A DNA stretch of 64,000 nucleotides from contig JAQGHU010000050.1 in the NCBI GenBank assembly GCA_028291515.1, positions 124,001 to 188,000 of the forward strand, read 5' to 3'. Below the pieces are notes generated by a model, which searched no databases, was not told the origin of the DNA, and saw only the letters and a list, made by a program, of their open reading frames with translations. Shown one piece after another: positions 1-64,000 of this stretch. Source of the stretch: Schlesneria sp. GTDB lineage: Bacteria > Planctomycetota > Planctomycetia > Planctomycetales > Planctomycetaceae. The position numbers and the translations under genes were made by a program. Positions within the stretch are counted from its first letter, which is position 1. Each line of letters starts with the position of its first letter.

Positions 1-855
1 CGATTTTTCGTAGCCCTCGATCGCCGCCAGAGAAGTCGTCAGCCCGACCAATTCTCCTTTGAGATTCAGCAGGGGACCGCCGCTGGTTCCCAAATTCAAT
101 CGACCATCGATCTGGATGAGATTTCCCAGCCGATACATCATCGACTTCGATGTTCTGTCGTTCGTCCAAGGCAACGGCCGCCTGGCCAAGTTGGAAACCA
201 TCCCCCAACTGACACTCGCCGATCCGTCGTGCGCAATCGCGTAAGGGTTGCCCAGCATCAGCACGAACTGCCCCTTACGGATTGGCGTCGTCGTTGAGCA
301 GTCCAGAGGCTTCAAGTCTGCGGCATCGATCCTGGAAGCGTCCAAATCGAGATGAAGAATTGCCAAATCGCTACGCGGGTCTGCAGCCACGATGGAAGCG
401 GCACAGGATCGGCGATCTCCAAACCGAACAAATAGGGATGTCTGATCGTCCGCAGTCAAAGCTGGGAAGATCGGCCCCCCTTCGACGACGTGATAGTTCG
501 TCAGAATCACGCGATCAGTGGATCGAGTCCCCGCGATGACGATTCCGGCTCCATACGAATTGGGCTGGAAATCCGGGTGCTCGGGATCTGCCGGTGCCGT
601 GTCCTGGAGCAATCGCTGCTCCATCAGCGGATGAAGACCAATGATTCGCCCCTCCTGCGGAGGAGGGGTAATTTTCGCGATACTGACCACTGATGGTTCA
701 GCCTGCTCGATCAGTTTTATGAGCGTGCTCTCCAGAGCAGTCGCCGGATCCTGAGCGTGGACCCCAGCGCCGCTCCCCATGACGAACGCCATCAAGACGA
801 GCAGCCTCGCGGCAGGTCTAGTGACGGTCTCAGCAATCAGACGTTGGCATGACAT
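1..855 (-). CDS. HtrA/DegP-like trypsin-fold serine protease, 3' end cut by window
   Basis: I read this frame from the reverse strand: 285 codons stay open from an ATG at 853-855 to the window edge, so the C-terminus (where PDZ domains would lie) is missing. Residues 15-35 form a signal peptide ending near AHA/Q, so the protein is exported. The catalytic triad of an S1C protease is visible: His122 in TNYHVV, Asp163 in RSDLAI and Ser258 in GTSGGP (the more usual form is GNSGGP). Known role of the family is periplasmic protein quality control. It lies 137 bp downstream of ndk on the same strand and may be co-transcribed. Protease class is sure; the DegP/DegS/DegQ subtype cannot be decided without the C-terminus. 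Confidence 0.85.
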   Translation of the reverse strand, partial: MSCQRLIAETVTRPAARLLVLMAFVMGSGAGVHAQDPATALESTLIKLIEQAEPSVVSIAKITPPPQEGRIIGLHPLMEQRLLQDTAPADPEHPDFQPNSYGAGIVIAGTRSTDRVILTNYHVVEGGPIFPALTADDQTSLFVRFGDRRSCAASIVAADPRSDLAILHLDLDASRIDAADLKPLDCSTTTPIRKGQFVLMLGNPYAIAHDGSASVSWGMVSNLARRPLPWTNDRTSKSMMYRLGNLIQIDGRLNLGTSGGPLLNLKGELVGLTTSLAAIEGYEKS

Positions 856-992
856 GTAACGGTAAAATCCCGTCGTTCGTTAGATGTGAGTTTTGAAACT
901 CCACACGAACTGGCATTCTACCGATCCAAAGTCGCGATCACAGGGGAAATCTGATGCGTCTTAAAGAATCCGCATCGCCGGGCCCCGCCGGC

Positions 993-1460
993 CTACACCT
1001 CATCGCCGGCAAACGTCCAGGGATCAAGCGAGGTGGGATAGCTGAGCAATTCTTCCGGCTTGAAATAGATGCCGATTTCGCGAGTCGCGGCGTCGGGACC
1101 ATCGCTTCCATGAACAAGGTTCATTTGGCGGCTCATGCCGAAGTCGCCGCGAATGGTTCCCAGAGCGGACTCACGTCCATTTGTAGAACCAAGCATCGTA
1201 CGAACAACGGAGATGGCGCTCGGCCCTTCCAACACCAGTGCCACTACAGGACCCGAGGTGATGAATTCTTCGAGTTGTGAATAGAACTTCTTCTGCACAT
1301 GCTCAGCATAGTGCTGCTTGGACAACTCTGGCGTCACCTGCAGCATTTTCATCCCGGCAATCTTCAGCCCCTTCGCTTCGAAGCGGGTCAGAATTTCACC
1401 GCACAGTCGACGAGCGACGGTATCGGGCTTCAACAGAACAAACGTGCGTTCGAGGGCCAT
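993..1460 (-). CDS. ndk: Nucleoside diphosphate kinase
   Basis: 155 residues, close to the usual 140-155 of this family. It transfers the gamma phosphate from ATP to NDPs through a phospho-histidine; the active-site His117 sits in the signature NLVHGSDG. The N-terminal ERTFVLLKPD and the RGDFG segment are also typical. The ATG at 1458-1460 has a purine-rich stretch (AAGGAA) about 10 bases upstream. It lies between carA (72 bp upstream) and the protease gene, all on the minus strand, which fits a small nucleotide-metabolism operon. Nothing is unusual in the sequence. Confidence 0.97.
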   Translation of the reverse strand: MALERTFVLLKPDTVARRLCGEILTRFEAKGLKIAGMKMLQVTPELSKQHYAEHVQKKFYSQLEEFITSGPVVALVLEGPSAISVVRTMLGSTNGRESALGTIRGDFGMSRQMNLVHGSDGPDAATREIGIYFKPEELLSYPTSLDPWTFAGDEV

Positions 1461-1532
1461 TCTAAGGCTGTTCCTTCAGTGCAAGAATGATGATTTTCCA
1501 GTCGAACCGACTGGGATATTGGTTGTGTCCGC

Positions 1533-2660
1533 CTAGGCCTGCAGCATCAGTTGGCGAAACTGCTGGAACAGATAGCTGCTGTCATGGGGGCCTGCCGATG
1601 CTTCGGGATGGTATTGGACGCAGAACGCGGGCAATTCTTTGTGTCGCAAACCTTCGACGGTCTGATCATTCAAATTGATGTGAGTGACATCCAGGCAGCT
1701 AGGCAACGATTCGCTGGAGATCGCGAAACCGTGATTCTGCGACGTAATCTCGACGCGACCACTATCGCGATTCAGTACAGGTTGATTGCCGCCACGATGA
1801 CCGAACTTCAACTTGTAGATTTCAGCGCCGCAAGCCATCCCCAGCAGTTGATGTCCTAAGCAGATCCCAAACACCGGAACTTTACCCAACAGCCCACGAA
1901 TGGTCTCGATCGCATAGTCCAAGGGTCGCGGATCTCCGGGACCATTGGAGAGGAACACGCCGTCGGGCTTGTAGGCCAGCACTTCGGCTGCGGTGGCCGT
2001 CCCGGGAACGACCGTCACACGGCAGCCCAGATTGTGCAGGTGTCGCAGGATATTCCACTTCATTCCATAGTCGATCGCCACAACATGCAAATCAGCAGCA
2101 GGAACGACATTGGGATGAACCGAATGGAACGTCAACGGCGACAATCCTTCGGTCCATTCAAACGCCTTGGCAGGCATGACTTCTCGAACCAGGTCGCGAC
2201 CGATCAGATCCGGGCTGTTTTGGACTTTGTGCACGAGAGACGCATCGTCGAGATCGATCGTCGACAGGACGCCAGTCATTGCCCCGCGAGTCCGCAGCCG
2301 ACGGACAAGTGCGCGAGTATCGATGCCCTCAATTCCAAGAACATTCGCTTCGCGGAGATAGTCGTCCAATGACATCGTGGAGCGGAAATTACTCGGTTCA
2401 CGACACAACTCGCGGATCACGAAACCTCGGATCGACAGCTTGTTGCTTTCGACGTCTTCAACATTGACGCCGTAGTTTCCGATCAGCGGATAGGTCATCG
2501 TGACGATCTGACCGCAGTATGATGGATCGGTCAAGATTTCTTGATATCCGGTCAGGCTCGTATTGAAACAGACTTCACCGAAGACCTCACCCGGTGCTCC
2601 AAATCCGATTCCCGTGTAGATTGTCCCATCGGCGAGTGCAAGTTTTGCAGGCTGTGGCAT
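1533..2660 (-). CDS. carA: Carbamoyl-phosphate synthase small (glutaminase) subunit
   Basis: 375 residues, standard length. The N-terminal CarA-specific domain carries the conserved [14 protein letters not shown] segment. The class I glutamine amidotransferase domain carries the nucleophile Cys267 in GICLGHQ and a C-terminal QYHPEAS His/Glu dyad. It releases ammonia from glutamine for carbamoyl phosphate synthesis (pyrimidines and arginine). The partner carB is not in the window. No obvious Shine-Dalgarno precedes the ATG, which is common in Planctomycetes. A hairpin terminator at 2739-2766 insulates it from the upstream regulator gene, so its promoter should lie between about 2661 and 2738. 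Confidence 0.97.
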
Positions 2661-2738
2661 GGCAAACCAAGTATTGGAGAGAGACCGTTCGTCACAATTT
2701 CTGCAAACATTTGTAACAAACTACAGGCCTAAAATGAA

Positions 2739-2766
2739 GAGACCGCTTCTTGGAAGAAGCGGTCTC
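2739..2766 (-). terminator. Rho-independent terminator after the ArsR-type gene
   Basis: Perfect 13-bp inverted repeat (GAGACCGCTTCTT and its complement) separated by only GG, so the outer base pairs close a tight loop. Reading on the minus strand, the stem is followed by TTCATTTTAG, a modest U-rich tract. The plus-strand flank has no T run, so it acts for the minus-strand gene ending at 2819. Confidence 0.75.
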
Positions 2767-2818
2767 TGATGCATGCATCGATGGTGGCAACCGACCTGGG
2801 CCGGTTAGAACCAGCTCA

Positions 2819-3211
2819 CTACTCGTTCTTGGTCACAACGAAGTTCTTAAAGCGGAATTCGTCGCGTTGTGGATCACTGATCGTCGTGAAAAGTTCACCT
2901 ACGAGTTGGTGAAAATGCTTCTCGCGAACCGAATAGAAATTGTGCTTACCGTCGCGGCGAGGTTCGATGATCCCCGCAACACGCAACAGGGCTAAGTGAT
3001 GGCTGACGGCTGGCTGGCTTTGACCCAGCTTATCGCACAGCGCGCTGACGTGTAGCTCGCCTTCGCGGAGCAAATACATCAGGATCTTCAGCCGAGTTTC
3101 GTCGGCCAGCAGCTTGAAGACTTGAACCAAGTCCTTTTCGAGTTGCTCAGACAATTCGGGGAACGGAGCGGTGGTCCGTTCGGAGTACGGTGCCTCGATG
3201 GTTGAAATCAT
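2819..3211 (-). CDS. ArsR-family winged-helix transcriptional regulator
   Basis: About 130 residues from the ATG at 3209-3211, which is preceded by the purine-rich GAGTGAGAAAGAA; a longer form starting at a GTG at 3316 adds 35 low-complexity residues and has no ribosome site, so I prefer the shorter one. The winged helix-turn-helix is clear: LADETRLKILMYL, then a recognition helix around QSQPAVSHHLALL and the wing RRDGKHNFYSV. The classic ArsR metal site ELCVCDL is replaced by ELHVSALCD, leaving one Cys, so metal sensing by that site is unlikely. The effector is unknown. It is followed by its own hairpin terminator. Confidence 0.85.
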   Translation of the reverse strand: MISTIEAPYSERTTAPFPELSEQLEKDLVQVFKLLADETRLKILMYLLREGELHVSALCDKLGQSQPAVSHHLALLRVAGIIEPRRDGKHNFYSVREKHFHQLVGELFTTISDPQRDEFRFKNFVVTKNE

Positions 3212-3865
3212 TTCTTTCTCACTCTCTGAATGGGATCGAGTCTGGAATTCCGGAACTCGATCAGGATCCTTGCTTGGATCGGACAACGGAGCAATCCTTT
3301 TATAGGCTTTCGCCACGGCCAGTCGTGGACCCTGTGCGCGCCGGAAACGCGAGTGGGTCGTCGGACTTAGCCGAACACACAGCGAAACAGGTTAAGTTTG
3401 GGCTGTCGCTTCACAGTCGAGACAAACGAGTCTCATGCCATGACGACATCTAGGTGACAGGGGTGCTTCCGAGCGGACGAATGGTTGGAAGCATTTGCAA
3501 GAAATACGATGATATGACTGCTCATTTGATTCAACCCGAGGTTGGCCCCTCGGACTCTACCGGACTGTTAAAAGTTGGTCGCATTATTATCCGCGAATGT
3601 GCATGAGTCAACGACCTAGTTTTTGAATTCACGTCATTTTAAACTTTGCTTCAACTCTTTCCCTGCTTTCCATTTCCGAGAAATAATGCTTAGCGATTAC
3701 TAGATAGGAAGTTCCGGCACGAGGAGTGATCGGCGCGAGCTCGAGCCACGTTTCGGATCTCCCAAATCGGATGCAGGCGAGTGAGCAATTTTCGGGCCCA
3801 TAAAGTGACCAGAGCTGGCCAATGCAGTAAGATAAGGCCACGAAACTTAATTTGAGGATGTTGAT
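3212..3865. other. Intergenic region, no gene recognised
   Basis: The stretch lies between two divergently oriented genes (ArsR-type on minus, SDR on plus) and must hold both promoters. Short open frames here (for example 3629-3841 minus, 70 codons) show no recognisable motif and are not supported. I saw no convincing operator palindrome by eye. Confidence 0.5.
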
Positions 3866-4627
3866 GTGTCACCTTTTGGAAGTTTGGCGGGCAAGCGTGC
3901 CTTGGTAACAGGCGGCTCAACCGGTATCGGAAGGGCGATCGCAATTGAGTATGCCAAAGCCGGGGCTGATGTCATTATCCATTTTGGCAAATCCGCCCAA
4001 GCGGCAGAGAGGACGGCGGCGGAAGTTCGCGGAATTGGTCAACTATCTATCACTTTGGCGTCGGATTTTGGCCACGATGACAGGGATATTTTCTTGAATG
4101 CGGCCTTCAGTCATTGGGGCGGGCTGGACATTTGGGTCAACAATGCCGGCGTCGATGTGCTGACTGGCGAGACCGCTAATGCTTCGTACGAACAGAAGTT
4201 ACAGCGATTGCTGGACGTCGATGTCCAAGCCGGAATCTTGATCGCGAAGTCGGCTGGTCAGCGGATGCAAAAGCAAGGTGGCGGGGTCATTCTGACAATC
4301 GGCTGGGATCAATCTGACCGCGGCATGGCTGGCGATAGTGGTGAGTTATTCGCAGCGACGAAAAACGCCATCATGGGGTTCAGCCGCTCGCTAGCCGTCA
4401 GTTTGGCACCCAGCGTTCGCGTCAACTGCATCGCACCCGGTTGGATTAAGACTGCTTGGGGAGCAACCGCGAGCGAAGGTTGGCAGCAGCGAGTGATTCA
4501 TGAAACTCCTCTTGGTCGTTGGGGATTGCCCGAAGACATTGCAAAACTTGCCCGCTTTCTTGCCAGCGACGACGCCTCATACATGACCGGCCAAGTCATC
4601 AACTGCAATGGAGGGGCGGTCCGATGA
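3866..4627 (+). CDS. SDR-family protein lacking the catalytic Tyr (possible pterin reductase)
   Basis: 253 residues, normal for a classical short-chain dehydrogenase. The Rossmann nucleotide motif TGGSTGIG is at 15-22 and NNAG at 92-95. The catalytic YxxxK is FAATK here (Phe162, Lys166), and the usual catalytic Ser position falls in GWDQS, so the classical proton relay is changed. The C-terminal PLGRWGLPEDIAK and YMTGQVINCNGG segments are normal. It sits 55 bp upstream of a dihydropteroate-synthase-like gene and just before pabB and pabA; FolM and PTR1, known pterin reductases, are SDR proteins, so a role in reducing a pterin is a reasonable inference. A non-catalytic or altered-specificity role is the alternative. 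Confidence 0.85.
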   Translation: MSPFGSLAGKRALVTGGSTGIGRAIAIEYAKAGADVIIHFGKSAQAAERTAAEVRGIGQLSITLASDFGHDDRDIFLNAAFSHWGGLDIWVNNAGVDVLTGETANASYEQKLQRLLDVDVQAGILIAKSAGQRMQKQGGGVILTIGWDQSDRGMAGDSGELFAATKNAIMGFSRSLAVSLAPSVRVNCIAPGWIKTAWGATASEGWQQRVIHETPLGRWGLPEDIAKLARFLASDDASYMTGQVINCNGGAVR

Positions 4628-4681
4628 CGAGAACCCGTTACCCTGCGAAACGAAGACCGCCCGACGGCGTCAGGCCTCATC

Positions 4682-6112
4682 ATGCGTGAGCGCATCCTTT
4701 TTGTGACAGGACGTCTCGCTGAAGCATCGTTGCGTCAGGTCTTGCAACCGCTTGCTGACCGGGTTGGCTTCGACTTCGAGATTGCCGTGCTGGGAATCTC
4801 GGTAGCGGCTCTGATGCGTGTGGAGTGGGTCCAGCGCAAGCTTCAAATGCCGAATGGCTTCCAGCGAGTGCTTATTCCGGGTTGGTGCGGTGGCGACATG
4901 CAGTCTCTGTCCGACCACTTCGGGATTCCGTTTGAACGAGGCCCCAAGGATCTGTTCGAGCTGCCGGAATATTTCGGCTATGGACGGTCGCAACCATCGC
5001 TGGAGACCTATTCCATCGAAATCCTGGCCGAGATCAACCACGCACCGCGAATGACGTGGCCGGCACTCCTGCAACAGGCGGAGCATTATCGGCAATCGGG
5101 AGCGGACCTCATCGACCTCGGTTGCATCCCTGGTGAATCTTGGGGAGATATCGCCGATAATGTTCGCCGATTGACCTGTGAGGGATTTCGCATTTCGGTC
5201 GACAGCTTTGATCGATCTGAAGTGGAATCCGCTGTTGAAGCGGGAGCGGAACTTGTCCTGAGCTGCAATCAGTCGAATCTGGAGTGGGTATCGCAACTTC
5301 CCGTGGAACTGGTCGTCATTCCGGACGATCCACGCAATTTGAATACATGGAAGCCCACACTTCAGGAACTTGATGCGCAACGGCATCCCTATCGTCTGGA
5401 CCCCATTCTTGAGCCGATTGGCTTTGGTTTTGCGCCGTCAGTCGCAAGATACTTCGAGACTCGCCGCCAATTCCCCGATGCCGAGATGATGATGGGAATC
5501 GGCAATCTGACGGAATTGACCGAAGTTGATAGCGCAGGCGTGAACTTCATTCTGGCGGCGCTCTGTGAAGAGCTCCGGATCAAAAGCGTCCTGGCGACAG
5601 AAGTTATCAACTGGGGACGAACGGCCGTTCGCGAATTCGATGTGGCGCGGCGACTTGTCCGCCATAGCCTGCAGAATAGCGTGCTTCCCAAGCATCTGGG
5701 TGGACAACTCGTCATGCTACGGGATCCACGCCTGCACGAACTGGGCGAACAGGGGTTGCGAGAGATCTCCAGTCGGCTAACCGACCCCAATTTCCGGATC
5801 TTCGCCGAGCGAGGTGAGATTCATTTGATGAATCGCGATGGTTATTGGCATGGGAGCGATCCCTACGAAGTCTTCGACAGAATGGTCGCCGTCGTCGGAA
5901 CTTTGACGCCCGAACATGCGTTCTACTTGGGGACGGAACTGTGCAAAGCCCGCACGGCATTGACGCTCGGGAAACAATACCGACAGGATGAAGCACTCAA
6001 GTGGGGTTTTCTGACGGTCGAAGAAATTAGCGCAGTAGAACGGCGACGTGCCGAATCACATGGCCGCAAGACATTCTTGAAAGAGGAAACTGACACTGCG
6101 TCAAATCCGTAA
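4682..6112 (+). CDS. DUF6513 / dihydropteroate synthase-like protein, probable methanopterin-type cofactor enzyme
   Basis: 476 residues, much longer than bacterial FolP (about 280). Residues 1 to about 125 resemble the DUF6513 N-terminal domain (RERILFVTGRLAE). The middle is a DHPS-like TIM barrel: ILAEINHAPRMTW, then GADLIDLGCIPGESW and FRISVDSF correspond to the DHPS strands that bind the pterin diphosphate and pAB. From general knowledge, proteins of this type occur with tetrahydromethanopterin C1-transfer genes in methylotrophs and Planctomycetes; the same role here is inferred. The following pabB and pabA genes would supply p-aminobenzoate, which both folate and methanopterin pathways use. 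The ATG at 4682 is the first Met of the frame. Confidence 0.82.
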   Translation: MRERILFVTGRLAEASLRQVLQPLADRVGFDFEIAVLGISVAALMRVEWVQRKLQMPNGFQRVLIPGWCGGDMQSLSDHFGIPFERGPKDLFELPEYFGYGRSQPSLETYSIEILAEINHAPRMTWPALLQQAEHYRQSGADLIDLGCIPGESWGDIADNVRRLTCEGFRISVDSFDRSEVESAVEAGAELVLSCNQSNLEWVSQLPVELVVIPDDPRNLNTWKPTLQELDAQRHPYRLDPILEPIGFGFAPSVARYFETRRQFPDAEMMMGIGNLTELTEVDSAGVNFILAALCEELRIKSVLATEVINWGRTAVREFDVARRLVRHSLQNSVLPKHLGGQLVMLRDPRLHELGEQGLREISSRLTDPNFRIFAERGEIHLMNRDGYWHGSDPYEVFDRMVAVVGTLTPEHAFYLGTELCKARTALTLGKQYRQDEALKWGFLTVEEISAVERRRAESHGRKTFLKEETDTASNP

Positions 6113-6171
6113 CCCATTTTTTGCCATTAGTTTAACCGCTCCCCAATTCGCTCAGAAATCGCCCCTATTCC

Positions 6172-7605
6172 ATGTCTGCACCGTCCGATTTCCCGCTAGT
6201 CGAAGAGCTCATTCCGGCTCCGGATGTCGTGACGGCGACACGAAAACTGCAATCCCTGCCCAAATTGTTGGTGCTAGACAGTGCCCTGCAGCGAGACCCG
6301 GTCGGTCGCTACTCGTTCTTGACGGCGGATCCGATTCAGTGGTGGCAGACCGATCAAGGCGTCTTTGGCGACGATCCTTTCCGACTCCTGGAATCGACGC
6401 TGAACCCGCTTGCCAACGACTCGGTCGAAGGATTGCCCCCCTTTCAGGGCGGGGTGGCGGGGTTGATGGGATACGAACTCGGCCAATGCTTTGAGCGGGT
6501 TCCGACCGCTGCTGACGACGAATTCCAACTCCCCTCGCTGGCGGCGGGACTGTATGACTGGGTCATTGCCTGGGATCACCATCAGCAACGTGCGTGGTTA
6601 ATCTCGCAAGGCTGGCCAGAGGTGGAACCGTCTCGGCGCGCTGCGCAAGCAACTCGACGTGCGCAGGACATTCGGAAACGTCTATCGCTGGACCAAGTAT
6701 CGGTCCCCGCGTCTCCAGCCACGATTCTGGAACGGGATCAGCTAGCCCCTCAACACAAGATGAGGGCGAATTCGAGCCTCACGAGCAACTTTTCTCGGGA
6801 CGACTACTTGCAGGCAGTTCGTCGAGTCATCGAGTACATCCATGCAGGTGACATCTTCCAAGCGAACCTGACTCAGCGACTACTATTTCCGTCGCAAATC
6901 GATGCAGCAACTTTGTTCGAACGCTTGCGCCAAGTGAACCCCGCTCCGTTCGCGGGACTTCTGCAATGGGACGACTGGGTCGTGATCAGTGCGTCGCCCG
7001 AGCGTTTCTTGCGAGTTGACGGCCGTGACGTCGAGACGCGACCAATCAAGGGGACTCGTCGGCGCAACCGCGGTCCAGAGGCTGACTTATTTACTCGTGA
7101 TGAGCTGCGAGAAAGCGAGAAAGATCAGGCTGAAAATGTGATGATTGTCGACTTATTGCGGAATGATCTGTCGCGCGTCTGCGAACCCGGTTCGATCCGC
7201 GTGCCGCAGTTGTGCGGCGTCGAGACCTACGAAACAGTGCAGCACCTGGTCTCTGAAGTCCGCGGTCGGCTACGCAGCGATCGATCTGTTTGGGATCTGT
7301 TTCGTGCCGCATGGCCCGGAGGATCGATCACGGGAGCACCAAAGGTTCGCGCCATGCAGATCATCGCCGAACTTGAGCCGACAGCTCGAGGTCCCTATTG
7401 CGGCAGCCTGTTTTATGTCGGTACCAACGGCCAGACGGACAGTAGCCTGCTGATCCGGACTTTCGTTCAACGAAAAGGCTGGCTGCAATGTGGAGTCGGT
7501 GGCGGCATCGTCGCCCAGTCGGATCCTGCGGCAGAATACGAAGAAACCCTGGTGAAGGCCGCCGGGATGATCCGGGCCCTGGGGAAGATTTCGACAACCG
7601 ACTGA
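6172..7605 (+). CDS. pabB: Aminodeoxychorismate synthase component I
   Basis: 477 residues of the chorismate-binding family (TrpE/PabB). Lys293 in TRPIKGT marks PabB: TrpE proteins carry Ala at that position (PIAGT). Other family signatures are FQANLTQR, SASPERFL, the metal-binding region ESEKDQAENVMIVDLLRND and GGSITGAPKVRAM. It adds ammonia from PabA to chorismate to make 4-amino-4-deoxychorismate. It is 59 bp after the DHPS-like gene and 13 bp before pabA, so the group is very likely one operon. A pabC lyase is not present in the window. Confidence 0.93.
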   Translation: MSAPSDFPLVEELIPAPDVVTATRKLQSLPKLLVLDSALQRDPVGRYSFLTADPIQWWQTDQGVFGDDPFRLLESTLNPLANDSVEGLPPFQGGVAGLMGYELGQCFERVPTAADDEFQLPSLAAGLYDWVIAWDHHQQRAWLISQGWPEVEPSRRAAQATRRAQDIRKRLSLDQVSVPASPATILERDQLAPQHKMRANSSLTSNFSRDDYLQAVRRVIEYIHAGDIFQANLTQRLLFPSQIDAATLFERLRQVNPAPFAGLLQWDDWVVISASPERFLRVDGRDVETRPIKGTRRRNRGPEADLFTRDELRESEKDQAENVMIVDLLRNDLSRVCEPGSIRVPQLCGVETYETVQHLVSEVRGRLRSDRSVWDLFRAAWPGGSITGAPKVRAMQIIAELEPTARGPYCGSLFYVGTNGQTDSSLLIRTFVQRKGWLQCGVGGGIVAQSDPAAEYEETLVKAAGMIRALGKISTTD

Positions 7606-7618
7606 GCGGGCCAATCGC

Positions 7619-8278
7619 ATGTTGCTTCTCATCGATAATTACGACAGCTTTGCCTACAACCTGGCTCGATACCTGATCGAACTCGGTTGCGAGACGCAAG
7701 TGCTGCGCAATGACACCATCTCGATCGAAGATGTACGTCAAATGTCGCCCTCGGCCATTGTCATTTCACCCGGGCCATGCACTCCAAAAGAAGCCGGCAT
7801 CTCGTGCAGTCTGATTCGAGAATTCGGACCGTCCCTCCCAATCTTGGGTGTCTGTCTGGGTCATCAGGCGATTGCAGCAGCACTGGGAGGTGCTGTCGTT
7901 CGCGCGCCAGAGCCAGTGCATGGCAGAACGTCACCCGTTTTCCATGATGGAACAGGCATCTTCGCAGAACTGCCCAACCCTTTCCGAGCGACCCGATATC
8001 ATTCGTTAATCGTGGATGAAGGATCTTTGCCGAAGGATCTGATTGTAACGGCTCGCACGGAAGACGGGATTCCGATGGCGTTGAGGCATCAGAAGTGGCC
8101 TCTGTTCGGCGTTCAGTTCCACCCCGAATCGGTGCTGACTCAGCAAGGTCGACGATTGCTCGCCAATTTCCTGAAGCTCGCTGGGATTGCACATCAAATT
8201 CTCGCCACGGAGGACTGGACGGACCCTCGCGCGACACCCGGTCAAGATGAAGCCAATGCGCCACTTCTGCCCTGGTAG
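7619..8278 (+). CDS. pabA: Aminodeoxychorismate/anthranilate synthase glutaminase component
   Basis: 219 residues, class I glutamine amidotransferase. N-terminal LLLIDNYDSFAYNL is the PabA/TrpG signature; nucleophile Cys79 in GVCLGHQ; His168 and Glu170 in FHPES. It starts 13 bp after pabB, which points to the PabA role, although in many bacteria one such subunit serves both the folate and the tryptophan synthase. The last 25 or so residues (DPRATPGQDEANAPLLPW) are a nonconserved tail. Confidence 0.93.
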   Translation: MLLLIDNYDSFAYNLARYLIELGCETQVLRNDTISIEDVRQMSPSAIVISPGPCTPKEAGISCSLIREFGPSLPILGVCLGHQAIAAALGGAVVRAPEPVHGRTSPVFHDGTGIFAELPNPFRATRYHSLIVDEGSLPKDLIVTARTEDGIPMALRHQKWPLFGVQFHPESVLTQQGRRLLANFLKLAGIAHQILATEDWTDPRATPGQDEANAPLLPW

Positions 8279-8450
8279 GATAACAATCATCCACAGACAG
8301 ATCGCTACTACTGGCATATCCGACAGGTTCACAACAGGCTGTCCACGTTTCTGCTAAACCGTACATTCCCGATCGCAACCTCCGTCGCTGTCAGTCCGAT
8401 ATCTCACTCTTGGACGGCACGCGCAGAGATGGAATTCGGGAGCGGCGAGG

Positions 8451-9386
8451 ATGCAAGCATTACACGGCAATCGATTCGGCGCCGTCCCCCCAGAGTGGAT
8501 GGCTCGTCTCTTCTGGTCGCTGGTCTGGTTGGCGACTTTGGTCTTTGCGGCACCGCGATTGGTCGTCGGAGCTGACGCAAGCTTGTGGCGGACCGATTTC
8601 GACGCCGCTCTGCGTGAAGCCGAAGAAAAGAAGTTGCCGCTGATGATGCACTTCTATGCCGACTGGTGCATGCCCTGCCAGAAAATGGAACAGACCGTTT
8701 TCAATTCGTCTTCCGTCAGGGAAGTCCTGACGACTCGATTCGTGGCCGTCAAATTGAACTCAGAGAAGAACCAGCACTTGGTGCGACGTTACGGCTTCGA
8801 AATTCTGCCGACGGATATGGCAATTGATCCGTTGACGGGTCGTGTGCTGGTGCTGCATTCGGGATATCTCGATCAACCTGGCTACATGAAGCTGGTTCGT
8901 CAGTGCGAGGTGGCTTTTCAGAAGGCTCACCCCGCGCCCCCAGCCAATCAGCAGCCTGCAGAGTCCCCATCGGAAGCGGCCAACAAGCCCGAGCCTCAGT
9001 TGGGTGATCCACAGCCGGCCGTGGGGCTGGATGGCTACAGCCCGGTCGCCATCGTGAAGTCGCGAAAGTGGAATCGCGGTTCCGCAACCTACGGCTGGGA
9101 CTACAAGGGTGTCCTCTACTACATGTCATCCCGAGAAGAACTGATTGAATTCCGAAAATCTCCCGAAACATTCGCACCAAAGTTGTTGGGATGTGATCCC
9201 GTAATCCTGTGGGAGACAGATCGAGCGATTGCGGGCACCCCTGACTATGCAGCCTTCTACGATGACGAATTGTATCTATTCAAGTCGGAAGAGCGCCGCA
9301 AGCAGTTCAAGGCCAATCCTCAGAAGTTCACGCGACTGCAGCAGGCCGTGAAGGTCGAGAAAATTGAACGAACAGCCATGCGTTAG
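8451..9386 (+). CDS. Exported thioredoxin-fold protein with C-terminal YHS-like domain
   Basis: 311 residues. Start chosen at the ATG 8451-8453, preceded by GGGAG with 8-base spacing; a second Met at residue 17 would leave a more compact signal peptide. Residues 18-41 are hydrophobic and end at a probable signal-peptidase site, so the redox domain is periplasmic. The thioredoxin motif is WCMPC (Cys73, Cys76), in a thioredoxin_7/DsbD-gamma-like context (FYADWCMPCQKME). A Pro/Ala-rich linker (about 163-190) leads to a domain starting GLDGYSPVAIV with YDDELYLFKSEERR that looks like a YHS domain. Substrate unknown. Confidence 0.85.
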   Translation: MQALHGNRFGAVPPEWMARLFWSLVWLATLVFAAPRLVVGADASLWRTDFDAALREAEEKKLPLMMHFYADWCMPCQKMEQTVFNSSSVREVLTTRFVAVKLNSEKNQHLVRRYGFEILPTDMAIDPLTGRVLVLHSGYLDQPGYMKLVRQCEVAFQKAHPAPPANQQPAESPSEAANKPEPQLGDPQPAVGLDGYSPVAIVKSRKWNRGSATYGWDYKGVLYYMSSREELIEFRKSPETFAPKLLGCDPVILWETDRAIAGTPDYAAFYDDELYLFKSEERRKQFKANPQKFTRLQQAVKVEKIERTAMR

Positions 9387-10007
9387 GAAATGAGTGGCAG
9401 GGCGAGCAATCTGCTCGCACCGTTTACTCGCCTCAATGGCTTTCGACGTTCTCTAAGCGTATTTCTTGGGCTTTGTTGAGAAGGGCCGTTCGATTCTGAC
9501 GTTGCCTTCGCTGCGTTAACCCGGATTATTCACGGGCCGATCAACGACTTCGCACTTTCCTTTTGTCTCGTGCAAGCGAGAATTCCAGCGATCGGAATCG
9601 GACGAGATTCGTCTTTGCTGCATCGACACTGCCGCTTCCTCATTCCCACCTACGCGGGAATGAGGAAGCGGCGGAACGATCGCTCGATCCGATGTGAGAA
9701 AAAGCCAAAAAAAGATTCATCAGCGAACGACCAGTTCACGAATCTGCAATAAGCTCAATAAGTTAGAACACGCACAACCGATTAGACAATCCGTCTTTTT
9801 AGGTTGCGGATTCGAGAGACTTGGCCGATGATTAGACTTAGACGTCTGGTCGTTCTTGAATCTAACGATCCCGCGCGTCCCGCCGAAGTCGCTGATGGGA
9901 TTTGGCGTTTTGTCGGCAAAACAGCTTGTCCTCTAGAAGTGAGTGGGGCATAATTTCCGGATGACGGGCCTGTCAATCACCTCGCACATTTTCAAGTTGG
10001 AATCTGA
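9387..10007. other. Intergenic region with two hairpins, no gene recognised
   Basis: Contains a small 7-bp hairpin at 9402-9418 just after the thioredoxin-like gene (weak, no T tract) and a long 17-bp hairpin at 9631-9672 described separately. Open frames here are under 65 codons and unrecognisable. The 5' end of the kinase transcript must start in the last part. Confidence 0.5.
9631..9672. repeat. Long hairpin with dRS3-like core
   Basis: A perfect 17-bp inverted repeat (9631-9647 and 9656-9672) around an 8-base loop. Its centre at 9642-9661 is ATTCCC-N8-GGGAAT, the same pattern as the other dispersed copies in this window. It stands about 245 bp after the thioredoxin-like gene. No T tract follows, so it is not a typical terminator. 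Confidence 0.75.
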
Positions 10008-11741
10008 ATGCGGACTCCGCTGATTTCCGGAGCGTTCTGGGATCACCTGTCGAAGAGCAGGTTGCTATCTCCCGAAGAAATTACGGTTGTTGCCCGCGAA
10101 TTTCAGCGTCGTGGCGTCGAATCCGATGATGACGCCGCTCGGCTGCTGATCGAGCGCGGATCGTTAACCCAGTACCAAGCGGATCGCCTGCTGGAGGGCC
10201 GTGCCCGCGGATTCTTCTTCGACAACTATCGCATCTTAGACCTGCTGGGCGCGGGCGGCATGGGCTGGGTCTACAGGGCGGAAGACTGTCACTCGAAAGA
10301 ATCGGTTGCCCTGAAGGTTCTGCTGGATCGCTTGAAAGAAGATCGCGGCATGCTGGCCCGCTTCCAACAGGAAGCCCGTGCTGGACTGCTGCTGGATCAT
10401 CCCCACATCGTTCGTACTCGCGCCACCGGATCTGCCGGGGGGCTCATGTACATGGTCATGGATTACGTCGAAGGCCCCAGCCTGCTGGAACTACTGCTGC
10501 GCCGTCGACGACTCTCGTGGACGCTGGCTTGCGATGTGGGACGACAGGCGGCACTGGGGTTGAGTCACGCTCATGAGCGCGGACTAGTCCACCGCGATGT
10601 GAAACCGCAAAACCTGCTGATCGACCACAGAGGCCACGTCAAGTTGTTGGACTTCGGTCTGGCCATGATGCGTGAAGGAGAAGGGGGAGCAGAATTCTCG
10701 ATGGCCATGATCTTCGGCCACGAGTGCATTGGAACCCCCGCCTTTATGGCACCAGAGCAAGCACGAGACAGCTTGACCGCGGATGCCCGATCCGATGTCT
10801 ACGGCTTGGGGTGTACGCTGTTCTCCGCGTTGACCGGTGACACAGTCTTTCCGTTGAGGAATCCGCACGAAGTCGTGAAGGCGCATCAGACGCAGACTCC
10901 GCGCTCCGTCCGCGACCTCGATCCCGAGATTCCGCAAGGTGTCGCCGATATTGTCACGAAGATGCTGGCCAAGAATCCAGATGACCGCTTCCAGACTGCG
11001 GCTGCCGCGGCAGAGGCCCTCGCCAAATGGTCCAAGAGCGAAGCCGTCAAATTTGACCTTCCAGAGATTCTGGCGGAGCGTACTCAAAGCGCACTGGAAA
11101 AGCTGACAGAGTTGCATAAGAGTCGACCAGGGGCCGCCAGTTCGACGACCCGCTTGTCTAAACTCAGTTCGGTCGCCGAATCTTCGGACCGATTGCATGC
11201 GGAACGATCCGCTCGATTGGGCCGCGAACTTGCCGCAGGACAGGGCCCCACGGGGCGGCTCGAAGTTCAATTAATTGACCGGCAGGTGTCGGTCAACGGC
11301 TCTGTTGATTTCACTTCTGACTTTCGAGCTCCGCATCGTGGTAAGGTATTGATCCAACTCGGGGGCGGACCAGAAATTCCGTTGATCGCCGAGCGGATCG
11401 TCATCGGTCGAGCAGACCAGTCCGACCTGCAAGTCCCAGAGCCTTCCGTTTCGGGAAGGCATTGCGAGTTGCACTTCGATGGCAGTTCGTGGTGGATCAA
11501 CGACTTCAAGAGTCGCAATGGGACTCGCGTGAATGGAAAGCCCGTGAATCGCCGTCAGATCGCAGATGGTGATGTTATTTCTATCGGAAACTCATTACGA
11601 CTTCGCTTCGAGAGCGCTGGTGCCAGCGCCGCCAAAGGCCCCGCGGTCGTCGTTCGTTCTCGCTCGCCCCTTCAAATCGCGTTGATTGCGGTGGCAGCCC
11701 TAACGGCGGTTGTGATCGGCGTGGTAGTCGCGTTTCACTAA
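10008..11741 (+). CDS. Ser/Thr protein kinase with FHA domain and C-terminal membrane anchor
   Basis: 577 residues. An N-terminal helical segment of about 65 residues (ending LTQYQADRLLEGR) is the type seen ahead of planctomycete kinases. The Hanks kinase domain has all key parts: Gly-rich loop GAGGMG (81-86), Lys103 in ALKVL, HRDVKPQN (195-202), DFG (215-217), APE (248-250). A linker follows, then an FHA domain at about 455-530 with GRADQSD, SVSGRHCEL and SRNGTRVNG, which should bind phospho-Thr. The last 25 residues are one transmembrane helix, so the anchor is at the C-terminus and the kinase faces the cytoplasm. Convergent with the next gene. Targets are unknown. Confidence 0.95.
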   Translation: MRTPLISGAFWDHLSKSRLLSPEEITVVAREFQRRGVESDDDAARLLIERGSLTQYQADRLLEGRARGFFFDNYRILDLLGAGGMGWVYRAEDCHSKESVALKVLLDRLKEDRGMLARFQQEARAGLLLDHPHIVRTRATGSAGGLMYMVMDYVEGPSLLELLLRRRRLSWTLACDVGRQAALGLSHAHERGLVHRDVKPQNLLIDHRGHVKLLDFGLAMMREGEGGAEFSMAMIFGHECIGTPAFMAPEQARDSLTADARSDVYGLGCTLFSALTGDTVFPLRNPHEVVKAHQTQTPRSVRDLDPEIPQGVADIVTKMLAKNPDDRFQTAAAAAEALAKWSKSEAVKFDLPEILAERTQSALEKLTELHKSRPGAASSTTRLSKLSSVAESSDRLHAERSARLGRELAAGQGPTGRLEVQLIDRQVSVNGSVDFTSDFRAPHRGKVLIQLGGGPEIPLIAERIVIGRADQSDLQVPEPSVSGRHCELHFDGSSWWINDFKSRNGTRVNGKPVNRRQIADGDVISIGNSLRLRFESAGASAAKGPAVVVRSRSPLQIALIAVAALTAVVIGVVVAFH

Positions 11742-11763
11742 CAGCAACTGACCTTAAGGCGAT

Positions 11764-13026
11764 TCACTTCTGGTCAATCTTTTTGGTTGCGAGTACCGCA
11801 ATCAGGCGATAGGGCTTGTGGTCCTGATACAACTTCAGTCGCGTTTCATGTTCCGCTTTGAGCCCTTCAGGGATGCGATCGTTCAGACTGCTTTCCACTT
11901 CAATCGCTTTATCAAATTCGCCTAGTTCGGCATGGGCCGCCGCCAAAGTCGCCAGATAGGAATAGGATTTCTTCCAATCCCCCAGTTCTTTTGCCTTCAT
12001 CATCAAATCCATCGCGTTGCGACCGTTTCGCAGATTGTCATCGGGACAGGCCGCCCGCAGCAGGGCGAGGTGTATCGGCAGATTGAAGTCGGTTGGATCC
12101 GCTTCGATGGCTTGTTCAAGGTCCGCAGCCGCAGTCACATAGACGCCCTTTTTGAGCCAAATGAGGCCGCGTAGCTGGAGTGCGCGGGCGTGATTCGGCT
12201 CGCGTCGCAGCAATTCGTTGTAGTCGGTAATCGCGTCGTCATCGTCACCCTGAAGCCCCCGCAAGAAGGCTCGGTTTAACCTCGACTCTTGATCTGCGGA
12301 CTGCAACCGCAGTGCCTGATCATAGTCGGCGATCGCTTTGTCGAACTTTGACTTCTTCTGCCACACCTCGGCTCGTTCGCGATACGTGTCAGCATAGGTG
12401 GGGTCGATGCGAATGGCTTCGTTGTAATCGACCAGGGCGCGATCGTAGTCCTCCTTCGCCACCCAAACCATCCCTCGATTGCAGAGAACCAGGCTGCTCA
12501 CCGGATCCAGTTGAAGTGACTTGCCATAATCATCGAGCGCCTTGTCGAGTTCTCCCTTTTGAGACCAGATGTTGGCACGAGCGTTATAGACCTCGGAGAA
12601 TTTGGCGTTTCGCCGAATCGCTTCGTTGTAATCCTTTAGTGCCTCGTCCAACTCCTCGCGTTCCTCCAAGGCGACGCCACGGTCGTAATAGGCGTTCGCC
12701 GAATGCTTCCGCTTGACGATCGTGGTGAAGTGATTTACTGCCGCATCATAGAGGACAACATCGGCGCGCATGATGTATCCATCACGTTCGCGCACAAACA
12801 GTTTGTTCCCTTTGGCAGTGTAGACTTCGTAGTTCTTCCCAAGTTCTGATGTGCTGATCACCTTATTATCATCGGACCGAAATTCGGCATCCCATTTGAT
12901 TACGGTGACCTTCTTGCCGATCAGGTTCTGCGCGAAGCATTCGGTTGCCACCAATGGCCACGCGAGAGCGCAAACGACTAGTGAGACTCGAAAAATCTCG
13001 CAGACAAGAGGACTTGATCGTCGCAT
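11764..13026 (-). CDS. Exported tetratricopeptide-repeat protein
   Basis: 420 residues. N-terminal signal peptide (about 1-33, ending ECFAQ) followed by a small SH3-like or wedge segment (about 34-90) starting LIGKKVTVI. From about 105 there are at least six consecutive TPR units, with repeated patterns such as LDEALKDYNEAIR, LDKALDDYGKSLQ, YDRALVDYNEAIR and FDKAIADYDQALR. TPRs mediate protein-protein contacts; a specific partner cannot be named. It converges on the kinase gene with a 22-bp gap, and no terminator is obvious between them. Confidence 0.88.
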   Translation of the reverse strand: MRRSSPLVCEIFRVSLVVCALAWPLVATECFAQNLIGKKVTVIKWDAEFRSDDNKVISTSELGKNYEVYTAKGNKLFVRERDGYIMRADVVLYDAAVNHFTTIVKRKHSANAYYDRGVALEEREELDEALKDYNEAIRRNAKFSEVYNARANIWSQKGELDKALDDYGKSLQLDPVSSLVLCNRGMVWVAKEDYDRALVDYNEAIRIDPTYADTYRERAEVWQKKSKFDKAIADYDQALRLQSADQESRLNRAFLRGLQGDDDDAITDYNELLRREPNHARALQLRGLIWLKKGVYVTAAADLEQAIEADPTDFNLPIHLALLRAACPDDNLRNGRNAMDLMMKAKELGDWKKSYSYLATLAAAHAELGEFDKAIEVESSLNDRIPEGLKAEHETRLKLYQDHKPYRLIAVLATKKIDQK

Positions 13027-13159
13027 GTCAGTACCTCGGAAAATGCTTCATTGGCGACAATTACCTCACAAGACAGGCAACCATCTGCCAGCAGATTCTG
13101 ACGGCACCAGGACCACGAAACAATCCGGCAGCCGATTCACGAACGGGAGATGGACGAAC

Positions 13160-14596
13160 TCATGCCAGAATTTCGGGGACCACGTTGCCATGAACATCGG
13201 TCAACCGAAAGTCCCGCCCTTGGATTCGGTAGGTCAGCTTCTCGTGGTCGAAACCGAGCAAGTGCAGCAGAGTCGCATGCAGGTCATAGACGTGAACCCG
13301 ACCTTCCGTCGGGCCGAAGCCAAGTTCGTCGGTCGCGCCGTGAATGTGCCCCGCCTTGACGCCACCGCCAGCGACCCACAGCGTGAAGGCATCGATATGA
13401 TGATCGCGGCCAATCGTGCTGCGAACTTCACCCATCGGGGTCCGTCCAAATTCGCCTCCCCAAATCACCAGGGTATCTTCCAGTAGACCGCGTTGTTTCA
13501 AGTCCAGGATCAACGCGGCACTGGCTTGATCGACATCATGCACGACCTTTTCGAAGTCCCCGTTCAGGTTCTCGCCCGGTCCGCCATGACTATCCCAATT
13601 CGTGTGATACAGTTGCACAAACCGAACCCCACGCTCGACCAAACGACGCGCCAGCAAGCAGTTTCTTGCAAACGATGGCTTGGCTGATTCGGCTCCATAG
13701 CTGGCCAGGGTGGCGGCAGTCTCCTGAGAAAGGTCCATCAGCTCGGGCGCGCTCGCCTGCATCTGGAACGCCGTTTCATAAGCATTGATGCGCGTCAAGA
13801 TTTCAGGATCACCCGTCTCCTGAAACCGGTCTTTATTCAGCGCCGTCACAACATCATGGAACTGACGTTCACGTTCGCGGCTGATGCCCGGCGGGCTTTT
13901 GAGATGGAGGATAGGATCTCCCTGCCCACGAAACGGGACACCCTGAAAAGCGGTTGGCAAGAATCCGCTACTCCACAGCGACGCACCGGCACGCGGACCA
14001 CGCGGGCCGCTTTGTAGTACGACGAAACCGGGCAGGTCACTCGCCTCGCTACCCAGGCCGTACGTCACCCACGATCCAAAGCTCGGTCGCCCGGGAACCT
14101 GGAACCCCGTATTCATAAATAGCTTGGCCGGGCCGTGATTAAAGACATCCGTCGTCATCCCGCGCAACCAACAGACTTCGTCAACAATCTTCCGGTGATG
14201 GGGCAGCAATTCGCTGAGCGACATGCCACATTCGCCGTACATACCAAATTTTCGCGTGTTGCCCAGCAGCGTTTCATTCCCTTTCAGAAATGCGAATCGC
14301 TTTCCATTCAACAGGCTCGCAGGGGGCGTTTGCCCAGAAAACTCACGCAGCTTGGGCTTGTCTTCGAACAACTCGAGTTGGCTCGGGCCACCCGCCATGA
14401 AGAGATAGATCACTCGCTTCACCCGCGGCATGAACGGCGGCTGCCTCGGCAACATGGCATTGGCGGGATCGAGTTGTGGCGCCGCACAACCTTCGGATCG
14501 CAGCAACGATTGCAACGCAATGGAACCAAGCCCCAGGCCACACTGACCGAGGAAGTGTCGTCGAGTCTGATCACGGAGGAGGTCACGAGGTATCAT
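13160..14596 (-). CDS. DUF1501 family protein, Tat-exported
   Basis: 478 residues. The N-terminus carries a twin-arginine signal (TRRHFLGQCGLG). DUF1501 hallmarks are RVIYLFMAGGPSQLELF near residue 60, NHGPAKLFMNTG, and WGGEFGRTPMGE in the second half; the fold is thought to be related to sulfatase/alkaline phosphatase-like proteins. In Planctomycetes these genes almost always follow a DUF1549/DUF1553 gene, as here, with a 21-bp gap. The biochemical role is not established; a link to cell-surface or polysaccharide processes is inference. It is the last gene of a four-gene minus-strand operon starting with an ECF sigma factor. Confidence 0.93.
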   Translation of the reverse strand: MIPRDLLRDQTRRHFLGQCGLGLGSIALQSLLRSEGCAAPQLDPANAMLPRQPPFMPRVKRVIYLFMAGGPSQLELFEDKPKLREFSGQTPPASLLNGKRFAFLKGNETLLGNTRKFGMYGECGMSLSELLPHHRKIVDEVCWLRGMTTDVFNHGPAKLFMNTGFQVPGRPSFGSWVTYGLGSEASDLPGFVVLQSGPRGPRAGASLWSSGFLPTAFQGVPFRGQGDPILHLKSPPGISRERERQFHDVVTALNKDRFQETGDPEILTRINAYETAFQMQASAPELMDLSQETAATLASYGAESAKPSFARNCLLARRLVERGVRFVQLYHTNWDSHGGPGENLNGDFEKVVHDVDQASAALILDLKQRGLLEDTLVIWGGEFGRTPMGEVRSTIGRDHHIDAFTLWVAGGGVKAGHIHGATDELGFGPTEGRVHVYDLHATLLHLLGFDHEKLTYRIQGRDFRLTDVHGNVVPEILA

Positions 14597-14616
14597 GGCA
14601 ATCGCATTCGAGTCGG

Positions 14617-17600
14617 CTATTCGCGAGTAATAAAATTGTCGGCGTTGAACAGAGCTCTCGCCAACAACACCAAAGCGGCCCCTTCGGACGCAGGCAAGCG
14701 AGTCCGCAGGGCAGGGGGAGTCAACTTATCAGCGGCAGTCCGGTCATCATCGAATTCGGCAACTTGCGTGCTCACGAAATCGCGCAGAGCCTGTGATTCA
14801 CCTATGGTCGGCTTCCGCGCGAAACACAGCAGAGCGGCTCGATCAATTCGTTGGTCGAGCGTCGCCGCAAACGAGCCTGGCACATCAGCAACTAGCCTTA
14901 CCGCGAGAGCCCGGGAGAGTTCAACGAAGACTGCGTCATTAGCGAGTGTGAGTGCTTGCAGAGGCGTATTCGATCGAAGTCGCCGAGTACACGTGGCTTG
15001 AAAATCAGGCGCATCGAACGTTGTGAACAGCGGGTAGGGAGCGCTGCGATAGTAGAACGTGTACAGCGTCCTCCGAAAGCGCTGGCTGCCAGATTCGGTT
15101 GGCCACTGCTTCTGAACTTGAGTGAACGCATACATTCCATCCGGCTGTGGCGGAAACACACTCGGACCACCCACAGTGGGATCCAATTCACCGCTGGCAA
15201 CCAATGCGACATCTCGCGTGATTTCCGCTTCCAACCGCAATCGCTGCTGTCGAGCCAGCAATAGATTTCGCGGATCGCGCTCCGACAAGTCAGGCCGATC
15301 TGACGACGACTGCCGATACGTTTCGCTGGTCACGATCGACCGATGCGTTCTCTTCACGCTCCAGTCACCTCGTTGAAAATCGCGACTCAGAGAGTCCAAC
15401 AACTCGGGATGAGTTGGCGGCGTTCCCTGGGTTCCAAAATCTTCTTCGGTCGCGACGAGTCCACGGCCAAAGTAGCGCATCCAGATCCGATTGATCGCCA
15501 CACGCGGTGTCAACGGATTCTCGGGATGAACCAGCCATTGAGCAAGATCAAGCCTGTTGCGAACATCTTTTCGAGTCGGCGCGACAGCCGACAACAACCC
15601 TGGTGACAGCCGACCGATGGACTTGTCGGGACGAGTAAAGTCGCCACGTGTGAAAACGAACGTCTCGCGCGGTTGCGGTTGATCCCGCATGATCATGTAC
15701 TGCGCGATCCTTGAGTTGGGTTCCTTCTTTGGCGGATTTGCCAAAGGTTCAGCCTTCTCGAACGCCGTCCGAAGTGTTTCCAGTTGCTGTTGCGATCGTT
15801 GAGCCAGGGGTGTCTGGAGTGCTTCAATCAGAGCAGGATCTTCGACCTTCCGTTCGTCAGGAATTGTCGCCGTCACATCGATGGCGAACCGCCCGATCGT
15901 GTAGTTGCGATTCACATCATGCGACATTTCGACAATCAACTGCCGATCGGTCAGATCAACGGGTTGAGCCAGGACGAATACCGCTTCGTGATTGGCATTC
16001 ATTTGGGCCGTGGAGCCCTCTGCTACATTAATCGCCCACCCTGTTGAGGTGTCTCCATCAATCGCGGCCGAAACTGGATAGCTGGGTTGCTCGTGGTCGG
16101 CAAAAGCCCGTGCAATCGCCAGCCTCTCGTCACCCATTCGCAGGCGGACTTCAGAAAGCACGAAGTTTCCATTGCCAGCGGTTCCCGGCCCGCGTTTCGG
16201 CAACGTCTCGTGCGTCAACACGCGCAAACGAACGGCCATTACTCGAGGCAGCTCAGTCGTGCCGGTGATTACAAAACGCTCATTCGCAGAGCCTTTTCGA
16301 TCATAGATCACAGAGTTCTCTTTGCCACGTTCGAGTCTGCCGACCTTCGATTCGGTCTCCAGAGATTGATATTTCAGCGGTGACCAAACCTCGACGGCGG
16401 GACTCCCGGCCAATTTCGAGCGTTTCGCGTCTTCCCATTCTGTGCGCAGCTTGGCTAGTTCGACTTTGGAGAGCGGTCGTGATTCTGCAGGCAGGACTTC
16501 AGGACTGCCGAAGACTTCACCGCGCCGAACTTCGATGGTCGGCCCGCGATCGTTGGCATCTTGAGCCGAGTTGAAGAATGCGAATAGCTCGTAGTATTCG
16601 CGGTGGGTGATGGGATCAAACTTATGCGTGTGGCATTGTGCGCAGCCGACTGTTAACCCCAACCAGACCGCTCCAGTCGTATTCACTCGATCAAGTGCCG
16701 CCTCGACGCGAAACTGCTCGCGGTCACTACCACCTTCCTGGTTGATCAAGGTATTGCGATGAAATCCCGTTGCGATCAATTGCGATTTCGTCGGATTTGG
16801 CAGCAAGTCGCCTGCCAGTTGTTCAATCGTAAACTGATCGAATGGCAGATCGCGATTCAATGCATCGATCACCCAATCGCGGTACGGCCACATGTCTCGA
16901 GGAGCGTCGATAGCGTAACCGTTGGAATCAGCATACCGAGCTTGATCGAGCCAGTGACGCCCCCACCGTTCGCCATAGTGTGGTGAGGCCAGCAGCCGGT
17001 CCACCACCCGCTCGTACGCATCCTCTCGGTCATCTTCCAGGAAGGCGATCACATCCTCGGGCGAGGGTGCTATGCCGGTGAGATCTAACGTCACGCGTCG
17101 CAAGAGTGTCGCACGGTCAGTCGGTGGCGACGGCCTAACTCCCAGCCGTTCCAATTTGGATCGAACGAAGGCATCGATGGAATTTCGCGTCGGCAGTGCG
17201 ACCATCGGCCCGGCAACGTGACCTAATGGAAGAAACGCCCAATGACCTTCATATTCCGCCCCCTGAGCAATCCACTCTTGAATCAGTTCTAATTCATCGG
17301 CGGAGAATTTTGGTTTCTTCGACGACGGGGGCGGCATCTGCAGATCTGCGTCGATCGACGTAATACGCTGCCACAGCGAACTCTGGCTGGGCTGTCTGGG
17401 CACGATCCCTGCGGGGCCTTCCCCTTCGCCGATCGCGTCCGCTCGCACATCCAGTCGCAAGTCGGCTTCGCGTCGCTTGGCATCTGGTCCATGACAGGCA
17501 AAGCAGCGATCAGACAGCAAGGGCCGAATCTGCTCATTGAAGCGAATACGGTCAGCACCGTAGGCCGTCGCTGAAAGAATCCCCAGCGCGGCGACACTCG

Positions 17601-17637
17601 CAATCACTTTGAAAGCTGGCGGCGTGACTGCCCACAT
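14617..17637 (-). CDS. DUF1549/DUF1553 protein with cytochrome c-like domain (PSD1 type)
   Basis: About 1006 residues from the ATG at 17635-17637; the open frame extends 57 codons further, but only the shorter form begins with a signal peptide (ending TAYGAD). A haem-binding CFACH is near residue 44 and an MPPP segment near residue 87, as in planctomycete cytochrome c (PSCyt1) domains. Then come DUF1549, with a second CxxCH (CAQCH, about 332), a middle region predicted to be carbohydrate-binding-like, and C-terminal DUF1553 (NRIWMRYFGRGLV, ETYRQSS). Redox activity outside the cytoplasm is inferred. It is paired with DUF1501 downstream and with FecR/sigma genes 67 bp upstream. Confidence 0.93.
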   Translation of the reverse strand: MWAVTPPAFKVIASVAALGILSATAYGADRIRFNEQIRPLLSDRCFACHGPDAKRREADLRLDVRADAIGEGEGPAGIVPRQPSQSSLWQRITSIDADLQMPPPSSKKPKFSADELELIQEWIAQGAEYEGHWAFLPLGHVAGPMVALPTRNSIDAFVRSKLERLGVRPSPPTDRATLLRRVTLDLTGIAPSPEDVIAFLEDDREDAYERVVDRLLASPHYGERWGRHWLDQARYADSNGYAIDAPRDMWPYRDWVIDALNRDLPFDQFTIEQLAGDLLPNPTKSQLIATGFHRNTLINQEGGSDREQFRVEAALDRVNTTGAVWLGLTVGCAQCHTHKFDPITHREYYELFAFFNSAQDANDRGPTIEVRRGEVFGSPEVLPAESRPLSKVELAKLRTEWEDAKRSKLAGSPAVEVWSPLKYQSLETESKVGRLERGKENSVIYDRKGSANERFVITGTTELPRVMAVRLRVLTHETLPKRGPGTAGNGNFVLSEVRLRMGDERLAIARAFADHEQPSYPVSAAIDGDTSTGWAINVAEGSTAQMNANHEAVFVLAQPVDLTDRQLIVEMSHDVNRNYTIGRFAIDVTATIPDERKVEDPALIEALQTPLAQRSQQQLETLRTAFEKAEPLANPPKKEPNSRIAQYMIMRDQPQPRETFVFTRGDFTRPDKSIGRLSPGLLSAVAPTRKDVRNRLDLAQWLVHPENPLTPRVAINRIWMRYFGRGLVATEEDFGTQGTPPTHPELLDSLSRDFQRGDWSVKRTHRSIVTSETYRQSSSDRPDLSERDPRNLLLARQQRLRLEAEITRDVALVASGELDPTVGGPSVFPPQPDGMYAFTQVQKQWPTESGSQRFRRTLYTFYYRSAPYPLFTTFDAPDFQATCTRRLRSNTPLQALTLANDAVFVELSRALAVRLVADVPGSFAATLDQRIDRAALLCFARKPTIGESQALRDFVSTQVAEFDDDRTAADKLTPPALRTRLPASEGAALVLLARALFNADNFITRE

Positions 17638-17704
17638 GCGGAATGCACTCCCAAGCGAAACCACAGTCTTAATTAAGACAATAATTCTAACGTCAGCAGA
17701 CAAT

Positions 17705-19396
17705 TCATGGCGACGAACTGGCAACAATACTAGAACTATTTCGGGGACGGCTCGCGGCCGACATCGATGGGCGGACAATAGACCAGTAGTGGCGGGAGAT
17801 CTCTTCAACAGGCATCACTCGACGATAAACGGCGACTTCGTCGATCAGGCCGTTGAATTGTCGGTCTTTGTTGGTCGGTGCCAACTGGCCCAGCATGATG
17901 TTGTAACTCAGATCGTCTCTCGCTCCTGTCCCCGGACCCGATACGGTTCGAATCAATTGACCGTTGACATACAACTTCAGTTCATCAATCGCTTTGGTTG
18001 CGACTACGTGGGTCCATGTTCCCGGCGTACAAACATCCTGTGAGAACAGATTGAACCCGCCCAGTCGGCGAGCCGGTTGACGATGCAGGAACCTGATGAC
18101 ACCCGGCTGATGCACGAGCGCTGTGTTATGAGCCAACTCGATCAAGTTCAGATGCATGGGGATCGGGTTCTCGTTGGGAAGCAACACTCCCAGAACGACC
18201 GCTTGCGACAACTCTGCGGGCATCACCCAGAGTTCGAGGCTGAAGTCGTCACTGTTAAAATTCGGAACCGGATTCACAGTGACCAGGCTTCGAGGACCAG
18301 AACTGGCAGCCAACGCCAGGACGCCATTGGCAATTCGAATCGCGCCTGCGTCTTCCGGTGCAGCGACAACGTGAGCATCAAATGAATTGCCAGATTCATC
18401 GGGAACGACACCGTCTACCATCGAATCAAATCGCCAATACAAATATGGCTTCGATTGCTGAACCTGCTGTACATATTCGCGAGTCACCACCAGATCGGCT
18501 GCAACCGGTGCCCGCACGCGTGGCAGGGGCGTGGTCGGGGCGGCCAGGGGAGTGAACAGACGCGATTGCGGATCGACCATCATGGTTCCGCGTTCCGCCA
18601 GGCGCTGGCTGATCAAAGTGTTGCCGTCGTCACCCAACATCGAGATCTCAACTTCGCCAGCATAGACGTGAACCTGAGTCTGGCGAGCATCCACGCGGAC
18701 AGCGAACTCAGTCCCTAGATCTACGACTGCCACATCAGGTGCATTTAAGACAAAGTTTTTCTGAGCATGCAGCACGCGAACCCCGGCCGCGCCACTGACC
18801 AGCGTGGCCGATGAATTCGACACCATGTGCAGTTCCGCAGGAGCACTCAACAACAGCCGCGCGCCCCCGAGAAAATCCAACTGCACTTCGCCATCGGTCA
18901 GCTTCAGGATACCGGACTTCAGTCGTGTCCCCACTTCCAGTCGGTCGCGCAGTTCCGGCTGAGTCACTCCATCCAACGCCGTCACGACGGCCACGACGGG
19001 CAACCCCTGAAGCGGAGCCGCCATATACAGTGCGGGAGCTTGTTGAACCGGCAATGGCGGCAGCGGAACGATAGCCACTTGCTCAGGCTTATGAAAAAGG
19101 TTCACTGCCAGCAGCAGGCCGGCCGCAGTCGCGACTACCGCCGCAAGATACCAGGGCCAGACAGGCTTCACCTTTGGAGAGGTCAGCGAAGTCTCAGCGC
19201 GATGACTCAACTCGTCCTGCAGACACGTTTCCAGATCAACGAACTGCACATACCGGGATCGCAGCGAAGGATCCTCTTTCAACTGCTGCTCGAGCCCTGC
19301 AAATTCAGCATCGGTCATTTCGCCTTCGAGCAACTGACGGAACAGTTGATCATGCTCGCGACTATCAATGTCACCGCCCACGGTTCTACTCCTCAA
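17705..19396 (-). CDS. FecR-type anti-sigma-like membrane protein with LamG domain
   Basis: 563 residues. Residues 1-65 are a cytoplasmic sigma-binding-like segment (LFRQLLEGEMTDAEF). One membrane helix lies at about 80-101 (WPWYLAAVVATAAGLLLAV). The FecR domain follows, with LDFLGGARLLLSAPAEL and VVDLGTEFAVRVD. The C-terminal part (about 330-540) is a concanavalin/LamG-like jelly roll (DFSLELWVMP, WTHVVATKA, FNGLIDEVAVYRRVM), a sugar- or ligand-binding fold. Its start overlaps the end of the sigma gene by 11 bp, so the two are translationally coupled. Inference: an outside ligand bound by LamG controls the sigma factor. Confidence 0.92.
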   Translation of the reverse strand: MRSRTVGGDIDSREHDQLFRQLLEGEMTDAEFAGLEQQLKEDPSLRSRYVQFVDLETCLQDELSHRAETSLTSPKVKPVWPWYLAAVVATAAGLLLAVNLFHKPEQVAIVPLPPLPVQQAPALYMAAPLQGLPVVAVVTALDGVTQPELRDRLEVGTRLKSGILKLTDGEVQLDFLGGARLLLSAPAELHMVSNSSATLVSGAAGVRVLHAQKNFVLNAPDVAVVDLGTEFAVRVDARQTQVHVYAGEVEISMLGDDGNTLISQRLAERGTMMVDPQSRLFTPLAAPTTPLPRVRAPVAADLVVTREYVQQVQQSKPYLYWRFDSMVDGVVPDESGNSFDAHVVAAPEDAGAIRIANGVLALAASSGPRSLVTVNPVPNFNSDDFSLELWVMPAELSQAVVLGVLLPNENPIPMHLNLIELAHNTALVHQPGVIRFLHRQPARRLGGFNLFSQDVCTPGTWTHVVATKAIDELKLYVNGQLIRTVSGPGTGARDDLSYNIMLGQLAPTNKDRQFNGLIDEVAVYRRVMPVEEISRHYWSIVRPSMSAASRPRNSSSIVASSSP

Positions 19397-19991
19397 TACT
19401 CATCGCCGCCACTCGGCGAGAGACGCAGTCGGCAAGGCGTTCGCGAATTCGGTCCAGACGACGATACAGCGACTTGGCAGTCGCCCCCAGTTCCTGAGCC
19501 AGCACTGCGATACTCTCTCGACTGCAGTACCTTCGGCGCAACAATTCAACATCCGCGGCAACAATTTGGCCCAGGCACAGCAACAGTGCCTCCCGCCGAT
19601 GCTCGAGCAGGTCTTCCATGGAATCGCGAGTTTCAGCCACCAGTTGCAGGATATCTTCCCGAAACACCAGGCGTTCACGGGCGTGATCGCGTCGATATTT
19701 CAACACTTCGAAGTAAGCAAAACGCGACGCCCAGGGATAGAAGTCTCGCGCGGTGTCATACTCGCCGAAATTCTCCCACAACGCCGTCGCCGTCCGCTGC
19801 AAAATCTCTTCCGCTTCATCGCGTCGCGGAATGAGAGTCATGATGTACCGAATCAATCGGCGGTCATTTTTGACAATCAGCGATGCGAACAGCCCACCAT
19901 CCACGCTGCAGTCCCTTATCGAGCAATCGTAGATCCACGAACTAATGACCAGGTTCAATTTGCCTCGACACAATTCGCTTCCGGGGAACAC
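19386..19991 (-). CDS. ECF sigma factor (Rhodopirellula/Verrucomicrobium type)
   Basis: Up to 201 residues; the first 30 are unlike sigma factors, so the true start may be a GTG within DCSVDGGLF (about codon 30). Region 2 is visible in FASLIVKNDRRLIRYI to WENFGEYD and WASRFAYFEVLKYRR. Region 4 has LLRRRYCSRESIAVLAQELG and SLYRRLDRIRERL for -35 binding. It lies first in the operon sigma, FecR-LamG, DUF1549/1553, DUF1501 and probably drives that operon. Family assignment is firm; the stimulus is unknown. Confidence 0.9.
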   Translation of the reverse strand: MFPGSELCRGKLNLVISSWIYDCSIRDCSVDGGLFASLIVKNDRRLIRYIMTLIPRRDEAEEILQRTATALWENFGEYDTARDFYPWASRFAYFEVLKYRRDHARERLVFREDILQLVAETRDSMEDLLEHRREALLLCLGQIVAADVELLRRRYCSRESIAVLAQELGATAKSLYRRLDRIRERLADCVSRRVAAMSIEE

Positions 19992-20504
19992 GATCCATCA
20001 CCGTCCATACTATCTCCTTCGAGATACAAAATTCCCCTGTCATCAACCGGCCTTGATCAAAGAAAGCCAAATTAACAAGCACGTTGACGCGACTTCCGCC
20101 ATTCCCGCGCAGGCAGCAATCCAGCAACTCGTCAAAACGGTGTCGATGCGAGCGCCCTGGAATTTCGTTCGATTCCCAGCGTCAGCGGTGAATCACTGCC
20201 GGTGAACTGGATTCCCGCCTGAGCCGGAATGACGAGAGAAAAAAAGATGACGAACAGAAGTGGCCCCGTAGACCGTGTCTAACGATCCAACGGTCGGGCT
20301 CCAGACAGGCAGACACCGGACTGTCCAACTTTTTTCCCACTTCCTTAAAATCTCGCGGGGAATTTCGATTCGGCCGGAGAAGATATCTGTGCGAATTTGT
20401 GCGTCCTCACGTCAGTCTGCACGAATTTCCGATTTCGGTCTTTCTCGACTACATGGCATTCGCCTTTTTTCGCCTCTCACATCTAGCTGCAGCGAGGTCT
20501 CACG
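19992..20504. other. Intergenic region between divergent genes, with repeat element
   Basis: Holds the promoters of the sigma operon (minus) and of the DUF1559 gene (plus), and a 130-bp repeat element at 20101-20230 described separately. The short open frames have no recognisable content. Confidence 0.5.
20101..20230. repeat. 130-bp element bounded by inverted dRS3-like repeats
   Basis: The left end (20101-20120) is a decayed copy of ATTCCC-N8-GGGAAT with two changes; the right end (20211-20230) is ATTCCC-N8-CGGAAT followed by GACG, that is, the same repeat in opposite orientation with one change. The 70 bases after the left copy (TCGATGCGAG, CTGGAAT, TCGTTCGATTC, CAGCGTC) match those after the copy at 54192. 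This is the layout of a small non-autonomous element. Confidence 0.65.
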
Positions 20505-21509
<1,005 letters not shown>

Positions 21510-21559
21510 GCCAGACACTTCCAGCAAACCGTGGATCGCCGGGCCCTTTAATCAAAGCC

Positions 21560-22000
21560 ATGGATTTTCTGATGATGCAACTCCAGCGAGTTCTCCTCGG
21601 CATCGCTGCAACCGGAATGCTGCTCTCAACCGGGTGCAGTGCTAAGTCCGATCAACCTGACTTGGGCGTTGTTCGAGGTACCGTGACAATCGACGGCAAG
21701 CCTCTTGAAGGTGCAGTCATCTCTTTCAGTCCGACGGAAGGGGGTCGAGTCTCCCAGGACAAGACCGACGCCAAAGGAACTTTTAACCTGATCTACATCG
21801 GCAATACCCGAGGAGCCAAGACCGGCAAACACAGCGTCCGAATCACGACCGCCTACGAGTTTGTCGACCCCGCCACGGGGCAGATGGTCGAACACGAAGA
21901 ACGTGTCCCCAAGCGATACAACAGCACGAATACAGTTCTGGCGGCAGACATCAAACCGGGTAAAAACACGGTCGAATTCGACTTGCAATCGACTCCGTGA
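21560..22000 (+). CDS. Lipoprotein with carboxypeptidase-regulatory-like fold
   Basis: 146 residues. Lipoprotein signal with the modified Cys26 in STGC. The mature part starts GVVRGTVTIDGKPLEGAVISF, typical of the transthyretin/CarboxypepD_reg-like beta-sandwich that planctomycete genomes place next to DUF1559 genes, and ends with KPGKNTVEFDL. It probably attaches to a membrane outside the cytoplasm, possibly with the DUF1559 product. Two Met codons near the start (residues 1, 5, 6) leave the exact start open by a few codons. Confidence 0.88.
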   Translation: MDFLMMQLQRVLLGIAATGMLLSTGCSAKSDQPDLGVVRGTVTIDGKPLEGAVISFSPTEGGRVSQDKTDAKGTFNLIYIGNTRGAKTGKHSVRITTAYEFVDPATGQMVEHEERVPKRYNSTNTVLAADIKPGKNTVEFDLQSTP

Positions 22001-22026
22001 CGAAGTCAACTCATCACGCTGCCAAC

Positions 22027-25000
22027 TTATTTCTTCAGTCTTGCCCGGTATTTGTCGTAAAACTTCGTCTGACGACTTTCCGGCGCGAATGGTTGCCCCT
22101 GGATCAAGATTCCCTTGATCTGCGTCGTCTCTTGTAATGGCGATCCATCTGTGATGATGGCGTTGGCCCACTTGCCGGCGGTCAGTGATCCCATCCGATC
22201 GGCGACGCCAAGGATTTCGGCCGAGGTAAGTGTCACTCCTTTGAGAGCCACTTGTTCGGGAAGCCCGTAAGCGACCGACATCGCCGCTTCAAATGGAACG
22301 TTTCGACTGTTCGATGCCGTATCTGATCGGAAGCAGAATTTGACACCCGCTTCGTGCAGTCGACCTGCATTGGCGTACGGCGCATCGAACGGATCGTATT
22401 CTTCTTGAGGTTTCCGCATCACCGGGCCGACGATCACCGAGACTCCTGCGGCCTTGATCTGATCGGCCACTTTCCAGGCGTCGATCGCACCACACAGGAC
22501 CACTTTCAGTTTCTCCTGTTGAGCAAAATGAAGGGCCTCCACAATCTCCTGCTTCGTCTCCGCTTCGACATAGACAGGCCGCTCGCCTCGCAAATAAGGT
22601 CGCAACGCTTCATAACGCGGATCGACCAGGAGCGTTGGGCTGCCGGATTGTGGCCCGTTTTTGGCAGCTTCCGCTTCTGCAGTTCTCGCTGCGTCGTACA
22701 GGCGTGCTGCCAGCAGATGCCGCTTCAATTCTTCGATCGATTGCTTACGTTCTTTCCCTGTTGGCCACAACAGGTGCAGGCCCGCTTCCATGTTGAAGAC
22801 CATCTCAGGCATCGTCCAACCTGCGAACTGCACCATCGACACCTGACCCGCGATGATGGGTCCGTGGACGTGGCCATGTGACGTCATGTTGCCGCCCCCC
22901 GCGGGAAGACAGAGCGTCGTCGTGATGCCGCCAGCCCGTGCCACTGGAATCAATTCCGAATCGGGGTTCACGGCGATGCCCGCTCGCAGATCGGCCTGGA
23001 ACTGGCCGATCTCACTCAAATCACTGGTCTCGCGAACCTTGCTGATTTCGATCAATCCGACGGACGTTCCCGCATCGATCAGACCGGGGTAGATATGCAG
23101 TCCGTTGGCGGGCAACACCGCGTAACCTTCCGGAATCGGCAAACTCTGAGGACCAACCGCAGCGATCTTTCCGGCATCAATCAGCACGACGCCATTGGCA
23201 ATATCATCGGCGTCCACCGGGTGAACGGTTGCACCGACAATGGCATATCGAGATGACTTCGCCGGATTCAAGTCGATCGAAGGAACTCGCTCTTCTGGCT
23301 TCGGCAGCTTTAGCTCTACGGGTTTCGCGCTCGCGGCAGCCGCGTTGGCGGACATCGCGCTCGGTTGTTTGTCACGAGTGAAATAGACCTCACCCGCAAT
23401 CAGTGTTTGTTCGCAGCGCGCGAATGCGTTCAATGGGTGACCGCTGAAAATGGCCACGTCTGCCTGCTTGCCTACTTCGAGCGACCCCAGTCGATCCGAC
23501 AACCCCAATTCCCTGGCAGGGTTGAGCGTGATCGTCTGCAGAGCAACGTCTGGCGGCATGTTGCCGTAGCGAACCGTCTTGGCGGCTTCGAGATACAGAT
23601 GCCGAATCAGTTCCCAATCGTCACTCTTGATAACCGCATTCGCTCCCGCCTCGTGCAGCAACGCCGCATTTTGAGGAATCGCATCGAATGCCTCGACCTT
23701 GTACGCCCACCAGTCGGCGAACGTGCTGCAACTGGCCCCATGTTTCACAATCTCCGGAGCCACCTTGTAACCTTCCAGCACATGCTGCAGGGACCAGACA
23801 CGAATGCCATGATTCTCGGCAACCCGCAGGAGCATCAGGATTTCATCCGCGCGGTAGCAATGCGAATGAATGAACTTCTCTCCATTGAGAATCCCGACGA
23901 GTGCGTCCAATCGCAGATCGCGACGAGGGGGCAGCAACTTGTCGGCATCGACCCCTACCTGCTGACGAGCTTTTTCGAATTCCTGCCACTGACGTCGATA
24001 GTCCAACGCTTCGAGGAATGCGCGGTTTAATGTCGCTTCCACCCCTAGTCGCGTATTTGGAAATCGCCCCGTACGGGCTTTCACATTCTCGCCCAGAGCG
24101 AACTTCACACCGGTATGTGCTCCCGGAAACAGATGATCATTGGCGCTGACGCCGTGTTTGAGTTGCACGACCGCATCCTGGCCACCGATAGTGTTCGCTG
24201 AACCGTGTAACAAACGAGCAGTCGTGACGCCGCCCGCCAGCGCGCGATATTCGCTGGGATCCGCGGAATTCACAACATCACGAACCCGTACTTCACAGAC
24301 AATCGACGCCGTCGCCTCGTTCACGCCTCCCAACCCATTCGAGATCATGATATGGCTGTGAGTGTCGATGATTCCCGGCATCACAAAACGATCGGTCGCA
24401 TCGATCACCTGCATGCCTGGATCAGGCTGCAGATCGGGACCGATGGCGATGATGGTGCCGTTCTTGATCAGGATCGATGTCGCAGGCAGTGTCTGACCTG
24501 TTGCGGTCAAAACCGTTCCCCCTTTGATCAAGACATTGCCGGCTGTTTGCACAGGCCGAGCCCGACGATCTTCGGGGAATTCAACAGGCAGTTCCGAGAC
24601 AGTCGGCTTCTCGTTGGCGGGAGTTGTCGCGTCGGCAGAGGACTGTGGATCCTCAGCCGCTTCAATCGTCGTCAATTGAATCGCGGCATTCGGTTGTGGC
24701 TTCGGCTCCTGTCGCGCTGCCGTCCATTTTGTCGCCGCACCAAATGGCGACTTCAAATTTCCCTGCATCGCCGCGCCATTGAGTTTCCCATCGAACTTCA
24801 AGGCGATGATATTGTCGCCGGCACCAATCGAGACCACGAATTCAACGGCCTCGGCTGACACTTTGCCCGACGATAATCGCCCATCACCTTGATCGCTCTT
24901 AAAGCGACCGGACAACGCTCGGTCTGTCTGCACCAGTTCCAGTTCACCGCGCACTTTGCCTTCGGCCGATTCAATTTCGACAGTCCATGTTCCGCCAACC

Positions 25001-26397
25001 TGCAATGGTGCGGCCTGGCCCGGTGTGGCCGGAGCAATCGCCTTGGCATCTTTGTTGTATTCGTACCGATAGCCGTTGATGACGACATGACGGACCTTGG
25101 ACTGATCGTTGTCGAAGGCTCCTGTCATCACCGTAAAATAAGCCGGCCGACCAACAGCGATAGTGCCGAGTTCTTGCTCCAATCCCAGAATCGCGGCGGG
25201 TTGCGTGGTGATCGCGGCCAGAGCCGCATCTCGATCCAATCCGTTGGCAATTGCCTGGCGAAGCCCCTTGAGGATATCGCTGGGCGATTTTCCATCACGA
25301 GACGAGACCGCAAATCGCACTCCTGCCTTTTGCAATTCGGCCAGCCCAGCCACTCGTTGCTTCCATTCATTCCGCTTGTGTTCGCGGACTCGCTGAGGAT
25401 CCGGGAGTTCTGCGTAGGGATCATCACCCGGCTTAGAGGCCTCTAATTTGGGTTCTTCACCAAAATCGACGTGAACAATCACGTCCGTTTCGGTTTTCTT
25501 CAGCCGCTCGATCACGCGGTAAGCCTCGTGACCACCCCAGATCACAGGACGAAGCTGATGCTCGCTGGCGAAACTCAACGAGCGATCGTGATCGTCTCGT
25601 GAGGACGCGACAAATACGGTCTTCACCGCTGGTGTTCGCATCTCATTCATGGCATCGAGCGCGGCATCCGTCGCACTGCGTGTGATGTTCGGAGTATTCG
25701 CCTTGAAGAGTCGCTGTTGAGTCGCATGACGTTCAGCGTCTAGAAATGCCTGTCGCAGGTGAGCATGCACGCCCATGTTTGTGGACGGGTACTCGCCCCC
25801 ACCTCGCTCCGATAATTGCATTGTGGCGAACGAAATCGGGACCAGAATTGATTCGCGCAGGGGCAGCGACGCGAGGTTCAACACAGTGCCGCGACCACTG
25901 GCGATGCGGCCGCTGGGAAGGACGTGCACGGCCACGAATCCGGCCTGCCGATATCGTTCCTGATCTTCCGGTTTGGCCGACAGATGTTCGCCCGCGACAA
26001 ATTCGGGAGTCAGCCCATTCCGATCATCCTGACGCATTCCCGCGAGAGCATATTTTGAGATTTCGACGGCGCGACCTGCCACCGGCTGTGGCTTGGCGTC
26101 TTGCAGGAAGGCGGCAGCACCGGCGTCGATGAATCCTGGCAGGATCGTCAGACCGTCGGCGTCGATGACTTCGGCATCAGGGGGGATCGGGATCTCGGCC
26201 CCCACTCCGCTGATTCGACCATTGCGAACCAGCACGTGCGCCTTTTCGATGATCTGACCGGGAGCCAGCACCACCTTGGCGTTTTTGAAGAGGACAGCGT
26301 CAGGCCGAAATCCAGGTGTCGCCGGTTCATTCGCGTATAGTGACGGAATGGCAAACCCCATCAACAGCAACGTGGCCAGCGTTTTGACTGTGGTCAA
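22027..26397 (-). CDS. Giant exported protein with three amidohydrolase-like modules
   Basis: About 1456 residues. I chose the TTG at 26395-26397 because it begins a good signal peptide (TVKTLATLLLMGFAIPSLYA); the frame is open to 26526. Module 1 (about 30-445) has the amidohydrolase N- and C-terminal signatures but LPGFIDAG where HxH is expected. A beta-rich spacer follows (about 460-570). Module 2 (about 620-1045) has the full metal site: His680 and His682 in IDTHSHIM, and His844/His846 in FIHSHCYR. Module 3 (about 1070-1450) again lacks HxH (YPGLIDAG). So one catalytic and two apparently degenerate domains sit in one chain. Imidazolonepropionase- or dipeptidase-type activity is likely for module 2, with substrate unknown. 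An older triplication or fusion is inferred. Confidence 0.9.
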   Translation of the reverse strand: MTTVKTLATLLLMGFAIPSLYANEPATPGFRPDAVLFKNAKVVLAPGQIIEKAHVLVRNGRISGVGAEIPIPPDAEVIDADGLTILPGFIDAGAAAFLQDAKPQPVAGRAVEISKYALAGMRQDDRNGLTPEFVAGEHLSAKPEDQERYRQAGFVAVHVLPSGRIASGRGTVLNLASLPLRESILVPISFATMQLSERGGGEYPSTNMGVHAHLRQAFLDAERHATQQRLFKANTPNITRSATDAALDAMNEMRTPAVKTVFVASSRDDHDRSLSFASEHQLRPVIWGGHEAYRVIERLKKTETDVIVHVDFGEEPKLEASKPGDDPYAELPDPQRVREHKRNEWKQRVAGLAELQKAGVRFAVSSRDGKSPSDILKGLRQAIANGLDRDAALAAITTQPAAILGLEQELGTIAVGRPAYFTVMTGAFDNDQSKVRHVVINGYRYEYNKDAKAIAPATPGQAAPLQVGGTWTVEIESAEGKVRGELELVQTDRALSGRFKSDQGDGRLSSGKVSAEAVEFVVSIGAGDNIIALKFDGKLNGAAMQGNLKSPFGAATKWTAARQEPKPQPNAAIQLTTIEAAEDPQSSADATTPANEKPTVSELPVEFPEDRRARPVQTAGNVLIKGGTVLTATGQTLPATSILIKNGTIIAIGPDLQPDPGMQVIDATDRFVMPGIIDTHSHIMISNGLGGVNEATASIVCEVRVRDVVNSADPSEYRALAGGVTTARLLHGSANTIGGQDAVVQLKHGVSANDHLFPGAHTGVKFALGENVKARTGRFPNTRLGVEATLNRAFLEALDYRRQWQEFEKARQQVGVDADKLLPPRRDLRLDALVGILNGEKFIHSHCYRADEILMLLRVAENHGIRVWSLQHVLEGYKVAPEIVKHGASCSTFADWWAYKVEAFDAIPQNAALLHEAGANAVIKSDDWELIRHLYLEAAKTVRYGNMPPDVALQTITLNPARELGLSDRLGSLEVGKQADVAIFSGHPLNAFARCEQTLIAGEVYFTRDKQPSAMSANAAAASAKPVELKLPKPEERVPSIDLNPAKSSRYAIVGATVHPVDADDIANGVVLIDAGKIAAVGPQSLPIPEGYAVLPANGLHIYPGLIDAGTSVGLIEISKVRETSDLSEIGQFQADLRAGIAVNPDSELIPVARAGGITTTLCLPAGGGNMTSHGHVHGPIIAGQVSMVQFAGWTMPEMVFNMEAGLHLLWPTGKERKQSIEELKRHLLAARLYDAARTAEAEAAKNGPQSGSPTLLVDPRYEALRPYLRGERPVYVEAETKQEIVEALHFAQQEKLKVVLCGAIDAWKVADQIKAAGVSVIVGPVMRKPQEEYDPFDAPYANAGRLHEAGVKFCFRSDTASNSRNVPFEAAMSVAYGLPEQVALKGVTLTSAEILGVADRMGSLTAGKWANAIITDGSPLQETTQIKGILIQGQPFAPESRQTKFYDKYRARLKK

Positions 26398-27443
26398 TCG
26401 ATGATCGCTGCTGTGGGGATATTGGCGGTCGACGCAGTAAAATGAGACCAAGATTGCAGGGCTCCAGTAAAAAAGCGAAGACAGAGCAGGGCTTCTGCCG
26501 AGAATCGATGACAGTTTCTGGCACAACTGGGTCGCGCCGGGACTGAAAGCAATCAGAGCCTAAAGCCTAGCTCGCCGGGGCGACCATTTGCCAGCCGATT
26601 CCGCGCGCCCCAATTAGCTTTGAAACTGGCGCAAACTGCAAGACTTGAATTGACAGAACACTTGCATTCGATATTATCTTTGATACGTTGATATTGGGTT
26701 CTGAGAAATCAGAATCAGACTTTGGCTGCCAGGAAGACGGGGTGTGAAGCCGTGTCCGGGTGGCAAAAGAGACTCTAGCAGATCTCTTGTCAGACTCCGA
26801 CGGCGTGGAATTGCACGTGGTGCTCCGCCGCAGTAACCTCGCGAGTTATCTTATTCAGCCTGTTTGACGGTTGGTCAGTCAGGTTGGAATTTGTGGCGCG
26901 GGGAGCCTGTTGTTCGCGGCGAATCTTCTGCGGGGCGCTTGTTTTTTTCTCGCCGGACAAGAAGCGGTGCTCGCGACTGCCTTCCGGATCGTTATTTCCT
27001 TTGTCGTCACGTGAGAGGGATGAACGCCTCAACCGAGAACGGCTCGCAACATCAGATGGCTAACGGCGACAATTGTCGTTTGCTCAAATCCGTCATTGCG
27101 AAATTCTTGGATGAGCGAAAAACCTCACTCCCACACGGGATGGCGCAGGTCGGCTCGTGGCCACACCATGACCAACCTGGAATGCACATGGCGATTCGTG
27201 GCGTTGTGATATGGCGGATAGTTTGGAAATCGGGTGATACCAGATTTAATCCTTCTGGAGCTTAAGAACGATTGAAATGGAAGCCGACCGATCGAACAGA
27301 CGACACTTTTTGTTCTCTTCGGATTCCCGTCGTTCATCACCAGGAATTGGAATTCGTTTTGCTTGGAAGTGACTCGCAGACCGCTTGGCATGTGCTAAGC
27401 ATTGGTTGTTGAGCCACAAGTTCTTGACCGCGGGAATTGCTGT
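26398..27443. other. Intergenic region and probable long rho leader
   Basis: About 1 kb without a recognisable gene. It contains a very good sigma-70 promoter at 26650-26677 reading towards rho. The open frame at 26864-27265 plus has no protein-like features that I can support. If the promoter serves rho, the untranslated leader is about 760 bases. Confidence 0.5.
26650..26677 (+). promoter_or_regulatory. Sigma-70-type promoter upstream of rho
   Basis: TTGACA at 26650-26655 and TATTAT at 26672-26677 with a 16-base spacer: a perfect -35 and a one-mismatch -10. Transcription would start near 26684 and read on the plus strand towards rho, with no intervening gene. Confidence 0.65.
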
Positions 27444-29174
27444 ATGACTGAGATGGATTCGGATGTGCCCAAGAAGACGACCAAACCTCGTCGGCGAAAA
27501 GCATCCCCTCCGGTTGAAGACGTGAGCTCTGTCGAGTCTGTCGAGACCACCAAGGTCGAGAAGGAACCACAGCGACCCGTTATCGAAGACGTGCTGGAAG
27601 AAACAGCAGCAGCGCGAGCGGAAATTGAATCCGCCCCGAACGAACGAGACATGGATTTTGAAGCCATGGACTCGGGCCCGTCCGAAGCAGGGCCTGACGG
27701 CTTTAATGGCGCACCCGCAGGCGGGGCAGGTGGTGGCGGCGATTTTTATAACGATAACCGACGTCGTCGACGTCGACGTGGAAGAGGTCGCGGCCCCAAC
27801 GGTCAAGAGACCGGTGGCGGCGGTGGCTACGCACCGCAAGGTGGGGGTTATGCTCCACAACAAGGTGGTGGTGGGTATGCCCCGCAGGGTGGCGGTGGTG
27901 GTGGTTACGCGCCACAGCAGGGACAGAACCGTGCGCCGCGTGGACGCAATGGGCAGATGGATCGTCGTGGCCCCCAAGGGGGTGGTCAGCGCCGTCCAGA
28001 AGGGGGCCAACGCGGTCCCAGTATGCCGCGGGGAATGCAATCGAATGAGCCACGGGGTCCAGAAGTCTTGACGCCCGTTCAGGGAATCCTCGAGCTGCAC
28101 CCCAAGGGTTACGGCTTCTTGCGAGACCCGAAGGCAGGCTATGTCTCGCAAGAGAGTGATTCATTCGTCTCCGGTTCGCTGATCGAAAAGTTCGGCCTGC
28201 GCGAAGGGGTGTTGATCACCGGCGAAAACGTGCCCGGTGGTCGAGGACAGGGCCCCCGCCTGAAGTCAATTCAGACAATCGAAGGCCGACTCCCTGAGTT
28301 CTATGCCGAAATCAAGAACTTCGACTCACTGACGCCGATCAACCCGCATCAGCAAATTAAGCTCGAAACGGGGCCCACGCCGATTACGATGCGCGTGATG
28401 GACTTGTTGACCCCGATCGGCAAAGGCCAGCGAGCACTCATCGTCGCGCCGCCGCGAACGGGCAAGACGATGCTGTTGCAGGAAATCGCTGACGCCGTCA
28501 GCAAGAATTATCCCGATATTTACCTGATCGTGCTGCTGATCGACGAGCGTCCCGAAGAAGTGACCGAAATGCGTCGCCGAGTCCACGGCGAAGTGGTCGC
28601 GTCTTCACTGGATCGCGAAGTCGAAAATCACATTCGCGTCAGCCAGCTGGTGTTCGAAAGAACCAAGCGCATGGCCGAAGCAGGCCGCGATGTGTTCCTG
28701 CTGCTGGACAGCATCACACGAACAGCGCGAGCGTTCAATAAGTGGACCAACTCGGGTCGAACCGGAACTGGTGGTCTCGACGTTAAGGCGATGGACCTGC
28801 CGAAGAAGATGTTCGGTATGGCCCGTCAATTCGACGAAGGGGGCTCGCTGACTGTCGTTGGCACGGCCCTGATTGAAACCGGCAGCCGTATGGACGACGC
28901 GATCTTCCAGGAATTCAAGGGGACCGGCAACATGGAAATGGTGCTGAGCCGTGACCTGGCCGATCGCCGAATCTGGCCGTCGATTGATATCACCAAGTCC
29001 GGTACACGCCGCGAAGAGAAGATTCTGTCACCAGACAGCTTGGAAGGAATTACGCTCCTTCGTCGCAGCTTGATCTCGATGAGCCCGGTGGAAGCGATGG
29101 AGCAACTTACGAAGACGTTGCAACGGTTCCCCACCAATGAAGAGTTCGTCGCGCGAATTCGCCACATCCTCTAA
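27444..29174 (+). CDS. rho: Transcription termination factor Rho with long Gly-rich N-terminal region
   Basis: About 576 residues from the ATG at 27444 (a further in-frame ATG lies 14 codons upstream); E. coli Rho has 419. Residues 1-90 are charged, and about 90-205 are a Gly/Gln/Arg-rich disordered stretch with repeated GGGYAPQ units and RGG-like Arg. The Rho core follows: RNA-binding fold GILELHPKGYGFLRDP, Walker A APPRTGKT (about 337), LIDERPEEVTEM, and the R-loop segment LLDSITRTARAFN, with KGTGNMEM near the end. It is a hexameric RNA helicase that ends transcription. An intrinsic terminator follows directly. The extension could add RNA binding or condensate behaviour; that is inference. 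Confidence 0.97.
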   Translation: MTEMDSDVPKKTTKPRRRKASPPVEDVSSVESVETTKVEKEPQRPVIEDVLEETAAARAEIESAPNERDMDFEAMDSGPSEAGPDGFNGAPAGGAGGGGDFYNDNRRRRRRRGRGRGPNGQETGGGGGYAPQGGGYAPQQGGGGYAPQGGGGGGYAPQQGQNRAPRGRNGQMDRRGPQGGGQRRPEGGQRGPSMPRGMQSNEPRGPEVLTPVQGILELHPKGYGFLRDPKAGYVSQESDSFVSGSLIEKFGLREGVLITGENVPGGRGQGPRLKSIQTIEGRLPEFYAEIKNFDSLTPINPHQQIKLETGPTPITMRVMDLLTPIGKGQRALIVAPPRTGKTMLLQEIADAVSKNYPDIYLIVLLIDERPEEVTEMRRRVHGEVVASSLDREVENHIRVSQLVFERTKRMAEAGRDVFLLLDSITRTARAFNKWTNSGRTGTGGLDVKAMDLPKKMFGMARQFDEGGSLTVVGTALIETGSRMDDAIFQEFKGTGNMEMVLSRDLADRRIWPSIDITKSGTRREEKILSPDSLEGITLLRRSLISMSPVEAMEQLTKTLQRFPTNEEFVARIRHIL

Positions 29175-29191
29175 GCAGTCCGCAATAAACG

Positions 29192-29230
29192 ACAACGCGT
29201 CGGTGATCCCGACGCGTTGTTTTGTTCTTT
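29192..29230 (+). terminator. Rho-independent terminator after rho
   Basis: A 12-bp perfect stem, ACAACGCGTCGG (29192-29203) and its complement (29209-29220), with a 5-base loop, then TTTGTTCTTT. It lies 17 bases after the rho stop codon. The gene for Rho is thus itself closed by an intrinsic terminator. Confidence 0.9.
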
Positions 29231-29254
29231 GAGGTCACAATGGTGCCTCTCGTC

Positions 29255-29274
29255 ATTCCCGCGCAGGCGGGAAT
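29255..29274. repeat. dRS3-like 20-mer repeat
   Basis: ATTCCC-GCGCAGGC-GGGAAT, preceded by CGTC and followed by CCAG, identical in the 20-mer core to the copies at 52612 and 54192. It lies just after the rho terminator. Confidence 0.8.
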
Positions 29275-29440
29275 CCAGTGAGCCATAGATCGACGATGTG
29301 AATTGGGGCAGTTCGTTTCCAGAAATGAAAACTCCATTGAGCCGGAGCACTCCAAAGTTCAAGCTGCCCTTTGAGGTGCAGTGGCTCGACACCGCTTTGG
29401 CTCAATTGCGGGATGGCGGGCTTCGTGAGTTCACGAACGA

Positions 29441-30211
29441 CTATGTCAACTGACGGCCGGCGGCAACCAGGTCCTGAAGTCGTTGCATGGCGTGAGCATC
29501 GCCCTGCAGAACGCAGATGACGACGTTGTCTCCCTCACGCCAGACGACCCACGTGCCGAAAGCGGCATATTGAATGATTCCACGGGAAAAGGAATCGGCG
29601 TCGGGCACCTTGTGCCACTGTGAAAGCGGCAATCGGACTAAATAACCAGTGCAACTGGCTGATCGACGATCGCCCAGCGCTGAAAACATCAGCAGGGGAA
29701 TTTCAACTCGATTGACTGTTGCCACGCGAGGTGCATCAGCAAATCGAATTGCCCGCAAGGTACTCCATCCAGCCGGCGCGGCAATACCGGGCGACGAACC
29801 GACTGGCAGCAGGCTCGGATCGAGCTTGCCCAATTCTCGGATGCTGGCGTCGTTCAGCACGACCGATTGGGACACGAGAAGTGTCCCGATCGCGAGCATC
29901 GGCACCAATGCGAGAGATCCCCAACCGAGATGACGCAACAAATGGCGACGCGGAACGGCAACCGGAGTTTCTGCCACCACTAACGCCGGGCCAATCGCCG
30001 CGTGCAGTCGATCGGCGAATCCGATAGGAACAGGAACATCGAGCATCGCTCGCGTGATCCGCGAATCAACCTGCCGATCAGACGCAACCGCCCCTCGACA
30101 GACATCACATTCTGATAAATGTCGCCCTGCAGCAAGCGCATCGGATCCTGGCGCGGCATCCTTACCGAGTCTCTCAAGTTCGAGTTGTGCCCGTGCCTGC
30201 TGGCAATCCAT
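29441..30211 (-). CDS. Membrane anti-sigma factor with zinc-binding N-terminus
   Basis: 256 residues. The N-terminal HLSECDVC (His31, Cys35, Cys38) is the HxxxCxxC zinc motif of zinc-containing anti-sigma domains. A membrane helix lies at about 93-115 (LGWGSLALVPMLAIGTLLV). The outer part of about 140 residues ends with a compact segment containing GTWVVWREGDNVVICVLQG; its ligand is unknown. It starts 14 bp after the sigma gene stop, so the two form a sigma/anti-sigma pair. The stop at 29441 is near the rho terminator of the convergent gene. Confidence 0.87.
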   Translation of the reverse strand: MDCQQARAQLELERLGKDAAPGSDALAAGRHLSECDVCRGAVASDRQVDSRITRAMLDVPVPIGFADRLHAAIGPALVVAETPVAVPRRHLLRHLGWGSLALVPMLAIGTLLVSQSVVLNDASIRELGKLDPSLLPVGSSPGIAAPAGWSTLRAIRFADAPRVATVNRVEIPLLMFSALGDRRSASCTGYLVRLPLSQWHKVPDADSFSRGIIQYAAFGTWVVWREGDNVVICVLQGDAHAMQRLQDLVAAGRQLT

Positions 30212-30225
30212 GGCAATCCTGACCT

Positions 30226-30780
30226 CTAATGCTGCAACACAAATTCCAGAGAGCGACTTTGAACAGGAACCGTCTGGCGTTCCCTCTCTGTGGTTTCCGT
30301 TAATCGTCTTTTCAGATAAGCCTTACCCCGCGACAGGCGACTCATCACCGTCCCGATTGGTACGCCCATCTGTTGAGCAATATCCTGATAGCTGAATTCT
30401 TCGAAGTAATACAAGACCAACGGAGAACGGAACTCTTCCGCCAACTCCAACAATGCTTCCTGCAATAGTTCCAAATGAACCGGAACATCTAACGCAGCGT
30501 CGGTCGTTTGCGGTTCGTCAATTTCTTCCAACGAACGGCCCCGGTTTCGATGCCGGATCGACTTCAGGAAGACATTTCTCACGATCGAAATCAACCATCC
30601 TCGCGCCGCCGCCGCTTCACGTAATTGTTGCCCCCGTTGGTGAGCCAACAAAAACGTCTGCTGAACAAGGTCCTCTGCGTCGGCAGCGTCGCCCGTCAGC
30701 CGATACGCATACCGATAGAGCAACGTCGAGTGCTCCTCTATCAATTCATGCGTAGTTGGAAGACGCGTTGCGTCGGCCAT
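30226..30780 (-). CDS. ECF RNA polymerase sigma factor
   Basis: 184 residues. Region 2 is clear (LLYRYAYRLTGDAADAEDLVQQTFL, quoted in part; ARGWLISIVRNVFL) and region 4 (SPLVLYYFEEFSYQDIAQ, then IGTVMSRLSRGKAYLKRRL). It is followed after 14 bp by the zinc anti-sigma gene that should hold it inactive. The 125-bp gap upstream (30781-30905) should contain an autoregulated promoter, which I could not define by eye. Confidence 0.93.
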   Translation of the reverse strand: MADATRLPTTHELIEEHSTLLYRYAYRLTGDAADAEDLVQQTFLLAHQRGQQLREAAAARGWLISIVRNVFLKSIRHRNRGRSLEEIDEPQTTDAALDVPVHLELLQEALLELAEEFRSPLVLYYFEEFSYQDIAQQMGVPIGTVMSRLSRGKAYLKRRLTETTERERQTVPVQSRSLEFVLQH

Positions 30781-30905
30781 GGCGACCTCTTAATGAGCAG
30801 ATTCGTCGACCCGGTAGTTTATTCCCTGCAACAGGGCTTTCGGCGATAGATTTCGTGAAATTTCGTAAGATGGAACCCAAGTCATCCGGCAAACTCGGGT
30901 TGCGT

Positions 30906-33089
30906 CTATTCGTCCAGCATCTTCCAGAACTCGTCCTCACCCATATCCGCGGGCTTCGCCGGTGGCTTCTTACCTGGAGCCGCTGGCTTCGGTGCTCCCG
31001 CCATTGGCGGCAACGGAGGGGCCTTTACTTTCGGCTTCGGCTGGCCGGTCATCTGACCTGCTGGGACACCCGGTTTCTTCATCGGTGCCGATGGCGACTT
31101 GGATCCCAGTTCGAGGATTTCGTCGTCATGGGGGAGAGGCGGAACCGGAATCGACCCTGATTTCGAAATGGTGGAGCGGCCAGTGGGTGGGGTGCTGAGA
31201 GGACGCGACACCTTTGATTTCGCAGTTGCTGCGCACTTTGCACAAACGCCGTGAGCATCCAATGGCTCGCCGCATTTGTTGCACAGCGGAATTGGCTCGT
31301 TGGATTCGTCCAGTTGCGACGCAGGTCGCAATGGCTTCGCACTGGGTACTGGCTTGGGGCTGGGAATCGGCGAATCCGATTTCAGCTTCAGCGGCCCTTC
31401 GGATGACTTCGTCGGGACGACTGCGGGCTTGGGACTCACGGGACTCGGCATTCTGGTCGTTGCCGTTGAGATCGGCGCAACGGGTTGAGACTTCACTGCG
31501 GGGATCGATTTGACCGCCGCTTCAACTCCCTTTTCCTCTTCGCTCTCAGCTTCTTCGGCCCCCTCACTGAGGGCGCGCACCACCAGGTTCTCGGGGCGAA
31601 CAATTTCAGTTTGAGCGACTTGCCCGGTCTTCAGCACCTTAGCATTCACATGGACCCGAGCCTGCTCGTCATACGAAATCGTGACTTCGATCTCGGTCCC
31701 TTCCGGCAGATTCTCTGGCAGCGGCTCGATCAAACATGTTCCCAATTCGACATATTGCGAATCGGCCGCAGTCCCGCTCTCGACAATCCTCAGGTGAACC
31801 TTGCGCTGATTATTCGAGACCGTTCCGTAAATCTGCGACACTTCGACAGGCAGGGGGGTGTTCGCCGGAAGAATATAGTGCGGCACCCGTTTGCCGGTTT
31901 CCACATCGCGAATCAACACGCCAAGCGATCGAGCCGTTGCACTCTGCTGCTTGAACTGAGCGAGTCTGGCGGCGGCCGTCGAATTCAGAATCGACTTGGC
32001 AAACGTGCTGTTGGTCAGCAACATCCCGGCGTAATAGGTCGCCCCGTGTGCGATCGATTGATCGGGCGACAACGAGGTATTCAGCGTCCGACCGCTTAGC
32101 TTCTTGAACAGCGATCGAACCATCGGCATGCGTGACGACCCGCCCGTCGTCAACACCACGTCGACTTTGGCCCAACCCATATGGTTTTCTTTGAGCAGAT
32201 CGAGCGTCAGCACTTCCATGCGATCGACCAGATCGCGAGTCAGCCGCTCGAACTGGTCGAGTTCCACCTGATACGTTTTGCGTTGTCCACCAGCCGCACA
32301 AGTCAGCGCCGCCTTCGGCCGAACCGACAGGCTCCGTTTGGTTTGTTCCGCTTCCAGCGCGAGAGCCTGCGCGTTTTCCCGATCCTTCATCGGATCGATA
32401 TTGAACTCCTTCTGGAACTGCTTCCCGATCGCCACTTCCAGAGCGCGATTCCAATCGAGGCCCCCCAGCTGCAGGTCGCCGCCGCTGGCGATCACGCGGA
32501 CTTCATTCTTTTGATAGCGAACCAGCGACAAGTCGAAAGTACCGCCCCCCAGGTCCACCACCATGATGGTCTGCGCCGTGGCCAGTTCCGTGAACCAGAT
32601 CCCTTCGGTTCCCAACACAAAGCACAGCGCGGCTGCGACCGGTTCGTTGATAATGTCAACTTGCTTCAGACCGGCTCGTTTTCCCGCCTCGGCAGTCGCC
32701 TGGCGTTGAACGTCGCTGAACTGCGCGGGAACCGTAATCACGGCCCGATCGATCGCCCCGATCTTCTCTCGAGCACTGTCCAGCATCGACTGCAGGATGA
32801 TCGTGCTGATGTCAACCGGCGAATAACTCTTGCCACCGATTTTCCACCGGTGACCAGGATTGTTCATGTACCGTTTGGCATGGACGACGACTCGATCAGG
32901 ATGACGGATCGAATTCCGCATCGCCTCGGTCCCCACGACCACGTGATCGTCTTCGAACAGCACGACCGACGGCGTCGAGAGTTCGCCGTCTTTGTTCGGG
33001 ACGGTGATCGGTTCCCCGTGCTCGTTCAGGTAGGCGATGCAGGAATAGGTGGTCCCCAAGTCGATGCCGACGGCATGAGTCGGAAGCAT
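30906..33089 (-). CDS. Hsp70/DnaK-like ATPase with Pro-rich C-terminus and zinc ribbon
   Basis: About 727 residues from the ATG at 33087-33089, which places THAVGIDLGTTYSCIAY right at the N-terminus as in DnaK; the frame extends 45 codons further upstream without similarity. The actin-like ATPase domain has VGIDLGTTYS, VVDLGGGTFD and VVLTTGGSSRMPMV. A shortened substrate-binding domain follows (about 385-520). The last 200 residues replace the usual lid with Pro/Lys/Ser-rich low complexity around a zinc ribbon, CNKCGEP and CAKC (about 604-621). This is not the housekeeping dnaK (no dnaJ or grpE nearby); it is a specialised Hsp70. Partner and substrate unknown. Confidence 0.92.
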   Translation of the reverse strand: MLPTHAVGIDLGTTYSCIAYLNEHGEPITVPNKDGELSTPSVVLFEDDHVVVGTEAMRNSIRHPDRVVVHAKRYMNNPGHRWKIGGKSYSPVDISTIILQSMLDSAREKIGAIDRAVITVPAQFSDVQRQATAEAGKRAGLKQVDIINEPVAAALCFVLGTEGIWFTELATAQTIMVVDLGGGTFDLSLVRYQKNEVRVIASGGDLQLGGLDWNRALEVAIGKQFQKEFNIDPMKDRENAQALALEAEQTKRSLSVRPKAALTCAAGGQRKTYQVELDQFERLTRDLVDRMEVLTLDLLKENHMGWAKVDVVLTTGGSSRMPMVRSLFKKLSGRTLNTSLSPDQSIAHGATYYAGMLLTNSTFAKSILNSTAAARLAQFKQQSATARSLGVLIRDVETGKRVPHYILPANTPLPVEVSQIYGTVSNNQRKVHLRIVESGTAADSQYVELGTCLIEPLPENLPEGTEIEVTISYDEQARVHVNAKVLKTGQVAQTEIVRPENLVVRALSEGAEEAESEEEKGVEAAVKSIPAVKSQPVAPISTATTRMPSPVSPKPAVVPTKSSEGPLKLKSDSPIPSPKPVPSAKPLRPASQLDESNEPIPLCNKCGEPLDAHGVCAKCAATAKSKVSRPLSTPPTGRSTISKSGSIPVPPLPHDDEILELGSKSPSAPMKKPGVPAGQMTGQPKPKVKAPPLPPMAGAPKPAAPGKKPPAKPADMGEDEFWKMLDE

Positions 33090-33303
33090 GTTCTGGCAGC
33101 CTTCGTGAAGCGCGAGCGGAAGAGAGAATTGGACTGACTGACCATGAATGGTAGCATTCACCGTCACCCAATTCCACGAGTTGCTTTTCGCTCCCTGATT
33201 TGTGAGTAAAAAGCACTCAGACACTGCGACGGGCGATGACTTTGCGGCCTGCGAATACTTCTCAAGTTAATCAAACAGACCACTAAAAACGACGGGTTTT
33301 CCG

Positions 33304-34455
33304 ATGGTGACAATTGTCGGGTTGCTGATCGCCGTGGCCTGTGTCGGACAATCCGGCGGAAACAGCGTCCGTGACCGTCGTTCGGAGGGCTTTGTCACCG
33401 GCCAGAAATTTCAGTTCGAGCTAGGTCAAACGACCTCCGGGACGTGGGCAAACGTGGAATTTCGAGCCTTGCTGAACGCGCTGGCGACCCAGCGCCGGGT
33501 CGCGATCCTGCTCGACCGGCGAATCGACCCCACGAGAAGTCTCCCCGTTGAGATCGCAGAACTCCCCTTTCGGGAAGCCGTTCAAGTGGTGGCCCATCAA
33601 GCCTCAGCTGAACTCTGCGTCCCCGGCAATCTGGTTTATGTCGGGCCCCCCGCGGCCGTCAAACGGCTGCGAACGTTAATCGAACTGCGTTCGACAGAAC
33701 TGCAATCGAAGGCCAAGGGCGTTCGCGAGACTCGGCGAACAGAATTGACGCGTCCGCAAACGTTCAGCTGGCCCGATCTGCAAACTCCGTCCGACATCTT
33801 GCAGGAGATTTCGGAACAATATCACCTGACAATCCGCAATCCAGAATTGGTTCCTCACGACCTGTGGGCGGCTGGCAATCTGCCGGCGGTCACCGCATCA
33901 GAAGCACTATCGATCATCCTCATCCAGTTCGATCTGACATTCGCCTGGGTCGACGGAGGCCAAGCGATCGAACTGTCTCCCATCCCAGAAATTATTGCGA
34001 TTGAACGCAAACATCGATCAAAAGGTCGGACGGCCGCCGACATCTCTAAATTGATTGCCGAACACCTTCCAGAACTAAAAACGACTCCGGAAGGTTCCGA
34101 AGTTGTTGTCACCGGAATAGTGGAAGAACAGGAAGCCGTCGCAGCCATGCTGAATCCCTCTGCGACGAGGAAGCCGCCTACCGCGCAACCAGCAGCCCCA
34201 CTGCGGCAGCGTGCATTTACGTTGAGCTTCAAACGCGTCCCCGTTCACACGGTCATGGATGAATTGAAGAAATCAAAAGTCGTGTTCATCTATGACGAGG
34301 CGGCATTCAAGGCGGCAGGCATCAATCTTGACCAAACAGTCGACCTGGAACTCAACAAAGCCTCTGCCGACGAGTTCTTCAAATCGCTGTTCGACCCGCT
34401 GCTGCTGACATTCGAAATCGACAATGTCACGGTGAAGCTGGCGCCGAAAAAATAA
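33304..34455 (+). CDS. Exported protein with repeated STN/secretin N-domain-like units
   Basis: 383 residues, with an N-terminal hydrophobic signal (MVTIVGLLIAVACVG). The pattern WANVEFRALLNALATQRRVAILLDRRID followed by PFREAVQVVA (quoted in two parts of one motif) is the secretin/TonB short N-terminal fold. Weaker copies appear around 165-225 (DILQEISEQYHL, EALSIILIQFDLTFAW) and at 310-380 (VMDELKKSKVVFI, ADEFFKSLFDPLLLTFEID). No secretin pore domain follows, so it is a soluble or periplasm-located stand-alone protein. It is divergent from the Hsp70-like gene. Confidence 0.72.
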   Translation: MVTIVGLLIAVACVGQSGGNSVRDRRSEGFVTGQKFQFELGQTTSGTWANVEFRALLNALATQRRVAILLDRRIDPTRSLPVEIAELPFREAVQVVAHQASAELCVPGNLVYVGPPAAVKRLRTLIELRSTELQSKAKGVRETRRTELTRPQTFSWPDLQTPSDILQEISEQYHLTIRNPELVPHDLWAAGNLPAVTASEALSIILIQFDLTFAWVDGGQAIELSPIPEIIAIERKHRSKGRTAADISKLIAEHLPELKTTPEGSEVVVTGIVEEQEAVAAMLNPSATRKPPTAQPAAPLRQRAFTLSFKRVPVHTVMDELKKSKVVFIYDEAAFKAAGINLDQTVDLELNKASADEFFKSLFDPLLLTFEIDNVTVKLAPKK

Positions 34456-34588
34456 ATCGCCACCGAATTCGTCCTCTGTGACCTCCGTGTTTCAAATTCT
34501 TCTTCTCTCCTTGCGATGTCCTCAGCGACTGAAACCAAAGCTCCATCGCGCTGGAGCACTCCCAGGGGCGACACCCGAACCCCACCAG

Positions 34589-35140
34589 TTACTCGCTGTC
34601 AGCAGACGCTTCCCAAGGAATGAACGTGATGGCGTCGAAGCTATCTGGGAATCCCTTTGGGCTGATTCGATTCGAAAACGATTCCGTCAAGAAATCGATC
34701 AACGACAACGAAAATCGTTGCAGAGGCCAAGACAGACCGATTTTCCAGTCATCGATCTCGCCGGACGTGTCCCAAAAAATTCTGCCCATCGAACCCTGGT
34801 CACCTCCGAAGGAGTATGCCCCCAATTCAAAGAGGTGGGCATACGGATCAGGGGAACGGACCGCCTCTTGTTGAAATATTCGCCTGTTGAATTCAACCAT
34901 CAAAGCAAATCCAGGTCGGAACACACTGTGGATCTGAATCCAGAAGTCCCCCTGCACAAAATGGCCGGAACCATACGTCGAGCTCAATAGAAACAGTTCA
35001 TGCGGAAGATCCTGCTTGATCTCCGCGATGACGGAATCCCACGCAGAGGCAGAATCCGTGTTAACGGGGTTTTCGGGTGGCGGAACGAGCGTCGTCAATG
35101 TTTCAAACAAGATGCGACAGCCCTTCTGGTATGACGACAA
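34589..35140 (-). CDS. SMI1/KNR4 (SUKH)-like probable immunity protein
   Basis: 183 residues, with only a TTG at 35138-35140 available near the frame start. SUKH-type features are LPHELFLLSSTYGSGHF near residue 50, then SPDPYAHLFELGAYSFGGD and a block with GRIFWDTSGEIDDW, followed by LSLIDFLTESFSNRI. In this superfamily the WDT block and the final FxxFL helix are conserved, and many members neutralise polymorphic toxins. No toxin gene is adjacent. The start lies inside a roughly 90-bp repeat that also precedes every gene of the 54.3-57.3 kb array, so this looks like a member of the same cassette family. Similarity was judged by eye. Confidence 0.68.
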   Translation of the reverse strand: MSSYQKGCRILFETLTTLVPPPENPVNTDSASAWDSVIAEIKQDLPHELFLLSSTYGSGHFVQGDFWIQIHSVFRPGFALMVEFNRRIFQQEAVRSPDPYAHLFELGAYSFGGDQGSMGRIFWDTSGEIDDWKIGLSWPLQRFSLSLIDFLTESFSNRISPKGFPDSFDAITFIPWEASADSE

Positions 35141-35223
35141 GGACGCTTGTCAGCGATAGAAGTCCGGCCTCCAATCAACACGCCAACACATTGAACCGCC
35201 AGCGGTTGCAGGTCAAGTGAACC
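35131..35223 (-). repeat. Cassette repeat copy R1
   Basis: Matches the repeat of the 54.8-57.4 kb array: ATCAACACGCCAACAC, TTGAACCGCCAGCG and GGTCAAG are shared on the plus strand. Read on the minus strand, one frame gives LDLQPLAVQCVGVLIG, close to LDPQSLAVQSVGVLIG of copy R2. It lies just ahead of the SUKH-like gene. The 3' part (on minus) is more diverged than in R2, R4 and R6. Confidence 0.75.
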
Positions 35224-35290
35224 GCCTCTCCCTGATGTCGAACCCGACAAACGACAGCCTGCAAATGGCAAGATACGTTGATGCTGGACC

Positions 35291-35764
35291 TTATTTGCCA
35301 GTGGCATTCCTCGACTGACTCAAACGGGAAATGATGGAACGCCTTACAGAGATTGCTGCGGAGGAAACACCAGGCTCCAAATCTTCATCCCGCGACATGC
35401 GCTCCAGTGCAGGCAATGCCGCCACGACACTTTCGTCTTTCAACTCAAGCAACAATCCAACCGCTCCATCACGCGAATACCAGGAGTCGTCGTCGAGATG
35501 ACGGATCAAATGACGGGCGACTGATTGTCCGGCTCCGTGTGCCTCCATAAACTGAACGAGATCGAGTTCCCGTGAGTAGCTTTGCTCAAGATTTCCGGCG
35601 GGCATCCTTCGCGGCGTACGGAAAAGATAGTCAAGATAAAGCAGCTCACTTTGCACGCAGATTGTGGGAATATTGGCCAGAAACACTCCGATCAAACAGC
35701 CCAACATACACGCCACGAGCGTCTCGCGATTGCGAAATAGTCTCATGGTTTTCCGCTCGCCCAT
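35291..35764 (-). CDS. Small membrane-anchored protein with HEAT-like helical repeats
   Basis: 157 residues (151 if the second Met is used). A membrane helix at about 16-32 (LVACMLGCLIGVFLANI) is followed by a soluble part with paired helices: SVARHLIRHLDDDSWYSRDGAVGLLLEL (given in fragments RHLIRHLDDDSW, GAVGLLLELKDES) then VVAALPALERMSRD, as in HEAT/PBS-lyase repeats. It lies upstream of copy R1 of the cassette repeat and of the SUKH-like gene, same strand. Its function is unknown. Confidence 0.65.
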   Translation of the reverse strand: MGERKTMRLFRNRETLVACMLGCLIGVFLANIPTICVQSELLYLDYLFRTPRRMPAGNLEQSYSRELDLVQFMEAHGAGQSVARHLIRHLDDDSWYSRDGAVGLLLELKDESVVAALPALERMSRDEDLEPGVSSAAISVRRSIISRLSQSRNATGK

Positions 35765-35818
35765 TCTCTTAGAAGTTATTCACGGGGAACTCTTCGACCT
35801 GTCCCGTTTCAGGGACCG

Positions 35819-37237
35819 TTAAGTTTGTGAATCGTTCGATTGACCGACGACATCAGTTGGAGGAAGAGAAGCTTGGAGTCCGTCACTACGGAAGTTCAAC
35901 GTAAAGCTCTCGAATCTTGGGTGTTCAAAGCCCGCCTCTTCCCAACCGTAGCGATAGTTTCCGACGTGCCACAAACGGAGGCGGGTGTCCGCGAAAACGG
36001 AGAAGCCACATTCCTTCGCACGATGGCTGAAGGCATAGTCCTCGCCCAGATACCAATAACCGTCCTCAATCGGCTGGACCATCGGTTCAAAAAAGGGGAT
36101 CGTCGGTCGCCCAAACCGTTCGTTGCAGACGGGAAGCGACAGCTTGGCCTGAATCTTCAGGTAGACTTCACGACGGATCAGCAGGAAGCCCGTGGCGGCG
36201 TACAGCAATTCAACGAGTCCGCCCCCCTTCCCGAACGTGACGAAAGAGGTTCCCGGCAGCATGTGACTCGCCAACGCCCGTTTCCCTTTTTGTGGGTAGA
36301 TGCCTGACACAATCGGTCGTTGATGCCGACGTAGCAGTTCGATGTCATCGGGGTTGAATCCCACATCCGAGTCGATCCACATGGTCTCCTCGAAGCCATC
36401 GACGAGCGCATCAGTCGCCATTTGATTGCGTCCCTGATCGATGGCTGAGTGACCCAACTCGCGGCGCACCTGATAGCCGCGGCGCTCCAGTTCTTTCAGA
36501 GCTTGATCGCATTCCTGATGGATGTACCCTAAGTAGGGCACCAGCACGACGCACCGGCAAGGATCTTGCGGCTCAAAAGGATGCGGCGGCGGACCGCTAT
36601 CGCCCACCAGTTCCATGGTCGGCGGCTTGGCCAGCACGATGACTTGCTCTTGATGCAGATATCCGAGGAAGGTGAGCAGTTCCCGAACGCCGGCTTCGGC
36701 CTTCAGGCTGTGAGTGTCGACAATCTTGAATCGGTCTGGAAACTGTCTCGCCAACTCCCGGGCCCGCTGGGCATATTCCTGGCAGTACCTTCGAAGGCCC
36801 GCTTCGCGCGTCGGTTCGTCATAGTGCGGAAACGTATGCGACATCCGCGGATCATGTTCGAATCCAGGCCGCGGCGTGCGCATCCAGTGATCGACAGGCG
36901 TTCGCGGCGACTTGTTGAGCGTCGTGCAATACCCGGCCACGACTTCATCCGCGGGCAGCTCCAGACAGACCACCTTCAGAGCCGACTCGTTCCGAAGCGC
37001 CTCTTCGACATACGGCAAATAAAACGGAGCCGCGTCTCCGACGACGGGCTCCGTCGTCGCCCCGCGCCAACGAGCAATTCGCTCCAGTAACCCCGGGCCG
37101 CCAGGCAATCGGTCCCACCGGAGGCGCGGCGCTTCCATTAACGTGAACCGAGTACCAGGCTGTTGCCCCAAAATCTCGGGAAGCAGTTCGAGTCCACAAT
37201 GACCAGTCCCCACCCCCAGAATCCATCGCCGTGCCAT
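35819..37237 (-). CDS. Sulfotransferase-like and glycosyltransferase fusion protein
   Basis: 472 residues. Residues 1 to about 215 resemble a sulfotransferase: the N-terminal GVGTGHCGLELLPEIL sits where the PAPS 5'-phosphosulfate loop lies, and VVCLELPADEVVAGY fits the 3'-phosphate region, though key residues could not be verified. Residues about 235-460 form a GT-A glycosyltransferase fold: VVLVPYLGYIHQEC, DQGRNQMATDAL, the metal-binding DSD in WIDSDVGF, and LGEDYAFSHRAKECGF with a late Glu-Asp pair. So a sugar-adding and a sulfate-adding enzyme seem joined. Acceptor unknown; surface glycan modification is a guess. It directly follows the three-paralogue cluster. Confidence 0.75.
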   Translation of the reverse strand: MARRWILGVGTGHCGLELLPEILGQQPGTRFTLMEAPRLRWDRLPGGPGLLERIARWRGATTEPVVGDAAPFYLPYVEEALRNESALKVVCLELPADEVVAGYCTTLNKSPRTPVDHWMRTPRPGFEHDPRMSHTFPHYDEPTREAGLRRYCQEYAQRARELARQFPDRFKIVDTHSLKAEAGVRELLTFLGYLHQEQVIVLAKPPTMELVGDSGPPPHPFEPQDPCRCVVLVPYLGYIHQECDQALKELERRGYQVRRELGHSAIDQGRNQMATDALVDGFEETMWIDSDVGFNPDDIELLRRHQRPIVSGIYPQKGKRALASHMLPGTSFVTFGKGGGLVELLYAATGFLLIRREVYLKIQAKLSLPVCNERFGRPTIPFFEPMVQPIEDGYWYLGEDYAFSHRAKECGFSVFADTRLRLWHVGNYRYGWEEAGFEHPRFESFTLNFRSDGLQASLPPTDVVGQSNDSQT

Positions 37238-37318
37238 GAAGCCTCGCTTGTTGTCTGCATCAGCCTTGCTGAGCGGACCGGTTGTCTGGAACTCGAACCA
37301 AATCTCGTGTTGACTGCA

Positions 37319-38806
37319 TCATTTATCGAGCGCAAAGTCGCGGACCTTTTCGTAGAGCGAATTGAGTCGCGCCATAGTCTCCGGGGAATTGAGCGCCTTG
37401 TCCGCAGAGACGTTGTAGAGAGCCGCGAGTTCCTTGAGCAACTGCTTTGGTTCAGTCTCGGCAAACAACGCGATAAAGAACACCGGCCGATCGGACTTTT
37501 CGCTGGCGGGCATCAGCAAGAACGATTCCTGCAACGGCTTGGAATCTTCGGCCTCGCGAATCACCCAGCACGCATCCTTCTGAGCCGGGAACCAGTCGTC
37601 CAGGCACCATTCTTCGTGTGGGTCGTTCTGGATATGTGACTCAGACCACTCCTTAGATGTTGGTGGCCAACCTAACGGCGTTGGCAGCAGCAATTCATCG
37701 TGCTGATTGATTCTGGGTTGATGCCGTTCACAGATTAATGGGCGCACGTAGGGCGAAAGCCGACTATTTGTCAACAGGTCGGCGTTGCGATCTCGCCTGG
37801 CTCCATTGCCATCGAGCAGTGAGTACGCCAGAAATTGAAGTACCGTTGCTTCCTTTTGGATAGACACCCACCGCAGCCGCGTGTTTTCTGGATGCGCCGG
37901 AACGGTCACGAACTCCCCAAGCAACTTCGCGCCATCCTTATTGCCAAGATGAAGATCGGCCGATCGATCGTTGAGGGTGCCGCCTTTCACGTAATCATAC
38001 GAGGGGGTATCGACCACTTTCCCTAACTTCAAAAAGAACGTAGTATCATGTTCCGGTACATACGCGTCCCAAGAAGGGATCTTGACCCCAAGTGGCGCGG
38101 CCGGGACCGAGATCGGGTTCTCACTGAGTTTCCCCGGCTCAAATACTAGGCTGCGCCCATAGACAGAACCGTGATTCTCGCTGGCTTTGTCTTCTGCACG
38201 CCATCCTAAGGATCTCGCCTCGGTCGATAGGGACCACTTTTTGACAGCTTCCGGTCGCGGCAAAATCACAAGCGGAACCAGGACATCTCTGTCATAAATC
38301 GGATTGGCATCGTCCGGGTAAGGACCGGCATTACTTCCCCGATCTTTGTGGTAGAACCGTCGACGCGCCAGAGGCGATGCGTGAATTCCTTCCAGAACGG
38401 CCTGAGCATACTCGGAAAGCACTTCTCCATACTCGTTCGGCATCCCCACCAACGCGGTCAGATCACACATGTTGTTCTCTATCGTTTTGCCAAGCGGTTC
38501 AAGGCGACGTTCGGGATCAACAATGCGAGGCAGTTTCTCGTAGGAACGATCGGTCGCAGGCTGTGAATTGCCGGTACGCTCGGCAAGCGATGCCACACTT
38601 TCGAGATTGCACATCCAGATAGCAATCCCGCCTCCTACTCCGCAACAAACGATGAGAGACAACCAAAGAGGCCAGATTCTGCCGACCATATTCGGTGTCT
38701 CCTCAAGTACGACCGGTCGGCATCGATTACCGCGCGAGAGCAAATCACTAAGCCCATCTAGTGTCTTTGCAACAGCATTTCCTGAATCGCTTGTTGTTTG
38801 CATCAC
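37319..38806 (-). CDS. Paralogue family protein A with conserved C-terminal module
   Basis: 495 residues, no family recognised. A membrane helix at about 47-66 (LWLSLIVCCGVGGGIAIWM) makes it a signal-anchored outside-facing protein. The central 300 residues are moderately similar to the two following paralogues: LVGMPNEY, NPIYDRDVLVPLVILPRP, LGWRAEDKA, GRSLVFEPGKLS, LLGEFVTVPA, LLDGNGARR, LLLPTPLGW. The last 98 residues, from EEWCLDDWFPAQKD to YEKVRDFALDK, are nearly identical in all three. The start overlaps the stop of paralogue B by 4 bp (ATGA). Two Cys in the constant part (WCLDDW, ACWVIRE) may form a disulfide. Confidence 0.8.
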   Translation of the reverse strand: MMQTTSDSGNAVAKTLDGLSDLLSRGNRCRPVVLEETPNMVGRIWPLWLSLIVCCGVGGGIAIWMCNLESVASLAERTGNSQPATDRSYEKLPRIVDPERRLEPLGKTIENNMCDLTALVGMPNEYGEVLSEYAQAVLEGIHASPLARRRFYHKDRGSNAGPYPDDANPIYDRDVLVPLVILPRPEAVKKWSLSTEARSLGWRAEDKASENHGSVYGRSLVFEPGKLSENPISVPAAPLGVKIPSWDAYVPEHDTTFFLKLGKVVDTPSYDYVKGGTLNDRSADLHLGNKDGAKLLGEFVTVPAHPENTRLRWVSIQKEATVLQFLAYSLLDGNGARRDRNADLLTNSRLSPYVRPLICERHQPRINQHDELLLPTPLGWPPTSKEWSESHIQNDPHEEWCLDDWFPAQKDACWVIREAEDSKPLQESFLLMPASEKSDRPVFFIALFAETEPKQLLKELAALYNVSADKALNSPETMARLNSLYEKVRDFALDK

Positions 38807-40161
38807 TTATCGAGTGGAAAGTCGCGGACCTTTTCGTAGAGTGACTGAAGTCGCGCCATCGTGTCCGGGGAACTGAGAGCCTTGTCCGCTGAAACGTTGT
38901 ACAGAGCCGCAAGCTCCTTGATCAACTGCTTTGGTTCGGCCTCGGCAAATAGAGCGATAAAGAACACCGGCCGATCCGACTTTTCGCTCGCGGGCATCAG
39001 CAAGAACGACTCCTGAAGCGGCTTGGAATCCTCCGCTTCACGAATCACCCAACACGTATCCTTTTGTGCTGGAAACCAGTCGTCAAGACACCATTCTTCG
39101 TGGGCGGTGGAGTACTTGGATTCTGAGGATGTTGGAGCCCAACCCAGGGGAGTGGGCAGCAACAATTGATCATGCTGTTTGGATTTGGGTTGATGAAGAT
39201 CACAACGCAGTGGTCGCACGTACTGCGATACTGGGGGGCCTGCCGATGAGTCAATCCATTGCCTTCGTCTCGCTCCGTTGCCATCGACAACCATATAAGC
39301 AAGAAAGCGACGGGCATTTGAGCCGTTCCCAACTGACGCCCAACGGAGCCGAAAGTTGCCGACATACGCCGGAACAATGAGGAGTTCTGCGAGAAGAATG
39401 GCACCGCCTTTTTCACCAAGTTGCAGTGCCTCTGTGTCGTCGACCGGATTAAGACCCACACTATCATAACTCGGAGTGACGACGATCTTTCCCAACTCTA
39501 GAGAGTAACTGCTGTCTTGTTCCGGAACGTATGCATCCCATGAAGGAATAAAAGATTCGAACGGCGCTGCCGGAAGCACATACGGATTCTGACTCAGTTT
39601 CCCCGGCTCAAAAATCAGAGTGCGTCCATAAACGGAGCCGCGATTCTGGATGGCTTTGTCTTCTGCAATCCACCCCAGCGCATGGGCCTGATTCGAGGAT
39701 GCCCACCTCCTGACCGCATTGGGACGAGGGAAAACGACGAGAGGTACGTTCACCTCTCTATCATAAATGGGATTCGCATCGTCCGGAAAAGGATCCGGTG
39801 GGATCTTGTCATCTGGACCGCGCACACGATCTTTGTGGTAGTACCGCCGACGTGTGATAGGGGCGGCCTTGATCGCCGAAATAGCGGCATCCACATACTC
39901 CGAAACAAGCGCGGAATAGGCATCCGGCATCCCAACGAATGCAGAAGTGTCAATGAGTTTGTCATCTGCTTTGTCTGGTAGCGTCCGCTGGCGACGCTCG
40001 GGATCTCGAATAGGAACAAACTGCTTGTACGACAGTTTATTCGGCATTTCCGAATAGATGACGGTGGAGATCCCAACCATTCCTCCAGCGAGCGCAGCAA
40101 CCAGAAGCACAGACAAGGCCGACATTCGCTGACCGCACATATTCACGCTCTCCGCCATCAA
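38803..40161 (-). CDS. Paralogue family protein B with conserved C-terminal module
   Basis: 452 residues, same family as the genes on both sides; unrecognised. Its N-terminal membrane helix is at about 15-34 (ALSVLLVAALAGGMVGISTV). The shared landmarks are LVGMPDAY, NPIYDREVNVPLVVFPRP, LGWIAEDKA, GRTLIFEPGKLSQN, SWDAYVPEQDSS, DGNGARR and LLLPTPLGWAP. Its C-terminal module differs from A at about 7 of 98 residues. It is translationally coupled to paralogue A by a 4-bp overlap. The central part differs enough from A and C to suggest a variable ligand-facing domain, but this is inference. Confidence 0.8.
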   Translation of the reverse strand: MMAESVNMCGQRMSALSVLLVAALAGGMVGISTVIYSEMPNKLSYKQFVPIRDPERRQRTLPDKADDKLIDTSAFVGMPDAYSALVSEYVDAAISAIKAAPITRRRYYHKDRVRGPDDKIPPDPFPDDANPIYDREVNVPLVVFPRPNAVRRWASSNQAHALGWIAEDKAIQNRGSVYGRTLIFEPGKLSQNPYVLPAAPFESFIPSWDAYVPEQDSSYSLELGKIVVTPSYDSVGLNPVDDTEALQLGEKGGAILLAELLIVPAYVGNFRLRWASVGNGSNARRFLAYMVVDGNGARRRQWIDSSAGPPVSQYVRPLRCDLHQPKSKQHDQLLLPTPLGWAPTSSESKYSTAHEEWCLDDWFPAQKDTCWVIREAEDSKPLQESFLLMPASEKSDRPVFFIALFAEAEPKQLIKELAALYNVSADKALSSPDTMARLQSLYEKVRDFPLDK

Positions 40162-40376
40162 GCCGATTTCTGCATCGGCTCAGCCGAGCAGAGATGAGCT
40201 GCGATAGCTCGCCGACATCCCGTTGACATGACGATATAACCGGACTACCGCCATTGGCAACCAGTCCATATCGAATACACAACTCATCCGTCAGTCCCAT
40301 CTCTCGCATTGCATAAACTGCTTGCACATCACGGTTAGTATGCCGGCCTCTGTGTATCCTGTTAATATTTGGCGAT

Positions 40377-41324
40377 TCATTCGCGAACCGCGGCAACACG
40401 AAAGCCACCCAGGTTACCTTCGGGTTCCGGGGAGGCACCATCCCGAGACGCTGATCGGCAATGATCGGCATCGGAGACCCATGAGCCTCCGCGGTGCATG
40501 ACTATGTCCCCGGAATCAGAATTGGGGTCTCGACCTCCCGGAAGCTCGATGCTATACCGGTCGCTACACCATTCCCAGACGTTCCCATACATGTCTTTCA
40601 GCCCCCAAGGATTCGGCTTCTTCAGTCCGACGACGTGGGCATTGTCCTCCTGTTTTTTATAGGCATTTTCGTAAAACCAGGCATAGTCCTCCAATTCCGC
40701 CCCAACATCACCGAACGAAAACCTTGTCTTCGTACCTGCACGACATGCATATTCCCATTGCGCCTCGGTTGGCAATGCATATTTCCACCCTTGGGGCAAT
40801 CGCCCCTCTTTGCGTTCATTAGTAGTGAGCCTCGCGCAATATGAAGCGGCATCTTGATGATTGATGTGGCAGGCCGCGACATTCTCCCATCCTTTCCCCG
40901 AGTGTTGGCCGCTCTAGGTCGATATCTCCATCAGCTTCCGCCACTGGCCTTCGGTAACTTCCGTTTCGCCAAGCCAAAATCCCTTTGTTAACGTTACATT
41001 CACTTGATCTTCATCACGATGTCGACCGCGTTCTTCCTCTGGACTTCCCATGGTAAACACTCCCGGTGGACACCAGCGATAGACAGTTCCAGCAAGTTCG
41101 AGACGATCACCGGCGTTTTTCCCTTCGACAACCGAAATTGCTGGCGATCCCGATTCAAGAGTGATCGAGTTTTTAAACAACGCACCTGCATCTTCCGAAC
41201 TCCTGGAAACGCCTGAATTGAGTGCGAATCGCAACAGGAGAAGAAACACCAGAACAATCAGAGAAACAACGCAATATGCCTTAACAACTGAAGAACACCA
41301 TTTCATCTTTATAGCCTTCTCCAA
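40377..41324 (-). pseudogene. SUMF1/formylglycine-generating-enzyme-like gene broken by one in-frame TAG
   Basis: Frame of 315 sense positions with one TAG at 40914-40916; everything else is in register across it. A membrane helix lies at about 17-33. The first part has WCPPGVFTMGSPEEE and TLTKGFWLGETEVTEGQW; after the stop come WENVAACHINHQDAASYC, LPTEAQWEYACRAG, NPWGLKDMYGNVWEW, HRGGSWVSDADHCRSASR and GGFRVA, all standard for the FGE-sulfatase domain. Relatives often read PWSGQ at this place; TGG to TAG would explain the stop, followed here by SGQ. As it stands the product would end after about 136 residues, before the core fold. A sequencing error or readthrough is possible. It sits between paralogues B and C. 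Confidence 0.82.
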
Positions 41325-41415
41325 TCTAGGAGCACGGCAAAGGGGTCAGGTCCACTTGAGGCTGTGCCGAGTACCCCAGTTATCTAGAACCGAGCCGATC
41401 GCTTTATCGTCTGCA

Positions 41416-42729
41416 TCATTTGTCGAGCGGAAAGTCGCGGACCTTTTCGTAGAGCGAATTGAGTCGCTCCATCGTTTCCGGGGAATTCAGGGCCTTGTCA
41501 GCAGACACGTTGTAGAGAGCCGCAAGTTCCTTGAGCAACTGCTTCGGCTCTGTTTCGGCAAACAGAGCGATAAAGAACACCGGCCGATCCGATTTCTCGC
41601 TGGCAGGCATCAGCAAGAACGATTCCTGCAACGGTTTGGAATCCTCTGCCTCGCGAATTACCCAGCACGCATCCTTCTGAGCTGGGAACCAGTCGTCTAG
41701 GCACCAGTCTTCGCACGGGTTGGTGTCAGTGTCGTATCGGCTCATTTCTTCATCGTTCGCGGCCCAGATCAACGGTGTAGGTAGCAACATCGCGTTATGA
41801 TTGCCGACCTTCACTTGGTGCTGAGTACAGGTCATTGAACGGACGAGATTAGACGTCTCTGGAGCTTCGGGGCGCATCGCCCCGTTGCCATCTACCAAAG
41901 CATAGGCGGGGAATTTTCGAACCGACTTTCCTTCGCGGATCATGACCCACCGTAAACGCGAATTCTTGGCGAATGGGGCAGTTGAAATGAACTCGCCCTG
42001 CAGCGTTGCGCCGCCCGATACCCCTAACCTGAGCGAGGAGGCCTCATCAGCAAGCATCCCGTTGCGGTCATACCTCGGAGACGTCACCATTTTCCCGGCC
42101 CTGAGGAGTAGATCTCCGTCCACAAATATTCCTGGCGACAGACCAGATCCATGTGGCATCGCAGGTGTTGCTACCGGGGTCACGCTCTTACGCCCGCGCT
42201 GAAACACAATTGTGCGTCCAAATTGGGAGGGGAGTTTATCAAACGCCTTGTCGATTGTCCTCCATCCTAAGTCTTTAGCTCGTACGGACGCAGACCAAGC
42301 TGCCAACTGAGCCGGCCGGGGCAGCAGCAGCAGGGGAACTGTCACATCTCGATCGTAGACGGGATTGCATGACGCAGGAAATATCGCCTCTCCTGGGATA
42401 CGCTTGTTAAAGTAGCGGCCTCTCATCAACGACGGCGCCTCTATCGCCTCGCGAATCTCGCCGATGTAGGCTGACGTCGCAACGATGTATTCTTCAGGCA
42501 TGCCAACCAGCGCCTCGCCGCTAATCGACTCATCGCTGTCGCTCGCTTCGAGGCGCTTAAGCCGGGACTCGGCATCCTCATGCCCTCGAAATCCCACATA
42601 CACCTCGGGGATCGCCAACGTTGTCTTCACCGCATCGTTCACTTGAGCCATACTCACTTCACTGCAAAGAGCAACACAGATCACGCACACAAAAAGACCA
42701 CCATGACTAATGCCAATTATCTTATGCAT
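41416..42729 (-). CDS. Paralogue family protein C with conserved C-terminal module
   Basis: 437 residues; unrecognised, third member of the family. Here the N-terminus is a cleavable signal peptide (about 1-28, ending SMAQ) rather than an anchor. Landmarks shared with A and B: LVGMPEEY, NPVYDRDVTVPLLLLPRP, LGWRTIDKA, GRTIVFQRG, LLRAGKMVTSPRYD, LVDGNGAMR, LLLPTPLIWA. The last 98 residues differ from A at only about 3 positions while many third codon positions differ, so the module is under strong purifying selection. Downstream of the stop all three share AAATGATGCAGAC-like bases. Confidence 0.8.
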   Translation of the reverse strand: MHKIIGISHGGLFVCVICVALCSEVSMAQVNDAVKTTLAIPEVYVGFRGHEDAESRLKRLEASDSDESISGEALVGMPEEYIVATSAYIGEIREAIEAPSLMRGRYFNKRIPGEAIFPASCNPVYDRDVTVPLLLLPRPAQLAAWSASVRAKDLGWRTIDKAFDKLPSQFGRTIVFQRGRKSVTPVATPAMPHGSGLSPGIFVDGDLLLRAGKMVTSPRYDRNGMLADEASSLRLGVSGGATLQGEFISTAPFAKNSRLRWVMIREGKSVRKFPAYALVDGNGAMRPEAPETSNLVRSMTCTQHQVKVGNHNAMLLPTPLIWAANDEEMSRYDTDTNPCEDWCLDDWFPAQKDACWVIREAEDSKPLQESFLLMPASEKSDRPVFFIALFAETEPKQLLKELAALYNVSADKALNSPETMERLNSLYEKVRDFPLDK

Positions 42730-42770
42730 TTCTTCTTGCCTGTGAACGCCGACTGATTTACATCAGTGCC

Positions 42771-43196
42771 CTATCGCGAAAAAAAGGCGGCTGCGTCAAG
42801 CCCGCTTGGATTCGGATCGACCTCCTCTACGGGAACGCTCTGTTGAGGATAGTAATTGTCGACGTTCACTGTTCCAGAAATCCCTCTGAGCACGTTTCCA
42901 AAGCGAGTTCGAATCGCTGGGTCAGTATGCCATGGCTGTGGTTCACCAGGGCGCTTTGCCTGCCAGAGTTGTCGATTCGGCGAATACTCCGTCCTCGTAA
43001 TGCTCGAGTATCTATAATAGTTCGGGCTAGTCATAATCTCAGGCACAGCGATCGTCGACACAGCATTCAGGCTCGCATACGGCCCATTCACTAGTGAATA
43101 CTGCGGATCCACAAGCCAATAATTTGCACCATTCTGAACCACGATCATGTTATGACCTGTAGATTCTCCATTTTTAACTCCAAATACATCTATAAA
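42771..43196 (-). pseudogene. In-frame continuation of the LEPR protein: rest of the peptidase-like domain
   Basis: Directly in register with the preceding frame after a single TAA at 43197-43199: the 142 codons read FIDVFGVKNGESTGHNMIVV, then NGANYWLVDPQ, and end SGLDAAAFFSR. STGHNMIVV and WLVDPQ supply the His and Asp expected for the cysteine-peptidase/transglutaminase-like fold whose Cys (FDCDDYA) lies before the stop. The first Met here is at codon 17 (43148), after the His, so a separate product would lack it. The piece therefore looks like the detached end of one gene rather than an independent one. Confidence 0.75.
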
Positions 43197-46100
43197 TTAA
43201 ATATAAATACTGTCATCTCTAACAAAATGCCTGTTGAGGTAGTTATACATTGCATCTGCGTAATCGTCGCAATCAAACCCAGTTTTTGGTTGCTGGGTGA
43301 CAACGTATCCAAACCACGAAGTCTTTTTGTTCGTGTCTTTTACGTAAAAGCCTTTATTTGCCACGTCCCCGAGCCTTGAATCATCGACCACGTCCTTTAG
43401 GTCTCGGGTAAATGCTGCCTTTGCCTGATTTGCCGCTGCGGCAGTCACTTGTTGCCCGGGAGTCGGTCCATCACTGATCGCCAGTGTGGCAGCGCCCTGA
43501 CTCAATGCGTTCATTGCGTATGTCACGACCGCGCCGAACGCGGTGCTATCCTGACTGATTTTCTGCTTCGCAGCATCGCCTTCGATGTCGCTGACTTCCT
43601 GTGCGGCAGTGGCCTGAGCATTCACTGCGGCCAATGCGTCAGCAGCTTCGGCGTTTGCAGCCGCCTGTGTTGCGGATGAGGCAGTAATGATTGCTTGATT
43701 ACCGGCATTGACTTCGGCGTCCGCGGCCGTCTGTATTGCCGGAGCTACCGTCGTGGCGAACGTATTTGCGTCGGCTGCTAGCGTGTTGGTCACCAGTGTC
43801 GCTGCTGTTGTGACCGTGTTGGATCGCGTCTTGGCGTGGTCAGCCTGATCATTGTGGTAGGTCAGCCAGCCGCCGGCGACATCGTGGTTCCATTGGTTGC
43901 TGGCGTCCATGTAGGCCTTCGACGCCGAGTAGCCGGACGTGGTCCTCGCAATGTCGAACGTGTACGATGCGGCGTTGATCGCGGCCTGGTAGGTCGCGTA
44001 AGGATCGCCTCCGGAGCCGGCCCAATTGTTCCAGGCTGTAATCGCCGCGCCGTCGATGGCGATCTCTTCCTGCTCCATGGCATCGGCATCAGCCTTCATT
44101 TTGGCGGTGTAGGCATCGCCCAGCGCCAGTTCGTATTGCTGCGCGAGGCCGTTGATCGCATGTGAATACGTGTCTCCTGCATCCGCATCCGCATTCGATT
44201 GAGTCGCCAGCGCGGCATCGATCGCCAGTGATAACGCGAGATTCGCGGCCGCATCATCGATCACTTGAGTTTCCGCCAACGCATCCAACTGGATCTGATA
44301 AGCCGTCTCGGCCGCCGTATCGGCCAGCAGTTGAGTCTGCTCGGCGGAATCGATGGCCAGCATCTCTGTTTCAGCCGCCGCCGCATCGTTCTGCTGCTGA
44401 GTGGCCGCATCAGCATCGATCGCATGGACAAACACATCTTGTGCGGTCGCATCGTTATTGGAAGCAGTCTGCGCCGCCGTCGCTTCCTGGGCAATCTCTG
44501 TTTCGTAGGCGCTGACCATCGTAGCTTCATATGCTGCCAAAGCATCTGCCAAGTCGCCTGCGGTCGCATTAGGGTCATTGGCCACGGCATTGTACGCCGC
44601 ATCGGCATTCGTCTGCGCCGTGCTGAACGCCAGTTCCGCTGCCGCCGTCGCGCTGTCATACGTCGCCTCATCGCTGGTCAGAGCTGATTGCAGGGCGGTC
44701 CACGCCGTTCCATATGCCGCATCATATGCCGCTTGATCGGCAGCCACCGTATTCTGATAGGCATCGTCCGCTGCTGAGCCAGCAGATTCATAAGCAGCCA
44801 AATCTTGCAGTTCTGTTTGGAACACGGCATTCGAGGCCGCGGCGGCACCCGCGGCATACGTCGCCTGATCGGCAGCGATTGTGGCCGTATTGGCGGCCTG
44901 GGCACTGGTCGCAGTGCCGGTGTAGGCGGCCAGATCGGAAGCGATCGCCGCATTGTAGGTGTCTTGAGCCGGTTGAGCGCCCGACTGGTAGGTTGTCCAA
45001 GCCCCATTCGAGGCGGACGTGTAGGTCGCCTGATCGCTGGCTTCGGCCTGGGCTGCGGTGGACTGCGCCGAAGAGACCGCGGCCAGGTAACCCGAATCTT
45101 GCGACAGGTTGAAATAGCCGCCGCTCGATGAGGCACCGCCGTTGGACATCGCATTCATCAAGGCCGTGCTGGCGGCGGACTGCGCAGACAGCATCGCCGC
45201 ATAGGCGACCGTCCATGCGGCTTGACTGGTGGCATTCGCCGCCGTGTCGGTGGCGGTCTGGGTGGCGCTGGCCGTGTTCTTCACCGCCTGATACGTCGTC
45301 CACGACGTGTTGTCCGCGGTCGACTGAGTTTGCCAGGCCGTGGAGACGGACGAATTATAGGCGTTCTGAGCGGACTGATCCGCGGCCGATTGGGCCGCCG
45401 CAGCGGATGATTCGATGTTCCCCTCGATCTGCTCAGCCGCCTGATCCTGGCTAGCCTCGGTCGCGATGGCCCCGGCTTCCGCCGTGTTCAGTTGGTTCTG
45501 TGCCGCCTGATCGTTGGCATACTTCGCGTTCAAGGCGTTTTGTACGGCTGTATTGTACAGGTCGACTGCGTTCTGGTCCGAGGCATTGGCGGTGGTTTGA
45601 TCCGCCGCGATTGTCTGGTAGTAGGTGTTGTTAGCTGCCGCCAACGCGGCCAGGATCGCATCCAACGCAGGGTCGCCGGTCGACGTGCCACCGCCGGAGG
45701 ATCCAGAACCCGAAGAACTGCCGGATCCACTCCCTGACGAAGACGTGCTTCCCGAACCGCTGCCTGAGGACGAGCCACTACCACTGCCGGAGGTCGAACT
45801 GCTTCCGCTCCCGCTTCCTGAGCCGGAACCAGAACCGAGGGCGACTTGGTCAGCCAGGGAGAGGGCCGATGTGCCGCTCGAGGTGGTCACGGTCACATCG
45901 ACGGTGCCCGTCAAGCTCGACGGGACGGTTGCCATGATGGAAGTGCTCGACAGCACCATGAAGCTAACGCTCTGCCCACCGACGGTGACGGTCGAAACGT
46001 TGACGAAGTTCGTGCCGGTGATCGTCAGCGAACCGCTGGCGGGTGGAGTCACGCCGGTGACGGTCGGCGGCACCTGCGCCGCCGTGAACGTGAAATGATC

Positions 46101-47039
46101 GACGGTCGAGGCTGAGGACATCCCGCTCGCGGACACCACGACGACGTCCACCGTCCCCGCGGACTCGGCAGGCGCCACCGCGGTGATCGACGAATCCGAG
46201 TTGACCGTGAACGATGTGGCGAGCGTGCTGCCGAAGTAGACCTGCGTGGCTTGGTTGAAGCCCGAACCGCTGATGTAAACCGTCGTCCCACCGGTCGTGC
46301 TGCCGGAGCCATTCATCAGGCCAGAAACAACCGGGGCTGACGACCCGCTGGATGAGCCGGATCCGCTACCGCTGCCAGAGGTCGAACTGCTCCCGCTTCC
46401 GGAGGTGGATGTGCTGCCCGAGCCACTCCCCGAGGAAGATCCGCTGCCAGAGCCGGATGACGATCCACTCCCCGACGTGGAGGTGCTCCCCGAACCGCTA
46501 CCTGATGAAGAGCCGCTTCCGGATCCACTGGCGGGCTGGATCGTGACTGTGACCGTCGCTGTGGACTGATCGCCCGCCGCGTCAGAAACGGTGTACGTGA
46601 ACGTCTCGGTGCCGGTGTAACCGTAAGTCGGCGTGAACAGCAACTGGTCGGGGGCTGAACTTCCCGATCCGCTGCCTGACGAACTGCCACTTCCACTCCC
46701 CGACGAACTGCCGCTACCACTGCTGGCATGCTGGATCGACACCGAGCCATAGCCCGGTGTCTGCACCGACGTAATCGTCATCGCGCCGCCCGTGCTGGTA
46801 TCGTTGGACAGCACGTCCAGCAGCATCGGTGGCGCGGTCAGCGTCTGGGCATCCTGTTGCTCCTGGTAGCTGTCATTCACCGCAGCGACGGCACTCATCA
46901 CCCGGCGGGGTTCCAGGACTTCCACCATCGCCGCAACGTTCGACAGGGACTGCGCCCGCCGAGGGGTGACTTTGAGACGCTCCTGCGTGTTAAACCCGAG
47001 ACGACTTCGCAATGCCACCAACCAGTTGAACAACAGCAT
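43197..47039 (-). CDS. LEPR-motif surface protein: Ser-Gly repeats, IPT folds, Ala-rich rod, split cysteine-peptidase-like end
   Basis: 1280 residues. Residues 42-45 are LEPR (VEVLEPRRVMSA), the planctomycete LEPR-xLL type targeting motif. A cadherin/VCBS-like repeat follows (DVLSNDTS, TPTYGYTGTETFTYTVSD). Ser-Gly stretches (GSGSSSGSGS units) at about 107-130, 170-232 and 400-450 link two IPT/TIG folds (GGTTVYISGSGFNQATQV; SGSLTITGTNFVNVSTV). From about 470 to 1190 there is an Ala/Gln/Thr/Asp-rich rod, probably helical. The C-terminus has GFDCDDYADAMYNYL (Cys1257), a cysteine-peptidase/transglutaminase-like nucleophile site, but a TAA stop cuts the domain 23 residues later; the missing half is in frame downstream. 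A large secreted or wall-located protein is likely. Confidence 0.88.
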   Translation of the reverse strand: MLLFNWLVALRSRLGFNTQERLKVTPRRAQSLSNVAAMVEVLEPRRVMSAVAAVNDSYQEQQDAQTLTAPPMLLDVLSNDTSTGGAMTITSVQTPGYGSVSIQHASSGSGSSSGSGSGSSSGSGSGSSAPDQLLFTPTYGYTGTETFTYTVSDAAGDQSTATVTVTIQPASGSGSGSSSGSGSGSTSTSGSGSSSGSGSGSSSGSGSGSTSTSGSGSSSTSGSGSGSGSSSGSSAPVVSGLMNGSGSTTGGTTVYISGSGFNQATQVYFGSTLATSFTVNSDSSITAVAPAESAGTVDVVVVSASGMSSASTVDHFTFTAAQVPPTVTGVTPPASGSLTITGTNFVNVSTVTVGGQSVSFMVLSSTSIMATVPSSLTGTVDVTVTTSSGTSALSLADQVALGSGSGSGSGSGSSSTSGSGSGSSSGSGSGSTSSSGSGSGSSSGSGSSGGGTSTGDPALDAILAALAAANNTYYQTIAADQTTANASDQNAVDLYNTAVQNALNAKYANDQAAQNQLNTAEAGAIATEASQDQAAEQIEGNIESSAAAAQSAADQSAQNAYNSSVSTAWQTQSTADNTSWTTYQAVKNTASATQTATDTAANATSQAAWTVAYAAMLSAQSAASTALMNAMSNGGASSSGGYFNLSQDSGYLAAVSSAQSTAAQAEASDQATYTSASNGAWTTYQSGAQPAQDTYNAAIASDLAAYTGTATSAQAANTATIAADQATYAAGAAAASNAVFQTELQDLAAYESAGSAADDAYQNTVAADQAAYDAAYGTAWTALQSALTSDEATYDSATAAAELAFSTAQTNADAAYNAVANDPNATAGDLADALAAYEATMVSAYETEIAQEATAAQTASNNDATAQDVFVHAIDADAATQQQNDAAAAETEMLAIDSAEQTQLLADTAAETAYQIQLDALAETQVIDDAAANLALSLAIDAALATQSNADADAGDTYSHAINGLAQQYELALGDAYTAKMKADADAMEQEEIAIDGAAITAWNNWAGSGGDPYATYQAAINAASYTFDIARTTSGYSASKAYMDASNQWNHDVAGGWLTYHNDQADHAKTRSNTVTTAATLVTNTLAADANTFATTVAPAIQTAADAEVNAGNQAIITASSATQAAANAEAADALAAVNAQATAAQEVSDIEGDAAKQKISQDSTAFGAVVTYAMNALSQGAATLAISDGPTPGQQVTAAAANQAKAAFTRDLKDVVDDSRLGDVANKGFYVKDTNKKTSWFGYVVTQQPKTGFDCDDYADAMYNYLNRHFVRDDSIYI

Positions 47040-47596
47040 CAGATGCGCTCCATCAGAGTTTCGTGTGACCAGTCAGCCAGCACTGGTCACGGCCCCGCCA
47101 CGAAAAACCGAACATCTCATCTGGAAAACCGAAGACTTCTCGCCGACCATTCCACCCGCATTGCTACGATCAGAGTCACTTGCTGTTCGCCGATAAAACG
47201 AACACAGACCGAACGAGAACAGACAAAACACCACAGACAGGATGACTACATTGGAAATGCGAGTAGAACAGCGATACACCAGTGCTTCAAGATGAGACGC
47301 GGAACGCTACGGCGATTCGGCGCACCTTACCAGACTGCCCTTGGTTACTGACGATTAATTCAGAATCTCGCCAAGATGAAACACCCGCACAATAACGAAA
47401 TCGTTATTTTTTAGAGCGATCGGAAGAGGCCCAAGGCCACTTGATACCGCACCGGGAAATGCTGCAGCAACTGCTGCTGTGGCCCGGGTCCGATGGCGAC
47501 TTGTCGGCGTTCACGCAGCGATTAACAGTCATGCCTGTCACGCTCAGGCAGAAGCACCGGCGCCGAGTCGGTGAAGGTCTTGCACCAAGACACGCT
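47040..47596. other. Region without intact gene, downstream of a truncated sulfatase
   Basis: The part next to 47597 follows the truncated sulfatase where the rest of that gene would be expected, but no frame there shows sulfatase motifs. The frame 47404-47697 (minus) has a Cys/Arg/Ser-rich, unnatural composition. The part near 47040 holds the promoter of the LEPR gene. I see nothing else. Confidence 0.45.
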
Positions 47597-47974
47597 TCAC
47601 GTCGTTTCCCGTCGAGACAGCGTATTTTCGTCGAGATTCGTAGGACAATTCTTATTTTTCGTCGGACCGATTGGCAAGTGCCAGACGGTGCGGCCACACA
47701 TGATCATGTGCCGCGACGGAGTGCAGACCGCACCAGTGAAAGACCCCATCTGGTAAGCTCGATCCAGAACCATTCCCTCAGCCGCCAAGCGGTCAATGTT
47801 GGGAGTATTCAGCGTTGAGCGAGAATCGTAAGCTTTCAGATCAAACGGCGACTGATCATCGACAATGATGAACAGGATGTTTGGCTTCCTGGTCTGTTTC
47901 TGCCCCTCAGCAGCAAGGAGATAGGCTGGGGAAGTCAGCAGCAACCCAGTCATGATTAGAACAGAAAGTTTCAT
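47597..47974 (-). pseudogene. Truncated sulfatase, N-terminal fragment
   Basis: About 125 residues from the ATG at 47972-47974, which begins a signal peptide (MKLSVLIMTGLLLTS, ending LLAAEG). It then shows the sulfatase start KPNILFIIVDDQSP, TPNIDRLAAEGM and the formylglycine motif CTPSR (Cys84 to Arg88) in GAVCTPSRHMIMCGRTVW, typical of choline/iduronate-type sulfatases. A normal enzyme has 450-600 residues; here the frame ends after NLDENTLSRRETT. The catalytic half is gone, so it should be inactive. It lies 46 bp from the end of the intact sulfatase gene. Confidence 0.82.
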
Positions 47975-48019
47975 GGCGTGACGCTTATAGAGATGCATGA
48001 GATCTGATCGAGCACTCGT

Positions 48020-49384
48020 TCAGTCAGTCGTGTCGTTGGGAACGGACCCTTTCTTCCCTTTCGTGATCTTAGGATCGATGGGTGCGTTCGGAGCAGCCTG
48101 CTCTTTGTTCCAAGCATCATAGAGTTTTCGTAGTTCTTTCACCTTCTTCGGATCTTCAGCCGCCAGATCCTGCTTTTCCCCAATGTCATTGGCGAGGTCG
48201 TACAATTCAGGCTGTTCGCTTCCCCCTTCGGCAACGACGAGTTTGTGGTTTCCATGTCGCACCGCCCATTGCTCGCCGTATCTCCAGAATAGCGATTCAT
48301 GCGGCTGCCCCGTGTTTTGGCCGGTCAGATACGGCACCAGATCCACTCCATCCACTTTCCATTCGGGTTCGATCTTACCACCCGCCGCAGTGACGATGGT
48401 GGGAAGCAGGTCCAACTGGATCACCGGTTGCTGGTAAACCTTTCCCGCAGGGAGATGGCCTTTCCACTGCATGCAGAACGGGACACGAATACCGCCTTCC
48501 CAAGTCGTCGCTTTCACTCCGCGCAGTGGCAAATTGCTGGAGGTCGTGGACTTGCTTGGTCCACCGTTGTCGGACAGAAAAATGATAAGCGTATTCTCTT
48601 CCTGACCAAGTTCGCGGATCTTATTCAGCACGCGACCGACACTATCGTCCATCGCGGACATCATGGCGGCGAAGGTACGTCGCTTTTTGTCACTGATATG
48701 CTGGAAGCGGTCCAGATAAAATTGCGGAGCTTCCAACGGATTGTGCTGCGCATTAAATGGCAGGTAAACAAACCAGGGCTGCTCGTGATGCTTCTCAATC
48801 CAATCGGGCACACGAATCCCGTATTGCTCTGTTGTGTAGAACTGATCATCCTCGATCTCCATCACCTTCGGAGATTGCCGGGTATCGACAAACAGCGTGG
48901 GGTGAAAGTAAGACGTATTGGCCAGCGTCCCGTAGAATTCGTCGAAGCCGCGCTTCAGCGGATGGTATTTCGCGACTTCTCCCAGGTGCCATTTGCCCGC
49001 GGCACAGGTGGAATATCCCAGCGGCTTCAATCGATCGGCGATCGTTTTTTCGTTGACATCCAGCCCCAGCTTTTTCATACCGCTATTGGATTCGTGACCA
49101 AATCGCGTCTGATATCGTCCGGTCATCAAACCGGCCCGCGTCGGACTGCAAACCGGGCATGAGACGTATCCCTGCGTGAACTTCACGCCACTGGCCGCGA
49201 TGGAATCGATATGCGGAGTCGGAATGTCGCGAGCACCTTGGAAGCCATATTCCGCCCAACCGACATCATCGGAAAGAATTAACAGCACATTGGGCTTAGA
49301 CTCTGCGGCATCCAAATGGATCGAGGCCAAGCCGATCAGGCATGCAGCCCCCACGAACACGCCAGAGAAAAAACGCCGAATCAT
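48020..49384 (-). CDS. Arylsulfatase-type sulfatase, exported
   Basis: 454 residues from the ATG at 49382-49384, chosen because GGAG lies 6 bases upstream; the frame runs on to 49606 but that part overlaps the end of the next gene. Signal peptide about 1-27 (ending HLDAAES). Metal-binding start PNVLLILSDDVGWAEYG; formylglycine site CSPTR (Cys79 to Arg83); GKWHLGE for the active-site Lys/His; FLSDNGGPS for further metal ligands. The C-terminal part has LFWRYGEQWAVRHGNHKLV. It removes sulfate esters, in Planctomycetes often from algal polysaccharides. Needs a formylglycine-generating enzyme; the nearby SUMF1-like gene is broken, so another must serve. Confidence 0.95.
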   Translation of the reverse strand: MIRRFFSGVFVGAACLIGLASIHLDAAESKPNVLLILSDDVGWAEYGFQGARDIPTPHIDSIAASGVKFTQGYVSCPVCSPTRAGLMTGRYQTRFGHESNSGMKKLGLDVNEKTIADRLKPLGYSTCAAGKWHLGEVAKYHPLKRGFDEFYGTLANTSYFHPTLFVDTRQSPKVMEIEDDQFYTTEQYGIRVPDWIEKHHEQPWFVYLPFNAQHNPLEAPQFYLDRFQHISDKKRRTFAAMMSAMDDSVGRVLNKIRELGQEENTLIIFLSDNGGPSKSTTSSNLPLRGVKATTWEGGIRVPFCMQWKGHLPAGKVYQQPVIQLDLLPTIVTAAGGKIEPEWKVDGVDLVPYLTGQNTGQPHESLFWRYGEQWAVRHGNHKLVVAEGGSEQPELYDLANDIGEKQDLAAEDPKKVKELRKLYDAWNKEQAAPNAPIDPKITKGKKGSVPNDTTD

Positions 49385-49463
49385 TCCATACTCCATGTGA
49401 AACAAATCTTGCAGGTGGTTCCTGAGCAGCCAAGGCTCATTGCCGCAGCTTACGCGATACCGA

Positions 49464-50537
<1,074 letters not shown>

Positions 50538-50768
50538 GAATAGATTCCTCTCATCAATATTCGACGATGCAGCTACCCAGGATACGGGCGAGCCGTCTGA
50601 TGATTCAGCGGCAGAATGTCGTCGGCGAGGGCGCTTTTGTTATCATCAAAAATGCGTCTTCACACCAAATTAACGATACGGTTGCTGGAGACGATCAAGC
50701 CCTGGATACAATGGGAGGAGAATCCGCCCGCGATGGACGGGCAGGCCGTTGTCTGGTGAGGAATCTCA

Positions 50769-51347
50769 GTGTCGTCCCCAACGGACCCAGTACCCGATCA
50801 AAATTTAACCGCAGCACAATCGCGCGCACTGCTAGCCCGGAACTGGGGCCATGTTCAGACATCTCTGCTGGCGTTCATCACTGCGTCGGCCCCGCAGTTC
50901 TCAGACGCTGAGGATCTGCTTCAAGAAGTCGCTGTCGAAGTCGCAGTACGATTCGACGAATACGATCACTCGCGGCCGTTCTTGCCTTGGGCTTTATGGA
51001 TCGCCAAAATCAAGATCGCCGAGTTCTACCGCAGCCGACAGCGTCGCCAAGTCATTCTGATGGGTGAGTCCGCAGACGCTCTGGCGGAAGCCTGCGTCAA
51101 GGTTCAGGAAACGCTCTCCGATAAGCAGTTCGCGATTGAAAAATGCCTGGACCGACTGACCGACCGTGCGCGAGAAATGCTGAACCTGAGATACTCGGAA
51201 GGGATGAGTTCCCCGGAAATTGGCGATCGGTTGGGCATGTCGATTCATTATGTGCGAGTCGCCCTCTCGCGGATTCGAACGACACTGACGGAATGCGCTC
51301 AAGCCGCGATCAACGCACCGCCAGCCTTGAATGAGTCGGATTCATGA
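50769..51347 (+). CDS. ECF sigma factor (Rhodopirellula/Verrucomicrobium type)
   Basis: 192 residues. The start is the GTG at 50769, preceded by GAGG with 7-base spacing. Region 2: LLAFITASAPQFSDAEDLLQ, then FLPWALWIAKIKIAEFYR. Region 4: MLNLRYSEGMSSPEIGDRLG, then YVRVALSRIRTTL. Its stop overlaps the start of the next gene by 4 bp (ATGA), indicating a coupled sigma/anti-sigma pair. It has the same architecture as the sigma at 19386. The trigger is unknown. Confidence 0.92.
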   Translation: MSSPTDPVPDQNLTAAQSRALLARNWGHVQTSLLAFITASAPQFSDAEDLLQEVAVEVAVRFDEYDHSRPFLPWALWIAKIKIAEFYRSRQRRQVILMGESADALAEACVKVQETLSDKQFAIEKCLDRLTDRAREMLNLRYSEGMSSPEIGDRLGMSIHYVRVALSRIRTTLTECAQAAINAPPALNESDS

Positions 51348-52540
51348 ACGAGCAGGAGGCACTGGAACTGATCGATGCCCATCTGGACGATGATCATCTG
51401 ACGGATCAGCAGGTCGAAGAACTCAGTGTTTGGCTGCGCGAAAATCCGCAACATGCGGAACACGCCTTTTTTCGCATCTTCCTCCATTCGTTCTTGCGTC
51501 GACGACTGAAAGCCCAGCGTCTGACCACCCAAACTGATTGCACCGATCTGGCCTTGAGAGGCGCTATCGGCATCGACGCATCGACAGAATTGCACGTCTC
51601 CCAACCCACTGCGGTCTCTGTTCCTATCCGTAGAACCTTTCGGCTACGGCAAATCTTACTGGGCGGTGCGATCAGCATCAGTACCGTGTTGCTCGCCTTA
51701 CTATCAATGATATTTTTCAACGCCCCGCCTCAGGCGAAGGCGATTGCCTGCGACGGATTCGATTATCCCGCAACATCAATTCCAGCGCCGGCGATTGACT
51801 CTCAGACCTGGCCGAAGAGGGGAGGAACGCAAGGGCTCAATGGCGGAACCGGCTGGGCAGAACCCTGGCAGGAGTCCGGTTCCAAGGTCTCCGTGATTAT
51901 CGATCATGCGCGCGAAATGAACTGGGATCCCAAAGACATGCGAAAGTTCAAACCACTGGGACACACCGACGCCCAGGGACGCGTCCTGCAATCGACAGGA
52001 CTTCAATTAAGAACCGCGATGGGGCTGCGCTCGGTGACCTCCCGCAAACTCGATCTCAGTTCCTTTCCGAATTCCATGCGAGACGAAGCGGGACTGGGGC
52101 GCGATGGAGCTGTCATCTGGTTCAGTTTTCTCGCGCAATCGTTCAACACCACTTCTGAAAATAGTCGCTTCACCTACCTCCAGCTCGGCTCGCGCGATGT
52201 CTCTGGGTTTCGCATTGGCAAGCTCAGCGCGGCGCCGTCAGGCAACTGGACCGCCATGGGACTCATGACAGGTGGGCAGGTCAATCTCCGCTCCAGCTCT
52301 GTTCCGTCGGCAGAAATGGCTTTCCTGGTGACACGGCTGGAATTTCGCGAGGGCCCCGAAGACGCCGTCGTCTGGATCAATCCGAGCCTAGCCGCCGAAC
52401 CCAAACTTGCCGACGCCACGTTGCGACTCTCTGTCCCGGATTTCCGATTTGACGGGATCTCGATCAACGCGAATTACTCAACAGACATCGACGAAATCCG
52501 CTTCGGTCAAAGCTTTCGAGCCGTCGCGCCCGTCAAATAA
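51344..52540 (+). CDS. Membrane anti-sigma-like protein with large outer beta domain
   Basis: 398 residues. Residues 1-60 resemble the sigma-contacting part of the FecR-type partners (ALELIDAHLDDDHLTDQQVEE). One membrane helix at about 105-127 (ILLGGAISISTVLLALLSMIF). The outer 270 residues (CDGFDYPATS, GGTGWAEPWQESG, WFSFLAQSF, GDTR-like and FDGISINANYSTDIDEIRFG) look like a jelly-roll/LamG-like domain but lack a clear FecR domain. It is coupled to the sigma gene by a 4-bp overlap. A ligand-sensing regulator of that sigma is inferred. Confidence 0.78.
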   Translation: MNEQEALELIDAHLDDDHLTDQQVEELSVWLRENPQHAEHAFFRIFLHSFLRRRLKAQRLTTQTDCTDLALRGAIGIDASTELHVSQPTAVSVPIRRTFRLRQILLGGAISISTVLLALLSMIFFNAPPQAKAIACDGFDYPATSIPAPAIDSQTWPKRGGTQGLNGGTGWAEPWQESGSKVSVIIDHAREMNWDPKDMRKFKPLGHTDAQGRVLQSTGLQLRTAMGLRSVTSRKLDLSSFPNSMRDEAGLGRDGAVIWFSFLAQSFNTTSENSRFTYLQLGSRDVSGFRIGKLSAAPSGNWTAMGLMTGGQVNLRSSSVPSAEMAFLVTRLEFREGPEDAVVWINPSLAAEPKLADATLRLSVPDFRFDGISINANYSTDIDEIRFGQSFRAVAPVK

Positions 52541-52611
52541 TTCGACGTTGACGACCTGATGCTGCTGACTCTGACTCGATCCCGTCGTCATTCCGAATCA
52601 ACTTTACCGTC

Positions 52612-52631
52612 ATTCCCGCGCAGGCGGGAAT
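52612..52631. repeat. dRS3-like 20-mer repeat
   Basis: ATTCCC-GCGCAGGC-GGGAAT with CGTC before and CCAG after, 71 bp after the stop of the anti-sigma-like gene. The next 40 bases (TCGCGATGCAAGAACTC) resemble those after the copies at 20101 and 54192. Confidence 0.8.
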
Positions 52632-52796
52632 CCAGCAAACTGCAGCACGATCGCGATGCAAGAACTCCGACTCTTGTTCCGCATGCGGTGACTAACCCGT
52701 CCTATCGCATCACCAGTGAGACATCTAGCCCGCCTGTTGTTAGAATCGAACTAGCGAGGGATAGAGAGGGGGTTCTTCAGCCTGGCGGAGATCGGC

Positions 52797-54161
52797 GTGA
52801 CGATTTCGTTCGAATGTACCGAATGCAGTAAGAAACTGAAGGCCCCCGATCATCTTGCCGAACGCAGGATCAGGTGCCCGGGTTGTCAATCCGTTCAAAC
52901 GGTTGTCAACTCCCCCAAATCGTCCGGCAACGTCCAGGAGTTCAGCGAAGAACCATCGGCAAGTTCGTCCGTCGACTCAAATCTCGACGATCCCTTTGGA
53001 GGCGAACTGTTCAGTTCGGATGACCTGGAAGATCCGCGAGCCCGCAAACGACGCATTGCGGACAAACGGGCCCAACGTGAACAGGAACGACTGCAGGCGG
53101 AGCAGGCTGCCGAAGAGCTGGCACAGCAAAAGCAAAAAAAGAATCCGAAGGCTAAGGCCGAAGCGGCGGCCCGCGCCGATGCCGAACTCGGCCAGCCATT
53201 TCGGTATCACTGGATCTATCTCGTGGCGCTGGCTCCCTTGGCGCTCATGATCTTGTGGCCTCACGAACCCACCGAAACGCGATTGATGCGCACGCTGGAA
53301 AATCACCCCGAAGTCGCCTCGCAACTTGATTCCGAAGATCCCACCGAGTTCTTCGAACTGCTGCCAGGCCATCGGATCGAAGGAGCATTGCTAAGCCGCG
53401 ATTCGCTGGTGCATTGGGTATTCGGCGCGATCAGCGCGGCAGCGTATCTGGGCCTGCTGTTCGCCATGTTCCCGGGATCTCAGAAGCGAACAGTCCGACT
53501 GCTCCTCGTCGGGCTCTTCACGGCCACAATTGGCATCGTCATCTTACTGACATTCCAGATCCTCGCGGCGACCACTCAAGGAGCTCTCATTCGCGGCCGG
53601 GGACTCGGGGTCTTGATCTATCTAATTCTCAAACTGATCGGCTACTCCTATCGCTGCGCGCAAGATCCCTCGATCGGCTTCTGGGGCAGTTTCTTCGGAT
53701 TCACGATCGGAGTCGGCTTTTGCGAGGAACTCTGCAAAGCACTCCCCGTGCGACACTATCTACGCAACGCTCGCAAGACCGGCTGGCGCGGAGCTTGCCT
53801 GACAGGCCTAGCGAGCGGAATCGGCTTCGGCGTGTCAGAAGGGATCATGTATTCCGGCGGCATGTACAACGGACTGAGTGAAGGTCTGATCTACCTGGTT
53901 CGATTCATGTCCTGCGTCTCGCTACACGCGATGTGGTCCGGCAGCGTCGCCCTGATGATGTACCGCAACCAGGACTTCCTCGACACCGACGACTGGATGG
54001 AATTCCTAGCTGGCATGGCCTACTACCTGTCAATCGCCATGATCCTGCACGGACTCTATGACACGCTCCTGAAACAAGATCTGGACTGGGTCGCCTTACT
54101 GATCGGCATCGGCAGCTACTGCTGGCTGCTCTATCTCGTCCGCACCTCCCGCGGCACCTGA
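52797..54161 (+). CDS. PrsW-family intramembrane metalloprotease with N-terminal zinc ribbon
   Basis: 454 residues. The start is the GTG at 52797, preceded by GGAG with 6-base spacing. A zinc ribbon opens the protein (Cys7, Cys10, Cys27, Cys30). A charged, Glu/Lys/Ala-rich stretch (about 85-125) follows, then about eight membrane helices. PrsW signatures are present: EELCK (Glu310, Glu311, Lys314), FGVSEGIMYS and SLHAMWSGSV near the end of the core. Known PrsW (B. subtilis) cuts an anti-sigma factor by site-1 proteolysis; the sigma/anti-sigma pair lies just upstream (257-bp gap), so a link is possible but unproven. Confidence 0.9.
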   Translation: MTISFECTECSKKLKAPDHLAERRIRCPGCQSVQTVVNSPKSSGNVQEFSEEPSASSSVDSNLDDPFGGELFSSDDLEDPRARKRRIADKRAQREQERLQAEQAAEELAQQKQKKNPKAKAEAAARADAELGQPFRYHWIYLVALAPLALMILWPHEPTETRLMRTLENHPEVASQLDSEDPTEFFELLPGHRIEGALLSRDSLVHWVFGAISAAAYLGLLFAMFPGSQKRTVRLLLVGLFTATIGIVILLTFQILAATTQGALIRGRGLGVLIYLILKLIGYSYRCAQDPSIGFWGSFFGFTIGVGFCEELCKALPVRHYLRNARKTGWRGACLTGLASGIGFGVSEGIMYSGGMYNGLSEGLIYLVRFMSCVSLHAMWSGSVALMMYRNQDFLDTDDWMEFLAGMAYYLSIAMILHGLYDTLLKQDLDWVALLIGIGSYCWLLYLVRTSRGT

Positions 54162-54191
54162 TTTAATCGGTGCCCAGCCGCTCCCTCCGTC

Positions 54192-54211
54192 ATTCCCGCG
54201 CAGGCGGGAAT
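54192..54211. repeat. dRS3-like 20-mer repeat with 3' extension
   Basis: ATTCCC-GCGCAGGC-GGGAAT, CGTC before and CCAG after, 30 bp after the PrsW stop. The following 70 bases match those in the element at 20101-20230 (TCGATGCGAGA, CTGGAATGTCGTTCGATTC, CAGCGTC). It marks the border between the PrsW gene and the cassette array. Confidence 0.8.
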
Positions 54212-54348
54212 CCAGCGAGTCATCAAGATGGCCTCGATGCGAGAACACTGGAATGTCGTTCGATTCGCAGCGTCGGGATGCCTGTGGTCGACGCTTCGTC
54301 GCCCACAGTCGGCTCTCTATTCAGCCCTGATCGAAACCCACACCGAAC

Positions 54349-54867
54349 TCATTGTGGAGTTAACTCGACGGCGACTGCCCACTCTCGAAGATCACGCGGA
54401 CGCTGCAAATAGACTTTCTCGGGAGACCTGCTGTTGCAAAAAGAGCGAAGGCCACCGCCTCGATCAGCAATTCCGAAGCGAAGAGCGATCTTTGTTGTCA
54501 GTAGGTCTCGCCGATTTGCGTAGTGAAAGTCCAATTCGAACGGCGAGAATTCGTTTGGGAAATACCCCACACCGGCGATTGCAAAGGCATTGCGATTGAG
54601 ATCCGTCACGGTCAGTAACGGAATCCCATCACACCACGTGCCAAGGCGTCGCGTGAACGGAATCTCATCGAAGGGGAACCAATACTCCAGCATCAGCGCT
54701 AGGCGGGAATCCGCGATGACTCTTTCTCGGTCGCCAATGTCAGAGAATCGCCATTGCCAAAGAATCCCAGAGATCCGAGCTTCCGGTGAATTCTCCTCGG
54801 TAAGATTTGATGCGGGGAAGGTGTATTCCTTTGTAGTCGAACGTTCAAAGTAACTTGCCCGCGACAA
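54349..54867 (-). CDS. Array gene 5: unrecognised protein
   Basis: About 172 codons from a TTG at 54865-54867 that lies inside repeat copy R2; the true start is uncertain because the first 9 or so codons are repeat sequence in another frame. No family recognised. The composition is that of a real globular protein (LALMLEYWFPFDEIPFTRRL, WCDGIPLLTVTDLN, AGVGYFPNEFSPFELDFHY). No signal peptide. It is the last gene of the minus-strand array. By position it may be an immunity protein; nothing in the sequence proves it. Confidence 0.6.
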   Translation of the reverse strand: MSRASYFERSTTKEYTFPASNLTEENSPEARISGILWQWRFSDIGDRERVIADSRLALMLEYWFPFDEIPFTRRLGTWCDGIPLLTVTDLNRNAFAIAGVGYFPNEFSPFELDFHYANRRDLLTTKIALRFGIADRGGGLRSFCNSRSPEKVYLQRPRDLREWAVAVELTPQ

Positions 54868-54944
54868 ATGACGAGCTTCCGATCAACACACCAACACTTT
54901 GAACCGCCAGCGACTGTGGGTCAAGTTGACCGACTCGCTCGGCT
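54838..54944 (-). repeat. Cassette repeat copy R2
   Basis: One of the fullest copies. On the minus strand one frame reads GQLDPQSLAVQSVGVLIG and ends SSFVAGKLL then TGA, followed by ACGTTCG. It includes GGTCAACTTGACC, a near-palindrome. The segment lies between array genes 4 and 5. The upstream codons in this frame (MFALEAERV) continue only in this copy. Confidence 0.85.
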
Positions 54945-54987
54945 TCGAGCGCGAACATGGATCGATAGCGTTCCGGGGAATGCCACA

Positions 54988-55410
54988 TTAAGTACCGTCG
55001 GAGTCCATCTCGCGTTCGAGTTGACGTAGACCCCACCTCGCGGAAATGTCACCCCGCCGATACTCGGCAAGCAGTTCCGATGTCTGCTTCCGGCGCTCCT
55101 CACGAAAACCGTTCCAATCGGGAAACAGGCCATGACAGTGCCGCCAGACATCGTTGTCGGGTTCGATATTGTGAAGCATCAGATGCGTACGGTAGTGACG
55201 AAGTTGACGTAACGCGCCGATGACATCCATAGGCGTCGACTCAATGGTTTCGTCTGCCCAAATGAGAGCATCAGCCAAAATGTCGTAAGAGATCGTTGGA
55301 TTGGGGGCGGGGATACAAATCGCATTCAAATGCGATGCATGAATCTCCAAAGCCATCATTCCAAATGTTTCGAGATCGACCATCGGCATCTCCTTCGAAG
55401 GCCAAAACAT
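54988..55410 (-). CDS. Array gene 4: unrecognised protein
   Basis: 140 residues. The ATG at 55408-55410 directly follows the end of repeat copy R3 (AGCGTTC then ATG); a second Met-Pro-Met lies 8 codons on. No family recognised. Predicted soluble, mostly helical: FGMMALEIHASHLNAI, YDILADALIWADETI, VIGALRQLRHYRTHL, QTSELLAEYRRGDISARWG. No signal peptide or membrane helix. Candidate immunity or antitoxin-like protein by context only. Confidence 0.65.
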   Translation of the reverse strand: MFWPSKEMPMVDLETFGMMALEIHASHLNAICIPAPNPTISYDILADALIWADETIESTPMDVIGALRQLRHYRTHLMLHNIEPDNDVWRHCHGLFPDWNGFREERRKQTSELLAEYRRGDISARWGLRQLEREMDSDGT

Positions 55411-55503
55411 GAACGCTAAAGTGCCCGCGATTCAGGAGGGGCTTCCAATCAATGCAAGGAGCCTCCAGCAACTGAGGGTCAAGTTGACGGCCTCGTTCGG
55501 CCT
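55411..55503 (-). repeat. Cassette repeat copy R3 (diverged)
   Basis: Shares GAACG-TAAAGT, GCCCGCGA, GCTTCCAATCAA and GGGTCAAGTTGAC with R2 on the plus strand, but the middle (SLAVQSVGV in other copies) is replaced. On minus, one frame starts QLDPQLLEAP. It overlaps the last 25 bases of array gene 3 and ends at the start codon of gene 4. Confidence 0.7.
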
Positions 55504-55922
55504 TGTTGGTCCCATAACCAACCCAAGCCTGCGCATTCGAGGCACTTGACGTTTCGGAGGTGGGCGAATGTGCCCGTGCCTTGGCATGACGAACAATCGG
55601 GAGTTAACGCTGGCCGAATCGGAAGTAGCTCTTGAAGCTCAGGAAATCGCTCGGCCCCAATAACCAGGGCGAGCAACCGACCTTTCGCCGAGTCTTCCCA
55701 AGCATCGTCGTCGTCCCAAGGGAACACCCAGACTCGGCCATCCAAATCGAGCAAAGCCGCACCACCGATATCAGCGTAGACAACAAATGCGTGTTTCTCC
55801 TCGGCGACGCGTCTCACTCCTTTGTCCAGCAAATCGTCGGCAAGACAATTAGCGACACGCCATTGCAAGCAGGCTCGAAGGTGCGCGGAGATTGTCACTG
55901 CGCCAACTCCCTCGCCGAACAT
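55479..55922 (-). CDS. Array gene 3: protein with DnaJ-like zinc motif
   Basis: 147 residues. The ATG overlaps the stop of the repeat-encoded peptide of copy R4 (TGAATG), an arrangement that couples translation. The middle part (HAFVVYADIGGAALLDLDG, given in part, and VWVFPWDDDDAW) looks like a beta-sandwich or SUKH-like strand pair. The C-terminus has CSSCQGTGTF and CLECAGLGW, two CxxCxG-type knuckles as in DnaJ zinc fingers. No full family assignment. Array position suggests an orphan immunity-type gene. Confidence 0.68.
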   Translation of the reverse strand: MFGEGVGAVTISAHLRACLQWRVANCLADDLLDKGVRRVAEEKHAFVVYADIGGAALLDLDGRVWVFPWDDDDAWEDSAKGRLLALVIGAERFPELQELLPIRPALTPDCSSCQGTGTFAHLRNVKCLECAGLGWLWDQQGRTRPST

Positions 55923-56003
55923 TCAAGGTAACTTGCCCGCGACAAACGACGAGCTTCCAGTCAACACGCCGACACTTTGAACCGCCAGTGACTTCAGGTC
56001 AAG
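55916..56003 (-). repeat. Cassette repeat copy R4
   Basis: On minus one frame reads LDLKSLAVQSVGVLTG and ends SSFVAGKLP then TGA, which overlaps the ATG of array gene 3. It shares at least 75 bases with R2 with few changes. The 5' part seen in R2 (GGTCAACTT) is replaced just after GGTCAAG, so the copy is joined to a different upstream sequence. Confidence 0.83.
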
Positions 56004-56084
56004 CAGAAAAGAATTTGGAACAAGTCCCAGACTCATCCCCCGTTCTTGCCCAAAGAGTCTCGTACCCTGAATTCTCAATGAAAC

Positions 56085-56357
56085 TCAAACGCCCGGTTTC
56101 AAGATACCAAGCTGCTGCAGACCCCACACCGTCCCAAGTAGGGTCAACACGAAAGCTGCAAAGCATGTCAGGTAAATCACGGAGAAGTTCATTCGGCGAA
56201 GACAGGGCTCGCAATAACTTCTAGTGAGTTCCCTGCGGAGCACACCATACCTCAACAACAGTGGCAATAGCGCGAAAGCCCCTGTCATCTTCAAAGCAGG
56301 AGACATCGGCTGAAGTTCGCCCGGATCGACATCCTTGCCACATCGATCACACGACAT
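56085..56357 (-). CDS. Array gene 2: small membrane protein with zinc-ribbon-like Cys pairs
   Basis: About 90 residues from the ATG at 56355-56357 (the frame is open 11 codons more). Opens with MSCDRCGKDVDPGEL and has a second pair in YCEPCLRR, a split zinc ribbon; between them is a hydrophobic stretch (MTGAFALLPLLLRYG), and the C-terminal helix VIYLTCFAAFVLTLLGTVWG is a membrane segment. No family recognised. The segment between it and copy R4 also holds an open frame (55999-56214) that I do not support as a gene. Confidence 0.6.
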   Translation of the reverse strand: MSCDRCGKDVDPGELQPMSPALKMTGAFALLPLLLRYGVLRRELTRSYCEPCLRRMNFSVIYLTCFAAFVLTLLGTVWGLQQLGILKPGV

Positions 56358-56400
56358 CTTGAGTCCCTGCATCGAGGTTTGGAAATCCAAGAATCTACGC

Positions 56401-56440
56401 CCAGCGACTGTGGGTCAAGTCGACCGACTCGTTCGGCGCG
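56401..56440 (-). repeat. Cassette repeat copy R5 (short remnant)
   Basis: Only the left part of the repeat remains: CCAGCGACTGTGGGTCAAG followed by CGACCGACTCGTTCGGC on the plus strand, matching R2. On minus one frame reads RLDPQSLG before diverging. It lies between array genes 1 and 2, where a full copy would be expected. Confidence 0.72.
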
Positions 56441-56463
56441 AGTATTGAGCGTAAGAATCGAAG

Positions 56464-57291
56464 TTACCCTGCAATTTCAGCTTCAGCCAAGCCGCTCGCC
56501 AAGTCTCCTTTGATCGCGATCGCATGACCCGCAAACAAGTCGGCACACTCAAACCAAAACTGGAATGTGCCATCATTACCCACTGAGACCGATTGTAGTT
56601 TTATCTTGTTGCGAAACACAGACTCGGTCATTGCGGCCTCACCATCCTGCAGCCAAAAAGAGTTTTTCACCGGAAGCAAATCGGCGGCGGCTTTGTCTCG
56701 GCAGGCGACCATCCACTTTTTCTCCTCGCCCCAGAGAGACTCACACGCCACAGCCGCCGCATCGGGAACCTCCCCTGGTTGTGAGCGAAGACTGATTCGC
56801 ACCTTTTTTCTATCCCATCGCCCAGAGCCATCCCATGTGCAACAAGCGCGATTGAATTTGAATTTCCCCCATCTCTCTGTCGCAAATTCTATAGGCGTTC
56901 TCAGCGATTTAGCGGAAGAGAGCAGTTCAGCATTAACTTCCATCGCCTTCCGTTCTTCCTGAACCACGCCGCGAGTTTCATCCAATGATAAGAACACTCC
57001 AATTTGCCGGATGCTGAAATCTGCATAGTCGTCAAGATACGATTGTTTGAGCGGGACTGGGCGGAGCAACGTGAGTTCATGTTCTACCACTGGTCCACCT
57101 AGTCTGCACCAGGCACCGAACGCAATGCGGTGCACCATGTAGTCGCCTGAGGCCCCGAAAGTGCCACCCTGGCCGGGAAGGACTACACCTTCAATGACCT
57201 CCAACTTCTCGCTATAGGGAACGCCCCAGCCATCGATTTCTGATAGAGCATTCAGGCCAGGTGGCAAAAACACAGTCGCCATATGATCCAC
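56464..57291 (-). CDS. Array gene 1: DUF2262-domain protein, probable immunity protein
   Basis: 275 residues. The start is a GTG at 57289-57291 with an ATG three codons later. The C-terminal 100 residues match the DUF2262 pattern as I know it: WMVACRDKAAADLLPVKNS, then MTESVFRNKIKLQSVSV, DGTFQFWFECADLFAGH and the ending AEAEIAG. The N-terminal half (FGASGDYMVHRIAFGAWCR, HELTLLRPVPLKQSYLDDY) has no assignment. DUF2262 proteins often occur in polymorphic-toxin neighbourhoods, so an immunity role is inferred; no toxin is next to it here. Confidence 0.75.
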   Translation of the reverse strand: MDHMATVFLPPGLNALSEIDGWGVPYSEKLEVIEGVVLPGQGGTFGASGDYMVHRIAFGAWCRLGGPVVEHELTLLRPVPLKQSYLDDYADFSIRQIGVFLSLDETRGVVQEERKAMEVNAELLSSAKSLRTPIEFATERWGKFKFNRACCTWDGSGRWDRKKVRISLRSQPGEVPDAAAVACESLWGEEKKWMVACRDKAAADLLPVKNSFWLQDGEAAMTESVFRNKIKLQSVSVGNDGTFQFWFECADLFAGHAIAIKGDLASGLAEAEIAG

Positions 57292-57308
57292 CAGACTTTG
57301 GTCGTAGC

Positions 57309-57417
57309 CGAACGTTTATAGTAACTTGCCCATGATCAACAGCGGGCGCCCGATGAACACGCCAACACTCTGAACCGCCAACGACTGCGGGTCAAGTTGA
57401 CCATCTCATTCGGCTGA
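57309..57417 (-). repeat. Cassette repeat copy R6
   Basis: Full-length copy heading the array. On minus one frame reads GQLDPQSLAVQSVGVFIG and ends MGKLL then TAA, with ACGTTCGGC after it as in R2 and R4. A TGA precedes the QLDPQ segment by two codons, so no longer protein is joined to it here: only the short tail survives. Confidence 0.83.
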
Positions 57418-58410
57418 CTTGGAGCGAATTGGACGCTCTGCGTTTAGTGGTCTACTCGTGTCGCACAGCGTGACTTCCACCATGGCGTCAATCGAAATCG
57501 CGATCTGTCACAAAACTTCCACTTTTTTGAGGAAAACTGCCAAAAACAGGGTCGTTTTGTCCCCCATCGTCAAAAATTGTCCGTGGCTGTCAAAATCTGT
57601 CAATGACATGCCACGCAGCGCGGCTCATCTGAAGGTCCGACGCGGCCCTCTCCGGACATTTTCACCGCAAATTGCCGAAATAGGCAAAACACCATCTAGC
57701 TCCGCGCACACCGAAATGGCATAACGACTCAATGAATATGTAACGACATTCAGTGGACCGTAACCAACGGCCACACCTGTTGACCCCTAAACCGGGTCGA
57801 CAAGTGTGGCCGTTTTTTTGTTGGAGGCAGATCGATGTGTCAGGCGCTACACCCCCAATCGCAAAATCTCGCTAGACATCTCGCTGACAAAATGGGTACC
57901 CCCCAAAAACCTGCCATGGACTGACAAATTCTGCCATTTCGTAAGGTTCGAGCCTCCGACTGCACACGATCAGAGCCAACTGCGAATGAACAACTCCCCA
58001 TCCAGAATCAAAACACCGCGACCCGCCAAAGGCCGTACTCGCTCACGCCAACCCCTCATTCCCAATCCAGCGGAGGTTGTGTCATGCGCGACCTCAATTC
58101 GGCGTAGCCAATCTCGCCAAGAGATTGGGCGGAAGTCGATATGCGAACGACCTCAACTCACATTCCCCCAAGGTCTTGGCGACCTTGGCTACAAGAGCGT
58201 CACGCGATCGGGGAGTTGTGTCATGCACGATCTCAAAATCCGTGTGCATCCGTGTCAATCCGTGGCCCCGCCTTCTCATTCCAGGTTCTGTCATGAACTT
58301 TTCCGTCGCTTGGCCCTCAGCCCTCGCCCCTCAGCCGCACTCCCGGCACTGACTTCATCACCCCCCCGTGTTAGACTGGTTCTGTCACACGGCACTTTGC
58401 GGAGCCCGGT
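57418..58410. other. Intergenic region with orphan terminator and small repeats
   Basis: No recognisable gene. The open frame 57419-57724 (plus, 101 codons) ends 40 bp before a strong terminator but has no protein-like pattern I can support. The terminator is at 57766-57820. Two similar 8-bp hairpins with loops GCCAA and TTGGC occur at 58108-58128 and 58168-58188, and three near-tandem ATCCGTG words at 58238-58265. The last 100 bases should hold the promoter of the next gene. Confidence 0.5.
57766..57820 (+). terminator. Strong Rho-independent terminator without a recognised gene upstream
   Basis: A 21-bp stem (57766-57786 with 57794-57814) containing one GU pair and one mismatch, with a 7-base loop, followed by seven T at 57813-57819. 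Orientation is plus. The nearest plus-strand gene upstream (PrsW) ends 3.6 kb away, so it should close a transcript starting between 57300 and 57750. Confidence 0.85.
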
Positions 58411-60816
58411 ATGAAACGACTGGTGATGGTCTGGGGGATCGTTTCCCTATTCGCCCCCTTCGTTTGCGTCGCCGGTGATCAAGTGGCCGTCGATCAACAA
58501 GCCGCGACCGAGTTTTTCGAAAAGAAGATTCGACCGCTCCTGATTCAGCGTTGTGACGAATGTCACTCGACAGACAAAGCCGACGACAGTGGCCATCTGG
58601 CGTTGGACAACCGAACCTCGCTGCTGGCGGGTGGCTCGCGCGGGCCAGCTTTGGTGGCTGGCAAGCCCGACGAAAGCTTGCTGATTAAAGCGGTGCAGTA
58701 CACCGACACTCACTTGCAGATGCCGCCGGAAGGCAAGCTGGTGGCGGCGGAAATTGAATTGCTTTCCAAGTGGGTCAAGGACGGCGCTTTTGTCCCCGAC
58801 TACGGTAAAGAAACGAAAAAGCAGGCCAAAGAAATCGACTGGGTGGCAGCACGGAAATTCTGGTCTTTTCAATCACTCAATCGACCGCCGGTCCCCTCAC
58901 TGAACGTTCAGCCTCAACCCGAGTTGCACAATCCAATCGATCCATTCGTGATCGAACAGCTTGCGGCGAGTGACCTGAAACAGTCTGCCGCGGCCGACAA
59001 GCGGACGCTCATTCGACGAGTCTCATTCGATTTGCTCGGGCTGCCTCCGACTCCGGAAGAGGTGTCTGAGTTTCTGGCAGACGATCAGCCAGACGCCTAC
59101 GAACGCCTGGTCGATCGGTTGCTCGCGTCGCCGCATTTGGGCGAGCGATGGGCCAGATACTGGCTCGACCTGGCTCGGTATGTCGATTTCACTCCCGACT
59201 GGCAGAAGGCCACCGACCGTGCGTGGATGTATCGCGACTGGGTCGCCCGCGCCATGAACGAGGACCGGCCATACGATGAATTTGTCAGATTGCAACTCGC
59301 CGCAGACCTGATCCCCGACGCCCAGCCTCGCGAATTTGCGGCGCTCGGATTTCTCGGCGTCAGCCCCGTCTACTGGAAAGAGCTGAAGCTGGCACCCTCG
59401 GTCATTGAAGTGATCGTGGCCGATGAGTGGGACGAGCGACTGGACACCGTCAGCCGCACATTTCTGGGTCTGACGGTGGCGTGTGCTCGTTGCCACGACC
59501 ACAAGTTCGATCCGATCTCGACTCGAGACTACTACGCCCTGGCAGGCGTCTTCGCGAGTACCCAAGTCGCCGACCGACCTCTGTTGCCGCTGGCGATCGG
59601 AGAACAAGTCGTCGACGCTCGCGCGAAGATCGACAAGTTGCAAGACGCCTTGAAAAAACAAAAAGAGAAAGACTCCGACGAGGCCCGGAAGCTGCAGCAA
59701 CAAATCGACGAGATCCGGCAGGCCACTCCGCAAGTCGATTCGCCACTGGTTCCTGTCGTGGAAGATTCCAGCGTCTATATCGTCGCCGATGGACCTGATG
59801 CGACGAAGCTGGAATACCGCAGGCGTCAGGCGAGAGACCTCCCAGTCTTTCGTCGCGGCAATCCTGCCAATCCCGGCGAAATCATCCCACGCCGCTTTCT
59901 CGAACTGTTTCCGTCGACAATCGAAGCCAGTGAAACGACCAGTGCTTCCCGCGAGGCTGCCAGCACCCGGTTAGAACCGTTTCGAAATGGCAGCGGTCGC
60001 TTAGAGTTAGCCGACGCGCTGCTCCGTCAAGGGAAAGCACTGACCGCTCGCGTGATCGTGAATCGAATCTGGACGCATCATTTCGGCGCGGGGCTGGTCA
60101 AGACGCCGAGTGATTTCGGGCAGCAGGGGGAACGACCAACTCACCCCCAGCTCATGGAGTGGCTCGCGTCTGATTTCGCGGAGGGATCGAATGCCGCGCC
60201 TTGGTCGCTTAAGCAACTGCATCGAATGATCGTGACTTCCGCGACCTACCGGCAATCGAGTTCGTCGACGGGAAATCGCTCTGCCTCCATCGACCCCGAG
60301 AATCACCAGCTATCGCGCATGAATCGCCGACGCCTGGAGATCGAACCGTGGCGAGATGCCTTATTGAATGTTGCCGGAAGCCTGGACGATCGCATGGAAG
60401 GTAGCAGCGCTGACCTCGATCAGCAGACCAATTGCCGACGGACGCTCTACGGACGCATCGGCCGTGACGAACAAAACGACATGCTCCGCATTTACGACTT
60501 TCCGCCCCCAACCAGCCACAGCCCGTCCCGCGACATTACGACCACACCATTGCAACAGTTGTTCGTGTTCAACAGCGACTTTGTCGATCAGCAATCAACC
60601 AGACTGGCCAAGCGGTTGCTGGAATCAGGTGAGCAATCCACTTCACAACGGATTGCGCACTGCTACGAAATCCTGTTCCAACGCACACCTCGACTCCAAG
60701 AACAGGAAATCGGCGCACGATTTCTGGCAGCCATGGAGAGTAGTTCCGAACTGGAACGATGGCGCCGCTATGTGCAGTCTCTGATCGGACTGAATGAGTT
60801 CATGTTTGTCGATTAG
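58411..60816 (+). CDS. DUF1549/DUF1553 protein with cytochrome c-like domain
   Basis: 801 residues. Signal peptide 1-21 (ending VCVAGD). Haem-binding CDECH (Cys48, Cys51, His52) with a distal LQMPPEGKL segment: a PSCyt1-type cytochrome. DUF1549 follows (VIEQLAASDLK, LLGLPPTPEEV, LLASPHLGERWARYWLDLARY, given in pieces) with the second CxxCH in CARCHDHKFDP near residue 357. A coiled-coil segment at about 405-435 and the C-terminal DUF1553 (NRIWTHHFGAGLV, SATYRQSS, FNSDFVDQQS) complete it. It is shorter than the homologue at 14617 because it lacks the middle beta domain. The DUF1501 partner begins 30 bp later. Confidence 0.94.
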   Translation: MKRLVMVWGIVSLFAPFVCVAGDQVAVDQQAATEFFEKKIRPLLIQRCDECHSTDKADDSGHLALDNRTSLLAGGSRGPALVAGKPDESLLIKAVQYTDTHLQMPPEGKLVAAEIELLSKWVKDGAFVPDYGKETKKQAKEIDWVAARKFWSFQSLNRPPVPSLNVQPQPELHNPIDPFVIEQLAASDLKQSAAADKRTLIRRVSFDLLGLPPTPEEVSEFLADDQPDAYERLVDRLLASPHLGERWARYWLDLARYVDFTPDWQKATDRAWMYRDWVARAMNEDRPYDEFVRLQLAADLIPDAQPREFAALGFLGVSPVYWKELKLAPSVIEVIVADEWDERLDTVSRTFLGLTVACARCHDHKFDPISTRDYYALAGVFASTQVADRPLLPLAIGEQVVDARAKIDKLQDALKKQKEKDSDEARKLQQQIDEIRQATPQVDSPLVPVVEDSSVYIVADGPDATKLEYRRRQARDLPVFRRGNPANPGEIIPRRFLELFPSTIEASETTSASREAASTRLEPFRNGSGRLELADALLRQGKALTARVIVNRIWTHHFGAGLVKTPSDFGQQGERPTHPQLMEWLASDFAEGSNAAPWSLKQLHRMIVTSATYRQSSSSTGNRSASIDPENHQLSRMNRRRLEIEPWRDALLNVAGSLDDRMEGSSADLDQQTNCRRTLYGRIGRDEQNDMLRIYDFPPPTSHSPSRDITTTPLQQLFVFNSDFVDQQSTRLAKRLLESGEQSTSQRIAHCYEILFQRTPRLQEQEIGARFLAAMESSSELERWRRYVQSLIGLNEFMFVD

Positions 60817-60846
60817 CTCGTAATCACAATCTGTTGGCGACTGAAA

Positions 60847-62208
60847 ATGAATCACCTTTTATCTCGTCGGCATCTGCTGCAAGGCCTTGGTGGCGGCTTT
60901 GGCGGGCTCGGATTGGCGAGCATGATTGGTTCGACGCGCGCCGGCGAAGTCGCCCCGCATGTGGTACCACGCGCGAAACGAGTCATCCAGCTCTTCATGA
61001 ACGGCGGACCATTCGGCCCCGACTTCCTGGATCCAAAGCCTGGGCTATCCAAGTTCGAAGGCCAGCGCCCCACCGAACTGGATGCCTTTCGCACAGAGCG
61101 CAAAACGGCCGGACTACTTCCCTCGCCATTTCGATTCGATCCCTGCGGCCAAAGTGGCGTTCCTGTCAGCGAACTACTGCCGAACTTCTCGCAATGCATC
61201 GACGATGTCTGCGTCTTGAGGTCGGTCTATACCGACAATCCCAATCACGGTCCGGCCCTGCTGCTGATGAACAACGGCACGATCGTCCCCACGCGGCCGA
61301 GTATGGGATCGTGGTTCTCGTACGGACTGGGGACCGAGAACGAAAGCCTGCCTGGCTACATCGTGCTTTGCCCAGGCCGGCCCGTGCGATTCTCGATCCT
61401 CTGGAGCAGTGCCTTCCTTCCGGGCGAACACCAGGGGACATACATCAATCACTCGAACCTCGATCCCCAGAAGTTGATTCCTTATCTGCGCAACAAATCA
61501 CTGCCAGTGGAATCGCAGCAACAGCAACTCGACTTGATGCGAACGTTGAACCAGCAACACCTCCAGGAACGCGATGGTGATACGCAATTGGAATCCAGAA
61601 TCACGGCGATGGAGACAGCCTTCCGAATGCAGTTCGCTGCAACCGAGGCGTTCGATCTCAATCGCGAGCCAACCCATATCCGCGAGGAGTACGGAGCCGG
61701 CCAATTCGCTAATGGTTGCCTCCTGGCAAGGCGATTGGCAGAACGAGGCGTTCGTTTCACTCAAGTTTACTATGGCGACGGCCAGCCCTGGGATACGCAT
61801 AGCGATCACAACAACGCGGTGAAGAAGCTGGCGAAAGAGATCGATCAACCGATGGCAGCGTTGCTACGCGATCTAAAACGTCGCGGCATGCTGGAGGATA
61901 CACTCGTCATCTGGGGCGGCGAATTTGGACGGACGCCGACCACCGAGAATGGGAACGGTCGAGATCACAATCACTACGGCTTCACCATGTGGCTGGCAGG
62001 GGGAGGTATTCGGGGCGGGATGACCTACGGCGAGACCGACGACTTCGGTTTCCAGGCCGTTCATAATCGCGTCCACATCCATGATCTACACGCGACCATC
62101 CTGCACCAGTTGGGCCTGAACCACGAACGACTAACCTATCGCTATGCAGGTCGCGACTTCCGGCTGACGGATGTTGCCGGCAAAGTCATTCGAGACGTGA
62201 TTGCTTAG
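60847..62208 (+). CDS. DUF1501 family protein, Tat-exported
   Basis: 453 residues. N-terminal Tat signal (SRRHLLQGLGGG). Hallmarks RVIQLFMNGGPFGPDFLDPK, NHGPALLLMNNG and WGGEFGRTPTTENGNGRDHN; C-terminal HDLHATILHQLGLNHERL and RDFRLTDVAG. Same family and same pairing as the DUF1501 gene at 13160; here the couple stands without its own sigma/FecR genes. It converges with the next gene, with only 20 bp between the stops. Confidence 0.94.
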   Translation: MNHLLSRRHLLQGLGGGFGGLGLASMIGSTRAGEVAPHVVPRAKRVIQLFMNGGPFGPDFLDPKPGLSKFEGQRPTELDAFRTERKTAGLLPSPFRFDPCGQSGVPVSELLPNFSQCIDDVCVLRSVYTDNPNHGPALLLMNNGTIVPTRPSMGSWFSYGLGTENESLPGYIVLCPGRPVRFSILWSSAFLPGEHQGTYINHSNLDPQKLIPYLRNKSLPVESQQQQLDLMRTLNQQHLQERDGDTQLESRITAMETAFRMQFAATEAFDLNREPTHIREEYGAGQFANGCLLARRLAERGVRFTQVYYGDGQPWDTHSDHNNAVKKLAKEIDQPMAALLRDLKRRGMLEDTLVIWGGEFGRTPTTENGNGRDHNHYGFTMWLAGGGIRGGMTYGETDDFGFQAVHNRVHIHDLHATILHQLGLNHERLTYRYAGRDFRLTDVAGKVIRDVIA

Positions 62209-62228
62209 CGTGCAACAGGCTCCCTACA

Positions 62229-64000
62229 CTAGGAAACAGCAAATGACCTCGGTTGCTCGCCTTGCTCACGAATTGCCTGCATCGTGCGATAAGCCTGTTC
62301 GACGGCTCGCGATGCCCGCTGGATATCGAACACCGGCGAGCTCAATCGATTCGCCTGCAGTCGTTGCCGCAGTGCTGCCAACTCTTGTCGATCCCGAGCC
62401 AATTCAAGGGCACGCACTTCATAGTCGACCGACGCGTTCGTAATCAGTTCAGGTAACCCCAACGAATGCAGCAAACTTCCTGCCACTCGAGAAACGAACG
62501 TCTCTCCGCTCAATGTCAGAACGGGCAACCCCGCCCACAGGGCATCGCTGGCTGTCGTGTGAGCATTCACTGGATACGTGTCCAGAAACAAATCCGCCAA
62601 CTGATGGCGAGCCAAGTGATCGGTCAATGGTCGACGAGGGGCGAAGACAAGCCGCTCGGGCGCAACACCTCGCTGCTCGGCTTCACGCCGCAGATTGACC
62701 GGGGCCTGCCGATTGCTCTCCAGCAACCACAACACGCTACTCGGAACCTGCTGCAGCAACCGCATCCAGACATCGAAGACCTCGGAAGTGATCTTGTAGT
62801 TGCTGTTGAAGCTGCAAAACACGAAGGCATCATCCGGCAGGCCGACTTCGGCTCGAGTGGAAACCTGAGAGGAAATGATTCGTTGAGTATCGTTGACCTG
62901 ATAGCACCCCGGCAGATGAACCAGCTTTTCGTTATAGAATGGCTGGCGATCTGGAGGAACAATGAAGTGATCGACCATGATATAGTCGACAAAATCAGCT
63001 CCCATCGTGCCGGGATAGCCCAGGTAATTGACTTGGATCGGTGCAGGGCAGCTCGCCAGGATTTCAGGCCTGGAGTGCTGCGTGAACCCAGTCAGGTCGA
63101 CGAGGATGTCGATGCGATCATCGACGATCTTCTGAATCGAATCCGCCAGCGGCAAGTCGCGCAAATCGACGAATCGTTCAAACGCGTTGGCAATTCGCTG
63201 ACGAATCAACGAGCCGTCATCGGGGCCATACGAGTACCCCGTGACCGCGAACTGCGACCGGTCGTGCGATTCAAACAGTTCGACAATCAGTTCGGCGACA
63301 GGGTGGGCTCGAAAGTCGGCCGACAAGTAGCCAATGCGAATGCGTTGATCACTGACCGTTTCGCGAGTCGCTTGCTCCCACCACGGATTGGGAACTTTGA
63401 CCGCGGTTCGAGTGCTAAACGCAGCCCAGCGTGCGGCACATTGCTGCTGTTGCTGCGACGACGTCGCGACCGGCATCGTCAGGAAGGCGAAGGGCGACAG
63501 CGGACTTTCGGTACTGCTCGGCGGTTGGTCCGCAACGGCACGAATCGCTCGGTCGGTCAACGAGGGAAGTTCGTCCCAGGCACATTGGTGCTGCAACTGA
63601 TGAATCAGTTGTCCCAGCGCGGACAGACAATCTGGCTTCAACTCCAACGAACGACGATAGCAGGCAATCGCTTCGGCGGTGTCTCCACCATCGCGAACGA
63701 CGTTTCCCAACGACTGCAGTGCTGCAGCATCGTCGGGGTTCAAGTCCAAGGCCGCTCGCAAGGAATCTGCCGCCTCATTCCATCGTCGCAGATCCTGCAG
63801 AGCGGCACCAAGATTCGTATAGGCTTCGGCAAAGCTGGGCTGCAATTCGATCGCTCGCTTGAGACACGTCACCGCATCGGAAGGTCGCCCCATGCTTTGC
63901 AACAGATTGCCGAGATTGTTGAATGCGGCAGCGTAGTCCGGCTTGAGCTTAAGCGCCTGCGTGTAACACTCCAGAGCCCGATTCACTTCGCGCTGTTCGC
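62229..64000 (-). CDS. TPR protein with O-GlcNAc-transferase-like (GT41) domain, 5' end cut by window
   Basis: The frame is open to the window edge (codons EQREVNRALECY at the end), so the N-terminus and probably more TPRs are missing; 590 codons are present. The visible N-terminal part has about four TPRs (ALECYTQALKLKPDYAAAFNN, AVTCLKRAIELQPSFAEAY). The GT41/SPINDLY domain follows: IRIGYLSADFRAHPVAEL, LVDLTGFTQHSRPEI, PIQVNYLGYPGTMG, FCSFNSNYKITSEV and DTYPVNAHTTASDALWAGLPVLT, the UDP-sugar site. It probably adds a sugar to Ser/Thr of proteins; in bacteria the donor and target vary. No obvious terminator against the convergent DUF1501 gene. Confidence 0.92.
   Translation of the reverse strand, partial: EQREVNRALECYTQALKLKPDYAAAFNNLGNLLQSMGRPSDAVTCLKRAIELQPSFAEAYTNLGAALQDLRRWNEAADSLRAALDLNPDDAAALQSLGNVVRDGGDTAEAIACYRRSLELKPDCLSALGQLIHQLQHQCAWDELPSLTDRAIRAVADQPPSSTESPLSPFAFLTMPVATSSQQQQQCAARWAAFSTRTAVKVPNPWWEQATRETVSDQRIRIGYLSADFRAHPVAELIVELFESHDRSQFAVTGYSYGPDDGSLIRQRIANAFERFVDLRDLPLADSIQKIVDDRIDILVDLTGFTQHSRPEILASCPAPIQVNYLGYPGTMGADFVDYIMVDHFIVPPDRQPFYNEKLVHLPGCYQVNDTQRIISSQVSTRAEVGLPDDAFVFCSFNSNYKITSEVFDVWMRLLQQVPSSVLWLLESNRQAPVNLRREAEQRGVAPERLVFAPRRPLTDHLARHQLADLFLDTYPVNAHTTASDALWAGLPVLTLSGETFVSRVAGSLLHSLGLPELITNASVDYEVRALELARDRQELAALRQRLQANRLSSPVFDIQRASRAVEQAYRTMQAIREQGEQPRSFAVS

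Follow-up and report, generated by a model that had tools for sequence, protein, structure and literature searches.

A group of five minus-strand genes in the window (the whole analysed stretch of 64,000 nt from Schlesneria sp.) very probably forms an integron cassette array that has no integrase of its own. Such arrangements are denoted CALIN, defined as clusters of attC sites that lack an integron integrase (according to the accessible parts of PMC8618304 and PMC12444791). Each of the five genes is headed by one copy of a repeat of ~108 nt, and a further copy is located 20 kb away. Judged from its sequence, this repeat is an integron attC site, and recombination by IntI is predicted to occur at G/TT of R'. 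Clustering of at least two attC sites is evident from four covariance-model matches and one remnant within 2.6 kb, accompanied by unrelated short genes in attC orientation and by no integrase gene nearby. Neither intI nor attI was seen beside the array in the window, and a complete integron would have a functional intI plus attI at this place. Integrons have already been reported for Planctomycetota (PMC8618304, PMC2426708, PMC8352920, PMC9668308, as far as their accessible text goes); the cassette arrays of Schlesneria are added to this record, and an unexplained repeat becomes a named recombination site.

The window features described here all lie on the minus strand. A leader, a dispersed non-coding repeat (57456..58097) with similar counterparts before other attC loci, stands ahead of the array, whose first attC site is R6 (57307-57414; covariance model R1, 113.2 bits, E 1.1e-27). 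Cassette gene 1 (56464..57291, 275 aa) encodes a DUF2262 protein, as initially proposed (Pfam PF10020, E 1.6e-27), and is followed by the attC remnant R5 (56401-56437; BLAST 94.6% over 37 nt, E 2.7e-11), which comprises the first 37 nt only, i.e. the R''-L'' side, with the remainder missing, and is absent from the covariance-model matches at E<=0.05. The next open reading frames are gene 2 (56085..56390, 101 aa), gene 3 (55479..55922, 147 aa), and gene 4 (54988..55410, 140 aa), headed by R5, R4 (55914-56019; model R1, 74.7 bits, E 4.1e-17; 5' end diverged), and R3 (55401-55501; model R1, 52.9 bits, E 4e-11; 3' half decayed), respectively. R2 (54836-54943; model R1, 118.6 bits, E 3.5e-29) heads the last open reading frame (54349..54867). 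Two of the five array copies are full and three are damaged. The sixth copy, R1, is a single, decayed attC-like site (35128-35232; model R1, 67.8 bits, E 3.3e-15) in front of a gene of 183 aa (34589..35140). This layout of unrelated genes and repeat copies confirms the initial annotation, with no pair among the five array genes related at E<=1e-5. The array opens with an attC site without a clear preceding gene and closes with a gene behind which no attC is recognisable, features that run against the CALIN reading.

The conserved feature of the repeat is an imperfect palindrome. Among 21 full sites, the R''/R' boxes (GCCGAAC/GTTCGGC, with an AAC/GTT core) are paired in 93.2% of cells and the L''/L' arms (GGT-C-AACTTG-A-CCCGC versus GGTAACTTGCCCGC) in 92.5%; taken together, R and L arms pair in 92.7% of cells, versus 19-44% for slid arms. 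On the L'' side, two extra bases stay unpaired; a loop is also present. The fourth place of the R box is occupied by G/C, and the 7-base R-box consensus has Y/R there. The same R''/R' pair occurs in attC-type repeats near integrases of two other genera (one of two copies in G017, two copies in G035), and the differently built first site of locus L103 shows, by eye, the same L''/L' extra-base pattern. As a control, five other planctomycete integrase regions were inspected, two of which contain no attC-type repeat. Base-pair covariation did not exceed that of shuffles (one double-change pair, reached in 207 of 500 shuffles), and free folding of the window sites was not better than that of shuffles, with bottom-strand z-values of -0.99 (R2), -0.90 (R6), +1.75 (R4), and +0.76 (R1), the latter two strands folding less well than shuffles do on average. 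In 7 of the 21 sites, the optimum of free folding coincides with the attC fold or is at most 0.2 kcal/mol from it; in R2 the attC fold lies 8 kcal/mol above the optimum, and in R6 2 kcal/mol.

The window genome groups in one genus with MAGs of Schlesneria. Searching it with the repeat revealed occurrences far beyond the window: the covariance model yields 54 matches, and the 41 listed among them define at least 15 loci. The longest open reading frame runs in attC direction in 71 of 84 intervals (intervals <2.5 kb, all arrays examined). At locus C32, on a contig other than that of the window, six listed sites in a row adjoin an integron integrase gene, the sole match above the integron-integrase cut-off in the window genome, which lacks the catalytic C-terminal part. 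An intact integrase is encoded by the sister species G012 (G012:C188); its match to 2a3v, an integron integrase of known structure, spans residues 4-317 of 317. As in a sedentary chromosomal integron, this gene, an attI-like segment, and an attC array follow each other in the usual order; unlike in such an integron, the cassettes are distributed over many loci, and the integrase of the window genome is truncated.

Comparison of sister species shows how cassette content varies. Locus L109 of G012 harbors the same array with flanks common to the window, at 89-95% identity, and four of the five array genes are shared at ~95% nucleotide identity. Gene 2 is 96.9% identical over 98 aa, gene 3 96.6% (the G012 copy has an internal stop), and gene 4 100%. 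The first cassette is exchanged, with a different gene in G012 in place of the DUF2262 gene, whose best match in L109 reaches only E 0.27. Homology ends after GGGCAAGTTAC in R6, just before R', and restarts right behind the next attC of L109. Edges on attC ends also delimit copies of whole cassettes shared by two arrays of the same genome: 589 bp at 96% for L106/L118 in G011, and a block of two cassettes at 91-93% for L104/L113 in G012. Of 18 inner homology ends, 13 are no more than 20 bp from an attC, versus 5.5 expected. Cassette mobility is here read from such edges, no recombination event having been observed. The proposals that this is a cassette array and that the repeat is a recombination site have thus held, the content differing between two species at one locus. 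The initial annotation had further expected repeated homologous recombination. In a rival account of this kind, the sites are attC relics, and the arrays change by RecA-type recombination between similar repeats and not by an integrase. This account is unlikely. It draws on the truncation of the only integrase above the cut-off in the genome, on the different ways in which R3, R4, and R5 are damaged, and on the 5 of 18 wider homology ends that fall away from attC. However, it would spread the edges over the repeat, whereas those of exchanged or copied cassettes read base by base sit at the attC R' side, and the sister species retains an intact integrase. Since these edges coincide with attC ends, the exchanges read at this resolution have a better explanation than homologous recombination. 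Sister-genome pairs allow cassette exchange at many integrase-free arrays to be followed base by base.

It had also been suggested that each insertion leaves the 3' tail of a toxin or core gene as the repeat, and that the genes are orphan immunity genes from polymorphic-toxin evolution; this reading is highly improbable. The shared peptide frame ending in LDPQSLAVQSVGVLIG..GKL-stop is real, and its third codon positions are slightly the most variable (0.088, 0.101, and 0.136 by position), but a stop or frame shift breaks it in 7 of the 21 full sites (own count from translations). Because the frame is broken, the palindrome is conserved, and sites lie beside an integron integrase, the tail is unsupported; it would leave both the inverted-repeat anatomy and the adjoining integrase unexplained, and the sites stand between unrelated genes. 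Orphan immunity loci are part of polymorphic-toxin systems. The DUF2262 protein and some SUKH products recall such loci, but these two families account for only 4 of 92 scanned cassette proteins (3 SUKH, 1 DUF2262; 25 of 39 matched families examined), and gene order is set by recombination sites. An array of mostly immunity products was rejected on the same count, and orphan immunity is unsupported as a general description; the immunity label of DUF2262 stems from the initial annotation, and a literature search pairing DUF2262 with immunity found nothing. A plain dispersed (MITE-like) repeat family sitting between genes by chance is just as implausible: a true dispersed repeat, the leader, adjoins the array and 7 of the 15 listed attC loci are single-site, but the other 8 hold several sites in one orientation at gene-sized spacing, and the intervening units are either different or repeated as entire cassettes.

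For the integrase-free cassette array, the following course is proposed. The bottom strand of attC, once folded, would be recognised by an integron integrase encoded at another genomic location and cut in the R' box (GTT...), so that cassettes, each consisting of a short gene with an attC behind it, would enter and leave exactly between R' boxes. Folding, cutting, and joining by IntI are established integron biology. We infer that the window array was acted on in trans by an integrase and that such action is no longer possible in the window genome, given the decay of several window sites and the truncation of the sole integrase above the cut-off. Tentatively, and with considerable doubt, the set of loci may represent a distributed integron, with a single integrase locus acting in trans on many separate landing platforms; some platforms would be attI without intI and others a leader with a first attC. 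Copies of attI without intI are present at G000:C60 and G012:C129, and the leader, which has no Rfam match up to E 1, is joined to a first attC in the window and at G012:C85. If this applies, cassette loading would occur at numerous chromosomal positions with differing neighbours and not in a single array. Service of integrase-free arrays in trans by a distant integrase is now directly testable.

Conserved chromosomal positions are likewise described for CALIN in Xanthomonas, for which the accessible parts of the sources name seven loci across species (PMC8618304, PMC12444791), compared with at least 15 in one genome here. In contrast to the CALIN described there, the present loci share one attC sequence type, confined to the genus barring one weak match, and 6 of the 15 listed attC loci have the leader repeat in common. 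Less usual are the number of loci, the two copies of attI with no integrase nearby, and the dispersed leader ahead of six attC loci.

The gene behind R1 (34589..35140) had been called SUKH-like, a possible label that finds no support: its protein has no Pfam match at E<=0.01, none of six aligned proteins has one at E<=5, and the predicted structure (pLDDT 48) is too poor for use; five proteins, the window's own included, are similar at E<=0.001. The last array gene (54349..54867) is listed with a TTG start that falls within R2; the actual start probably lies at 54831 or later. It has 45 similar proteins at E<=0.001, no Pfam match, and a confidently predicted structure (pLDDT 91) without a clear structural relative. 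Gene 4 (54988..55410) has 24 similar proteins at the same threshold and likewise no Pfam match. The C-terminus of gene 3 (55479..55922) is of the CxxCxGxG type, with weak, below-cut-off matches to Anti-TRAP and DnaJ zinc motifs, and the product of gene 2 (56085..56390) shows, by eye, hydrophobic stretches and two CxxC pairs.

Read in gene direction, the repeat starts with GCCGAAC and ends with GTTCGGC, and its consensus inner arms are GGTCAACTTGACCCGC and GCGGGCAAGTTACC, the left one being two bases longer than the complement of the right one. Judged by sequence, its layout is the R''-spacer-L''-loop-L'-spacer-R' of attC, the recombination site of integron gene cassettes (arrangement as given in an excerpt of PMC8352920; extra-helical bases in attC are covered in an excerpt of PMC12901181). 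The six copies reported in the initial annotation, five of them heading the minus-strand array genes at 54349-57417 and a sixth 20 kb away, are all real. In the main array, R2 and R6 span the full 108 nt, R3 and R4 show damage, and of R5 only the first 37 nt are left; R1, the single copy outside the array, is decayed. The five array genes are indeed unrelated to each other. DUF2262 is the sole above-cut-off Pfam name among them, with sub-cut-off matches for two of the other four and no match for the remaining two. The gene behind R1 had been called SUKH-like, a label left unsupported by the absence of a Pfam match, though one that may still hold given the poor quality of the predicted structure. 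R6 is most likely the entry site of the array, because no clear gene precedes this first attC and no attC follows the last gene; the downstream end is most likely decayed or chromosomal.

Standard pairs occupy 92.7% of the base-pair cells in 21 full sites, compared with 19-44% after a shift of the partner by 1-3 columns. A covariation signal is absent from these sites (one double change, not above shuffles). The observed pairing thus comes with the shared sequence and offers no independent proof of structural selection. On bottom-strand folding, the attC form is optimal or at most 0.2 kcal/mol off in 7 of the 21 sites; for R2 and R6 of the window it is neither the optimum nor within 0.2 kcal/mol. 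The z-scores of free folds are unremarkable.

The search of this and other planctomycete genomes that had been proposed showed that copies of the attC repeat extend well outside the window. A covariance model built from the 21 full sites (E<=0.01; 150 candidates scored per genome) gave 54 matches in the genome of the window (G000) and 59 in a sister species (G012); among the other eight of the ten congeneric genomes, six yielded 25, 20, 17, 17, 15, and 8 matches and two none. The 41 listed of the 54 G000 sites fall into 15 loci, eight of which hold at least two sites. Plain BLAST with the repeat found matches in 8 of 14 same-genus relatives and in 1 of 25 more distant relatives, the latter weak (E 1.3e-4). 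An exact-pattern search of a collection with one genome per species (84,980 species, possibly without the window's own genome) returned 13 stretches, all in Schlesneria-named MAGs or one planctomycete MAG, SZAS-6.

Cassette content differs between the sister species at the window locus. The array is found in G012 between the same flanking genes, with flanks 89-95% identical, and four of the five genes are common to both (proteins 96.6-100% identical), gene 3 carrying an internal stop codon in G012. The first cassette is DUF2262 in the window versus an unrelated 192-aa ORF with an Hsp70-family match in G012. At the upstream edge, homology runs through GGGCAAGTTAC in R6, stops some bases short of the R' cut point, and restarts immediately past the next attC of G012. 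The downstream edge is less sharp in the window because the following site there is the truncated R5; in a stricter run it lay at 5626/5610 (oriented coordinates), beyond the 20-bp tolerance of the homology-end test described below. By eye, the G012 ORF (L109:4836-5414) begins in a signal-like manner, and its product matches the later part of the Hsp70 profile (positions 389-492, E 1.4e-18). Furthermore, about 18 kb of the window (34451-52695), with R1 and its gene, are absent from the sister species here, where the stretches flanking the missing segment stand about 150 bp apart (L109 9441-9291).

Six more G000 loci (on contigs C60, C80 at 290k, C102, and C42, and two on C109) have partner arrays in G012, with common flanking or leader sequence and inner content that differs far more than the flanks. 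Thirteen of the 18 inner homology ends in arrays are no farther than 20 bp from an attC (5.5 expected, p about 3e-4), in an approximate test with hand-entered ends from six pairs, from which five further ends outside arrays were dropped and in which homology can pass through similar attC sites. Whole cassettes are also repeated from one array to another. A 589-bp PDDEXK_3-family cassette is found on two contigs of G011 (96% identical), the common part running from the preceding attC's R' box to that of the cassette's own attC, and the PDDEXK_3-family gene reappears, 83% identical and beginning at R', on C102 of G000. A two-cassette block recurs on two G012 contigs (91-93%). Related pairs among 105 cassette ORFs number only 13. 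The same GTGTCCTTCGTGGTGAA stretch lies directly 5' of four attC-like sites on three contigs (L047 6330 and 6846, L048 6840, L050 6549).

Cassette products are mostly without family: 92 scanned proteins matched 39 Pfam families at E<=0.001, and the 25 families listed comprise PDDEXK_3 in three proteins, SUKH in three, DUF2262 in one, and a scattered remainder. The earlier proposal of orphan immunity genes is not borne out as a general description by this spread, which is in keeping with published accounts of varied integron cassettes rather than with an immunity locus.

The NCBI integron-integrase model places one G000 gene above its cut-off, adjoined by attC sites (C32:29063-33998). This gene aligns with the solved integron integrase 2a3v over chain residues 19-234 only. 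The missing part, where the HTLRHS motif and catalytic tyrosine lie, was not found by eye in the three same-strand frames over about 430 bp beyond the gene, nor in an alignment with three full-length integrases. The integrase gene on G012 contig C188 matches 2a3v over residues 4-317 of 317; the two are 50% identical and thus belong to different integrons. The C32 integron aligns with G012 contig C74 in the integrase segment and attC sites alone. Above-cut-off matches occur in 11 of 40 genomes, G000 counted. As a control, five integrase regions from other planctomycete genera were inspected, and the control holds for three of them (G017, G024, G035), where direct repeats of attC layout are found no more than about 3 kb from the integrase. 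The GCCGAAC/GTTCGGC boxes are exact in the G035 repeats and in one of two in G017, the second ending in GTTATGC; those of G024 end in GTTATC. No repeat was found in the G018 region, and the single one in G037 is not attC-like in appearance. The G035 repeats (L221:414-504 and 842-931) lie 3' of the integrase amid further tandem-like repeats, and an integron-integrase match in G017 (L061, C207:74049-75014) covers nearly the whole profile with one internal TGA.

On C188 of G012, the segment between integrase and first cassette ends in AATTCTGTCTAATTACAG followed by TT. A portion of about 140-150 bp is repeated, 91-93% identical, in two cassette arrays with no neighboring integrase gene, on G000 C60 (L041:5100-5257) and G012 C129 (L108:3947-4093). 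Similarity stops at, or a few bases past, ACAG/TT, after which each array opens with a different first cassette. We read this segment as a putative attI that was either copied or left over, in each case without intI. In ten genomes its matches were confined to G000 and G012, including a weak one on G000 C116 (E 1.9e-4).

Most likely, a cassette comprises a gene and the attC following it, and an integrase from another locus inserts or excises it at R'. The G000 system is probably idle at present because the sole integrase above the cut-off is truncated, though a copy may have been missed in this assembly (119 contigs, completeness 100%, contamination 3.5%). Loot in 2024 reportedly described insertion at non-classical attG sites, a work mentioned in PMC12444791 and PMC12901181. 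Excerpts of the literature already report planctomycete integrons (PMC2426708, PMC8618304, PMC8352920, PMC9668308), CALINs (attC clusters without integrase) at several fixed loci within one genus (PMC12444791), and in-trans mobilization of CALIN cassettes as possible (PMC9668308, PMC12444791); no title on Schlesneria stood among the literature matches listed, and one paper matching both the genus and integrons, a fish-gut review, is by its listing unrelated. The window array belongs to this known kind. The novel part would be one integrase locus serving many landing platforms in trans, a reading put forward tentatively and with some doubt.

In front of R6 lies a dispersed, non-coding leader repeat of about 500 bp (window 57456-58097). 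Copies are numerous in G000 and G012 and absent from the ten other congeners of the 12 genomes searched; a wider family has only its two ends in common with it. Since the copies are largely common to both sisters, leader loci are not independent between the species. At six of the 15 listed G000 attC loci, a same-strand copy lies no more than 2.5 kb upstream (0.05 expected). In the two genomes together, 14 of the longer copies are no farther than 8 kb from a listed attC, 13 of them upstream of it and on its strand. The remaining longer copies mostly lack a nearby attC. Four of 31 further leader stretches contain a model match (E<0.01), one being the already counted C104 locus.
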